Shown: piece by piece, positions 1 through 38,961 of the stretch
How the letters are laid out: every line of letters begins with the position of its first letter
Numbering within the stretch: position 1 is the first letter of the stretch
Assembly (NCBI GenBank): GCA_030697645.1
Contig: JAUYPI010000020.1
Coordinates: 1 to 38,961, forward strand
Reading direction: 5' to 3'
Origin: a bacterium
Lineage (GTDB): Bacteria; Patescibacteriota; Minisyncoccia; Phycocordibacterales; VMGT01
Length of the DNA stretch: 38,961 nt
Made by a program: the position numbers and the translations under genes
The notes under the pieces: model-generated
Seen by the model: the letters and a program-made list of their open reading frames with translations, nothing else
Told to the model about the DNA's origin: nothing
The model's database searches: none

Positions 1-161
1 TGTGAATTACGAAACTGCCTTTTCGGAGACTCCGCAGGCGCCGAGCTTGGTCCTGTCAAGACCCCGAGCACGGGGCTCTTGACAGGTCGGCGCCGAGGAC
101 AGAGCGACCGAGCCGCTGGAGCGAGGGAGCGTGCTCCGAAAAGGCAGTTTCGTAATTCACA
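1..161. repeat. Large inverted repeat with nested hairpins upstream of typA
   Basis: A 28-bp perfect inverted repeat pairs positions 1-28 with 134-161. Nested inside are GGCGCCGA (37-44) with TCGGCGCC (87-94), and CCTGTCAAG (52-60) with CTTGACAGG (78-86), the latter capped by CCCCG/CGGGG. The whole segment could fold into one long interrupted hairpin ending 15 nt before typA. It may be a non-autonomous mobile element, a structured leader, or a bidirectional signal. The left arm starts at the first base of the window, so it may extend further upstream. No coding potential was recognised in it. Confidence 0.75.
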
Positions 162-176
162 GCACTTACATTTTTT

Positions 177-1967
177 ATGGAAATCAGAAACATTGCAATT
201 ATCGCCCACGTTGACCACGGCAAGACAACCCTCACCGACGCGCTGATGAGGGAGGCTGGTGTTGCCAAGGCGGGCAGCACGATGGATTCAAACGCGCTCG
301 AGCTCGAGCGCGGGATCACCATTTACGCAAAAAATGCCGCGCTCGAATACAGAGGGACGAAGATCAACATCGTGGATACGCCCGGGCACGCGGACTTCGG
401 TTCGGAGGTCGAGCGCGTACTCCGGTCGATTGATTCGGTGCTGCTCGTGGTTGACGCTCAGGAGGGACCGATGCCGCAGACGCGATTCGTCTTGAAGAAG
501 TCGCTTGAGCTCGGGCTCCGACCGATCGTCGTTATCAATAAAATCGACAAGCCAGCGGCAGAGCCCTCTCGCACGGAAGAGCAAGTGCTCGAGTTATTTC
601 TCGAGCTCGGCGCGACGGACGAGCAGGCAGATTTCCCGATCGTCTATACGATCGGGCGCGAGGGTATCGCGAAAAGAGGGCTTGAGGATGAAGCACACGA
701 TCTCTCCGCCCTGCTGGATACGATCCTCTCGCATGTGAGGGCGACGCCGGAAGCTGCGGCCGAGAAGCCACTCCGGTTGCAGCCATTTAATCTCGCGTAT
801 GACGATTTTCTGGGACGCCTCGCTGTCGCCCGCATTCACGAGGGGAGTGTTGCGGCGGGTGCGCCCGTTTTCATAAAAAAGCCGGGCGGCGAAACGCGTC
901 CGGGAAAAATTAAAAAAATTTTCACCTTCCTAGGTCTCCAGCGCGTGGAAGTGCAGGAGGCGTATGCGGGGGATATTGTGCTTATCGCGGGCATCCCGGA
1001 TATCGACATCGGGGAAACCGTCGCCGGAGAAGCTGATGCGGAGCCATTGCCGCGCATTGCGGTGGACGAGCCGACGATCGCGCTCGATTTTCTAGTCAAC
1101 ACCTCGCCGTTTGCCGGGCGGGAAGGGAAGTATGTAACGTCGCGGCAGCTCCGTGAGCGCCTTTCTCGCGAGCTTGAAGTGAACGTAGGGCTCAAGGTTG
1201 ACTTCGGCACGGGCGAAACGTATCGCGTGTCCGGCCGCGGGGAGCTCCACATTGCGATACTCCTCGAGAACATGCGCCGCGAGGGCTACGAGCTCCAAGT
1301 CTCGCAGCCGCAGGCAATTGAGCGCGAGGAGAACGGTGTCAGGATGGAGCCGTTCGAGGAGGTGGTGATCGACACGCCGCAGCAGTTTCAGGGAGTGATT
1401 ATCGATCGGCTCGGTATGCGCGGATTTTTGATGCAGAATGCGGTGTTGCATGACCAGACGCTCCGTCTTTTTTTTGAGGGGCCGACGAGAGGGCTCCTTG
1501 GCTACCGGAGCCAGTTCGTGATTGACACCAAAGGCACCGGCATACTCTCCGCGCGGTTTCTTGAATTCCGTCCCTACCGCGGTGAGATCCGTCGGACTAC
1601 GCGAGGCTCGATGGTATCGATGGCGAGCGGCAAGGCCCTGGGGTTCTCTTTGTGGAATCTTCAAGATCGCGGGACCCTCTATATCTCCCCGGCAACAGAG
1701 GTCTACGAGGGCATGGTGATTGGCAACAGCGCAAAAGGCGAGGAAATGTACGTGAATCCAACCAAAGGAAAACAACTCACCAACATGCGCGCTTCGGGTT
1801 CGGACGAGGCGATCGTGCTTACGCCGTCCTATGAGATCACGGTCGAGCGAGGCCTTGAAGTGATGGGGGAGGATGAATATCTTGAGATCACACCGAAGAG
1901 CGTGCGCCTGCGTAAGCGTGAGTTTGGCAAGTCGGCCCGGACAAAGTCCGCGCCAGGGAGGCGATGA
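177..1967 (+). CDS. typA: Translational GTPase TypA/BipA
   Basis: This is a ribosome-associated GTPase of the EF-G/LepA superfamily; in the family it acts in late 50S assembly and stress or cold adaptation. The 596-residue length matches the usual ~600. All nucleotide-binding motifs are visible: AHVDHGKT at residues 10-17 (P-loop), RGITI at 45-49 (switch I), DTPGH at 67-71 (switch II) and NKID at 121-124. Downstream come the beta-barrel domain, two EF-G-like alpha/beta domains and the TypA-specific C-terminal domain with a basic tail. The ATG at 177 is chosen because the P-loop follows at the normal distance. There is no Shine-Dalgarno, but TACATT lies 4 nt upstream, so the transcript may have almost no leader. 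The gene stands alone, behind the 1-161 inverted repeat. Confidence 0.96.
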
Positions 1968-2020
1968 GAAAGATCTCTACAGTGTCGGGTGGGCACGCGG
2001 CAGGTTTCTAAAAAATAATC

Positions 2021-2537
2021 CCACCGAGCAAGAGCTCAGTGGGTGCGGTTGAGGAACGAATGTTCCTTTATGACGCATTGTGAACGGCACAGGTCATCGC
2101 AGAGTGGTCCGCTCGCTGTGCCGTCCGGATGGTACGGTCTGTGAATGGTGGGTCACAGATAGTGCTCAGCATATCGTTCCATCGTTTAAAGTGCAAGAAA
2201 TTTTTTCAGTGAGAGGGGTTTCCGCAGAAGTTTTATATTTCTGTCAAGTTCGCTATGAAGGCGAGTGTTAACAATTCCCCCAAGTGATGTCGCCGAGTGA
2301 GGGCTGGACGAGGGTTGTCTTGCGCATGGCATTGCCAGCGCAATTACTGAGACTCCTCGACACGGTGACTCGTTTTTCCGATGTTATCTATACGCTTCCA
2401 CCGGTGGTTAGAGCTCTCTGCGCCGCGTGTGGCATCGCGCCACACGGTGAGACTGGTGGACCTTTGTGGCCCAAGTCGTAGCCGACTAACGCATATTTTT
2501 TTACAGCCGCTCCTTTTAGAGCGGCTGTGGTTTTTTC
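2021..2537 (+). other. Hairpin-rich intergenic stretch, possible structured RNA
   Basis: The region between typA and the vapC module has no convincing protein gene but an unusual run of stems: CCCACcGAGC/GCTCaGTGGG (2021-2042), AGGAAC/GTTCCT (about 2052-2067), ACGGCACAG/CTGTGCCGT (2084-2124), CTGTGA/TCACAG (about 2139-2156) and CGTGTGGC/GCCACACG (2426-2446), closing with a strong rho-independent terminator at 2501-2537. A terminator with no gene in front suggests a plus-strand transcript. Conserved landmarks of RNase P RNA, tmRNA and SRP RNA were looked for and not found. Two small ORFs (2080-2271, 2284-2481) overlap the stems. Function unknown. Confidence 0.3.
2501..2537 (+). terminator. Rho-independent terminator
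   Basis: A ten-base-pair stem ACAGCCGCTC/GAGCGGCTGT with loop CTTTTA is followed by GGTTTTTT. It is a textbook plus-strand terminator. The nearest recognised plus-strand gene, typA, ends more than 500 bp upstream, so it may end an unrecognised transcript from 2021 onward. Confidence 0.8.
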
Positions 2538-2557
2538 TGCGACTACAAGTTTACCCA

Positions 2558-2611
2558 AGCCCGCCAACAAGGCGGATTTTTGCGCCGAGCGTCTCCGCGC
2601 GCTCGGCGAGG
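2558..2611. repeat. Copy A of a 54-bp direct repeat from the murA-like 3' end
   Basis: This copy matches 3287-3340, the last codons of the HTH-MurA gene, in 46 of 54 positions. The only differing block is an 8-bp loop (TCTCCGCG here, CGCGGAGA there), which is exactly inverted between identical stems GCCGAGCG and CGCTCGGC. The two copies bracket the vapC module. It is either a duplicated integration site or the remnant of a second murA 3' end. Confidence 0.85.
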
Positions 2612-2634
2612 CTATCAATAGCCACGGTCGTTGC

Positions 2635-3027
2635 TCATACGACGTCGGTTAGAGCCAGAACGACGAGCTCGCGGACTTGCTTGAATCGCTGATCGTGTGT
2701 CACAAGCGGCGTGTTGAAGAGGAGCGCAGTGGCGGCGATAATGCTGTCGCCGAGCCGAAGTCGGTACTCTCGTCGGATATGCGCGGCACTGTCGGCGACT
2801 TGAAGATCAACCGGGATCAGGATGCATTGCGCGAGTAATTGCAGGATGAGTTTTTCTTCGCCCGCCCGCAGTGCCGGGGCCGCAAGCAATTCGATTCGCG
2901 TGATGGCAGAGATGAATAGTCGATCTCTGGCATTTGCACGTGCCGCGAGGAATGTAGTTGCAGCCTCGTCACCATTGAGGTGATAGATGAGGATATTTGA
3001 GTCAACGGTATATGAGCCAAATTTCAT
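2635..3027 (-). CDS. vapC: PIN-domain ribonuclease toxin (VapC-like)
   Basis: This 130-residue protein has a PIN-domain endoribonuclease pattern, the toxin half of VapBC systems, which cleave tRNA or rRNA in characterised relatives. The acidic tetrad is visible as D9 in TVDSNILIYHL, E46 in RIELLA, D94 in RLGDSIIAA and D112 in VTHDQRF. The open frame continues upstream for 68 codons, but the PIN fold begins at MKFGSYTVDSN, so the ATG at 3027 is used. That ATG overlaps by four bases (ATGA) the stop of a 65-codon ORF, the usual antitoxin-toxin arrangement. The module lies between two copies of the murA-like 3' end, which suggests it arrived as an insertion. Confidence 0.85.
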   Translation of the reverse strand: MKFGSYTVDSNILIYHLNGDEAATTFLAARANARDRLFISAITRIELLAAPALRAGEEKLILQLLAQCILIPVDLQVADSAAHIRREYRLRLGDSIIAATALLFNTPLVTHDQRFKQVRELVVLALTDVV

Positions 3028-3221
3028 GACCGCCCGTCGTTTTTTGATGAGGCGCGTGAGGAACGCACCGTTCCATACATTACTCGTGCGGTGTTCTGAT
3101 AGGCAAGCGCTCGTATACCGCGCCCGCGCCAAAGTCCCGCAGTCTTTTTTATAACGCGCGCAGCCTCTGATCTGCTCGGAGCGCGCGTAGGTCGTTGTAT
3201 AGTTTTTAGCGCCGTGGTCAT
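3024..3221 (-). CDS. Candidate antitoxin of the vapC module, possibly frameshifted
   Basis: A 65-residue basic ORF ends in an ATGA overlap with vapC, which is the position expected of its antitoxin. It contains SEAARVIKKTAGLWRGRG (about residues 18-35), which could be helical, but no RHH, AbrB, Phd or other antitoxin fold was recognised. The adjacent frame, continuous with vapC, reads SNVWNGAFLTRLIKKRRA over the same DNA. That looks at least as protein-like as the C-terminus of this ORF, so the true antitoxin may span both frames and be broken by a frameshift. The call rests mainly on position and overlap. Confidence 0.4.
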   Translation of the reverse strand: MTTALKTIQRPTRAPSRSEAARVIKKTAGLWRGRGIRALAYQNTARVMYGTVRSSRASSKNDGRS

Positions 3222-3279
3222 ATTGGTACAATAGCGCTGCTTCGCCGTGTTTGCAATCAGCGATCAGCGTAGATTTTTT

Positions 3280-4809
3280 TTATCTCAGCCCGCCAACAAG
3301 GCGGATTTTTGCGCCGAGCGCGCGGAGACGCTCGGCGAGGTCCTCGTAGCCGCGGTTGATACTATAGACATTTTTGAGCACGGATTTGCCTGATGCGCCG
3401 AGCATCGCAATGAGGAGAATGGTTGCGGGCCGGAGCGCGGGGGGACAGACGAGCGAAGCGGCGTGGAGTTTCGTTGGTCCGACCACAAAAACGCGGTGCG
3501 GGTCGGCGAGAATGACGCGCGCGCCGAGCTTCTCGAGCTCGGTGTAGTAGATCGCGCGGTTTTCGTACACCCAGTCGTGGATGAGGGTGATCCCCTGTGC
3601 TTGTGTCGCGATCACGGCAAAAAACGGCAGGTTGTCTATATTGAGTCCCGGGTAGGGTTGAGCGTGGATTTTCTCCGGTGGTGCCGTAAGCGTTGAAGAT
3701 TCGAGTTTCAAATCAACAAGATCCGTGAGGCCATTTTCGGCCTTGTAGCGCTCTGAGACGCTATAGCCGAGGCCCATGGCTTCGAGCTTGAGGAGTTCGA
3801 GCGAGAGGAAGTCGATTGGAGCGCGACGGATCGTGAGCGCGGAGCGCGTAACAGCGGCCGCGGCGATGAAGAACATCGCCTCGGTCGGATCCTCACTCGG
3901 CTCGCCAATTGCATCGGTGTTTATGTCGGCGAGGCCGGTAACGGTGAGTGTCGTGGTGCCGACCCCCTCGATCGTGATGCCGAGCGAGCGGAGGAAGCAG
4001 CAGAGGTCCTGCACCGCGTAATTTGCCGACACGAAGCGCAACGTGGTTGTTCCCGGGATTCGCGCGGCAGCGATCAGAGCCTGCGCCGTTCCGGTGTCGC
4101 TCTGCTCGTAGAGCACGATGTCGGCTGCTTTGAGCGAGCGCGTGCGGACGCGGTACTCTTCTTCCGTCTCCCGTACGTCAATGCCAAGCTTGGCAAGGGC
4201 TCGGAGGTGCGGCGAGACGATGCGGGAGCCGAGCTTGCAGCCGCCAGCGGCTGGCAGCGAGAATGTGCGCTCGAAGTGCGCGAGCGCGCCGATGAACATG
4301 AGGACGCTGCGTGTTTTCCGGGCCGCGGCGACGTTGATGTTTTTAAGAGCGAAGCGCTTCGGCGGGGTTAGTATAAGATCGGCGCCGTCGCGGCGTACGG
4401 CAACGCCGATACTCTCGAGCACCTCTATGATCCGTCCTACCTCTTCGATTTTTGGCATTCGTCGGAGCGTCGTCGTGCCGCGGTTGAGGAGCGAGGCGGC
4501 GAGGAGCATCATGGCGGAATTTTTCGCGGTGTTGACCGTGACCGCGCCTTTCAGGCGATACCCTCCTTCAATCTCAAAATTGAGGCTATCGTCCGCGAGC
4601 TCGACGACGCTCCTCCCCAGTGCCTCCCCGATGCGCTCGAGCATTGCGATCGTGAGGTTCTGCTCACCTTTCTCGATGCGCGCGATGGCGCTCTGGCTCG
4701 TGCCGAGCGCCTCGGCGAGCGCTTCCTGCGTGAGTCCGCGCCGTTCCCTGAGCTCCGCGACGAGCGCGCCGATCCGCGTCGTACGAGATTTTTTTCGCGC
4801 GATAACCAT
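3280..4809 (-). CDS. murA: MurA-like enolpyruvyl transferase with N-terminal XRE HTH domain
   Basis: MurA transfers enolpyruvate from PEP to UDP-GlcNAc, the first committed step of peptidoglycan synthesis in the cytoplasm. The protein (about 509 residues) starts with a helix-turn-helix of XRE/Cro type (about 13-71: RRGLTQEALAEALGTSQSAI). An EPSP-synthase-type domain follows: the substrate Lys-Asn pair in NTAKNSAMML, the PEP-binding Cys loop AGGCKLGSR (Cys about 191), the catalytic Asp region GLNIDNLPFF, and the C-terminal SINRGYEDLAERLRALGA. Standard MurA is about 420 residues, so the HTH is an addition. ATG 4809 is preferred over ATG 4821 because the upstream one lies inside a palindrome at 4813-4832. 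The DNA-binding domain and the palindrome together suggest autoregulation. The region around SDTGTAQALIAA diverges from standard MurA, so a paralogous role is possible. Confidence 0.88.
   Translation of the reverse strand: MVIARKKSRTTRIGALVAELRERRGLTQEALAEALGTSQSAIARIEKGEQNLTIAMLERIGEALGRSVVELADDSLNFEIEGGYRLKGAVTVNTAKNSAMMLLAASLLNRGTTTLRRMPKIEEVGRIIEVLESIGVAVRRDGADLILTPPKRFALKNINVAAARKTRSVLMFIGALAHFERTFSLPAAGGCKLGSRIVSPHLRALAKLGIDVRETEEEYRVRTRSLKAADIVLYEQSDTGTAQALIAAARIPGTTTLRFVSANYAVQDLCCFLRSLGITIEGVGTTTLTVTGLADINTDAIGEPSEDPTEAMFFIAAAAVTRSALTIRRAPIDFLSLELLKLEAMGLGYSVSERYKAENGLTDLVDLKLESSTLTAPPEKIHAQPYPGLNIDNLPFFAVIATQAQGITLIHDWVYENRAIYYTELEKLGARVILADPHRVFVVGPTKLHAASLVCPPALRPATILLIAMLGASGKSVLKNVYSINRGYEDLAERLRALGAKIRLVGGLR
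3287..3340. repeat. Copy B of the 54-bp direct repeat (inside the murA-like 3' end)
   Basis: This is the coding copy of the repeat described at 2558-2611. It encodes the C-terminal ERLRALGAKIRLVGG segment, so it is probably the ancestral copy. The loop at 3321-3328 is inverted relative to 2592-2599. Confidence 0.85.
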
Positions 4810-4812
4810 GCC

Positions 4813-4832
4813 ACATATCATATGTGATATGT
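4813..4832. promoter_or_regulatory. Operator-like palindrome over the murA-like start
   Basis: A perfect 8-4-8 inverted repeat ACATATCA-TATG-TGATATGT lies between the promoter (4859-4887) and the preferred start codon (4809). Its size and symmetry fit a dimeric XRE-family repressor site. The encoded protein itself carries an XRE-type HTH, so it is the obvious candidate ligand. Confidence 0.6.
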
Positions 4833-4858
4833 CTCGCGCCGCGCAAGCGTGAGCGCTG

Positions 4859-4887
4859 TGAATACGAAAAATTCACGCGTGCGTCAA
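4859..4887 (-). promoter_or_regulatory. Sigma70-like promoter of the murA-like gene
   Basis: On the minus strand, TTGACG (4887-4882), a 17-nt spacer and TATTCA (4864-4859) place transcription start near 4850, about 40 nt upstream of the start codon. The spacer contains CACGCGTGAA. The same arrangement, with related spacer sequence, recurs upstream of the PbpC-like gene at 17739-17767. Confidence 0.65.
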
Positions 4888-4898
4888 GGGCGGTACAA

Positions 4899-4940
4899 CG
4901 CGCCACACTTTTTTTCGATGCGCCAGTTCCGCGCGTGCGA
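4899..4940. repeat. Dispersed ~43-bp repeat, copy 1
   Basis: This segment, containing CACTTTTTTTCGATGCGCCA then GTTCCGCGCG, recurs with few changes at 21007-21049. It lies just upstream of the -35 of the murA-like promoter. The core can form a hairpin around GTTCC. The T-run is on the wrong side for a terminator on either strand. Confidence 0.65.
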
Positions 4941-5162
4941 AGTGGCCCGTAGAGTGTCGGAGTAGGCAAAAAAGCAGCAATTCCACATGATCCAAAATAG
5001 CCTTATTTAGAGCCATATTGGAATTTAGCTTTCGTAAACTATTTTTTAAGGAAGGATAGGGCTCTATTCAAGGCTCGTTTTTGATTTTGTTGGGGGAACG
5101 GCTGGTAAAAAGCTTTTTTTCTAGGACGTACACGTTTGAGCATTGTTGTGAAAATTACCCCT
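4941..5162. other. Intergenic stretch without recognised feature
   Basis: This is a comparatively AT-rich gap downstream of the minus-strand transpeptidase/carboxypeptidase gene. It contains AAAAAGCTTTTT, but no GC-rich stem followed by a T-run and no gene were recognised. The lower-GC composition begins about here and continues to about 7650. Confidence 0.4.
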
Positions 5163-6602
5163 CTAATCACCCAATGAAAAGCTGTCCTTTACGTATCGCA
5201 ATAGCATTTTTGCATCATTCTTCGCGTCGTCTGACCCAAGAACAATGATTGCAACGGGGCGTTTTTGGTTGTCAATTTCTATTTCAAAAACCGCGAGCAT
5301 GCCGTGAGAGGCCGAAGAGCTTAACCCAGTCTTGCCGCCAACCATGCCCTCTACCCCCGATATTTGATTGAGATTCTGAAGAGTATCATACGTCGATGGA
5401 CCATACACGGTACGATTCTCGTTGCCCATGCTCATATGTAAAATAAAACTGCGATTGTAGTAAAGGTATTTAGCAAGGTGAAACAAGTCCTCCGCGGTAG
5501 ATATATTTGCGGCCAGCACTCCGGAAGTATCTACGAAATTGGAGTCGCTCATCCCGAGTGCTTCCGATTTTGTATTCATCAGTTTTATAAATTGATCTTT
5601 GCCCACAGGAGCGGTTACGGCGACCGCCGCTTCATTAGAAGATTCTACAAGCAGGAGCGACAATAAATCGAGGACGGAAACGCGATCATCTTCTTTGAGA
5701 CGCGGAATACTGGTCGAAGCCAGCATTGAAGAATCTACGGTTACTTCTCGTTCCACATTTATATATTCAACCGCAACCAGCGCGGACATGAGTTTTGTGA
5801 TTGACGCAATGGGACGTTTCTCGCGAGGCTTATTTTCTGTAAAGACAAAATTATTTTCTAAATCTGCCGCAAGGTACACGACACTACCCGGCAGCAGGTT
5901 TTTGTTTTTGTATGTGGGAGCTTTTTTGTCGCCGTTAAAAGATTCTTCAAACACCAGCACCGGAGTGTCTCTGTCGGCAAGGCGGTATAGTTCTTCCGCA
6001 TCGGTAAGCGAAACCCGAATACAGCCGCCAGAGTATGTCGCGGGTGTTGGTGAACCGTCAGGATAGTGCGTGGGGCCGTGAATAAAAAAGTTGCCTTGAA
6101 ACTGCATACTCCACGGCATAAACACGCGGCCGAAAGAAGAAAAATGATTTTTTTCTTTTGAGCTGATTTTATACAGTCCCGCTGGCGTTTGCCACCAGGA
6201 ACCATCTCGTCCCTTCGTTTGTATTGGCGCCTCTTTCAAGAGTTCTCCATTCCTATACAGTCGAATGATCATCGCGGAAAGATCGGCTTCTATGAAACTC
6301 GTGCCTTGAGAAATAAATTCTTCCTTGGTTTTCTGAAAGAAATGAGCGTTTTGCAAAGCCGGCCAACTACCATAAACAAGATCGATTTTTTCACCTTCGC
6401 TGCCTTGAAGCATAATCGTGGAACCATTGTCCGTATTCGCATAGAGAAAAATTGAAACACCGACAACGAACATCAAAAAAGCCAGAAGAGGATAGGAGAT
6501 TATCGTTGGGATATGCCTATGAATAAAATGAACGTGCACCACGTCATTTTCCCTGGTCTCTGATTCTTCAAATTCTTTTTTTGTTTCGTCGCTAAACGTC
6601 AT
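5163..6602 (-). CDS. Fusion of L,D-transpeptidase (YkuD) and D,D-carboxypeptidase (S11)
   Basis: This 479-residue envelope enzyme has a cytoplasmic N-terminus, a membrane anchor (about 31-55) and two extracytoplasmic catalytic domains. The first (about 103-218) is a YkuD L,D-transpeptidase with FFIHGPTHYP (His175) and the catalytic Cys194 in YSGGCIRVS. YkuD enzymes form 3-3 peptidoglycan crosslinks or attach proteins. The second (about 240-475) is a penicillin-binding S11 peptidase: nucleophile Ser267 in ASITKLM, SSN at 321-323 and KTG at 424-426. The two activities are normally separate proteins, and the carboxypeptidase makes the tetrapeptide donors that the transpeptidase uses. The minus-strand promoter TTGTAC/17/TAGTAT (6637-6609) sits 6 nt before the ATG, so the mRNA may be leaderless. 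The gene is divergent from an M23 endopeptidase and shares its lower GC. Confidence 0.93.
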   Translation of the reverse strand: MTFSDETKKEFEESETRENDVVHVHFIHRHIPTIISYPLLAFLMFVVGVSIFLYANTDNGSTIMLQGSEGEKIDLVYGSWPALQNAHFFQKTKEEFISQGTSFIEADLSAMIIRLYRNGELLKEAPIQTKGRDGSWWQTPAGLYKISSKEKNHFSSFGRVFMPWSMQFQGNFFIHGPTHYPDGSPTPATYSGGCIRVSLTDAEELYRLADRDTPVLVFEESFNGDKKAPTYKNKNLLPGSVVYLAADLENNFVFTENKPREKRPIASITKLMSALVAVEYINVEREVTVDSSMLASTSIPRLKEDDRVSVLDLLSLLLVESSNEAAVAVTAPVGKDQFIKLMNTKSEALGMSDSNFVDTSGVLAANISTAEDLFHLAKYLYYNRSFILHMSMGNENRTVYGPSTYDTLQNLNQISGVEGMVGGKTGLSSSASHGMLAVFEIEIDNQKRPVAIIVLGSDDAKNDAKMLLRYVKDSFSLGD

Positions 6603-6608
6603 AGAGAA

Positions 6609-6670
6609 ATACTAGCGCAAAAAAGCAAGTCGTACAAAAAATTGTCGATCGGCGCTCATGTACATACTGT
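6609..6670. promoter_or_regulatory. Divergent promoters between the LDT/DD-carboxypeptidase and M23 genes
   Basis: Minus strand: TTGTAC (6637-6632), 17 nt, TAGTAT (6614-6609), with ATG at 6602. Plus strand: TTGTCG (6642-6647), 17 nt, TACTGT (6665-6670), with ATG at 6674. Both -10 boxes sit 3-6 nt before the start codon, which implies transcription starting at or within a base or two of the ATG. The 71-bp gap would let the two genes be co-regulated. Confidence 0.5.
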
Positions 6671-6673
6671 CAT

Positions 6674-7648
6674 ATGAATCCGCTATCGTATAAGAGACGT
6701 TGTACCTTTAAGGTCGTGGTCCCTCTATTTTTGGTTTTTCTTGCCGTAGGTGCCGATCCCAAAACCACTAACGCTCTGAGCCACGAAACGTCTGCATCAG
6801 AGCCCGCGCCTGTAACCATAACCGATGACGAGATCGATGGTTTTCTTTTTCGCGTTAACGAAGACGTACGAAACAAGGTTATGGTACTCGGTGGCGAACC
6901 TGTCGAACAGCTACCCGTTCCGATATTGTTCGGGATTCCGATCGGTGGTTTTACCGATACGTGGGGAGAGACGCAGACAGGCGGCCGAGTCCATGCCGGA
7001 ATCGACATTATGGCTGATCGAGGTGCGTTGGTGGTTTCGCCAACTGACGCGGTAGTGACAAAAATTGGATACGACAACCGTGGGGGAAACTTTGTGGTCA
7101 CGGCCAACCCGGGCGGCGAGCAGTTTTATTTTGCACACTTGGATCGCGCCGCAGAAAATCTATCCGTCGGCGATGTTCTTACACGGGGAGATCTTATCGG
7201 CTATGTTGGAAATACCGGTAACGCACGCTCTACAGCACCACATCTGCATCTGGGAATTTATTATAAAGGGATTGCGCGTAATCCCTTCCAGCGCCTTATT
7301 CGCGAATTTTCTATAGAAGAAAGGCTGGCTTCTGTGGAACACATTTTAACTGAAAACAAAATTATTCTTGGCGAGCATAACGGTGGCGTGCGTTTTTTAC
7401 AGAGATTCTTAATACAGAACGGCACTGGTCCCCGTGCAACAGCTTTAGCGAAAATTGGCGCTACCGGTTACTTTGGCCCATTCACAAAAAACGCACTCGT
7501 CGAATACCAGAAAACGGCCAGTATTGTCCCCGCCTCCGGATATTTTGGACTTGTGACGAGAACACACATAGTAACTAAACTTTTGGTGAACATTAATGCA
7601 GAAGACAAAACAGGGGCATCGAACAAACTCCAGCTTTTTGATTTGTAA
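6674..7648 (+). CDS. M23 (LytM-type) endopeptidase with C-terminal peptidoglycan-binding domain
   Basis: This is a predicted exported zinc metallopeptidase that cuts peptidoglycan crossbridges or stem peptides. A signal or anchor segment (about 13-27) precedes the M23 domain (about 90-205), which shows zinc ligands His107 and Asp111 in VHAGIDI, His155 in YFAHLD, and His190/His192 in APHLHLG. Residues about 236-300 (GGVRFLQRFL ... TGYFGPFTKNALVEYQ) match a PG_binding_1 repeat. All catalytic positions are intact, so it is likely active. It is divergent from the L,D-transpeptidase/carboxypeptidase fusion 71 bp away. The pair probably remodels crosslinks together. Codon use is more AT-rich than in the flanking genes. 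Confidence 0.93.
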   Translation: MNPLSYKRRCTFKVVVPLFLVFLAVGADPKTTNALSHETSASEPAPVTITDDEIDGFLFRVNEDVRNKVMVLGGEPVEQLPVPILFGIPIGGFTDTWGETQTGGRVHAGIDIMADRGALVVSPTDAVVTKIGYDNRGGNFVVTANPGGEQFYFAHLDRAAENLSVGDVLTRGDLIGYVGNTGNARSTAPHLHLGIYYKGIARNPFQRLIREFSIEERLASVEHILTENKIILGEHNGGVRFLQRFLIQNGTGPRATALAKIGATGYFGPFTKNALVEYQKTASIVPASGYFGLVTRTHIVTKLLVNINAEDKTGASNKLQLFDL

Positions 7649-7700
7649 CAAAGTTTCCCGAGACACGGCGCAATCTGCGTACAACCCCCTGCGCTCTTGG

Positions 7701-7730
7701 CGTATCGTAGTTCACGCGCGTGTCAAGAGT
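7701..7730 (-). promoter_or_regulatory. Third, degenerate copy of the TTGACA-CGCGTG promoter-like motif
   Basis: The minus strand carries CTCTTGACACGCGCGTGA, nearly the same as the -35 and spacer at 17739-17767, but no good -10 lies at 16-18 nt. It points away from the macroglobulin gene, toward the 3' end of the M23 gene. It is probably a decayed copy or a regulator site rather than an active promoter. Confidence 0.3.
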
Positions 7731-7805
7731 CCGGCCCGGCCTTGAGAGCGCGCGCGGGAGTTGTGTGTTGTGCACATAGCAGCCGTGTTTGTGCGGACAG
7801 GCACC

Positions 7806-7814
7806 TGCTACAAT
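7806..7814 (+). promoter_or_regulatory. Extended -10 promoter of the macroglobulin gene
   Basis: TGCTACAAT is an extended -10 element located 9 nt before an in-frame GTG (7823) and 20 nt before ATG 7835. No convincing -35 accompanies it, which is usual for extended -10 promoters. It favours a start at 7823 or 7835 over the upstream end of the open frame (7697). Confidence 0.5.
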
Positions 7815-7834
7815 GTAGAGCAGTGAACGAGGAA

Positions 7835-10800
7835 ATGAATAACAATTTCCTGGCGCCCGGGAGAGCACGGGCAGGGCTGCTTTGGTGCCTGCGACTGCTC
7901 CGTGGCCCACATGCCATTCGGGCCCTCTTCGTACTGGCGGCGCTTATCATTATTGCTAGTGCCGGCTATTTTCTCCTCGGTGACTTTGGGCGTCGAGGAG
8001 AGAGGCCCCGCGCCTACAGCGCGCCGTTCTCGCTCGTGCCGGACAAAATTTCGCAGAGCGCGGCGATTGCGATCTCGCTCCCGAAGGGCGTCACGATCGC
8101 GCTGGCCGAGGCGAGCGAGCGCATCAGTTTTGAGCCCGATATAGCCGGCACCTGGCTCACTCCGGAGGATAGCGCGGGAGAGAACGAGCGGCTCGTTTTC
8201 GCGCCACGGGAGCCCCTCAAGCTCGGGCTCTATTATGCGGTCAGCGTGAACACGGGAGCCGAGACCTTGCGACATGATTTTCTTGTAGACGAGGACCCCG
8301 CGATCGTGGCGGTATTTCCGGCGGCAGGTTCCGAGGCGCCGGAAACTACTTCGGTCACCGTCATTTTCAACCGACCAATGGTCCCGCTCACCACTCTCGA
8401 GACGCTCGATACTGCAGACATTCCCGTTGAAATTGTGCCGGGAACGCCGGGGAAGTTCAAATGGATCACCACACGAAACCTCCAGTTTATACCGGAAACG
8501 CGACTCATGCGCTCCGCGAATTATACGGTGCGCGTGAAGCAGGGGCTGGTATCCATGGACGGTTTGCCGGTCGCGGGCACGGAGCAGAAGTTTACGACGC
8601 GCCATCTTCGCTACGAGCAGATGGACAGTGGGCAGCACGGATTTGCCGAGCCGGTGCGAATCCGGTTCAACCAGCCGGTTGACATTGAGAAGACGCGCGC
8701 GCGAATTTCCGTAACCAAAATCGAGAAATCGGCTCTACCGGTCGCGGGGCAATCCGATAAGGTGCCCGCGGTCACTCCCGGGACGATGCTCCAGGCGCCG
8801 CTTCCGTTCATAGTCACCTATGGAGAGCGGAGCGTGTATAACGATGAGACCGAAAAATCAGAGGCATTTTTGGACACGTCGGTGCTTGAGATATATAACA
8901 GCGAGGATCGGTTCGGGCGCGAAGGACTTTGGGATTTCGACACCTCATATAGCATTTCGGTGAGCGGCGCATACCCAATCGACGGCGATGTGACACTCTC
9001 CGAGGCACGCCAGAGCAGTATATTTATTCCCGAGGTGATCACGTCGCTGTCTGCAGAATCCGACCGCAGCACGTTTGTCGAGCCGAACCTTTTTGACCCC
9101 GAGGGCACCCTCATTGTCGAGTTCGCGGAGGTAATAGATAAAGAGGCGAGCACGATCAAGGCGGAAGGGTTGCTCCGCGCGGAGTACGGCGAGACGTGCG
9201 CGGCAGATGAGGTCGGCAGGGCATATTATGGGAACGAATGCAAAAAAGTTCCCGACAAGAGCTCTCTCGTACTTCATTTCGACCCCCGGGCGTTTGGCCG
9301 CGGCGAGTCGGTGCCCGTTCGTTTCGAGAAGATTGTTAACGGTGACGGCTTACTGCTGAACGCGTCGCCGATCCAAAAAACGATAACGACGTATCCCAGC
9401 CTCGTTATCTACAAGATGACGCCGCAGGATGGCGCCGCTCGCGCCGCGCTCACTGAGCTTGTCGTGTGCACGTCGAATCCCCTCGCGCCGGCCACTGAAG
9501 AAAATTTTGCCGAGCGACTGCAGAGTAATTTTACCGTCGGGCTCTGGAATTGGCAGGCTCCCTGGCGTGTGGGAATCGCCGACAGCCGTGCTCCGTGTGC
9601 TCCCGGGCAGTTCGTTAACACAATCCGCTACGGCCTCGTGCCGGAGTATCCCTATCGATTTACGCTGAAACTTATCGACGATTTCGGCGAAGTCGCAAGC
9701 ACCGCGCTCGCTTTCACGAGCGGCTCGATCGAGCGCACGGCGCGCAAATTTTTCCATCTCAACAGAATGTATAATGCGACCTCGCCGGAGAAAACGAAAT
9801 TCACCTACGCAGTGGAGAACCTCGAATACATGGACCTCTCTATCTGCGAGGTATCTGCACAGACGATGCTCCGCTACAGCGAGGGTCGTCCGGAAGCGAC
9901 GGTCACCCCCTCCTCGCTCCCATGCCTCACGAGTGAGACGCACCGCGTGGAGTTGCCGAGGCAGTATTGGACGCGCAATTTTTTTCAGATTGACCTCGCA
10001 CACTACATCCCGGACGCGCGTGCTCGCGATCACTCACGGCTCGGACACTTCGTGCTCACGCTGAGCCACCCTGAGTATCGGCGGCTTGAGTGGGTGTACG
10101 AGAGCGCCAAGGGGCGGTATAAGGATACGCCCCGGGAGCAGATTTTTGAGCGCACGTTTGTGACCGTCACAAACCTCGCGGTTGCGGAGAAAAAAGTGAA
10201 CCGTCCCATAAACCGCTATGCGACAGACCCGCACAAAGACCTCACTGATGCGGCGCTCACCGGAGACCAAAATCTCTACTGGGTGAGCACGTTTGGAGCG
10301 CTTGCGCCGAAGACAGGCGCGAAGGTTGTGCTCTATACCCTCAACGAGGGTGTGCTCCGTGAAGTTGCGAGGGCGGAGACCGACGGCACGGGTGTCGCAC
10401 GAGCTCCTGCCGTCGTGAACCTCTTTGGTGCCGTGGTGAGCGCCGGGAGCGACAGCGCCATCGTCACCGAACACACTGACCGGCTCGCGTGGGCGTCCTC
10501 GGCGGTTTCGTCCGATAGGACATACATCTATACTGATCGGCCGATCTATAGGCCGGGCCAGGAGGTGTTTATAAAAGGAATCTACCGCGAAGGATACGAC
10601 ACAGACTACAGAATCCCCATTGGTAAGAAAAGCACGATCGCTGTCCGCAACGCTCGCCGCGAGACCGTCCTCGAGACGGAAGTCGAGCTTAATGAGTTCG
10701 GTACGTTCACCGCCCCCCTGCGGCTGCCCGCGGATGCTGCCCTGGGTACCTACTCAATCGGGGCGTTCGGCGGCTGGGCAGTGTTTGACGTTGAAGAATA

Positions 10801-13800
10801 TGTGTCTGCCGCGTTCAAGATCGAAATGCGCACAGACAAGGAGGAGTATATCGCAGGCGAGAGCATGCGCCTTGCGGTTGATGCGGACTATTACTTTGGC
10901 GTGCCGCTTGAGGAGGGGAGCGCGGTCTCATACACTCTGACGAGCCAGTCTTACTTTTTTGACCGATACAAGGGGCGCGATTTTGACTTTGGCAGCAGCT
11001 GGTATTACGACTACGATGGCGGCTATGGAGACCGGTTTGTACTCCGCGGCTCGACGGTGATGAATCAAAAGGGCGAAGCTCTGATAGAGCACCTGCTCAA
11101 TTTCGACGAACTTTTCAAGGAAGAAGCGCGGAAACAAAGTAAAATTTTCGTGGTAAACGTGACGGTGAAAAATCGCAATGGGCAGTCTGTCTCGGCGCAG
11201 AAGTCGTTTATCGTGCATCGCGGCGAGTTCTACCTTGACGTCCGCGCCGAGCCGCGCTTTGTCGGCGTGGGCGATTCGGCAGAGCTCGGAGTTAAGTCGG
11301 TGGATACAGCGGGCAAAGATGTCTCAGTGCGTGACGGCGTGATCGAGGTGAAGAAAATTACCTGGGAGAGTTTCAGGCGGCGTGAGGTGGACGGTGGCTA
11401 TTACTACCGATCGGAGAAAAAGGAAGAAGTGATCCGTGAGATACCATTTCGTACTGGTCGCGATGGGGTATTTGCGGGAGCGGTGACTCTTGAGAGAGAA
11501 GGGCAGTATGAAATTGTCGCGAGGGCGCTCGATGATCGCACCAACCGCGTCGAGGCAATCGAGAGCGTCTATGTCCACGGACCGCGCGCCGTTTCCGTGC
11601 GGCCGACGAACAACGAGACGCTCGACCTTGCGGTCGAGACGGATACGCTCGATGTCGGCGGCGTCGGGCGCTTCACGATCGAGTCGCCCTATCCGCGGGC
11701 AAAAGCACTCGTTGCGCTTGAGCGCGGAAAAATTTTCACCTACGAGGTGATTGACGTTGATCGTAATTTTCTCGAGTATACGTTCCCGGTCAAGGACGAG
11801 TACGTGCCGAATATCTACGCAACGGTTCTGCTCCTTTCGCCGGATCCGGCAATAAAGTATGGCCAAGTGAATTTCAAGGTGAACACGACGGAGCGGGAAC
11901 TCGACATCGAGGTGACCCCTGACAAGCGCACCTATCTTCCCGGGGAGGAGGTCGCACTCTCAATTGCGGCTCGCGACAGGCACGGCCGGCCAGTTGCCGC
12001 TGAGCTCTCGGTTGCCGTTGCGGACCTCTCGGTCCTGGCGCTCAAGGGCAATCCAAAGAAAAATCCCGTGGCGTTTTTCTACGCAGGTTCGCCCCTTGCG
12101 GTCGTCACATCGTCGAACGTGAAAAATATTCTTGAAGAGAAAGAGGTGCCGAGCGGCACCAAAGGCGGTGGAGGCGGCGACCCCAAGGACCTCGCGCGTC
12201 GCAAGCGCGGCGTCTTCAAAGATACGGCGCTCTGGGAAGGAATGGTGCGAACGGATGCATCCGGGAGAGCGAGTGTTCGCTTCACGCTTCCGGACAACCT
12301 GACGGCCTGGCAGATTGAGGGCCTCGGTCTGACGCGGGAGAGTGCGTTCGGCGTTGATTACGAGGAGATTACGGCACGGAAGGAACTCATGGTAGTGCCG
12401 CTCCAGCCCCGCTTTATCATCCCGGGTGATAGGTTCACGATCGGCGCGCAGGTATTTAACCAGACGACCGCAGACCAAGCGCTCGATGTCACCCTCGTCT
12501 CACCGACGCTCGAATTTCCGGGGAAACAGGAACTCTCCACCCATATCCGCCGCTCTGAATCGGCGACATTCTATTTTCCTGTCCGTGCGCCGCAGACTGT
12601 GCAGGATGGGAAGCATACGTTCACCCTCTCGGCACACAATCGCTCGTATGAAGATACGGTCGAGCAATCGATTCCGATTACGCGCAATGATACCTATGAG
12701 GCGGTCGCGACGGCTCACTTCACTCGCGAGGCGAGCGCGCGTGAGTACGTCTACCTGCCGGAGAATATCGAGCGGGATCGCGGCGGCGTCGGCGTCAGCG
12801 TCTCGGGTACGCTTGCGGTGTTCCTCTCGGATGCACTCAACTATCTTGCCTCCTACCCCTACGGTTGCAGCGAGCAGATCGCGAGCAAACTCTCCTCGGT
12901 CGCCGTCCTCAAGCGCGGGCTTAATCTTGAGAATGTGGGGGATGCATTTACGCCGAAACCGATTGTCTTTGACGGTCGCGAATACACGATAGACGAAGTG
13001 GTCGCGATCGGCCTCGCGCGCATGTATGAAAACCAGGCCGCTTCGGGCGGATTCACCTATTATGCGACCACAGAGCCGAGTTTCCACCTCACACTCTACG
13101 TGGTCAATACGCTCGTTGAGCTCGAGGCGGCGGGGTACACCATTAATCAGAATGTGCTCACCCGTGCGGCGCGATACCTACACACCACTCTGGTCCAAAC
13201 TCCTGATTTGAGCACGAACAAAGATACGATCATTCTCGCCAGCTACACCATTCTGCGCGTGCCGGGATCCGGTTTGTCTCGCGAGAAGGCTGATCTCGAG
13301 GCCCGTATTCAAAAAATCGTCGAAGACAAGCAGTATATTCGTGAGCACATAAACAACACCTCGCTCACGCACCTCGCGATGATTCTCTCACGTCCGTACC
13401 CAGCAGAGATCTCGATTGCGAGTAGCCGAAAAGACGAAGTGTATAAGACTCTCGAGAATCGCATTGACATTGACGCGCGCGGCGCGTTTCTCAGCGTGCA
13501 CCAGGGCAGGCTTCTGTGGGAGTACTATGAGACGCCGATTAAAGACACGGCGCTTCTCCTCAAAGCCCTGGTTGCGGACCGTCAGGAATCGCCCGTCGTG
13601 GACAAAGTGCTCCGCTGGCTCCTCAAGAGCCGCGCTAAAGACGGCGCCTGGGGGTCAACGAACAACACCGCCGCCGTCGTTGATGCGATGACCGATTTTC
13701 TTTCATGGAAGCGGGAGACGGAGTCGGATTTTGAGCTAAAACTCTCACGGGGCACTGATGCGGTGCAGACGTTTGATTTTGGCCCGGAGACGATACTCAA

Positions 13801-14656
13801 GACATTTTCCGCGTTTTTGCCGGTGGCCGATTTCACCCCGGGCACAATCGAAACGCTCAATTTTGACAAAAAGAATCGCACGACGACCGCGCCGAATACG
13901 TTTTACTATGACATGTCGCTTAAATATTATCTGCCGATTGACACGATTCCGCCGCGGGATGAGGGTTTTACGATTGAGCGTGAATTGTATCGGCTCGATG
14001 ACCAAGAGATGGAGGAGCCGGTGGCCGAAGGGAAAGTGGGAGACGTGCTCCGCGGGCGACTCACGGTTACCGTTTCAAAACCGAGAAATTTTGTAGCGGT
14101 GGAGGACTTTATTCCCGCCGGCACCGAGCTCGTGAACCTCAAGCTCGCGACTGAGGACCAGTCGCTCGCGGACGAGCGAGCGGGGAGCCGCGGGCATGAT
14201 AGCGGCTATGACTATTATGAAGGGGGTGAGTATTACGACGGAGGCGAGTATTACGATGGCGGCCGCGGTGCTCTCGACCATCCGTTTTCGACTGAGGTGC
14301 GTGCGAAAAACGATCGCGGCCCCTTTGCTCTATTGCGCACCATTGTCCGTTCACTCTCGCCGCAGCTCTTTGTGGCGTCGGTGCCGAACCGTCGCAAACT
14401 CGAAGCGCTCGAGGACGAAGCATATAGCCAGAAAGTCGCACGGCATCGCGTCCTTCGTCCTGACGCCGAGGAACTCCATGACGATCGGATTTTCCTGTTC
14501 ACGGAAGCACTCGCCCCTGGCGTGTACACCTATGATTATTTCCTTCGCGCGCTCATTCCAGGCACCTACCACCACCTGCCCGCCATCGTGAGTGAGATGT
14601 ACTATCCTGAAAACTTCGGCAGGACGCGAGGAGAGTATTTCCGCGTCGTCGAGTAA
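7835..14656 (+). CDS. Giant alpha-2-macroglobulin family lipid- or membrane-anchored protease trap
   Basis: The protein is about 2273 residues, against about 1650 for the E. coli YfhM type. A hydrophobic anchor (IRALFVLAALIIIASAGYFL) is followed by Big_5/MG-like beta-sandwiches. The MG2 hallmark YTDRPIYRPGQ is at about residue 899. The A2M signature GMVRTDASGRASVRFTLPDN is at about 1468, and the thioester motif PYGCSEQ at about 1678 (TGC at 12866). The reactive Cys and Gln are both intact, so covalent trapping of foreign proteases in the envelope is plausible. A Tyr/Gly/Asp repeat (YYDGGEYYDGG, near 14214-14270) interrupts the C-terminal region. ATG 7835 follows GAGGAA and the promoter at 7806-7814; GTG 7823 is an alternative. 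A PbpC-type protein lies downstream, the classic partner of bacterial macroglobulins. Confidence 0.93.
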   Translation: MNNNFLAPGRARAGLLWCLRLLRGPHAIRALFVLAALIIIASAGYFLLGDFGRRGERPRAYSAPFSLVPDKISQSAAIAISLPKGVTIALAEASERISFEPDIAGTWLTPEDSAGENERLVFAPREPLKLGLYYAVSVNTGAETLRHDFLVDEDPAIVAVFPAAGSEAPETTSVTVIFNRPMVPLTTLETLDTADIPVEIVPGTPGKFKWITTRNLQFIPETRLMRSANYTVRVKQGLVSMDGLPVAGTEQKFTTRHLRYEQMDSGQHGFAEPVRIRFNQPVDIEKTRARISVTKIEKSALPVAGQSDKVPAVTPGTMLQAPLPFIVTYGERSVYNDETEKSEAFLDTSVLEIYNSEDRFGREGLWDFDTSYSISVSGAYPIDGDVTLSEARQSSIFIPEVITSLSAESDRSTFVEPNLFDPEGTLIVEFAEVIDKEASTIKAEGLLRAEYGETCAADEVGRAYYGNECKKVPDKSSLVLHFDPRAFGRGESVPVRFEKIVNGDGLLLNASPIQKTITTYPSLVIYKMTPQDGAARAALTELVVCTSNPLAPATEENFAERLQSNFTVGLWNWQAPWRVGIADSRAPCAPGQFVNTIRYGLVPEYPYRFTLKLIDDFGEVASTALAFTSGSIERTARKFFHLNRMYNATSPEKTKFTYAVENLEYMDLSICEVSAQTMLRYSEGRPEATVTPSSLPCLTSETHRVELPRQYWTRNFFQIDLAHYIPDARARDHSRLGHFVLTLSHPEYRRLEWVYESAKGRYKDTPREQIFERTFVTVTNLAVAEKKVNRPINRYATDPHKDLTDAALTGDQNLYWVSTFGALAPKTGAKVVLYTLNEGVLREVARAETDGTGVARAPAVVNLFGAVVSAGSDSAIVTEHTDRLAWASSAVSSDRTYIYTDRPIYRPGQEVFIKGIYREGYDTDYRIPIGKKSTIAVRNARRETVLETEVELNEFGTFTAPLRLPADAALGTYSIGAFGGWAVFDVEEYVSAAFKIEMRTDKEEYIAGESMRLAVDADYYFGVPLEEGSAVSYTLTSQSYFFDRYKGRDFDFGSSWYYDYDGGYGDRFVLRGSTVMNQKGEALIEHLLNFDELFKEEARKQSKIFVVNVTVKNRNGQSVSAQKSFIVHRGEFYLDVRAEPRFVGVGDSAELGVKSVDTAGKDVSVRDGVIEVKKITWESFRRREVDGGYYYRSEKKEEVIREIPFRTGRDGVFAGAVTLEREGQYEIVARALDDRTNRVEAIESVYVHGPRAVSVRPTNNETLDLAVETDTLDVGGVGRFTIESPYPRAKALVALERGKIFTYEVIDVDRNFLEYTFPVKDEYVPNIYATVLLLSPDPAIKYGQVNFKVNTTERELDIEVTPDKRTYLPGEEVALSIAARDRHGRPVAAELSVAVADLSVLALKGNPKKNPVAFFYAGSPLAVVTSSNVKNILEEKEVPSGTKGGGGGDPKDLARRKRGVFKDTALWEGMVRTDASGRASVRFTLPDNLTAWQIEGLGLTRESAFGVDYEEITARKELMVVPLQPRFIIPGDRFTIGAQVFNQTTADQALDVTLVSPTLEFPGKQELSTHIRRSESATFYFPVRAPQTVQDGKHTFTLSAHNRSYEDTVEQSIPITRNDTYEAVATAHFTREASAREYVYLPENIERDRGGVGVSVSGTLAVFLSDALNYLASYPYGCSEQIASKLSSVAVLKRGLNLENVGDAFTPKPIVFDGREYTIDEVVAIGLARMYENQAASGGFTYYATTEPSFHLTLYVVNTLVELEAAGYTINQNVLTRAARYLHTTLVQTPDLSTNKDTIILASYTILRVPGSGLSREKADLEARIQKIVEDKQYIREHINNTSLTHLAMILSRPYPAEISIASSRKDEVYKTLENRIDIDARGAFLSVHQGRLLWEYYETPIKDTALLLKALVADRQESPVVDKVLRWLLKSRAKDGAWGSTNNTAAVVDAMTDFLSWKRETESDFELKLSRGTDAVQTFDFGPETILKTFSAFLPVADFTPGTIETLNFDKKNRTTTAPNTFYYDMSLKYYLPIDTIPPRDEGFTIERELYRLDDQEMEEPVAEGKVGDVLRGRLTVTVSKPRNFVAVEDFIPAGTELVNLKLATEDQSLADERAGSRGHDSGYDYYEGGEYYDGGEYYDGGRGALDHPFSTEVRAKNDRGPFALLRTIVRSLSPQLFVASVPNRRKLEALEDEAYSQKVARHRVLRPDAEELHDDRIFLFTEALAPGVYTYDYFLRALIPGTYHHLPAIVSEMYYPENFGRTRGEYFRVVE

Positions 14657-14717
14657 AAATGTGCGTAGATTTCGAAAGGGTCGAGCGTGTTCTGTCGGGC
14701 GGTACCGCGCAAATTTT

Positions 14718-15524
14718 ATGGGCGTTCAATCATTACGATACATACTCCGTAGAGTATTTATTTATGGAGCGCTGATATATATCGGGCTAGGAATAATATT
14801 GTCTCTCTTTCAAAATCGATATATCTATTACCCCCCAAAGGGGCAAAAGTTTGAAGCATGCCCCGCGTTTCGTACCGCCGAGCAGGTGCATGTGCAGGGG
14901 ACACGATTCTATTACAAGAAGCACTCTGATACCCTTGTCGTTTTTTACCACGGTAATGCCGGTTCGGCGTGCGATCGGGCGTTTCTTGCGGGCCTTTTTG
15001 AGCGTCTCGGCCTTTCGTATCTATTCGTAGAATACACTGGCTACGGAGGCGACGGATTGCGACCAAGCACCGGCCGACTATTCGCTGACGTGGTGCATGT
15101 GAACGAGTTTCTCCGACCGCTTGATTATAAGGTGCTCATTCTCGCCGGGGAGAGTATTGGCACCGGTGCCGCGCAATATCACACGACACTTACACGGGCG
15201 GATAAACTGCTGCTCGTAGCACCCTTTCCAACGCTTGCTCGTGTCGCGCGGCGTCACTTTCCGTTTGCCATCTATCCAGTTTCGCTGCTTTTGCAAAAAG
15301 ATTTCGATAATCCTTCGTGGCTTTCGAAGTTCAAGGGTGAACTCATGATTATTCACGGCAGTAAAGACACGGTTATTCCGATCGCACTCGGCAGAAAACT
15401 TTTTGATGCTGCGTCAGCGGCGAGGGGGGAGTTTGTTGAGATTGAGAACGCGGGGCATAACGATATCTATGACAATCACACAACGGAAGAACGCATGGAA
15501 AAATTTTTACGTATCGAAGGATAA
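14718..15524 (+). CDS. Membrane-anchored alpha/beta hydrolase (serine hydrolase)
   Basis: This protein of about 268 residues has an N-terminal membrane segment (RVFIYGALIYIGLGIILSLF) and an alpha/beta-hydrolase domain resembling the BEM46/FrsA-like group. Visible elements are the oxyanion loop FYHGNAGS, the nucleophile elbow LAGESIGTG (Ser in GxSxG), the acid in IIHGSKDTVIP and the catalytic His in NAGHNDIY. The substrate is unknown; lipid or acyl-ester hydrolysis in the envelope is possible. The open frame extends upstream into the macroglobulin gene, but ATG 14718 just before the hydrophobic segment is the sensible start, 61 bp after the macroglobulin stop. It probably shares that transcript. 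It ends 13 bp from the convergent pbpC stop. Confidence 0.88.
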   Translation: MGVQSLRYILRRVFIYGALIYIGLGIILSLFQNRYIYYPPKGQKFEACPAFRTAEQVHVQGTRFYYKKHSDTLVVFYHGNAGSACDRAFLAGLFERLGLSYLFVEYTGYGGDGLRPSTGRLFADVVHVNEFLRPLDYKVLILAGESIGTGAAQYHTTLTRADKLLLVAPFPTLARVARRHFPFAIYPVSLLLQKDFDNPSWLSKFKGELMIIHGSKDTVIPIALGRKLFDAASAARGEFVEIENAGHNDIYDNHTTEERMEKFLRIEG

Positions 15525-15537
15525 AATATGCGTGCGG

Positions 15538-17676
15538 CTACTCGAGCATTATTGTTATGTAGATCGTCTCTGTAACGGAAGCGCTTGTTGCGCTGATTGT
15601 GTAGGTGCCCGGCGCGATCGGGGTCCAGGGGAATGCTCTCCCGTTCCCGATATACACCCCATTTACCCGCCATTCCACCGCTTCTCGGGCTTCAAGCGGC
15701 ACGGTCATGCCGGGCTCAAAGAGGAGCACATCACGATCGTGCGGGTGAGTGATGAACGTCGCGTCGTCTCGGAGGAGCAGCATGCGCGTCTCTTCGTAGT
15801 TGTCGCCTGGTAGACCGTAGGCGACACCCTCATCGGTCGACCTGAATTCCTGCAACCCGTCGAAGTCGAATGACGTGTTGCGATTGTATGCTGAAGTTAG
15901 CATGATTTCCATCGCGTCGTGCCAGATGCGTCCGGCACCGGACTGGCCGGAGACGTGCGGCATAGGGGTATTGTCGTGATTGCCTATCCAGACGCCGACG
16001 AGGAAATCAGGGGTGTAGCCGATAGTCCAGCTGTCGTGGTAATCCCGCGACGTGCCAGTCTTGAGCGCGTAGTGCTCCGTGGGCAAATTGAGGAAGCTCT
16101 TGATGCCGAATTGCTCGACGCCGGTCGCACGGTCCGAAAGTATGCGGTTCAGGAGCGCAACGTACGGCGTGTCTGCCACGCGTTTTTCCTGCACAAACTC
16201 CCGCTCCATCGGCGGCGTTGTGATCGACACTAATTTATTATCATCCGTATCGCGGGAGATGATGAGCGGCTTCAGTATGCCGCTGTGCGCGAAGAGCGTA
16301 TAGTAGTGCGAGAGCGTGAGGAGGTCCATCTCGAGCCCGCCGAGGGCGATGCCGAGCGAGTATGACTCGAGGGGCTGGAGTGGCTTGAATCGAAGGGTCT
16401 CGGTGAGGAAATCGTAGAAGAGAGGCAGACCGACGTACTCGAGCACTTTGACGCTCGGCACGTTGAGGCTCTCTGACAGGGCGGCATGAAGCGTCACGTC
16501 TCCTCGGTAGCGGCCGTCGTAATTTTTCGGATAAAACTCGAATCCCGTTCCGATTTCGTATTTATACTCCCGATCCTCGACGAGCGTATACGGCCGTGCG
16601 CCTTTTTCGAGGGCCTTGAGGTAGAACAGGGGTTTTGCCGTGGAGCCGATGGGGCGCGGTTCAAGCGCCATATTTATCTGCGCGCCGGGGATGGCGGCGC
16701 GTGGGTACGGAGAACCGACGATTGCGAGCAATTCGTTTTCCGGAAGTTTGATGACGACGATCGCCCCATTTTTTGCGCCTTCAAACTGACTCGAGAGTAG
16801 ATGTTCGCGAAGCAGTGCCCGGAGGCGCTCGGTGAGTGCACCCTCGAGCGTGAGAGTGCAGAGTTTGGTGCAGCGAGCGCCAAACGCGCTCGCTTCAAAC
16901 GCTGTATCTCGCTCGTACGCGCGCTCTTGCTTGAGTGGGAGGCGCGGACTCCGCGCGCTCTCGCCGTTTTTTGTCGTAAATGTTTTTCCCGCGCGAGCGA
17001 GGAGCGTCGCCGCGGCGCGCTCATTTTCGATCGTACCGGGATACCGGATACTCGGTTTCCCAATGGCGGCGACGAGCGTCGCAGCTTCTTCGCTCGAGAG
17101 CGCCGCGGCGGCTCGGCCGAAGTAATACCTGCTTGCTTCCTCAACTCCCTGCGCCTGGTTGCCGAAATACGCGCTGTTCACATACATCGCGAGAATTGTT
17201 TTTTTGGACGACCAGAGCTCGAGCGAGAGAGCGTAGAGCGCCTCGAGCGCTTTGTGCATGAGCGTGCGTTTGTTCTCGGTCTTGAGGAGCACTTTGACGA
17301 GCTGCTGGGTGAGCGTGCTCGAGCCGTAGCGTTTTCCGGAGTGTACGAGCGCGAGCGCGTCGCGCGCGATGCTCGCGGGGTTCGCGCCGACGTGGTAGTA
17401 GAAAAGGCGATCCTCTTTTTTGAGAAGGAGTTGTCTAAAGTTTTCCGGCGGCGTCTCAATCGGCTGCATATAGTAGCCGCTCTCGTTCGGCGAGAGCTTG
17501 ATGAGTACCCCGGCGCGATCGAGTATCCGCGGTGATTCGAGTTTTTGATACCGTGCGCGGAGATTACCGGCGAGCACGAACGTCACGATGATCACAGCGC
17601 AGGCACCACAAGCACAGACGGTGTATAGTTTTGTTGTTCTTAGACGTTGCAGTGCGCGTTGAAAAAGTACGTTCAT
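15538..17676 (-). CDS. pbpC: Bifunctional class A penicillin-binding protein, PbpC (PBP1C) type
   Basis: This is a 712-residue peptidoglycan glycosyltransferase/transpeptidase with a membrane anchor at about 18-36. The GT51 domain (about 55-225) shows the catalytic Glu88 in KEDRLFYYHVG, GSSTLTQQLVK at 118-128 and the KALEALYALSLE helix. The transpeptidase domain has Ser345 in GSTAKP, SLN at 403-405 and KTGT at 539-542. The C-terminal ~70 residues (about 640-712, ending VEWRVNGVYIGNGRAF...) match the BiPBP_C Ig-like domain typical of PbpC. In E. coli, pbpC lies next to the macroglobulin gene yfhM. Here the two are in one neighbourhood but on opposite strands, with a hydrolase between. All active-site motifs are intact. 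The start at 17676 is supported by the promoter at 17739-17767. Confidence 0.95.
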   Translation of the reverse strand: MNVLFQRALQRLRTTKLYTVCACGACAVIIVTFVLAGNLRARYQKLESPRILDRAGVLIKLSPNESGYYMQPIETPPENFRQLLLKKEDRLFYYHVGANPASIARDALALVHSGKRYGSSTLTQQLVKVLLKTENKRTLMHKALEALYALSLELWSSKKTILAMYVNSAYFGNQAQGVEEASRYYFGRAAAALSSEEAATLVAAIGKPSIRYPGTIENERAAATLLARAGKTFTTKNGESARSPRLPLKQERAYERDTAFEASAFGARCTKLCTLTLEGALTERLRALLREHLLSSQFEGAKNGAIVVIKLPENELLAIVGSPYPRAAIPGAQINMALEPRPIGSTAKPLFYLKALEKGARPYTLVEDREYKYEIGTGFEFYPKNYDGRYRGDVTLHAALSESLNVPSVKVLEYVGLPLFYDFLTETLRFKPLQPLESYSLGIALGGLEMDLLTLSHYYTLFAHSGILKPLIISRDTDDNKLVSITTPPMEREFVQEKRVADTPYVALLNRILSDRATGVEQFGIKSFLNLPTEHYALKTGTSRDYHDSWTIGYTPDFLVGVWIGNHDNTPMPHVSGQSGAGRIWHDAMEIMLTSAYNRNTSFDFDGLQEFRSTDEGVAYGLPGDNYEETRMLLLRDDATFITHPHDRDVLLFEPGMTVPLEAREAVEWRVNGVYIGNGRAFPWTPIAPGTYTISATSASVTETIYITIMLE

Positions 17677-17738
17677 GCCATGAGCGTATCACGGCATAGC
17701 ACATGACCGCATCGTTTTTCGTGCACGCGCTGGTGCTG

Positions 17739-17767
17739 TGGATACGAAACAATGACGCACGTGTCAA
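17739..17767 (-). promoter_or_regulatory. Sigma70-like promoter of pbpC
   Basis: On the minus strand, TTGACA (17767-17762), a 17-nt spacer and TATCCA (17744-17739) lie about 60 nt before the start codon. The surrounding sequence (CGTTG, 8 nt, TTGAC, then CACG..CGT and TTTCGTAT) is shared with the murA-like promoter at 4859-4887. This suggests that the two peptidoglycan genes are co-regulated. Confidence 0.65.
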
Positions 17768-17874
17768 GAGTTTCGCAACGGAATACGTCTTTATTTATTG
17801 CAGCTGAGGGTTTATTATAGAGGACCAAGGTCGAAAGCTTAAAAAATTACGCTAAAAATTACGCTATAGAATTT

Positions 17875-18534
17875 ATGAACACTCCAAATTCAATGATCGT
17901 GCCGGTTGTGGTTGCTCTGATACTCGGCGGGATTGGCGGCTATTTTGCCGCAAGCAGCATGGGCGAAAGCGTCGCGGAGAAAGAGGGAACATCGTCTGAG
18001 GTGGCGATGCCTGAGCCGAGCGCAAATACCGCAGCGGTCAATACCGCTCTGGCCGGGACGGACGAGTGGAAAATACAAAACGCCATGAGCGCGGCGCCAG
18101 AGGCGATCTCAAAGGACGCGACCGTCCTCGACTGGCCAGCCAAGGAGGGCGATCAGCTTCGACCGCTTCGCGCAGGGACGAATACATGGACGTGTACCCC
18201 CGACATGCCTACCTCGCCCGGCAATGATCCGTTTTGCGGCGACGAGATGTCTATGCAGTGGTTTGGCGCGTATATGAGCAAGAAAACGCCGAAAATAGCG
18301 CAGGCAGGCATCGGCTACATGCTCCAGGGCGGCTCGGACGCCTCAAACACCGATCCATTCGCCGTGGCGCCGAAAGAGGGAGAACAATGGTTGTCAGCGC
18401 CGCCGCACATCATGATCTTCCCAGTCTCGAAGCTCGATATGAAAGTATATGGCACTGATCCGATGTCAGGGAAACCGTGGATCATGTGGGCAGGAACGCC
18501 CTACGAGCACCTCATGGTTCCGGTTCAGCAATAA
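17875..18534 (+). CDS. Exported protein of unknown function with conserved WTC/GGSDASNTDP motifs
   Basis: This 219-residue protein has a hydrophobic N-terminus (about 7-29, VPVVVALILGGIGGYFAAS) that acts as a signal or anchor, a low-complexity linker, then a compact domain. Notable motifs are KDATVLDWP, GTNTWTCTPDMPTSPGNDP, GYMLQGGSDASNTDPFA, PPHIMIFP and WIMWAGTPYEHLMVPV. From memory, similar unannotated secreted proteins occur in other bacteria, but I cannot assign an activity. Two cysteines (in WTC and PFC) could form a disulfide. The start ATG follows TATAGA by 4 nt. A second possible promoter is TTTATT (17790-17795)/17 nt/TATTAT (17813-17818). A 12-nt tandem repeat (AAAAATTACGCT) precedes the gene. 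A strong terminator follows it. Confidence 0.85.
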   Translation: MNTPNSMIVPVVVALILGGIGGYFAASSMGESVAEKEGTSSEVAMPEPSANTAAVNTALAGTDEWKIQNAMSAAPEAISKDATVLDWPAKEGDQLRPLRAGTNTWTCTPDMPTSPGNDPFCGDEMSMQWFGAYMSKKTPKIAQAGIGYMLQGGSDASNTDPFAVAPKEGEQWLSAPPHIMIFPVSKLDMKVYGTDPMSGKPWIMWAGTPYEHLMVPVQQ

Positions 18535-18558
18535 CCTCTGATTTTTGTAGCACAGAAC

Positions 18559-18588
18559 CCCCCGCAACGAATTCATTGCGGGGGTTTT
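18559..18588 (+). terminator. Rho-independent terminator
   Basis: A nine-base-pair stem CCCCCGCAA/TTGCGGGGG with loop CGAATTCA is followed by TTTT. It ends transcription of the exported protein gene at 17875-18534. Confidence 0.85.
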
Positions 18589-18671
18589 GTCATGGTTCCT
18601 CCAAACGAAACTCTTTTATCCGGCGATGGGTTGTCTTAGGTATGATGCTGAAGCACGCGGGAATCGCACAC

Positions 18672-19949
18672 ATGAAAAGGGATAGAAACGCGCAAAAACT
18701 TTTTGTGATCGCCATCATCGGGGCGGCGTGTTGGGGAGCGAGCCTGCTCGTGTTGCGCACGGTAGCGGGGCGGGAGCAGCGATTTGACGAGGCAAAAAAC
18801 GACATCGCAGGGACATGGGGGAATCGGCAAGTGGTGTTCGGCCCGCTGCTTGTGGTCGAGACGGGCGGGTCGGAGGCGGACGGTTCGCGACAAACATTTT
18901 ATATACTCCCCGCGACCCTGTACTACGAGACAGAGCTTGAACCGGAGAAACGCTCGAGGGGTATTTTTTCTACGCCGGTATATACGGGTCGGGTTAAGAT
19001 ATCAGGCACATTTTCTGCGGCAGACATGCCGCAGGTAGTGGCGGCTGCCGACGGAAAAACCGCGCGCATTGCTGTGGCAGTGACAGACACCCGCGGCATC
19101 GAGAAGCAGCTTGATTTCAAGTGGCAGGAAAAAACAATTCCATTTGAACCCGGGTCAGACATCGCCGCGCTCGGCAGGTCCGGGCTGCATGGGAGCGTGC
19201 CGGTTGACACGCTGCGCTCGGATGTTTCTTTCTCCTTCATGTTCGATGTGAAAGGGAGCGAAGGAATATCCTTTGCCCCGATCGGACGAGAGACTCTGAT
19301 CAGCGCGTTGTCAGTATGGAAGTCGCCGAAGTTTTTCGGGTCTTTTCTGCCTGCGGAGCACTCCCTGTCCGCGTCTGGTTTTGCGGCCCAGTGGCGCATA
19401 TCGTCATTCGGCCGCTCATATCCGCAGGCCTGGGAGAATCACGAGGTTGATTTTGAGGACATCGTCCGTTCCGCCGCAGGAGTTGATCTCTTTGAGCACG
19501 CGGATCTCTACACCAAATTATTCAGGAGCATTAAGTACGCAGTTCTTTTTATCGCAGTAACATTTTTGGCCTTTTTTCTTTTTGAAACATTGGCAGGCGT
19601 GCGGATTCACCCTCTGCAGTACGCGCTTGTCGGCGCTGCGCTCTCCCTTTTCTACCTTCTGTTACTCTCGCTCGCGGAACACGTCGGATTTTTCGTGGCC
19701 TATGTGATTGCGACACTTATGACGGCAAGTCTTATTTCCCTCTACAGCGCACGCGTGCTCATTAAAAAACATCGGGCGGTTCTGATTTTCGCCGCACTCG
19801 TTGCTCTCTATGGCTACTTGTATTTTGTTCTTCTCCTCGAAGAGTACGCGCTGCTTTTCGGCTCACTCCTCCTTTTCGTCTTGCTCGCTTCTCTGATGTA
19901 TCTGACGCGCAATGTCAATTGGTTTGAGGCCGGGGTTACAGATCCATGA
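18672..19949 (+). CDS. creD: CreD-like inner membrane protein
   Basis: The protein is about 425 residues; E. coli CreD is 450. An N-terminal transmembrane segment (KLFVIAIIGAACWGASLLVL) is followed by a large extracytoplasmic beta-rich domain starting REQRFDEAKNDIAGTWGNRQVVFGPLLVV. Five or six closely spaced transmembrane helices follow, ending in YLTRNVNWFE. In enterobacteria CreD belongs to the CreBC envelope-stress regulon and its overexpression gives colicin tolerance; its biochemical role is unknown. No CreB/CreC pair is present here. TATGAT at 18641-18646 looks like a -10 element, so ATG 18672 is preferred over the two ATGs that overlap it. Confidence 0.85.
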   Translation: MKRDRNAQKLFVIAIIGAACWGASLLVLRTVAGREQRFDEAKNDIAGTWGNRQVVFGPLLVVETGGSEADGSRQTFYILPATLYYETELEPEKRSRGIFSTPVYTGRVKISGTFSAADMPQVVAAADGKTARIAVAVTDTRGIEKQLDFKWQEKTIPFEPGSDIAALGRSGLHGSVPVDTLRSDVSFSFMFDVKGSEGISFAPIGRETLISALSVWKSPKFFGSFLPAEHSLSASGFAAQWRISSFGRSYPQAWENHEVDFEDIVRSAAGVDLFEHADLYTKLFRSIKYAVLFIAVTFLAFFLFETLAGVRIHPLQYALVGAALSLFYLLLLSLAEHVGFFVAYVIATLMTASLISLYSARVLIKKHRAVLIFAALVALYGYLYFVLLLEEYALLFGSLLLFVLLASLMYLTRNVNWFEAGVTDP

Positions 19950-19959
19950 GTACATAAAT

Positions 19960-19997
19960 CCCCCTGCCGCGAGAACAAGCTGCGGCAGGGGGGGGGG
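19960..19997. terminator. GC-rich hairpin between creD-like and DUF2934-like genes
   Basis: An eleven-base-pair stem CCCCCTGCCGC/GCGGCAGGGGG lies between two convergent genes, followed on the plus strand by a run of ten G in total (19988-19997) rather than T. On the minus strand the stem is followed by ATTTATGT. It probably works as a shared barrier. The G-run is also a likely place for sequencing or assembly error. Confidence 0.5.
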
Positions 19998-20006
19998 TCT
20001 AACCTC

Positions 20007-20324
20007 CTAGGTGTTGTCCGTTACGTAATACATCGTAGCGATGTAGCGTTCCGCATCAAGCCAATCAGTGAGCGCGTCGGCATCTTTGCGCCCTTGATAC
20101 AATTGCTCGGCCCGGAGGCGAATGGGTACGGCAGCTGAATCACGATAAAAGATTGATGCAATAGGGCCCCCCGTGCATTCGATGCGAGCACGGTCCCAAT
20201 CATTCATCCGGCGAGCCACTTCTTCCGCTTGCCACAGTTCATAGGCATACTGTCTGACCATTGCGTGGAATCTTTTTCGTGATATTGGGTTTTTTGATCC
20301 TACCGAACGAAGTTGTGTTGCCAT
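20007..20324 (-). CDS. Small DUF2934-like protein
   Basis: This 105-residue soluble protein resembles DUF2934, whose hallmark is an AYELW..G segment followed by W..AE. Here RQYAYELWQAEE...DWDRARIE (about residues 24-49) is followed by a second similar unit RLRAEQLYQGRKD...DWLDAERYI. It may therefore be a tandem duplication of the motif. The function of DUF2934 is unknown. The start has a clear Shine-Dalgarno (GGGAGGAA, 3-4 nt before the ATG), unusual among the genes of this window, and composition is lower in GC than neighbours. It is convergent with the creD-like gene. Confidence 0.6.
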   Translation of the reverse strand: MATQLRSVGSKNPISRKRFHAMVRQYAYELWQAEEVARRMNDWDRARIECTGGPIASIFYRDSAAVPIRLRAEQLYQGRKDADALTDWLDAERYIATMYYVTDNT

Positions 20325-20420
20325 GGCTTCCTCCCATGTATTTCAAATTGCCTACTCAAAAATTTTGGACCTGCGTATAGAGTGCCATATGTTTGACTAA
20401 AGAGCAAGCTAATAAGTCTG

Positions 20421-20435
20421 ATATCATCGTGATAT
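20421..20435. promoter_or_regulatory. Small palindrome in the gap between two divergent genes
   Basis: ATATCA-TCG-TGATAT lies midway between the minus-strand DUF2934-like gene and the plus-strand VOC gene, in an AT-rich 191-bp gap. It could be an operator for either gene. No promoter pair was firmly recognised. Confidence 0.25.
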
Positions 20436-20515
20436 AATTTATGTATACTATGATAAGCACAAGTTTCGATGGGTGAGGTCGTTATCATGTTATTAGATAA
20501 ATTCGTGAAAAAGCT

Positions 20516-20881
20516 ATGCTCAATTTAAATTCGATCATGGTGGGGACGATGCAGCCGAAGGCGCTCGCGGAGTTTTATGTGGGCGTGTTCGGCAAACCCG
20601 CCGATATGAGCGAGGGGGAGTGGTCCGGCTGGATGGTGGGGAGTGCTTTTTTCTCGGTAGGGCAGCATTCCGACGCGAAAGGTTCTGCAAAGGAACCGGC
20701 GCGGATCATGTTTAACCTCGAGACTGCCGACGTGAAGCTCGAATTTGAGCGGATCAAGGCACGAGGAGCCACCGTCATCAAGGAGCCGTATGAGGCCGAG
20801 GGTCACGAGGGGATGTGGATCGCGACATTCGCCGATCCTGACGGCAACTATTTTCAACTCATGAGCCCGTGGAAGGAGTAA
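20516..20881 (+). CDS. VOC (glyoxalase/bleomycin-resistance/dioxygenase) family protein
   Basis: This 121-residue protein is a single vicinal-oxygen-chelate domain made of two beta-alpha-beta-beta-beta units. Family landmarks are PKALAEFYVGVFGKP at the start and WIATFADPDGNYFQLMSP at the end, with the C-terminal metal-ligand position of the FADPDGNxF motif. VOC proteins include glyoxalases, fosfomycin- or bleomycin-resistance proteins and dioxygenases; nothing here selects among these. It is a single-gene unit ended by a hairpin at 20947-20973. Confidence 0.9.
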   Translation: MLNLNSIMVGTMQPKALAEFYVGVFGKPADMSEGEWSGWMVGSAFFSVGQHSDAKGSAKEPARIMFNLETADVKLEFERIKARGATVIKEPYEAEGHEGMWIATFADPDGNYFQLMSPWKE

Positions 20882-20946
20882 ATTGTCGTGTCGACGTTTT
20901 CAATGAACGTGGAGCGAACGGAGAGTGCGTGGAGCAATGGTGCACG

Positions 20947-20973
20947 AACAGAAGCGAGAGCTTCTGTTTTATT
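20947..20973 (+). terminator. Rho-independent terminator of the VOC gene
   Basis: The stem AACAGAAGC/GCTTCTGTT with loop GAGA is followed by TTATT. It lies 66 nt after the VOC stop codon. Confidence 0.75.
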
Positions 20974-21006
20974 CGTCGGCATTTTTATGTTTCCAAACAG
21001 TAGCTA

Positions 21007-21049
21007 GCGCACCACATTTTTTTCGATGCGTCAGTTCCGCGCGCATCGA
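21007..21049. repeat. Dispersed ~43-bp repeat, copy 2
   Basis: This is the second copy of the element at 4899-4940, with CGATGCGTCAGTTCCGCGCG as the conserved core. Here TCGATGCG/CGCATCGA forms a complete eight-base-pair stem. No promoter lies next to this copy, unlike copy 1. Confidence 0.65.
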
Positions 21050-21150
21050 GCCCTCCTTGGAGTATCGGGAAAAGAGCACGACTGGAGAGTCTGGCAAGAC
21101 GACGCCTCGCTCAAGACGCCCCAAAACGGGCTTCCCTGAAAATTAGCAAA

Positions 21151-21187
21151 ATAAAAACACCGGCCAACTCGGGCCAGTGTTTTTATT
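21151..21187. terminator. Bidirectional terminator-like hairpin
   Basis: The arms AAAAACACcGGCC and GGCCaGTGTTTTT give U-runs on both strands. No recognised gene ends here, so it may bound an unannotated transcript in 20974-21150, or separate the VOC unit from what follows. Confidence 0.6.
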
Positions 21188-21475
21188 GACGCCAGCAGAC
21201 TGTTCGCGACGACACTGCCAGTGTTTTGAAACAGAAAAAACCTCCCGATGTATAAAATTGTGTCGGGAGATTCAAGGTGCGGAGTGGATACCGCGCTTGT
21301 TGTCCGCTTTGCGGACAGGAACAAACTTTCGTTTGTTTTTGAAGAACAAAGTTCCGTACTTAAAAAGTACAAAACTTTTTTCATCTATAGTAATCTTATT
21401 ATTTATAGCTTCCCTCCGTCAAACGTTATTGCTGTGGATAATTAATTGATAAACAAATTTGAAAAGCTGTCAAGT
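21188..21475. other. AT-rich stretch with a cluster of hairpins
   Basis: Several stems follow one another: CTCCCGA/TCGGGAG, TGTCCGC-TTT-GCGGACA, GGAAC...GTTCC enclosing AAAC-TTTC-GTTT, and GTACTT-AAA-AAGTAC followed by AAAACTTTTTTC. Two ORFs (21177-21449 and 21248-21445) cross it but resemble no known protein. It may be a structured RNA or decayed mobile DNA. Confidence 0.3.
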
Positions 21476-21568
21476 ATGAAAGATCATTCAGGCGAGCAGA
21501 AGCCCGACGGCTCACTTAGTGCTCCAGAGCAGGCAGGGTGTGATTTCGAGAAAAGCAAATCATCGTAA
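21476..21568 (+). CDS. Possible 30-residue small protein
   Basis: The ORF reads MKDHSGEQKPDGSLSAPEQA followed by GCDFEKSKSS. It is hydrophilic and matches no family I know. It is supported only by position: a good terminator follows 33 nt downstream and no other gene explains that terminator. There is no clear Shine-Dalgarno. It could equally be chance within a non-coding transcript. Confidence 0.25.
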   Translation: MKDHSGEQKPDGSLSAPEQAGCDFEKSKSS

Positions 21569-21600
21569 TTGCACTCCAACACGCCGTGGAGGCAAGGAAA

Positions 21601-21644
21601 ACGGACGCTGCGACCTTTGTTAGAGCGTCCGTTTTGGTTTTTTT
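21601..21644 (+). terminator. Rho-independent terminator
   Basis: ACGGACGCT pairs with AGCGTCCGT and is followed by TTTGGTTTTTTT. The end of the T-run overlaps the -35 box of the next promoter, so the upstream transcript is cleanly separated from the methyltransferase gene. Confidence 0.75.
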
Positions 21645-21672
21645 GACAATTGTCTCGTCGCAGTAGTATACT
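21643..21672 (+). promoter_or_regulatory. Sigma70-like promoter of the exopolysaccharide locus
   Basis: TTGACA (21643-21648), an 18-nt spacer and TATACT (21667-21672) give the best consensus promoter in the window. Transcription would start near 21680, leaving a leader of about 55 nt before the methyltransferase ATG at 21733. It may drive several genes of the locus. Confidence 0.75.
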
Positions 21673-21732
21673 GTTCGTACTAAATAAACGTGCTGTCTGG
21701 CAGGGGAAACCGAAGGCGCGTATCTGAACGAT

Positions 21733-23103
21733 ATGGCTTCTTCCCTGCGAGATTCGTTGTCCTATACAACGCGCGCGTCATGTCGCGTATGCGGCGCGGC
21801 GGCATTCCTCGATGTGCTCTCACTCGGGGAGTTGTTTGTTTCTAATTTTATTGACGCAGGCCTCTCGGGTACGCGCGCGCCGCTTGAGCTCGTACTCTGT
21901 GCGAGAGAGCGGGGCGGCTGCGGACTCGTGCAACTTCGGCACAGCGTGGATCAGGATGCGCTCTACCGCGCGTATTGGTACCGCTCCGGCACAAATGTGA
22001 GCATGCGTAGCGAGCTTGCCGCGATTGCTCGGAGGGCAGAAGAGATCGCGGTGCCCCAGCGCGGTGATATCGTGCTCGACATCGGCGCCAACGACGGCAC
22101 ACTCCTTCGGAGTTACCGAGCGCGCGGCGTCATCCGCGCGGGCTTTGAGCCCGCGCGGAATTTGCGCGTGGATGCCGAGGTCGGCGGCGCGAGCATCATC
22201 AGCGATTTTTTTAACACACGATCATTTTTTGCGCGTTTCCCGGCGCGGCGCGCAAAAGTCGTAACCGCGATCGCGATGTTCTATGACCTTGAGGATCCGA
22301 ACGCCTTTGTTGCCGATCTTGCCTCGGTTCTCGCGCCGGATGGACTCGCGATTATTCAGATGAGCTACTTGCCGCTCATGCTCTCACAGAATGCATTCGA
22401 TAACATTTGTCATGAGCACCTTGAGTATTATGCGCTCGGGTCGCTCGAATTCCTTCTCGCACGGCATGGTCTCGAGATATTTGACGTTGAACTTAACGAG
22501 GTCAATGGCGGCAGTTTTCGCACCTATGTGCGTCATCGTGGAGCGCGGGCTCCTTACACGACGGACGGGCACGAGCGCGTTGCGGCGCTCCGGATTGATG
22601 AGGTTCTGCTCGCTCTCGAGACGCCCGCACCGTATCTCGCCTTTGCTTCGCGCGTGGAGCGTGTCAGGGCTGAGCTCGTCAGCTTCCTCGCGCGCGAGGT
22701 TGCGGCAGGAAAGCAAATTTATGTCTATGGCGCTTCAACGAAGGGGAATACGTTACTTCAGTATTTCGACCTCGACACACGCCTCATTAGAGGAGCGGCC
22801 GAGCGCAACCAACTGAAATGGGGCTTACGCACCGTCGGGACGGACATCCCTATAATTTCCGAGGTTGAAGCGCGCTCCGAGAATCCTGACTACTTTCTCG
22901 CTCTGCCGTGGCATTTCATGCCCGAGTTTCTTGAGCGCGAACGTACATTCCTCGAACGTGGGGGGAAGTTTATTGTGCCTCTCCCGGAGTTCCGCGTGGT
23001 CGGGCTTGACGAAATTCGAAATACGAATATCGAAATCCGAAACAATATCGAAATCAAAATGTTCCAATGTCCGAAACACGAGCGTCGTGTTTTGAGCGTT
23101 TGA
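21733..23103 (+). CDS. SAM-dependent sugar C-methyltransferase
   Basis: The 456-residue protein has the three-part layout of NDP-hexose C-methyltransferases such as TylC3 or NovU. These are an N-terminal Zn-binding part (CRVCG at 17-21 and a later CGL), a class I SAM fold with VLDIGANDGTLL, and a C-terminal part with YVYGASTKGNTLLQYFDL. The conserved FDNICHEHLEYYALGSLEFLLARHG segment is present. It would add a methyl group to a keto-deoxysugar nucleotide, giving a branched sugar. The native protein probably ended near PLPEFRVVG. The last ~28 residues (IRNTNIEIRNNIEIK...) are encoded by a palindromic repeat, so the stop has been displaced. It is first in the polysaccharide locus and directly behind the promoter at 21643. 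Confidence 0.88.
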   Translation: MASSLRDSLSYTTRASCRVCGAAAFLDVLSLGELFVSNFIDAGLSGTRAPLELVLCARERGGCGLVQLRHSVDQDALYRAYWYRSGTNVSMRSELAAIARRAEEIAVPQRGDIVLDIGANDGTLLRSYRARGVIRAGFEPARNLRVDAEVGGASIISDFFNTRSFFARFPARRAKVVTAIAMFYDLEDPNAFVADLASVLAPDGLAIIQMSYLPLMLSQNAFDNICHEHLEYYALGSLEFLLARHGLEIFDVELNEVNGGSFRTYVRHRGARAPYTTDGHERVAALRIDEVLLALETPAPYLAFASRVERVRAELVSFLAREVAAGKQIYVYGASTKGNTLLQYFDLDTRLIRGAAERNQLKWGLRTVGTDIPIISEVEARSENPDYFLALPWHFMPEFLERERTFLERGGKFIVPLPEFRVVGLDEIRNTNIEIRNNIEIKMFQCPKHERRVLSV

Positions 23104-23157
23104 ATTTTGGTCATTCGGATTTGTTTCGAATTTCGTGCTTCGATATTCGGATTTCAA
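23011..23157. repeat. Word-type palindromic element 1 (CGAAAT words)
   Basis: The left arm is made of variants of CGAAATNCGAA and the right arm of their complements (TTTCGAATTTCG, CGATATTCGGATTT), around the core CACGAGCGTCGTG (23077-23089). The left half and core are translated as the tail of the methyltransferase. Confidence 0.8.
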
Positions 23158-23199
23158 GAAGACGGGGGACATCAATGTCTCGGATTTGTTATCCAATGT

Positions 23200-24666
23200 A
23201 TGGAAACAGGGCGGCGCAGAATCAATTACGGCGGCATGTTTGCCGGGCTGCTCTGCGTTGCGCTCGGTATATTTTTGGGCGCGGCGACCATGCGGGTTCT
23301 CATGGCGTACATGCTCGTCGGCGGCGACGATTATCCTCCTCAGGTAGTTCGCGGACTACATCGAGAGGTGAGCCAAGTGAGACTGAATAATCCAGCACGT
23401 ACCCCCGAACCTCGCCTCATCGCTCGGGAGGGCGGGGCACGAGGCATTTCCTACGGCCTCGCTGCGCTTTCTGGTCGCGCCCTCGCGTCTACGAGCGGCG
23501 TATTTTCGGAGACAGAAGTATATGCTCGCGACTCCGTGGCGAAAATGCCGGACGAGCGTATCCCTCCGGGACCGTTTCGCACGGGAGCCACAGCGCCGAT
23601 TTTCGACGACGGTCTTACACCAGGTTGGGATGACTGGTCTTGGAGTGTAGAGCGCGAGCATGTCGCAGGGAGTGATGCGCCAGCCGGGGAGCGCTTACTC
23701 GAGGCGCGGTTTCTCGCGCCGTGGGCCGGACTTTATTTTCACACCGCTGGTTTTGCACCGTACGTTAATGACGTGCTCGCGCTCTCGATTAGGACGGATG
23801 ACGAGACCCCCCCAATTCTTTCAGTCGAGTTTTTCGAGCAGCCGGGCCAAGGACTCGGCGCGGTTGCTCTCGCGAGCTATGTAGCTGGGGGCGTACTCTC
23901 GCGCGGGGTTTGGGAAGAGGCGCGGATCCCCCTCGCTGATCTCCGCGCCGCGTGGGGGACGACGACTGGTTTTGCCATTGTCAGCGACTCGCGAGCGAGC
24001 GTGATGCTCGACCAGATTTACATTACTCCTGGGATCGGCTCGACGCGCTTCCTCCCCATGCCTCCGTCGCCGGTGCAGCCCGTTTTACTCGCGGACGTTT
24101 TCGGTGCGCCATCGCTCTACCGTGCGGCGCCTGCCTGGAGTGACTGGAAGAGCGCGTACGGCGAGCACCGCTTTGAGGACGGAGTGCTTCGCATTGAGAC
24201 AAAACAACCGGAAACTGCGACGCTGATCGAGCTTGTGGGGAGCGGGCACTGGCGCGATTACGAGACAGCGATGCGTCTCAATTGGCATCGTGGGGCCTCT
24301 ACGATTGAAACGATTGTGCGATTTGCCGATGAGCGCAACTATCTCGCGTGCGCGTGGAATCTGCACAGCACACACCTTCATGCGGAAATCAGGAACATTC
24401 ATGACGGCGAGATGAGCCAGGTTTCGAGCTGGAGCGGCGCTCTGCCTCTGCCGTATTTTGAGTCGTGGCGCGATATTGAGATCGGCGTGCGCGTTGTCGG
24501 AGATAGCATCGCATGTCTCCATAATGGCGAGGCGGTACTCAGCGGCACCATTCTCGCAGACGCCCCTCTGCCCGAGCGCGGCGGCATTGCGCTCAAAACG
24601 TGGGAGCCGGAGGCGGGGTACACGATACTTGCTATTGAAGACGTCGAAGTGTTTGAGGCGCGGTAA
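23200..24666 (+). CDS. Membrane-anchored protein with two carbohydrate-binding-like beta-sandwiches
   Basis: The protein is about 488 residues. One N-terminal transmembrane segment (MFAGLLCVALGIFLGAATMRVLMAYML) is followed by a linker. A jelly-roll resembling CBM/CIA30-type modules (about 105-275, with ISIRTD- and IPLADL-like strands) follows. The second jelly-roll, of LamG or 3-keto-disaccharide-hydrolase (DUF1080) type, ends GGIALKTWEPEAGYTILAIEDVEV. No catalytic residues are assigned. Position just before the processive synthase suggests it holds or guides the glycan outside the membrane, as BcsB does in cellulose secretion; this is inference. ATG 23200 is preferred because the upstream part of the frame is repeat DNA. 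Confidence 0.65.
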   Translation: METGRRRINYGGMFAGLLCVALGIFLGAATMRVLMAYMLVGGDDYPPQVVRGLHREVSQVRLNNPARTPEPRLIAREGGARGISYGLAALSGRALASTSGVFSETEVYARDSVAKMPDERIPPGPFRTGATAPIFDDGLTPGWDDWSWSVEREHVAGSDAPAGERLLEARFLAPWAGLYFHTAGFAPYVNDVLALSIRTDDETPPILSVEFFEQPGQGLGAVALASYVAGGVLSRGVWEEARIPLADLRAAWGTTTGFAIVSDSRASVMLDQIYITPGIGSTRFLPMPPSPVQPVLLADVFGAPSLYRAAPAWSDWKSAYGEHRFEDGVLRIETKQPETATLIELVGSGHWRDYETAMRLNWHRGASTIETIVRFADERNYLACAWNLHSTHLHAEIRNIHDGEMSQVSSWSGALPLPYFESWRDIEIGVRVVGDSIACLHNGEAVLSGTILADAPLPERGGIALKTWEPEAGYTILAIEDVEVFEAR

Positions 24667-24700
24667 TTTTTTCGGCGTTGGGCATAATGGTTGGTTAAGC

Positions 24701-24825
24701 AAATTTTCAATTTTCAATAAATTTTCAATGACTCAATGACGGACGACGTCGTGTTTGAAAATTGATTCATTGCAAAATTGATTGAAAATTGATAATTGAA
24801 AATTGATAATTGATAATTGAAAATT
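24701..24825. repeat. Word-type palindromic element 2 (TTTTCAAT words)
   Basis: The left arm iterates ATTTTCAA and the right arm iterates TTGAAAATTGAT. They flank the core GGACGACGTCGTGTTTGA near 24741-24757. It fills the gap between the carbohydrate-binding gene and the GT2 fusion. Confidence 0.85.
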
Positions 24826-24887
24826 CCGACACGATATGCGAGCTTTGACGTTTAATATCGATGCACTGTCTTGAGTCTTGAGTATTT

Positions 24888-27092
24888 ATGAACTCCCCCC
24901 TTCTCACCATCGTCACCCCCACCTTTAACGAGGAAGTCAATGTACTTCCGTTCCTCGCCGCGCTGCGGAGAGCGATTGATGGCGCGTGCGACTACGAAGT
25001 GCTGTTCGTTGACGATAGCACTGATTCGACCCCAGAGATCGTGCTTTCCGAGGGGAAACGCGATCCGCGCGTGCGGCTGCTGCACCGGCCGCGGGAGTTG
25101 CGAGACGGTCTCGCCGGCGCGTATAGAGACGGTTTTCATGAAGCGCGCGGCACCTATATCTGCTGTCTTGATGCAGACTTGCAACACCCACCGGAGAAAA
25201 TTTCCGAGTTACTCGCTCGTGCGAGGACGCAAGATGCTGACGTCGTTGTTGCGAGTCGATATATCGTGGGAGGCAGCGGTACCGCAGGTCTTGACAATAT
25301 GTACCGTAAGGCGGTCTCGGTCGGCTCGAAGTATCTCGCGCAGTTTCTATTCAAACCGCTCCGGCTCTCGAGTGATCCGGGGGGCGGATTTTACCTCTTT
25401 CGCCGCGAGATCATCGACGGCGTCGTGCTCCGGCCGCTCGGGTATAAGATGCTGATGGAGATCATGGTGCGCTGCGCTGTCTCGCGCGTCGTTGATGTAC
25501 CATACACGCTCCGCGCTCGCGAGCGCGGCACAAGCAAGGCGACACTTAAGCAAGGAGTCGCGTTTTTGCATCACTGCGCGTGGCTCTATACGACGACGCC
25601 GGGCATCGGCTGGCTTCGGCTCCGCGCGTTTTTCATTAGACCTCATTTTTCTCGTCTTGCCGAGAAAGCAGACATTTCGCTACGAAATGGATTTCGAAAG
25701 AAGTCTACTGCCGCACTATTCTCAGCGTTCGTGCTATTCGCGCCGTTCTCTCTCGGGTTTGCGCTCGGCGGATCAATTTTTGCGGGCATTGCCGTCGTGT
25801 TTGCTTTTTGGATGTCGCTTCAAGGACTTTTCCACGCGTACCTCCTGCTTGATGCGTGGCAGGATCCGGAGCGAGCACGAGGACGAGGGTCCCCGCGCTT
25901 GTTCCTCGCGCCTCGGCTCTCGTTTACCGCGCTTATTCCTGCGCGGTATGAGTCGGCGGTGATCGGTGAGACCATTCGGACTGTTGCCGCAATGGACTAT
26001 CCTTCTGATCTTACCGAGGCGCTCGTCATTTGCCGCAGGGACGACAGTGAGACTATCCGCGCGGCGCGCGAGGCGATTCAGGCACTCGGCGCGAGTGCGC
26101 GCGTGCGCCTCGTCGTTTTCGACGGCTACCCGATTAATAAACCGCACGCGCTTAATATTGGACTCCGTGAGGCAGAGGGTGAGGTCGTCGTGATTTTTGA
26201 TGCCGAGGATGAGCCGCATCGCGATCTCTATAGAATAGCAAACACGGTTATTGAGCGGGATCGCGCCGACGTCCTCCAGTCGGGCGTTCAGCTTATGAAT
26301 CATACGTCGCGCTGGTACGCAACATTTTGCGTGCTCGAGTACTTTTTTTGGTTTAAGTCGGCGCTCCACGTCTTTGCGCGCAGCGGTTTCGTGCCGCTCG
26401 GCGGCAACACGGTCTTCTTTCGTCGCAGCGTCCTTCAGGAGGTGGGCGGTTGGGACGCGACGTGTCTCACGGAAGATGCGGATATCGGCGTGCGTCTCAG
26501 CGTGCGCGGTGCGCGCATCAGCGTCATTTATGATGAGGAGCACGTGACGCGCGAGGAAGCGCCGCCGACGCTCGGGAGCTTCATTCGCCAACGCACGCGC
26601 TGGAACCTCGGCTTCCTCCAGATCGTGCGCAAAGGTGATTGGCGGGGCTTGAGGACGCTTCGGCAGAAAGCGCTCGCGATGTATGTCCTTCTATGGGCCA
26701 TGGCGCAGGCGGTCATGTTTTTCTATGCGCCGTTTGCGATGTGGACGTTTGCTGCGGCGAAAGCGCCTGTTTGGATCGCCCTTGCGACGAACGTGCCGTT
26801 TGCAATCACGCTGTTGCACCTCGCGCTCTATGTCGTAGGGCTTCGTGAATTTACTCGTCGCTTTGAGCTCTTGCATCCTTGGTGGCTCACGGCGCGCCTC
26901 GTACTGTGCTTTTATGCTTTTCAGGTCGTACTTGGTATGGCCGCGTTTCGTGCTGTGTATCGTTTCGCGCGCGGGGAACTTTCGTGGGAGAAGACGCCGC
27001 ATACGAATGCGCATCGAGCACCTCTCGCGCCTCAACCTGCACCGGCACCGCTTGAGCCCGTGCCGTACCGAGGGGCGGTGGAGTATGCGTAA
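24888..27092 (+). CDS. Fusion of a DPM1-type GT2 and a cellulose-synthase-like GT2
   Basis: This 734-residue protein carries two complete family-2 glycosyltransferase domains. The first (about 5-235) is dolichol-phosphate-mannose-synthase-like: FVDDSTDSTPE at 40-50, CLDADLQHPP at 93-102 and SDPGGGFYLFRR. Such enzymes charge a polyprenyl phosphate with a sugar. A membrane segment (about 277-320) leads into the second domain (about 345-580). It is of the processive cellulose/hyaluronan-synthase type: DAED at 438-441, TED at 528-530 and QRTRW (QxxRW) at 568-572. Further transmembrane helices follow (about 597-695) and a Pro-rich tail. One polypeptide could thus make both a lipid-linked sugar and a beta-glycan. 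The next gene encodes a GT39/GH8 protein, and GT39 enzymes use exactly such lipid-linked donors. Confidence 0.9.
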   Translation: MNSPLLTIVTPTFNEEVNVLPFLAALRRAIDGACDYEVLFVDDSTDSTPEIVLSEGKRDPRVRLLHRPRELRDGLAGAYRDGFHEARGTYICCLDADLQHPPEKISELLARARTQDADVVVASRYIVGGSGTAGLDNMYRKAVSVGSKYLAQFLFKPLRLSSDPGGGFYLFRREIIDGVVLRPLGYKMLMEIMVRCAVSRVVDVPYTLRARERGTSKATLKQGVAFLHHCAWLYTTTPGIGWLRLRAFFIRPHFSRLAEKADISLRNGFRKKSTAALFSAFVLFAPFSLGFALGGSIFAGIAVVFAFWMSLQGLFHAYLLLDAWQDPERARGRGSPRLFLAPRLSFTALIPARYESAVIGETIRTVAAMDYPSDLTEALVICRRDDSETIRAAREAIQALGASARVRLVVFDGYPINKPHALNIGLREAEGEVVVIFDAEDEPHRDLYRIANTVIERDRADVLQSGVQLMNHTSRWYATFCVLEYFFWFKSALHVFARSGFVPLGGNTVFFRRSVLQEVGGWDATCLTEDADIGVRLSVRGARISVIYDEEHVTREEAPPTLGSFIRQRTRWNLGFLQIVRKGDWRGLRTLRQKALAMYVLLWAMAQAVMFFYAPFAMWTFAAAKAPVWIALATNVPFAITLLHLALYVVGLREFTRRFELLHPWWLTARLVLCFYAFQVVLGMAAFRAVYRFARGELSWEKTPHTNAHRAPLAPQPAPAPLEPVPYRGAVEYA

Positions 27093-27094
27093 CG

Positions 27095-27233
27095 AAATTT
27101 TCAATTTTCAATTCTCAATTTTCAGTAAATTTTCAATGAATTAATTTTCAAACCACGGACGTTGCTCGTGCGTTTGAAAATTGAAAAATTGCGTCATTGA
27201 TTGAAAATTGATCATTGAAAATTGAAAATTATT
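27095..27233. repeat. Word-type palindromic element 3 (TTTTCAAT words)
   Basis: The same architecture as element 2: ATTTTCAATTCTCAATTTTC on the left and GAAAATTGATCATTGAAAAT on the right, around CACGGACGTTGCTCGTGCG (about 27154-27172). It fills the gap between the GT2 fusion and the GT39/GH8 gene. Confidence 0.85.
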
Positions 27234-27246
27234 ATTGAATCCTCTC

Positions 27247-29898
27247 ATGTATAAGCGTGCAACAATTTTACTTCTTGCCATTCTTGCGATCGCCGCCATG
27301 GCGCACGGCGTGAACATGTTCCACTTCCCGTATTATGAGAACGACGAGGGGACATACCTCTCGCGCGCGTGGTCCCTGCTTCGCGACGGGTCACTCTCAC
27401 CCTACACGTATTGGTATGACCATGCGCCGGGTGGCACATTCCTGCTCGCCTTTTGGGCAATAATATCCGGAGGATTTTTTACGTTCGGCCAAACCGCGAT
27501 TGACTCTGGACGCGTATTCATGCTCGTGCTTCACGTCGGAAGCGTCGGTCTGCTTTTTTACATCACGCGGCGGCTTGCGGGGACTCTCCGTGCTGCGACG
27601 ATCGCTGCGTTTCTTTTTGCGCTCTCGCCGCTCGCGCTCTACTACGCGAGGCGCGTGCTCCTCGACAACATGATGACGTTTCTTGCGCTCGGCTCCGTGG
27701 CACTTCTCCTTCGGGAGCGGTTGACGCTCCGCACGGTGCTCGGGAGTGCACTACTCCTCGGCCTCGCAATCCTCACAAAAGAGAACGCAATTTTTTTCAT
27801 TCCACCGTTTTTGTACCTGCTTTTCACGCGCACCGATGCGGCGAACCGGCGTTTCAGTATCGCACTTTGGTTTACAGCATGGGGCAGTATCGTCGCGTCG
27901 TATTTTCTCTACGCCCTGCTCAAGGGCGAGCTCTTTGTCGGAAGCCGAGCAGGGGAGGCAGGAGCACACGTGAGCCTCATCGGCACGCTTGCGATGCATC
28001 TCGGTCGAGGCGCCGCGGCTCCCTTCTGGAGCAGTGCCAGCGACTTCGCCGGAGCGTTTCTCACGTGGGTCGAGCGCGATGCCTTCATTATTATATTTGG
28101 CGCGATGGCTACGCTCGCGGGCGTCGTATTGGCCGTGAGGCGCCCGGCGTTTCGCTCTGCCTCATTCCTCTCGCTCTCAGCGTGGGCGTTCCTGCTGCGC
28201 GGCAAGCTCGTGCTCGATTTTTACGTGCTGCCGCTTTTGCCGCTGCTCTCACTCGTGATTGCGATGTGCTCTGAGGAGCTGCTCCTCTGGCTTGGGAGGC
28301 TTTCCCAACGTACTCGCCGCATCAGGGCGGGAGCCGCCGTCATTTTTTTTCTCGGCACAGTTGTGGGCATAGCCGTTCTTTTTCCGCATCCATTGTCTAT
28401 ATTTGCGCCATATACGCGCAACGAGACAAGAAACCAGCGCGAGGCGGTTGCGTATATAAAGGAGCACCTTCTCGCTCGGTCTTTCATTGCGATAGATCAA
28501 TATGCCTATCTTGATCTCCATGATACACGCTCATCCTCCGGTGAGCGGGTGTTTCCAAACGCGCATTGGTTTTGGCAGATTGAAACGGATCCTGCGGTGC
28601 GCGTCGGCGTGTTTGGCAACGATCCGCGAGCGCTCGAGTATGTCGCGCTCTCCCATGAGATGGTGCGGCAAATGCAGGGCGGCGGGCAGGTGTTTCTCCG
28701 TGAGGCGCTCGCGCACGCCGATCTCATTAAAGACTGGACGGCGAGCACGACAAGCTACCTTGACCTTGAGGATGACGTCAGCACGAACGGCGACTGGGCG
28801 CAGCTCTACGAAGTGCACGACGAACGGCGGATCGAACTCGAGAGAGCATGGACGTACTACAAAGATGCGTTCATTAAAAATTACGGGCAAGTTGTGGATC
28901 CGTGGAATGGCATCACGACATCCGAGGGTCAGGCATACGCGCTCTTGCGCGCGGTCTGGATGGATGACCGCCCGATGTTCGACGGTCTCTTCGCGTGGAC
29001 GCGCGACCACCTTGAGTTCCGTGGCGTAGACCATCTGTTTTCCTGGCGTTGGGGGAGAGGGGAAAACGGTGTTGAGCGCGTGCTTGATTCTGAAGCCGCG
29101 TCCGACGCGGATCAAGATATCGCGCTTGCGCTTCTTCTCGCGCATCGGAGGTGGGGTGAGGATGCGTACCGCACTGCGGCAGAGGAGATAATCCGGGATA
29201 TCTGGCGGAGGGAGGTAGTGCGGGTCGCTGGCAGATACTATCTTACGGCAGGTCCGGGTGCAGCGCGGCCGGATGGGTACCTTCTTAACCCCTCCTACTT
29301 ATCACCCGCCGCATACCGACTTTTTGCAGAAGCCGACCCAGAGCACGACTGGCTCGCGCTTGCGAAGGATTCCTACGCGCTTCTTGAGCGTCTCGGGAGC
29401 GAGTCTGCCCGAGGCAATCTGACGGGGCTCCCGCCGAACTGGACGCTTCTCGACGGAGAGACGGGAGCACTCCTCTCTGCCGCGCACTACATCAGCACAC
29501 ACGCAGATGCGTACGGATACGATGCATTTCGTGCGCTCTGGCGGGTGGCGCTCGATGCGCTCTGGTTTAAAGAACCGCGCGCGGAGCGTTACCTTCGATC
29601 GGTCGCGCCGTTTTTTGAGCGCGAGTGGCAAGAGCACGACACTTTTGCAAGCGTGTATCGTCGCACGGATGGAGTACGGCTTCTCGTGCACGGCGACCTC
29701 GCTCCTGTCGCAGGCGCCATCAGCGCACTCTTCCGAACGAACCCGGACCTCGCGCACGAGATCGAACGGCGCATTTTTGACGCTACGTTCAACGCCGAAG
29801 GTTTTTGGGGTGAGCGCACGAGCTATTACGATCAAAACTGGGCGTGGCTTGCTACTGCTCTCCTCTCGGGTGAGACGCGAGACGAGTGGGGGAAATAA
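27247..29898 (+). CDS. Fusion of a GT39-type membrane glycosyltransferase and a GH8 endoglucanase
   Basis: The protein is about 883 residues. The N-terminal ~400 residues are a multi-spanning GT39/PMT_2-type transferase. Its first loop, YYENDEGTYLSRAW, carries the Asp-Glu expected of ArnT/PMT-like enzymes, which take sugars from polyprenyl phosphate. The C-terminal part (about 530-880) is glycoside hydrolase family 8: WNGITTSEGQAYALLRAVW with the catalytic-acid Glu at about 560, LFSWRWGRG, SEAASDADQDIALALLLAHRRW with the candidate base Asp, LNPSYLSPAAYRLFAEAD, and GLPPNW. GH8 includes BcsZ, the endoglucanase required for cellulose secretion. ATG 27247 is chosen; the upstream TTG lies in repeat DNA. 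Together with the preceding GT2 fusion it gives a likely beta-glucan-type export system in which trimming or transfer is built into one protein. Confidence 0.88.
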   Translation: MYKRATILLLAILAIAAMAHGVNMFHFPYYENDEGTYLSRAWSLLRDGSLSPYTYWYDHAPGGTFLLAFWAIISGGFFTFGQTAIDSGRVFMLVLHVGSVGLLFYITRRLAGTLRAATIAAFLFALSPLALYYARRVLLDNMMTFLALGSVALLLRERLTLRTVLGSALLLGLAILTKENAIFFIPPFLYLLFTRTDAANRRFSIALWFTAWGSIVASYFLYALLKGELFVGSRAGEAGAHVSLIGTLAMHLGRGAAAPFWSSASDFAGAFLTWVERDAFIIIFGAMATLAGVVLAVRRPAFRSASFLSLSAWAFLLRGKLVLDFYVLPLLPLLSLVIAMCSEELLLWLGRLSQRTRRIRAGAAVIFFLGTVVGIAVLFPHPLSIFAPYTRNETRNQREAVAYIKEHLLARSFIAIDQYAYLDLHDTRSSSGERVFPNAHWFWQIETDPAVRVGVFGNDPRALEYVALSHEMVRQMQGGGQVFLREALAHADLIKDWTASTTSYLDLEDDVSTNGDWAQLYEVHDERRIELERAWTYYKDAFIKNYGQVVDPWNGITTSEGQAYALLRAVWMDDRPMFDGLFAWTRDHLEFRGVDHLFSWRWGRGENGVERVLDSEAASDADQDIALALLLAHRRWGEDAYRTAAEEIIRDIWRREVVRVAGRYYLTAGPGAARPDGYLLNPSYLSPAAYRLFAEADPEHDWLALAKDSYALLERLGSESARGNLTGLPPNWTLLDGETGALLSAAHYISTHADAYGYDAFRALWRVALDALWFKEPRAERYLRSVAPFFEREWQEHDTFASVYRRTDGVRLLVHGDLAPVAGAISALFRTNPDLAHEIERRIFDATFNAEGFWGERTSYYDQNWAWLATALLSGETRDEWGK

Positions 29899-29899
29899 A

Positions 29900-30078
29900 T
29901 AGACCTCTTGCATAACCCGTTTCGTGGCGAAATTTTTGATTTTTGAGCGAGACGAGGAAAGCGAGCAAAATGACTCGACGGCGTACTTGTTGTACGGCGA
30001 GAGTCATTTTGCGAAGATTGACGAAGTCGCAGCCAAAAATTAAAAATTGCAGCAGGAGCGGGTTATGCAAGAGGTCTA
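29900..30078. mobile_element. MITE-like element with 20-bp terminal inverted repeats
   Basis: The 179-bp element begins TAGACCTCTTGCATAACCCG and ends with its exact reverse complement. The interior is a long imperfect palindrome (for example CAAAATGACTC/GAGTCATTTTG and CGTAC/GTACG). It has no ORF. The ends resemble those of some IS5-group elements (GAGACCTTTGCA-like; from memory), so a non-autonomous derivative is likely. It lies directly behind the GT39/GH8 stop and upstream of mreB. A truncated relative of the ends occurs at 38721-38742. Confidence 0.8.
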
Positions 30079-30116
30079 ATGTCTCACAAACGTAGCAAGT
30101 ACAAACATAGCATCCA

Positions 30117-30157
30117 AAATTTACAATAATTCAACGATCGTGAATTATTGTAAATTT
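30117..30157. repeat. 17-bp perfect inverted repeat upstream of mreB
   Basis: AAATTTACAATAATTCA and its exact complement flank the 7-nt spacer ACGATCG. It lies 67 bp upstream of the mreB -35. It is AT-rich, so a regulator site or a small mobile remnant is more likely than a terminator. Confidence 0.7.
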
Positions 30158-30223
30158 CATACAGCGCCACTTCGGGTAGGTCGTAGGGGCGAATGTGTGG
30201 GCGTGGCACTTACAACGCATTCG

Positions 30224-30252
30224 TTTACATTTTATGCAGAGTGCGCTGTAAT
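30224..30252 (+). promoter_or_regulatory. Promoter of mreB
   Basis: TTTACA (30224-30229), a 17-nt spacer and TGTAAT (30247-30252) lie 11 nt before the ATG. The predicted leader is only about 5 nt, with no Shine-Dalgarno. Confidence 0.6.
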
Positions 30253-30263
30253 GATGCTACGGC

Positions 30264-31274
30264 ATGGCTTTCTTTTCAAAAAAACTCGGTATTGATCTCG
30301 GGACCGCGAACACACTGGTATACATCCCCGGGCGCGGCGTGGTGCTGAATGAGCCGTCGGTCGTCGCGGTCTCCGTGGGGGAGAATCGGGTGCTCGCGGT
30401 TGGGCTCGAGGCAAAGGAGATGGTCGGGCGCACGCCGGACAGCATTGTCGCGTACCGCCCCATGAAGGACGGCGTGATTGCGGACTATCGCGTTACCGAG
30501 GCGATGCTCCGCTACTATATAGACAAGTCGCTCGGCAGGTTTAATCTCTTCCGACCGGAGGTGATCGTCTCAGTCCCCGCCGGGGTGACTTCGACCGAGC
30601 GGCGGGCGGTGATTGAGGCCGCTCTCAAGGCCGGCGCGCGGCGGGCGTTTGTCGTGAAGGAGCCGATCCTTGCTGCGATTGGCGCCGGGATCCCGATCCA
30701 CGAGGCGCGCGGACACATGGTGGTGGATATCGGCGGCGGCACGACCGACGTCGCGGTGATCTCGCTTGGCGGCATCGTTGCCTCGACCTCGGTGAAGTGC
30801 GCGGGCAATCGTCTTGATGCTGCGATCGTGGACTATGTGAAAAAACAATTTAATCTCGCGATCGGCGAGAAGACCGCCGAGGACATCAAGATCGGCGTCG
30901 GCTCGGCGGTCTCGGTCGAGGAGGAGCTCGTGCAGACGATCAAGGGGCGCGATTATCTCTCCGGCCTGCCGCGCTCCGCCGAGGTGCGCACGAACGAGGT
31001 GGTTAAAGCGCTCGTCCGCGAGCTCCACCAGATGATCAAGGCGATTAAAGATGTGCTCCACGAGACGCCGCCGGAACTTGCCGCGGACATCATTGACCAG
31101 GGGATCATCATGTCCGGCGGCTCCTCGCTCCTGCGGAACATGCCCGAGCTCGTCTTCCGCCGCACGGGTGTCAGCGCTCGGCTTGCCGAAGACCCCCTCT
31201 ACTGTGTTGCTAAAGGCACCGGTATCGCTCTTGAGCACTTGGAGGTGTATAAAAAGAGCATCATCGCAAAGTAG
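30264..31274 (+). CDS. mreB: Rod-shape-determining protein MreB
   Basis: MreB is a bacterial actin that organises elongation-phase peptidoglycan synthesis at the inner face of the membrane. The 336-residue length is typical. Actin-fold motifs are intact: phosphate-1 IDLGTANTLVYIPG (10-23), phosphate-2 VDIGGGTTDVAVIS (154-167) and the adenosine loop IIMSGGSSLLRN (about 284-295). The N-terminal MAFFSKK resembles the membrane-binding helix of other MreBs. It stands alone, without mreC, mreD or rodA, between the MITE and a convergent unknown gene. Confidence 0.97.
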   Translation: MAFFSKKLGIDLGTANTLVYIPGRGVVLNEPSVVAVSVGENRVLAVGLEAKEMVGRTPDSIVAYRPMKDGVIADYRVTEAMLRYYIDKSLGRFNLFRPEVIVSVPAGVTSTERRAVIEAALKAGARRAFVVKEPILAAIGAGIPIHEARGHMVVDIGGGTTDVAVISLGGIVASTSVKCAGNRLDAAIVDYVKKQFNLAIGEKTAEDIKIGVGSAVSVEEELVQTIKGRDYLSGLPRSAEVRTNEVVKALVRELHQMIKAIKDVLHETPPELAADIIDQGIIMSGGSSLLRNMPELVFRRTGVSARLAEDPLYCVAKGTGIALEHLEVYKKSIIAK

Positions 31275-31320
31275 AGACTCGTGGCACTGTCTTTAAGAGT
31301 TGGCTTGCATAAAAAATGGA

Positions 31321-31343
31321 ACGGGCAGCCGTAGGCTGCCCGT
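31321..31343 (-). terminator. Strong hairpin between mreB and the convergent gene
   Basis: The stem ACGGGCAGCC/GGCTGCCCGT with loop GTA is followed on the minus strand by TCCATTTTTT. It is best as the terminator of the minus-strand gene at 31367-31957, and may also stop mreB transcription. Confidence 0.7.
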
Positions 31344-31366
31344 GTGCATCTCGGATCGTGGAGGCG

Positions 31367-31957
31367 CTATGCGTTGAGTGTGCTTTTAAGCACCTCCTCA
31401 AATTGTTGTTTTCGAGTCGAATTTTCTTCGTTTTCTGCTTCGAGTCTAAGAGCGCGTTTGAGTACAATCGGCACTTTTGACTCTCCCCAACACTCGGCTA
31501 TCTGGCCTGCGGCCATGAACGCCTGAAAGCGCCAATTCCGAAGTTCCCGCCTGTCGAGCAGATACTTTTTGACGTACTGCACGACCGGGGATACATTCGC
31601 TTGTACTGCAAGCACGGAGCGTACGTTCTCTTCGAACGTATGGCCATTTTCCGTGTTGCTGAAGTACGCAGTCGTGTACGCCGTCGAGTGGAGTAGCGTT
31701 TTTGCGCCGTGAACTGAAAGCTTCTGCTCTCGTCCAAGTTCCCGCAGCGTCTGTACGGCGAGATAGTGGTAGTGAAACGCGCGCGTGTTCTCGAGTATTT
31801 GCCGGCATGCTTCCTCCGCGTTCACTTTTTTGCCCTCAAGGTCGCCAATGAGCTGGCGGACGTCAGCGAGCGCGATCTGCTGCATGTCCCACTCGTATGG
31901 CTCACCGTACTTTTGTCGCGCGAGACACGCAAAAATATTCTCTTCCCTCCTTTTCAT
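31367..31957 (-). CDS. Unknown soluble protein, probably all-helical
   Basis: This 196-residue charged protein has no signal peptide or membrane segment and no family I recognise. It is predicted to be mostly helical: ADVRQLIGDLEGKKVNAEEA, AFHYHYLAVQTLRELGREQK, then AKTLLHSTAYTTAYFSNTEN and NWRFQAFMAAGQIAECWG, ending in a charged helix. The ATG follows AAGGAAA, a reasonable Shine-Dalgarno. It is convergent with mreB and divergent from the isomerase gene. Confidence 0.75.
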   Translation of the reverse strand: MKRREENIFACLARQKYGEPYEWDMQQIALADVRQLIGDLEGKKVNAEEACRQILENTRAFHYHYLAVQTLRELGREQKLSVHGAKTLLHSTAYTTAYFSNTENGHTFEENVRSVLAVQANVSPVVQYVKKYLLDRRELRNWRFQAFMAAGQIAECWGESKVPIVLKRALRLEAENEENSTRKQQFEEVLKSTLNA

Positions 31958-32002
31958 CGATTTCCTTTCTTCTACAGGTTTTTCATTGTGCAGCGCATAG
32001 CA

Positions 32003-32032
32003 TTGCGCGTGGAACGAATCCTACGATATAGT
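32003..32032 (+). promoter_or_regulatory. Possible promoter of the isomerase gene
   Basis: TTGCGC (32003-32008), an 18-nt spacer and TATAGT (32027-32032) lie about 110 nt before the start codon. The -10 is good and the -35 weak. Confidence 0.4.
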
Positions 32033-32139
32033 ACACACACCGGACGTTTTTTGCAACCGCCCCCTTTCTTTGCTCCGCGCGATTGTTTCTTGACGTGTTC
32101 TGCATTAGTCTGCGTCCAGTCTGCGCAATTCTGCGAAAA

Positions 32140-33132
32140 ATGGAAGAATCAATTCGCCAATTTCATACACAATTTTGTTTTGAGCCAGTAATAGAAAATG
32201 GTGACGGCTTGCTGCGGACGGAGAAATTTATCCTCTGCGGCATGGGCGGCTCGGCGCTTGCGGCTGGACTTTTGCGGGTGCATAATCCGCGGGTTGATCT
32301 CTTGGTGCATCGGGACTACGGCCTGCCTCGAGTGCCCGAGTATTTTCTCCGCGAGAGTTTAATCGTCGCAAGCTCCTACTCGGGCAACACCGAGGAGACG
32401 ATCGACGCTTTCGAGTGCGCGCGGAAAGCAGGGCTTCATGTCGCTGCAGTCACGACCAGCGGAAAGCTCCTTGAGCTCGCGCGTGAGCACGGGGCGCCGC
32501 ACATCGTACTGCCAAGCACAGGGATCCAGCCGCGCATGGCCGTGGGCTTGATGATAAAAGCGCTGGCGAAGCTCGCCGGAGACGAATCGGCCCTCACGAG
32601 CCTCACCGCGCTTGCGGAGACTTTTCACCCAAGCGCCTTTGAAAGTGAAGGCCAGGCACTCGCCGAGGCGCTCGTCGGCAAAGTGCCGGTGGTCTACGCT
32701 TCGACCGTGAACCTGCCGCTCGCCTATACGTGGAAGATTACATTTAACGAAACGGGGAAGATCCCCGCGTTCTGCCATGTCTTTCCCGAGCTCAATCATA
32801 ATGAAATGACCGGATTCGATACGCCGGAGAGCGGTGGGCCCCGTTTTGAGGACATCCGTGAGGGCCTGAACGCGCCGTTCGCTTTCATTTTTCTCAAGGA
32901 CCCGGCAGATGAGCCGCGAATCGTAAAGCGCATGGCAGTGCTTGAGCAGCTCTATCGCGTGCGAGGTCTTCCGGTGCAGACGATAGCGCTTGCCAGCGGA
33001 GGCGGGTTTGAGAAAATTTTCTCCTCGCTCATTCTCGCCAGCTGGGCGGCTCTCTATACGGCCGCGAATTACGGTCTTGAGAGCACGGGGGTGCCGATGG
33101 TTGAGGAGTTCAAAAAGCGCATAGCATTGTGA
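32140..33132 (+). CDS. Bifunctional phosphoglucose/phosphomannose isomerase (SIS domains)
   Basis: This protein of about 330 residues has two sugar-isomerase domains. The first contains FILCGMGGSALAAGLL and VASSYSGNTEETIDAF (phosphate-binding loop). The second contains the catalytic-type PELNHNEMTGF and a C-terminal ESTGVPMVEEFKKRI. Such enzymes interconvert fructose-6-phosphate with glucose-6- or mannose-6-phosphate and occur in archaea and several bacteria in place of canonical PGI. It would feed sugar nucleotides for the peptidoglycan and polysaccharide systems in the window. ATG 32140 fits the domain start; the longer frame (from 32083) reads through repetitive CTGCG-rich DNA. Confidence 0.9.
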   Translation: MEESIRQFHTQFCFEPVIENGDGLLRTEKFILCGMGGSALAAGLLRVHNPRVDLLVHRDYGLPRVPEYFLRESLIVASSYSGNTEETIDAFECARKAGLHVAAVTTSGKLLELAREHGAPHIVLPSTGIQPRMAVGLMIKALAKLAGDESALTSLTALAETFHPSAFESEGQALAEALVGKVPVVYASTVNLPLAYTWKITFNETGKIPAFCHVFPELNHNEMTGFDTPESGGPRFEDIREGLNAPFAFIFLKDPADEPRIVKRMAVLEQLYRVRGLPVQTIALASGGGFEKIFSSLILASWAALYTAANYGLESTGVPMVEEFKKRIAL

Positions 33133-33156
33133 ATATCGAAGCACGAAATCGCGTAA

Positions 33157-33238
33157 CATTTGACATGTGACCTTTGACATTTGACGACGACAAACGCTCT
33201 CGTTAGTGGTCAACGGTCAAATGTTACAGGTCAAATGT
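33157..33238. repeat. Word-type palindromic element 4 (TTTGACA words)
   Basis: The left arm (33157-33186) is built from ACATTTGAC variants and the right arm (33209-33238) from GTCAAATGT variants, around an ACGACGACAAACG centre. It separates the isomerase gene from nth. Confidence 0.8.
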
Positions 33239-33270
33239 CGTAGACTTTTGTTTCGGATTTGAGAACGATC

Positions 33271-33981
33271 ATGCACGCACGAAGAAAAAAGCAGGCAACG
33301 AGTGGTACCAACGCGGCGACGGCGGTGTTTGCGGAACGAAAGCGTCGCGCCCGCGCGATAGCGCGGGCGCTCAAGGAATTACTTCCTAACGCCAGAATCG
33401 CGCTCAATTACAGTAATCACTGGGAGCTCGCGGTCGCGGTGGTGCTTTCGGCCCAGTGTACGGACAAAAAAGTAAACGAGGTCACGGCACGGCTTTTCAA
33501 AAAGTATCGAACACTTGAAGACTACATTCGAGGGGATCCGCGCGAGTTCGAGCAAGACATCCGCGAGACCGGCTTCTTCCGCGCTAAAGCGAAGAACATC
33601 CTTGCCGCGGCGCGGATACTGAAGGAGCGTTTCGGCGGCATGGTACCATGCAGTATGGAGGAGCTTCTCTTACTCCCCGGCGTCGCGCGGAAAACCGCGA
33701 ACGTGATTCTCGGCAATGCCTGTGGTATCGTTGTAGGAGTCGCGGTCGATACGCACGTGAAGCGTTTCGCGCAGAAGTTTAATCTCTCGGACTCCCGCGA
33801 CCCGCAGAGGATCGAGCGAGATTTGATGGAGCTTCTGCCTCAGTGTGAGTGGTTTACCATAACCTACCGTCTGATTGATTACGGCCGTCACTTCTGTCCG
33901 GCGCGAAAGCACGAGTGCGGCGAGCACCCGCTCACCAAACTCTACCCGAGAGCGGCAGGAATCTGGCCCAGGGCGCGATAG
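33271..33981 (+). CDS. nth: Endonuclease III, DNA glycosylase/AP lyase
   Basis: The enzyme removes oxidised pyrimidines in base-excision repair. The protein is about 236 residues. The helix-hairpin-helix LLPGVARKTANVIL carries the catalytic Lys, and GVAVDTHVKRF carries the catalytic Asp. The C-terminal 4Fe-4S loop (normally C-x6-C-x2-C-x5-C) reads CPARKHECGEHPLTKLY: the first two cysteines are kept, the third is His and the fourth is Tyr. The cluster may therefore be absent. The frame opens with a TTG at 33259; ATG 33271 is preferred. A basic N-terminal extension (HARRKKQAT...) precedes the domain. Confidence 0.94.
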   Translation: MHARRKKQATSGTNAATAVFAERKRRARAIARALKELLPNARIALNYSNHWELAVAVVLSAQCTDKKVNEVTARLFKKYRTLEDYIRGDPREFEQDIRETGFFRAKAKNILAAARILKERFGGMVPCSMEELLLLPGVARKTANVILGNACGIVVGVAVDTHVKRFAQKFNLSDSRDPQRIERDLMELLPQCEWFTITYRLIDYGRHFCPARKHECGEHPLTKLYPRAAGIWPRAR

Positions 33982-34029
33982 GTCGCATCTTTCCACAGGA
34001 GGTACGTGGCGTATACGTTGCGGGTGCGG

Positions 34030-34035
34030 TATAGT
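34030..34035 (+). promoter_or_regulatory. -10 element for the receiver-domain gene
   Basis: TATAGT ends 5 nt before the ATG at 34041, giving a leaderless or near-leaderless transcript. No matching -35 was recognised. Confidence 0.35.
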
Positions 34036-34040
34036 GGAGA

Positions 34041-34454
34041 ATGAGCGGCAAGCGTTTTGCGTTTTTTATGCAGGAAGACAAGAAGCATATTTTACTAGTC
34101 GAAGACGATGAGATGCTGTCAAAAGCGCTCGGTGATGCCCTGGTGGGGGCAGGGTTTGCGGTTGCTATCGGGAGTGACGGTGAGATGGGTCTTGCCCTCG
34201 CCAAAAAGTCGCCACCGGATCTTATGATTCTCGATCTCACGCTCCCGAAGCTTGACGGCACAGAACTTTTGCGTCGGGCGCGCCTAGAGAGCGCACTTGT
34301 CGATACGCCAACGATTATCCTGACGAACCGTGATGATGTGGAGTCGCTTTCTAAGACGCTTGAGAGCGGGCCGGTTGATTTTCTCATTAAGCACGAGCAG
34401 CGGCTCGAGCAGATTCTCGCGCTTGTAAAAAAGCGTCTCAACGTTAGTGCGTGA
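34041..34454 (+). CDS. Stand-alone response-regulator receiver domain (CheY-like)
   Basis: The 137-residue protein is a single REC domain. It shows the acidic pocket VEDDE, the phospho-acceptor Asp in ILDLTLPKLDG, the conserved Thr in IILTNRDD and the Lys in DFLIKHEQ. No output domain is attached and no histidine kinase is nearby, so it must act by protein contact or belong to a distant phosphorelay. An internal ATG (34068, MQEDKKHILLVEDD) is an alternative start. Its stop codon overlaps a GTG of the gatB frame, so the two are almost certainly cotranscribed. Confidence 0.92.
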   Translation: MSGKRFAFFMQEDKKHILLVEDDEMLSKALGDALVGAGFAVAIGSDGEMGLALAKKSPPDLMILDLTLPKLDGTELLRRARLESALVDTPTIILTNRDDVESLSKTLESGPVDFLIKHEQRLEQILALVKKRLNVSA

Positions 34455-34461
34455 GGGAAAT

Positions 34462-35925
34462 ATGGAGACCGCGTACGAGCCTACCATAGGCCTTGAGGTT
34501 CACGCGGAGCTCGCGACCACGACGAAGCTTTTTTGTTCGTCGCGGAACGACCCTGATGAACGTGAGGCGAACCGAAATATATGCCCCGTGTGTCTTGCAC
34601 ACCCGGGGACTCTTCCGGTGCTGAATGGCGCGGCGGTGCGGCATGTGCTGCGCGTGGGCGCTGCAATCGGCGGCACACTCGCGACATTCTCCGAGTTCGA
34701 CCGCAAAAACTATTTTTATCCCGATCTTCCTAAGGGCTATCAGATCAGCCAGTACGCGCACCCCCTTGTCCTCGGCGGCATGCTCGCCGGGGTCCTCGTC
34801 ACACGGGTGCACCTTGAAGAAGACACTGCACGCTCGCAGCACAGTGAGAGCGGCGATGCGAGCGCTCTTGATTTCAACCGCGCCGGGGTACCACTTATGG
34901 AGCTTGTCACCGAGCCAGTAATCCACTCGCCGGATGTGGCAGCACGATTTGCCCGTGAGCTCCAGCTCCTGCTCCGCTCCCTCGGCGCGAGCGGCGCAAA
35001 CATGGAGAAAGGGGAGATGCGGCTTGAGGCGAACATTAGTGTACGAAGAAAGTTGAAAGTAGAAAGTGGAGAGTGGGGAGAGAATGATGCACCGCTGGGG
35101 ACCAAGGTTGAAGTTAAGAATCTCAATTCGGTGCGCGCGCTGCGGCGCGCGATTGACTACGAGATCGAGCGACAGGCGGTAGTGCTCGAGCGGGGCGAGA
35201 AGGTTCGACAGGAGACGCGCGGGTGGGATGAGGCGGGTAGCAAAACTTTTTCGCAGCGTCTCAAGGAGGATTCGCACGACTATCGTTACTTTCCTGATCC
35301 TGACGTACCAAAGCTCCGGCTCGATGAGCTGCCGGAATTTTCGCCCGAGAGCATCCGCGCGTCGCTTCCGGAGCTTCCAGAGGCGTGCCGCGCACGCTAC
35401 CGCGCGCTCGGGCTTAGCGAGGAGGACGCCGCGTACTATGTGGGAGACAGAAAGGCGGGCGAGTTTTTTGACGCGTTGGGGACACTCGCGGGCGGCGATT
35501 CGGCGCTTCTTGTGCGGGCGTCGAATTATATAGTTTCAGACGTCGCCGGTATCCGTGAGGAGGTAGGGGACAGCGTTTTTGACCGACTGACGCCGGAGTC
35601 GTTTTTGGAGCTCATGCGTATGGCCGGTCGCAACGAACTCTCCTCGCGCGGTGCAAAAGAGGTGTTAAAAATAATGACGCGGGAGGGAGGCGAGCCGCGG
35701 CGTATCGGAGAGAGCGCGGGACTCATGCAGGAGAGCGGCACGGACGCCCTAGCCGCGCTTGCCCGCTCGCTCCTCGCCGAGCACCCGGATACGGCGCGCG
35801 ACGTTAAGAGCGGAAAAGCTGCCGCGCTCCAATTTTTGGTCGGCCAGGGGATGAAGAAGAGCCGCGGCGCCGCGAACCCAGAGCTCCTGCGCGCGGCGCT
35901 CGAACAAGCAATTGCGGTGAAGTAA
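34462..35925 (+). CDS. gatB: Aspartyl/glutamyl-tRNA amidotransferase subunit B
   Basis: GatB is the kinase/amidotransferase subunit of GatCAB, which converts Glu-tRNAGln (and Asp-tRNAAsn) to the amidated forms. The protein is about 487 residues and complete. Landmarks are IGLEVHAEL, ICPVCLAHPGTLPVLN, KNYFYPDLPKGYQISQ, LMELVTEP, GTKVEVKNLNSVRAL, RYFPDPDVP and the C-terminal YqeY/GatB helical domain. ATG 34462 has a GAGGG site 4-5 nt upstream; the frame also opens at GTG 34447 inside the previous stop. Between NISVR and GTKVEVKNLNS sits an unusual insert, RKLKVESGEWGENDA, encoded by repeat-like DNA at 35041-35083. gatA and gatC are not in the window. Confidence 0.96.
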   Translation: METAYEPTIGLEVHAELATTTKLFCSSRNDPDEREANRNICPVCLAHPGTLPVLNGAAVRHVLRVGAAIGGTLATFSEFDRKNYFYPDLPKGYQISQYAHPLVLGGMLAGVLVTRVHLEEDTARSQHSESGDASALDFNRAGVPLMELVTEPVIHSPDVAARFARELQLLLRSLGASGANMEKGEMRLEANISVRRKLKVESGEWGENDAPLGTKVEVKNLNSVRALRRAIDYEIERQAVVLERGEKVRQETRGWDEAGSKTFSQRLKEDSHDYRYFPDPDVPKLRLDELPEFSPESIRASLPELPEACRARYRALGLSEEDAAYYVGDRKAGEFFDALGTLAGGDSALLVRASNYIVSDVAGIREEVGDSVFDRLTPESFLELMRMAGRNELSSRGAKEVLKIMTREGGEPRRIGESAGLMQESGTDALAALARSLLAEHPDTARDVKSGKAAALQFLVGQGMKKSRGAANPELLRAALEQAIAVK

Positions 35926-35963
35926 ATCGCCGCATCGCACCAAAAAAAACCTCACAAAATGGC

Positions 35964-35995
35964 GTCGTAGTTCGTAGTCCGTAGTCCGTCGTCAT
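35964..35995. repeat. Single arm of a GTAGTCC word repeat
   Basis: The gap after gatB contains GTAGTTCGTAGTCCGTAGTC and then CGTCGTCAT. These are short near-identical words, like one arm of the palindromic elements elsewhere in the window but without an evident complementary arm. Confidence 0.45.
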
Positions 35996-36078
35996 ACCGC
36001 AGAGCTTGCTCGGCGGTTCGTGATTTTCTATCCACACTCCTCTGCCAGCGCAGGCGTACTATCTGGTAGAATGAAACA

Positions 36079-36912
36079 ATGTTGAGGAACGTACCCGTGC
36101 GCCTGATCTTTTTTTCACCTGTCGTTTTTATTGCGGCCGGGAGCGCGCTTTTTCTGACGAGCCATTTCGCGCATGGTGAGGAGCCGCCGCTTACCGCCAT
36201 CGTCGCGACGAGAGCTCTCCAGGATAGCGAGGCCGTGCCGGGAGACCTCGTGGTATTTGACGCGGTGCTCGGGGCGTTCCGGCGGGCACTCGCCGGGGAT
36301 AGCGGCGAGTTCGGGGTTGTGGCAGCGGACGCGCATCTTCTGTTGCGCACGAGCGCAACAGCGACGCCGATCGTGCAGCACGGCACCACGCTTCTCAACG
36401 TCTCAACGCTTCGAGGTCCGATCGCGGTTGGCGACGCGCTCACGCTCTCACCGATTCCGGGCAAGACTATGCGCGTCGCGGTTGACGATACGGCGGCAGT
36501 GCGGTTTGCAATAGCGCGCGAGCCGTTTGCCCCGACACTCCCGAATGCAGCCGGAGGAGAAGGGCCATCCGTTGCCGTCGGTACCATCATTGTTGCGCTC
36601 TCGGATCAGGGCGTAGGAGCGGGCTCTGCGGCGGAGGTAGGGGCGGGCGGCGACCCGGAGTCGTTTTTTTCCGTCGAGCCGCTCCGCTTCGCCACGCTCG
36701 TGCGCTTCATCACCGCCGCTCTCGTGACCGCCGCGACGGTGCTTTTTGCCTATCGGATGTACGAGAAAAATTTGCTTGCCGGTATAACCTCGATCGGCCG
36801 TAATCCGCTTGCCAAGACTTCGATTCAGGTGATGATGGGGGCCAATATCGCCCTCGTCACGTTCGTCGCCGCGGCGGGGCTCGCGGTGAGCATACTGATT
36901 ATTGTGCTGTAG
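36079..36912 (+). CDS. Exported-domain protein with ATP-synthase-c-like C-terminal hairpin
   Basis: The 277-residue protein has a signal or anchor segment (about 8-26), an extracytoplasmic beta-rich domain (about 35-150: GDLVVFD, GEFGVVAADAHLLLRT, VSTLRGPIAVGDALTLS), a Gly-rich linker, and two C-terminal membrane helices. The helices are joined by AGITSIGRNPLAKTSIQ, closely resembling the RNP loop of F-type subunit c. The second helix (ANIALVTFVAAAGLAVSILIIVL) has no Asp or Glu where c subunits bind the proton or Na+. From memory, similar unannotated proteins with an LGRNPLA hairpin are common in CPR genomes. The b-like and delta-like genes follow. An extended -10 (TGGTAGAAT, 36064-36072) ends 6 nt before the ATG. 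Family function is unknown. Confidence 0.6.
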   Translation: MLRNVPVRLIFFSPVVFIAAGSALFLTSHFAHGEEPPLTAIVATRALQDSEAVPGDLVVFDAVLGAFRRALAGDSGEFGVVAADAHLLLRTSATATPIVQHGTTLLNVSTLRGPIAVGDALTLSPIPGKTMRVAVDDTAAVRFAIAREPFAPTLPNAAGGEGPSVAVGTIIVALSDQGVGAGSAAEVGAGGDPESFFSVEPLRFATLVRFITAALVTAATVLFAYRMYEKNLLAGITSIGRNPLAKTSIQVMMGANIALVTFVAAAGLAVSILIIVL

Positions 36913-37143
36913 AAGTTTAAAACGCAAAGCGCAGCGCGTAAAACAGCAGCGCAAAATTCCAAGCTCCAAACGTAAGCTCCAATTTCCAACCAACAAGCTC
37001 CAAACAAATTCCAATGATTCAAATTCCAATTTCCAAACACGCACGTTTGAGATTTGGAGTTTGAGATTTGTTTGGAGACGGGTTTTTTGGAATTTGTAAA
37101 TTCGTTTTTCGCTTTTCATTTTTCGCTTTGAGTTTTGAGTTAT
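36913..37143. repeat. Word-type palindromic element 5 (CCAAGCTC words)
   Basis: The left arm mixes AAAACGCAAAGCG and then CCAAGCTCCAA/TTCCAA words. The right arm carries their complements (TTGGAGTTTGAG, TTTTTCGCTTTTC). The core is AAACACGCACGTTTGAG (about 37035-37051). It occupies the whole gap between the c-like and b-like genes. Confidence 0.8.
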
Positions 37144-37989
37144 ATGTCCACGATCTTGAATGCCCAAAGTGTTTTTGCCGTCGTTGCCGCGCTTCTCATT
37201 GGAGCGCTTGCGCTTGCCTTACGCATCGCAGCGCGCCGGAGCGCGCGCGCGGCATCCCTCGAGCGCGACGCCGCCGAGGACTACCGCGCTCGTATGGAGC
37301 ACGCGGAGAGCCGCTCGAATCGCATCATCCATCGTGCCCTGCGCCAGGCGCGACGTCTCTTCGTGAGCGCTGAGCTCGCGAGCATCAAGGAGCACGCGCG
37401 GGAGAGCGTTCGGCACCAGAAACTCCACGCGCTCTCGCGTGAGGAGGTTGGAAAACTCACGGAGCGCGTGACGGCGGAGTTCAGCGCGGATGTTGCGGTG
37501 GCACGGAAGTCGTACGAGCAGACGCTCTCAGGCGTTAGGGGGGAACTTGAGAAGATTCTAGAGACCAGCCGTGCATCGCTTACCGATGCGGTGCGCGCGC
37601 ACGAGCAGTTTCTCGAGGGGTTTCGCCGAGACCTTACCGCTCTGCGGGAGGGGGCCAAGGGGGTCGGAGATCAAATACTTGAGAAGTACGCCGTACGTGC
37701 CGAGGAGGAACTCCGCGATCTTGGACGGAGCGCCGCGGCGCTCATCCGGGAGCGCGTCGACGAGGAGATCCGTGAGATCCGTTCCGCTCTCGCGGGATAT
37801 ACCGAGGCGCGGCAGCGGCTCGTTGACGAGCACATCGTTGAGCTCGTCGAACGCACGGCGGCCATCGCGCTCACCGAGTCGCTCTCGCTCGCTGAGCACT
37901 CGCGGCTTGTCTATCGTGCGCTCGAGGAGGCGAGGAGGGAAGGGTTCTTCGAAAGTAAAAAAAATAATAATAAAGCAACAACCCTATAA
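37144..37989 (+). CDS. Membrane-anchored coiled coil resembling F-type ATPase subunit b
   Basis: This 281-residue protein has one N-terminal membrane helix (about 8-28, VFAVVAALLIGALALALRIA) and then a nearly continuous charged coiled coil. The C-terminus, LVDEHIVELVERTAAIALTE then SLSLAEHSRLVYRALEEARR, resembles the delta-binding end of subunit b. It is much longer than a usual b subunit (~160). The following gene looks like subunit delta, which supports a peripheral-stalk role. An RmuC-like or generic coiled-coil protein is an alternative. ATG 37144 is chosen over TTG 37135, which lies in repeat DNA. Confidence 0.55.
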   Translation: MSTILNAQSVFAVVAALLIGALALALRIAARRSARAASLERDAAEDYRARMEHAESRSNRIIHRALRQARRLFVSAELASIKEHARESVRHQKLHALSREEVGKLTERVTAEFSADVAVARKSYEQTLSGVRGELEKILETSRASLTDAVRAHEQFLEGFRRDLTALREGAKGVGDQILEKYAVRAEEELRDLGRSAAALIRERVDEEIREIRSALAGYTEARQRLVDEHIVELVERTAAIALTESLSLAEHSRLVYRALEEARREGFFESKKNNNKATTL

Positions 37990-38019
37990 AAACAGTGCCC
38001 GTATTGAATGCCGAGATTC

Positions 38020-38157
38020 TAATTTTCAATTTACAATTTTCAATTTTCAAAAAATTTCCAATGCTTCAATGGTCCAATGACGGACGACGTCGTGTTTGAA
38101 AATTGAGTAATTGAAAATTGATTGAAAATTGTAAAATTGAAAATTGTAAATTTTACA
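38020..38157. repeat. Word-type palindromic element 6 (TTTTCAAT words)
   Basis: It has the architecture of elements 2 and 3, with the core GGACGACGTCGTGTTTGA (about 38082-38099) identical to that of element 2. It fills the gap between the b-like and delta-like genes. Confidence 0.85.
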
Positions 38158-38164
38158 CAAAAAT

Positions 38165-38716
38165 ATGAGCGAGACGCCCCGGGACTTCACCGCCATTATT
38201 ATTTCCACGACTTATACCGTGAGCGACGTGCACGAGCGGATCGCGCTGATGCGGCGTTTTCTTGAAGAGGCTTTTTTCGCAGGCGGCGCGACGCCGACGC
38301 GCGAGCGGCTTGAGGAATTTTTGGACGTGGCTGATGCTGAGGCGGAGACGCGAAGCGCCCTTCGTTCCTGGCTTGACGCATGGGCAGGCGCGCTATCCCG
38401 CGAGTCACTCTATAGTACGCTGCGTGCGGTCGAGAGCGATGTTTCGGCTCTACCCGTGCTCGGTATCATAACGCCCGTGCGCCTGCCGGATGAAGAGACG
38501 GTGCGCCTCGGAGCATGGGTGCGGGAGTATGTAGACGCGCGCGCCCTGATCGATTTCCATACTGATCCGGCGGCAGTCGGCGGCTGCCGTTTGATCTGGG
38601 GCGGTCGTGAACGAGAGTTTTCGTTTGGATATTTTGTGGAGAAGCATCGGGATGAGATTGTGGAGGAAATCGGCGCCGTATTTGCGAAAGCGCAAAAGGC
38701 AAACGTGTTTAAATAA
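38165..38716 (+). CDS. F-type ATPase subunit delta-like protein
   Basis: The 183-residue length matches bacterial AtpH/OSCP (~178). An N-terminal helical part (about 15-105) is followed by PVLGIITPVRLPDEETVRLG and a delta-like end, IDFHTDPAAVGGCRLIWGGREREFSFGYFVEKHRDEI. That corresponds to the usual VDPxLIGGxxIRxG...D.S....L motif. Delta joins the stalk to the F1 head. The order c-like, b-like, delta-like is that of an atp operon, and alpha, gamma, beta and epsilon would be expected beyond the window. Confidence 0.6.
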   Translation: MSETPRDFTAIIISTTYTVSDVHERIALMRRFLEEAFFAGGATPTRERLEEFLDVADAEAETRSALRSWLDAWAGALSRESLYSTLRAVESDVSALPVLGIITPVRLPDEETVRLGAWVREYVDARALIDFHTDPAAVGGCRLIWGGREREFSFGYFVEKHRDEIVEEIGAVFAKAQKANVFK

Positions 38717-38720
38717 CCAC

Positions 38721-38742
38721 TAGACCTCTTGTAAGAGGTCTA
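38721..38742. mobile_element. Palindrome matching the outer ends of the MITE at 29900-30078
   Basis: TAGACCTCTT-GT-AAGAGGTCTA consists of the outermost ten bases of both MITE ends joined by two bases. It is likely the scar left after internal deletion or abortive excision. It lies just behind the delta-like stop. Confidence 0.55.
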
Positions 38743-38800
38743 ATAAATGACGCGTTTGCCACGTTTTTTTGTCTGACATCCGATGTCCCCCGTCGTGCGA

Positions 38801-38961
38801 AAGCTCCAAGCTCCAAAAAACAAGCTCCAATCCAAATAAATTCCAAGCTCCAACCAACAAGCTCCAAACAAATTTCAAATTCCAATGCATCAAATCTCAA
38901 ACACGCACGTCGTGTTTGGAAATTGAAATTTGAATCATTGGAATTTGTTTGGAAATTGTTG
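38801..38961. repeat. Word-type palindromic element 7 (CCAAGCTC words), cut by the window end
   Basis: The left arm repeats AAGCTCCAA and TTCCAA words. The core is CAAACACGCACGTCGTGTTTG (38898-38918, inexact palindrome), and the right arm (TTTGGAAATTGAAATTTG...) runs to the last base of the window. It uses the same words as element 5. Confidence 0.8.

Follow-up and report, generated by a model that had tools for sequence, protein, structure and literature searches.

Gene layout

Four consecutive genes on the plus strand occupy positions 21733-29898 of the window, that is, of the whole stretch of 38,961 nucleotides that was analysed (Table 1). They encode a sugar methyltransferase, the membrane-anchored protein P2, a fusion of two GT2 glycosyltransferases (GT2-GT2) and a fusion of a GT39 glycosyltransferase with a GH8 domain (GT39-GH8). 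A preliminary description had placed the open reading frames at these positions, where they are indeed found, and had treated all four as a single locus for polysaccharide synthesis and export. The assignment to synthesis and export is retained, while the four-gene unit is rejected: the two fusion genes stay together in other genomes, and the profiles of the methyltransferase and P2 are absent beside them in the loci examined. The evolutionary unit is the last two genes, referred to below as the cassette.

Both fusions are real. Their architectures are found again in other, independent genomes, so they are not artefacts of assembly or reading frame. The GC content of the four genes (0.57-0.60) and their codon usage fall within the range of the other genes of the window; the idea of an alien island was set aside. 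The gaps that separate the genes are 142-221 bp long and carry palindromic repeats; as regards co-transcription, this counts against the model proposed below.

Table 1. Features of the locus and the evidence for each
Feature	Position	Strand	Evidence
Sugar methyltransferase, Methyltransf_13/_23/_14 (TylC3/NovU-like)	21733-23103	+	Pfam; local neighbour, not a conserved cassette part
P2, membrane-anchored, two beta-sandwich-like domains (P2N about 23587-24069, P2C about 24139-24657)	23191-24666	+	Local neighbour, not a conserved cassette part
GT2-GT2 fusion gene	24888-27092	+	Pfam Glycos_transf_2 (aa 7-175) and Glyco_tranf_2_3 (aa 346-573)
GT2N, DPM1/ArnC-like polyprenyl-phosphate sugar synthase domain, aa 1-240	24888-25607	+	PF00535, profile, Foldseek
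GT2C (aa 340-700), GT2 synthase of processive type, with membrane helices	25905-26987	+	PF13641/PF13632, motifs, Foldseek
GT39-GH8 fusion gene	27235-29898	+	Pfam PMT_2 (aa 63-200, 1.4e-8) and Glyco_hydro_8 (aa 538-799, 1.3e-49)
GT39/PMT_2 GT-C membrane glycosyltransferase domain, aa 1-395	27235-28419	+	PF13231, structure model, invariant residues
GH8 domain, presumed outer face, aa 535-880	28837-29874	+	PF01270, 1.3e-49; BcsZ/CMCax/CelA fold, TMt 0.78-0.85
GH8 general-acid Glu564 codon (TTSEGQ)	28924-28926	+	Aligned with CelA Glu95
GH8 general-base Asp763 codon (YGYDAF)	29521-29523	+	Aligned with CelA Asp278

The two fusion proteins

The sequence and fold of GT2N are those of a DPM1-type GT2, as in the polyprenyl-phosphate sugar synthases DPM1, ArnC and GtrB. 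The best match of a profile made from seven fusions is the dolichol-phosphate-mannose synthase of P. furiosus (5mlz, 1.3e-49), and ArnC is matched at 1.8e-24. The structure search with Foldseek also places 5mlz on top, and 5mm1 is matched with an rmsd of 2.4. GT2C carries the motifs DAED (residues 438-441), TED (528-530) and QRTRW (568-572), all invariant in 15 fusions, and its Foldseek matches include BcsA (4p00) and the Chlorella virus hyaluronan synthase. GT2C need not be processive, a point against the model.

The structure model of GT39-GH8 (pLDDT 89, pTM 0.80) has about 11 helices, and GT-C oligosaccharyltransferases are among its matches. Similarity to PMT_2/PMT, the GT-C fold and an acidic motif in the first outer loop (D37-E38) identify the N-terminal part as a GT-C enzyme of the lipid-donor type. 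The PF13231 match is above the cut-off yet modest, which also counts against the model. Nine residues (D37, E38, D62, H63, R139, R140, D144, K182 and E232) do not vary among the 31 aligned fusions. Assuming an inside N-terminus, the model's helix pattern assigns the invariant polar residues to loops on a single side, the one that also bears GH8. The preliminary pairing of lipid-linked sugar synthesis with GT39 transfer is supported.

The GH8 domain of the window protein has both the family fold and the catalytic Glu/Asp pair. The Glu is missing, however, in 9 of the 31 GT39 fusions, as against 1 of 33 standalone GH8 proteins (Fisher p 0.005; the rows are not independent). Naturally degenerate GH8 domains occur in L121 and L135, for instance. 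Because the GT-C residues are kept throughout the same fusions while the Glu is lost in some, GH8 may in many fusions serve as a module that binds the backbone.

The methyltransferase and P2

The methyltransferase has the domain architecture of the TylC3/NovU C-methyltransferases. No NDP-4-keto-6-deoxysugar genes are present among the Pfam-scanned genes of the window. The gmd gene sits on another contig (C18), and a second PF08484 gene, coding for a paralogous methyltransferase, adjoins an NDP-sugar SDR on a third (C14). The likelier start of P2 is METGRRR at position 23191, followed by one N-terminal hydrophobic segment (residues 11-45). P2 has no Pfam match above cut-off. P2C weakly resembles PF06439 (0.13 for the protein of the window, 3.8e-8 for a relative), as do relatives of P2N the CBM30 family; by this likeness, both domains appear to be secreted modules of the beta-sandwich kind. 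Elsewhere, P2C rides on NodB deacetylases beside chitin-synthase-like GT2 proteins. Compared with the BcsB of E. coli, P2 gives no match at E 10, and its identification with BcsB was rejected. A C-methylated branch sugar and a BcsB-like partner, both suggested in the preliminary description, are thus unsupported, since neither gene adjoins the cassette in any other examined locus.

Recurrence of the cassette

The collection-wide scan used GT39-GH8 as the query; loci were picked by similarity to this protein and not to GT2, and the resulting GT39 set has 68 rows. The GT2C synthase adjoins 30 of the 33 GH8-fused GT39 copies of this set on the same strand, in many lineages of Patescibacteria. It is fused to GT2N in 15 of these and stands alone in the other 15. 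Separate neighbouring genes for the synthase, GT39, GH8, a DPM-like GT2 and sometimes GtrA occur in Actinomycetota, Chloroflexota and one Parcubacterium. The order is GT2C-GT39-DUF4397-GH8 in two Actinomycetota loci (L159 and L176; a sortase follows in L159, which also has a DPM-like GT2), GT2N-GtrA-GT2C-GT39 in Chloroflexota (L149, L150) and GT2C-GT39-GH8-GT2N/GtrA in locus L143. GtrA immediately follows GT39-GH8 in L022; adjacency to it or fusion with it is confined to some relatives (L122 in addition to L022, L143, L149 and L150). No flippase gene adjoins the cassette in the window, which counts against the model proposed below, and the only GtrA gene of the genome is on another contig.

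A further point against the model is that GH8 homologues are rare, being found in 7 of 384 genomes of the class and 23 of 380 of the phylum; a search of two genomes of the same family gave none. A single-protein scan of genome contigs with GT2-GT2 gave no match. Many relatives (L023-L027, L086, L090 and others) have a separate cassette of GH8, a cellulose-synthase-like GT2 and PMT_2, which follows a similar logic. It is not counted here, because only a distant relationship links its synthase to GT2C.

Proposed mechanism and alternatives

The two fusion proteins are proposed, with a probability of roughly 0.6, to work as a machine of two polypeptides by which an extracytoplasmic glycan is built and decorated. 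The proposal starts from what is observed, namely the domain identities, the folds, the conserved active-site residues and the recurrent fusion and neighbourhood; processivity, topology, the order of the steps and recognition of the backbone by GH8 are what we infer. GT2C would polymerise a beta-type backbone from a nucleotide sugar and extrude it through its own membrane helices. On the inner face, GT2N would attach a sugar to polyprenyl phosphate, and the lipid-linked sugar would be turned over by a flippase encoded elsewhere in the genome, possibly the GtrA. The GT-C domain of GT39 would then move this sugar onto the emerging backbone, which GH8, tethered on the same outer face, would hold for the GT-C site. 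A GH8 with an intact Glu/Asp pair would trim or release chains, and the one encoded here probably cuts the backbone too. A GT-C decorator of a polymerised backbone, with an outer carbohydrate-binding domain, has a precedent (PMC11127046).

The preliminary description had assumed a beta-glucan-like chain; a backbone of cellulose or beta-glucan is not supported. A Bcs-like system for cellulose or a mixed-linkage beta-glucan, with GH8 as the equivalent of BcsZ, P2 in place of BcsB, and GT39 and GT2N acting elsewhere, would explain why the GH8 fold is nearest BcsZ/CMCax and why GT2C aligns with BcsA in both sequence and fold. It is improbable, however. GT2C scores 57.3 bits against the NCBIfam CelA model (TIGR03030; cut-off 699.1) and GH8 scores 145.4 bits against the BcsZ equivalog (PRK11097; cut-off 299). 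Of the BcsA motifs, QRTRW is present in GT2C and FFCG is absent; PilZ is found neither in the GT2-GT2 protein nor in the genome. P2 does not match BcsB, GT39 and GT2N are tied to the cassette across phyla, and the GH8 family also holds chitosanases and xylanases. Judged by its domains, the cassette is not a cellulose (Bcs) system, having no PilZ, FFCGS or BcsB. The likeness to Bcs lies in the pairing of a QxxRW GT2 synthase with a GH8 of the BcsZ fold; in the cassette this GH8 is tethered to the GT-C domain and is frequently a dead enzyme.

GT39 could instead use a protein or lipid acceptor, which is another point against the model. GT39/PMT is the family of protein O-mannosylation and GT2N is nearest to dolichol-phosphate-mannose synthase, so that GT39 might be a protein O-glycosyltransferase fed by GT2N, with the synthase and GH8 forming a separate polysaccharide path alongside. 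This is unlikely: GT39 is covalently fused to GH8 across Patescibacteria lineages and usually adjoins the synthase, and a protein glycosyltransferase needs neither. That GH8 serves chiefly as a hydrolase for offence or nutrition, directed against host or environmental polysaccharides, its linkage to synthesis genes being incidental, is very doubtful, as the intact catalytic residues here and the GH6 genes near some GH8 loci (L026, L090, L091, L095) are outweighed by its membrane tether, its fusion to a glycosyltransferase, its recurrence beside the synthase and its catalytic degeneration in about a third of the fusions.

Taken together, the two fusions resemble a compact machine for building a sugar chain, exporting it and adding side sugars, and this machine recurs, fused or separate, in many Patescibacteria, Chloroflexota and Actinomycetota. 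No published description of the GT2-GT2/GT39-GH8 cassette was found in the literature. We tentatively suggest an undescribed synthase-dependent glycan system in these three phyla with a chimeric GT-C/GH8 side-chain transferase, in which the GH8 barrel would serve first for backbone recognition, and hydrolysis would be dispensable and have been lost on several occasions. Little is known of the biochemistry of Patescibacteria surface glycans, which may govern host contact; a cassette recurring in many lineages, with two natural fusions and a name for every catalytic part, is a small expressible target for finding the polymer of these cells. A dead GH8 on intact GT-C enzymes would, if true, be a clear and directly testable example of a hydrolase that has become the guide of a transferase.

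Relationship to other known systems

The best NCBIfam relatives of GT2C are the PgaC/IcaA poly-GlcNAc synthases, similarly short GT2 proteins with membrane helices; its score against their equivalog (TIGR03937) is 96.6 bits and the cut-off is 422.3. The cassette lacks PgaB and PgaD neighbours, however, and has a GH8 domain in place of the PgaB deacetylase/hydrolase. The three-component systems of extracytoplasmic glycosylation (GtrA/GtrB/GT-C; CsbB-GtcA-YfhO; the GT136 ribofuranose system, PMC11127046) also combine a polyprenyl-phosphate-sugar synthase with a GT-C transferase. GtrA near some cassette homologues and the extra outer domain on the GT-C enzyme are further likenesses. Here, in contrast, a GT2 of processive type is joined to the synthase and GH8 to the GT-C enzyme, and of the three components only the synthase and the GT-C enzyme are encoded together. 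Listeria PssZ, considered as a parallel for GH8, was dropped, as the literature assigns it to GH126. The clostridial cellulose operon ccsZABHI (PMC7710045) is likewise a mosaic operon around a synthase, with a glycosidase of its own and outside the Bcs type, but CcsZ is a GH5 enzyme, and O-acetylation genes stand where the cassette has decoration by GT39.

Composition of the locus

The four plus-strand open reading frames reported for the locus in the preliminary description are present, and are unremarkable in GC and codon usage. The window spans one contig (C20) of a genome of 1.03 Mb with a completeness of 96.5%.

Features of the window and of homologous loci (L numbers) in other genomes
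Feature	Location	Position	Strand	Pfam assignment
Methyltransferase (gene 1)	window	21733-23103	+	Methyltransf_13/_23/_14
P2, anchored two-domain protein (gene 2)	window	23191-24666	+	no family assigned
GT2-GT2 fusion (gene 3)	window	24888-27092	+	Glycos_transf_2, Glyco_tranf_2_3
GT39-GH8 fusion (gene 4)	window	27235-29898	+	PMT_2, Glyco_hydro_8
Palindromic repeats	window	24702-24836, 27096-27230, 38020-38152		
Repeat variants	window	22990-23190, 33133-33260, 36973-37136, 38800-38961		
Alpha-2-macroglobulin with penicillin-binding protein 1C	window	7697-17676		
NodB-P2C protein with chitin-synthase-like GT2	L080	7442-10530		PF03142 (GT2)
GH8-class F sortase frame	L159	11890-13530		
GH6 proteins	L026, L090, L091, L095	2637-4559, 11728-, 7262-, 3303-		

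A profile of seven GT2-GT2 proteins matched dolichol-P-mannose synthase (1.3e-49) and ArnC in the N-terminal half (GT2N), and cellulose synthase in the C-terminal half (GT2C). The fold matches of the predicted structure (pLDDT 81, pTM 0.60) agree, with hyaluronan synthase also close, and the DAED, TED and QxxRW motifs of GT2C are kept in 15 of 15 fusions. The GT39-GH8 model (pLDDT 89, pTM 0.80) resembles BcsZ, CMCax and CelA in its GH8 part, and its GT39 part has GT-C oligosaccharyltransferases among its matches. Nine GT39 residues (D37, E38, D62, H63, R139, R140, D144, K182 and E232) are unchanged in all 31 aligned fusions. If the N-terminus lies inside, as the helix count assumes, the model would place them in or beside outer loops, with the C-terminal GH8 domain outside.

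Distribution of the cassette

GH8 homologues are scarce (7/384 genomes of the class, 23/380 of the phylum), and none was found in the two same-family genomes searched. They occur mainly in two settings. In one, a GT2N-GT2C fusion (~710-760 aa) is followed by a GT39-GH8 fusion (~860-890 aa; L022, L083, L084, L085, L088, L089). In the other, a standalone GH8 precedes a cellulose-synthase-like GT2 and a PMT_2 protein, in some cases with a DPM-like GT2 (L023-L027, L029, L086, L087, L090, L091, L096-L098). L028 carries different fusions, LPG_synthase_TM-GH8 and PMT_2-LysM. GH6 proteins are encoded near several GH8 synthase clusters.

A GT39-GH8 profile recovered 80 loci from the genome collection, titled among others Roizman-, Woese-, Pace-, Amese-, Levy-, Moranii-, Andersen-, Magasanik- and Doudnabacteria and Saccharimonadia; single-locus titles can be wrong through bin contamination, as in L122, titled Methylophilaceae. 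GH8 is fused to 33 of the 68 GT39 domains in the tree set (window counted). Of these 33, 30 have a same-strand GT2C neighbour, which is joined to GT2N in 15 cases and stands alone in the other 15. The parts are separate neighbouring genes, with a DUF4397 protein, in Actinomycetota (L159, L176), and the order is GT2N, GtrA, GT2C, GT39 in Chloroflexota (L149, L150). In Subtercola vilae (L159), a single open frame encodes both GH8 and a class F sortase, adjoined by the DUF4397 protein, GT39 and GT2C.

On the GT39 tree, the GH8 fusion requires at least 6 changes and the GT2N-GT2C fusion at least 11, so that the cassette parts were joined or split repeatedly, as would be expected of co-working proteins; this is a quick tree with many weakly supported branches. 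GT39-GH8 stands in tandem duplicate next to a single synthase in L123, L125 and L128. The upstream copies cluster on the tree, in a set including copies that lost the GH8 glutamate (L125_5921, L131, L136).

The GH8 domain

Among 31 GT39 fusions, window counted, 9 have another residue in place of the general acid (Glu564 in the window), versus 1 among the 33 other GH8 proteins collected (Fisher p = 0.005, a statistic that ignores relatedness). The losses are distributed over several places on the tree (L121; L125/L131/L136; L129; L135; L137; L138; L140). In the aligned fusions the GT-C residues are retained even where GH8 is degenerate. Selection thus appears to be directed at the transferase, and may have preserved the GH8 barrel as a binding module. 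A precedent is the GT136 ribofuranosyltransferase, a GT-C enzyme whose outer carbohydrate-binding domain binds its own polymer backbone (PMC11127046). The window GH8 has both catalytic residues, and is thus likely capable of cutting the backbone.

Proposed mechanism

Identities, folds, residue conservation and neighbourhood are established here; the sugars, acceptor and process are inferred. Most likely, GT2C would make the backbone and GT2N an Und-P-sugar, which would be flipped by a protein encoded away from the cassette; GT39 would then transfer the side sugar, and GH8 would handle the backbone. In its proposed working, the cassette resembles a synthase-dependent system combined with a three-component decoration system. 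Membership in Bcs was rejected, as the tested features failed. No paper on the GT39-GH8 fusion or the gene set was found in the open-access literature, the only literature covered, which is therefore weak evidence of absence.

Neighbouring genes and repeats

The proposed four-gene unit did not hold: P2 and the methyltransferase adjoin the cassette at none of the other loci examined. About 16 of 368 genomes of the class encode P2C, the C-terminal domain of P2 (either P2 domain in 19, window genome counted); it mostly forms the tail of ~530-aa proteins. Two of these, tested against Pfam in their usual setting, carry a NodB deacetylase domain and adjoin a chitin-synthase-like GT2; they lie in L080 and on contig C18 of the window genome. 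Pairs of a P2C protein and a GT2 recur in many class genomes, as a second recurrent polysaccharide set. Contig C14 encodes a second PF08484 methyltransferase, adjoining an NDP-sugar SDR. C18 encodes GDP-mannose 4,6-dehydratase, so 4-keto-6-deoxy sugars may occur in the cell, with no tie to the cassette.

Intergenic palindromic repeats of ~130 nt, with a 7-bp periodicity in their arms (AATTTTCAATTTTCAAT ... CGTGTTTGAAAATTG ... ATTGAAAATTGAAAATT), separate the genes of the locus; in most relatives the same genes overlap or almost touch. A search of both strands of the genome for one repeat pattern gave 26 exact matches, against 0 for the reversed control. Elsewhere in the window, a bacterial alpha-2-macroglobulin (2319 aa) adjoins a penicillin-binding protein 1C, a pairing known as yfhM-pbpC in E. 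coli.

Follow-up and report, generated by a model that had tools for sequence, protein, structure and literature searches.

What use could a membrane glycosyltransferase make of an endoglucanase fold carried on the same polypeptide? The question is raised by an open reading frame of 883 codons on the forward strand of the window, the 38,961-nucleotide stretch of DNA analysed here. By translation the frame has zero internal stops, and an alternative TTG start lies 12 bases upstream in the same frame, at 27235. Pfam searches matched the PMT_2 profile PF13231 to residues 59-196 (E = 1.4e-8; 35.6 bits against a cut-off of 26.1) and Glyco_hydro_8 (PF01270) to residues 534-795 (E = 1.3e-49; 169.5 bits against a cut-off of 24), and the three GH8 motifs named in the original prediction fall at residues 559, 619 and 681. 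With both profiles above cut-off and the frame open throughout, the original prediction of a GT-C transferase and a GH8 domain in one frame holds, and a genome search found a single GH8 and a single PMT_2 in this genome, both within this ORF. Its 'GT39-type' label is borderline, since PF13231 passes but the PMT profile PF02366 scores a marginal 22.5 bits, just under its cut-off of 22.7. The two-part description also needed amending: both halves are present, but residues ~391-530 form an outer domain that belongs to the GT-C itself and occurs without GH8, as in the relatives L067 and L068, the latter from a genome (G529) without any GH8. The fusion is real, and this single protein consists of a GT-C transferase, complete with its outer domain, and a GH8 domain (Table 1).

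Table 1. Positions of the fused gene, its domains and key residues, and of other genes mentioned in the text (in the window unless a locus is named)
Feature	Position	Strand	Basis
EPSP_synthase-family ORF	3283-4821	-	
YkuD ORF	5166-6602	-	
Alpha-2-macroglobulin-like protein	7697-17676		
Methyltransferase	21733-23103	+	Methyltransf_13/23/14 domains
ORF just 5' of the system	23107-24666	+	
DPMS-like GT2 (aa 1-238) + processive BcsA/PgaC-like GT2 synthase (aa about 296-718), 734 aa	24888-27092	+	Pfam, PDB matches, motifs
Fused ORF, 883 aa	27247-29898	+	Translation
GT-C transferase membrane domain, residues 1-390	27247-28416	+	PMT_2, hydropathy, AF2
DE motif D33/E34	27343-27348	+	
GT-C outer alpha/beta domain, residues 391-530, linker to GH8	28417-28836	+	AF2; GH8-less relatives
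GH8 domain, residues 531-883, (alpha/alpha)6 barrel	28837-29895	+	PF01270, aligned residues, model
E560	28924-28926	+	Aligns with CelA E95
D620	29104-29106	+	Aligns with CelA D152
D759	29521-29523	+	Aligns with CelA D278
Fused gene in two ORFs	L037:1457-4053		
Fused gene in two ORFs	L142:6372-8969		
GH113 protein	L072:9621-11348	+	
GH8 with LPG_synthase_TM	L077:8601-10823	-	PF03706
GH8 with polytopic N-terminal half	L078:9309-11495	-	
GH8 with predicted TM helices, 912 aa	L082:6530-9265	-	
Fusion with degraded GT-C site	L146:1-2502	-	

Predicted folds and active sites of the two halves

Hydropathy analysis places ten windows of this protein, and ten or eleven in most of its relatives, over the threshold, giving about 10-11 predicted transmembrane helices for the GT-C membrane domain. 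When an AF2 model of residues 1-528 (pTM 0.87) was compared with known structures, it matched the GT-C enzymes Pmt4 (Z 26.8), OST STT3 (Z about 26) and ArnT (Z 25.5), and the modelled region has the GT-C fold with its DE motif. The motif, D33/E34, sits in the first outer loop and is invariant in 17 aligned GT-C sequences; across 27 fused proteins D33, E34, R135, D140, K178 and E179 are almost invariant. ArnT and the protein O-mannosyltransferases share this predicted fold and the position of the DE motif but are only 12-15% identical to the GT-C half, and we know of neither with a glycoside hydrolase domain.

The GH8 part of the full-length model superposes on CelA (1kwf; Z 41.4, 327 aligned residues, rmsd 2.1) and on BcsZ (Z 37.3), and the three catalytic positions aligned with C. 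thermocellum CelA are those that, following established GH8 literature, we take to be the acid (E560), the -1 subsite residue (D620) and the base (D759). The triad is thus intact, and from the conserved residues both GT-C and GH8 activities are predicted. Membership of the BcsZ family was rejected, since the NCBIfam equivalog NF008305 scores 145.4 bits against a cut-off of 299. The full-length model has a pTM of only 0.60, leaving the mutual placement of GT-C and GH8 in it uncertain. The DE motif in the first outer loop and an odd helix count would put the C-terminal half outside the cytoplasm, and the same location is indicated for GH8 because several unfused GH8 relatives that we checked bear one N-terminal transmembrane anchor or signal.

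Distribution of the fusion and its synthase neighbours

A search for this architecture in other genomes, as the original prediction proposed, found it in about 10 Chloroflexia genomes and at 16 loci of Patescibacteria type. Scanning genome contigs yielded eleven full-length relatives (L030-L040) and a stand-alone GH8 (L041), while fused genomes numbered 8 of 379 in the phylum search and about 10 of 158 in the Chloroflexia search. Within the order to which the window belongs, only the window genome has the fusion (1 of 197 searched) and the other GH8 carriers are unfused. The worry that an assembly or frameshift error had merged two separate genes, for which nothing in the window speaks although one homologue (L037) occupies two overlapping frames and another (L142) is interrupted, can be put aside with near certainty, as many independent genomes have the full-length fusion in a single open frame, with ~36-47% identity. 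For the two broken homologues themselves, sequencing error and decay are indistinguishable. One relative, L033, lies on a contig labelled Methylophilaceae (JACMMS010000049.1), yet its fused protein falls inside the Patescibacteria clade, and the contig is probably mis-binned.

Directly upstream of the fused gene, a second two-domain protein has Pfam matches to PF00535, PF13641 and PF13632. Its residues 5-230 match the structure of P. furiosus dolichol-phosphate mannose synthase (DPMS, 5mlz; 9.4e-38) and residues 381-618 match BcsA (4hg6; 2e-11), and the synthase half carries DAED, TED and QRTRW, the signature of processive synthases. The DPMS-like domain should, by its sequence, make a lipid-linked donor. 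In this pair of genes a lipid-sugar maker is joined to a chain maker, and a lipid-sugar user to a chain cutter. Against NCBIfam models the synthase half scores better as PgaC/IcaA than as cellulose synthase, far under both cut-offs, so the backbone of the polymer may not be glucan.

Fused genes in both Patescibacteria and Chloroflexia, including those of OHK40 and L140, directly follow a gene for a homologous processive GT2 synthase; the fused loci without it are L146, where it is absent, and L144, where the contig end cuts the locus. In OHK40 the genes for DPMS, a GtrA-synthase fusion and GT-C-GH8 are consecutive, and by its gene content this cluster appears to combine a synthase with every part of a multi-component glycosylation system. 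Both L135 and OHK40, relatives from the Chloroflexia, have GtrA and the synthase in one protein. The window genome has one GtrA copy, on another contig and adjoining another DPMS-like gene, and G264 and G291 gave no GtrA match.

Association of the three activities extends beyond the fusion. We considered all other Patescibacteria loci with a good GH8 and enough flank, and in every one of these 23 the GH8, a cellulose-synthase-like GT2 and a PMT_2 GT-C (about 500 aa) are adjacent separate genes, which argues for a GH8 role in surface-glycan biosynthesis. While the GH8s of the two types are about 40% identical, their GT-Cs and synthases are only about 20-25% identical and form clearly distinct subfamilies by identity and tree, so the partnership of GH8 with a synthase and a GT-C exists in two separate settings. 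Membrane tethers of other kinds also occur on GH8. In L077 the polytopic N-terminal half is LPG_synthase_TM and L078 is a close relative of it, both adjoining synthase, GT-C and DPMS; in L082 about ten predicted transmembrane helices with no Pfam name precede a GH8 whose catalytic residues are altered, and a synthase gene adjoins; and in L073 a 7-TM N-terminus is found.

Loss of the GH8 triad among the fusions

Although the window protein retains E560, D620 and D759, only 12 of the 27 fused proteins have the complete triad and 15 have it altered. On the tree this loss needs five changes, four of them forced by well-supported branches. In two of the 15 the base alone differs (Asp to Asn), and some other route may leave these two active. 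Of 31 separate GH8s, 30 have an intact triad (Fisher p = 1e-5 against the fused, uncorrected for relatedness). A second GH8 with an intact triad is present in the cluster at five triad-less loci (L073, L137, L138, L139 and L141) and at no locus whose fusion has an intact triad (0 of 12; p = 0.047, likewise uncorrected), while in G263, G464 and G528 the degenerate fused GH8 is the only GH8 in the genome.

The fold itself has been kept, with the structural residues W584, W636, F693, W702 and D770 conserved at 100%. This pattern of conservation points to a triad-less GH8 retained for a role other than cutting, and such domains are probably acceptor-holding or structural modules only. We had expected the cleft aromatics to be kept uniformly in the triad-less fusions, which is ruled out by the variation of W600, Y564 and W732. 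We therefore claim no shared binding specificity for these domains, and the case for all of them binding one chain is weaker. Since the triad is lost while the GT-C residues stay, transfer would be independent of a cut by the same protein. One relative, L146, has the reverse of the usual pattern, with a degraded GT-C site (D33 to G, K178 to H) and the GH8 triad kept.

A proposed role in a surface-polysaccharide system

We consider it reasonably probable that the fused protein works on the outer face as the finishing enzyme of a small surface-polysaccharide system that depends on a synthase. Judging by its family and motifs, the upstream synthase would use a nucleotide sugar to build and extrude a beta-glycan that most likely resembles beta-1,4-glucan, and on the cytoplasmic side the DPMS-like domain would charge polyprenyl phosphate with a sugar. 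A flippase would then turn the lipid-sugar outward, a role that the GtrA found in the genome could fill. The GT-C, for which fold, DE motif and context all point to transfer on the outer face, would move the lipid-borne sugar onto the emerging chain as its likely acceptor. Held at the membrane, the outer GH8 would grip the chain, and with its residues and fold the window copy could also cut it in the manner of BcsZ. The fusion would keep decoration and trimming on one strand. Donor sugar, backbone, acceptor and coupling are inferred, and the flippase gene lying outside the window counts against the proposal.

How far the two halves depend on each other is less clear. GH8 could be a BcsZ-like editor that only trims or releases the polymer and uses the transferase as a convenient anchor, the GT-C acting on something unrelated, for instance a protein or lipid. 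The variety of GH8 tethers (a single transmembrane helix, LPG_synthase_TM, 7-TM and 10-TM) fits such an arrangement, yet GT-C, synthase and GH8 are neighbours in all 23 unfused loci and a synthase adjoins the fused genes, an adjacency by which the GT-C belongs with the same glycan, and we regard the anchor explanation as unlikely. Slightly less likely still is one coupled reaction in which the nascent glucan is cut by GH8 and its new end then receives a sugar from the GT-C. Channelling is what a fusion would favour, the window protein has two intact active sites and 11 other fusions retain the GH8 triad. However, 15 of 27 fusions have lost the triad through at least four independent changes with the GT-C residues in place, five have an intact separate GH8, and the GT-C with its outer domain exists in G529 without any GH8. 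Of the mechanism first suggested for this locus, a lipid-sugar transferase tethered to an endoglucanase therefore stands, with a GT-C, a GH8 placed outside the cytoplasm and a BcsA-like synthase that links them to a glucan-type polymer, but the cut that creates the decorated end finds no support in the form proposed. Holding or positioning the chain would explain the fusion at least as well as cutting it.

A bolder version of the finishing-enzyme proposal, which we put forward tentatively and hold to be rather less probable than its simpler form, is that the GT-C captured a cellulase fold as an acceptor-holding module, that several lineages turned this into a pseudo-hydrolase and passed cutting to a second GH8 or dropped it, and that the window protein still does both. 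If true, it would define a class of transferases that decorate glycans and whose acceptor domain derives from a hydrolase. It is very improbable that the protein is a degradative cellulase of an ordinary scavenging pathway, fused by accident: the GH8 family name and the counting of CPR GH8 genes among cellulases (PMC12153355) would suit this, but the membrane tether and the conserved synthase, GT-C and DPMS neighbours disfavour it, as do recurrence of the fusion in two phyla and retention of the fold where the triad has been lost. Our results instead suggest that Patescibacteria GH8 genes mostly serve biosynthesis.

Several known systems resemble parts of this arrangement. In multi-component transmembrane glycosylation systems (CsbB/GtcA/YfhO, GtlA/GtcA/GtlB, and the GT136 ribofuranosyl system of the Citrobacter O antigen), a DPMS-type GT-A makes polyprenyl-P-sugar, and together with a flippase this serves a GT-C, of the PMT-2 type in GtlB, that decorates outer polymers such as teichoic acids and O antigens (PMC8035078, PMC11127046). 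Some GT-Cs (AftD, Emb and ORF12) carry a glycan-binding module, one of which bound acceptor yet was not essential for transfer (PMC8035078, PMC11127046). The window differs in having a processive GT2 synthase as partner, with the DPMS domain fused on, and in the extra module of its GT-C, which is a GH8 hydrolase fold and not a beta-sandwich CBM. Bcs cellulose synthesis likewise pairs a processive GT2 synthase (BcsA) with an extracytoplasmic GH8 (BcsZ) of the same triad and fold, but the window synthase lacks PilZ (Pfam scan, E up to 1), no BcsB was seen nearby and the unit includes a GT-C; membership of the Bcs system was rejected on the absence of PilZ. Listeria Pss exopolysaccharide, likened here by description alone, also combines a polymer-making glycosyltransferase with a pruning hydrolase, PssZ, which we take to be a GH8 and which to our knowledge is not fused to a GT-C. 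There, PssC makes the polymer and PssZ prunes the growing chains (PMC10620520).

Both halves are known families. Within the open-access PMC literature on GH8-GT39/PMT, Patescibacteria/CPR GH8 or cellulose synthase, and BcsZ fusions, we found the fusion undescribed, and found no description there of its two-phylum spread or repeated triad loss, which is weak evidence that all three are new. The fusion brings a GT-C transferase, a processive synthase and GH8 together in a single compact pathway, both in bacteria of about 1 Mb genome size, whose surface glycans are little known, and in Chloroflexia, some relatives being culturable. How smaller GT-C enzymes recognise polymer acceptors is a question raised in the field (PMC8035078) that the GT-C-GH8 fusion makes testable.

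Several other genes lie near the fusions. The ORF just 5' of the system has one predicted transmembrane helix and a sub-threshold 3keto-disac_hyd hint, with zero Pfam matches above cut-off and zero PDB relatives, so we leave it outside the system, although its product could be a glycan-binding partner. Before it lies a methyltransferase of the type C-methylating deoxysugars. Directly downstream of the fusion in L072 is a GH113 protein, a family that includes beta-mannanases, and the backbone there might contain mannose. Elsewhere in the window, single ORFs join an EPSP_synthase-family enzyme (MurA-like) to an N-terminal HTH_3 DNA-binding domain, and a YkuD L,D-transpeptidase to a Peptidase_S11 D-Ala-D-Ala carboxypeptidase, and the gene for a 2319-aa alpha-2-macroglobulin-like protein lies close to that of a BiPBP_C-containing penicillin-binding protein.
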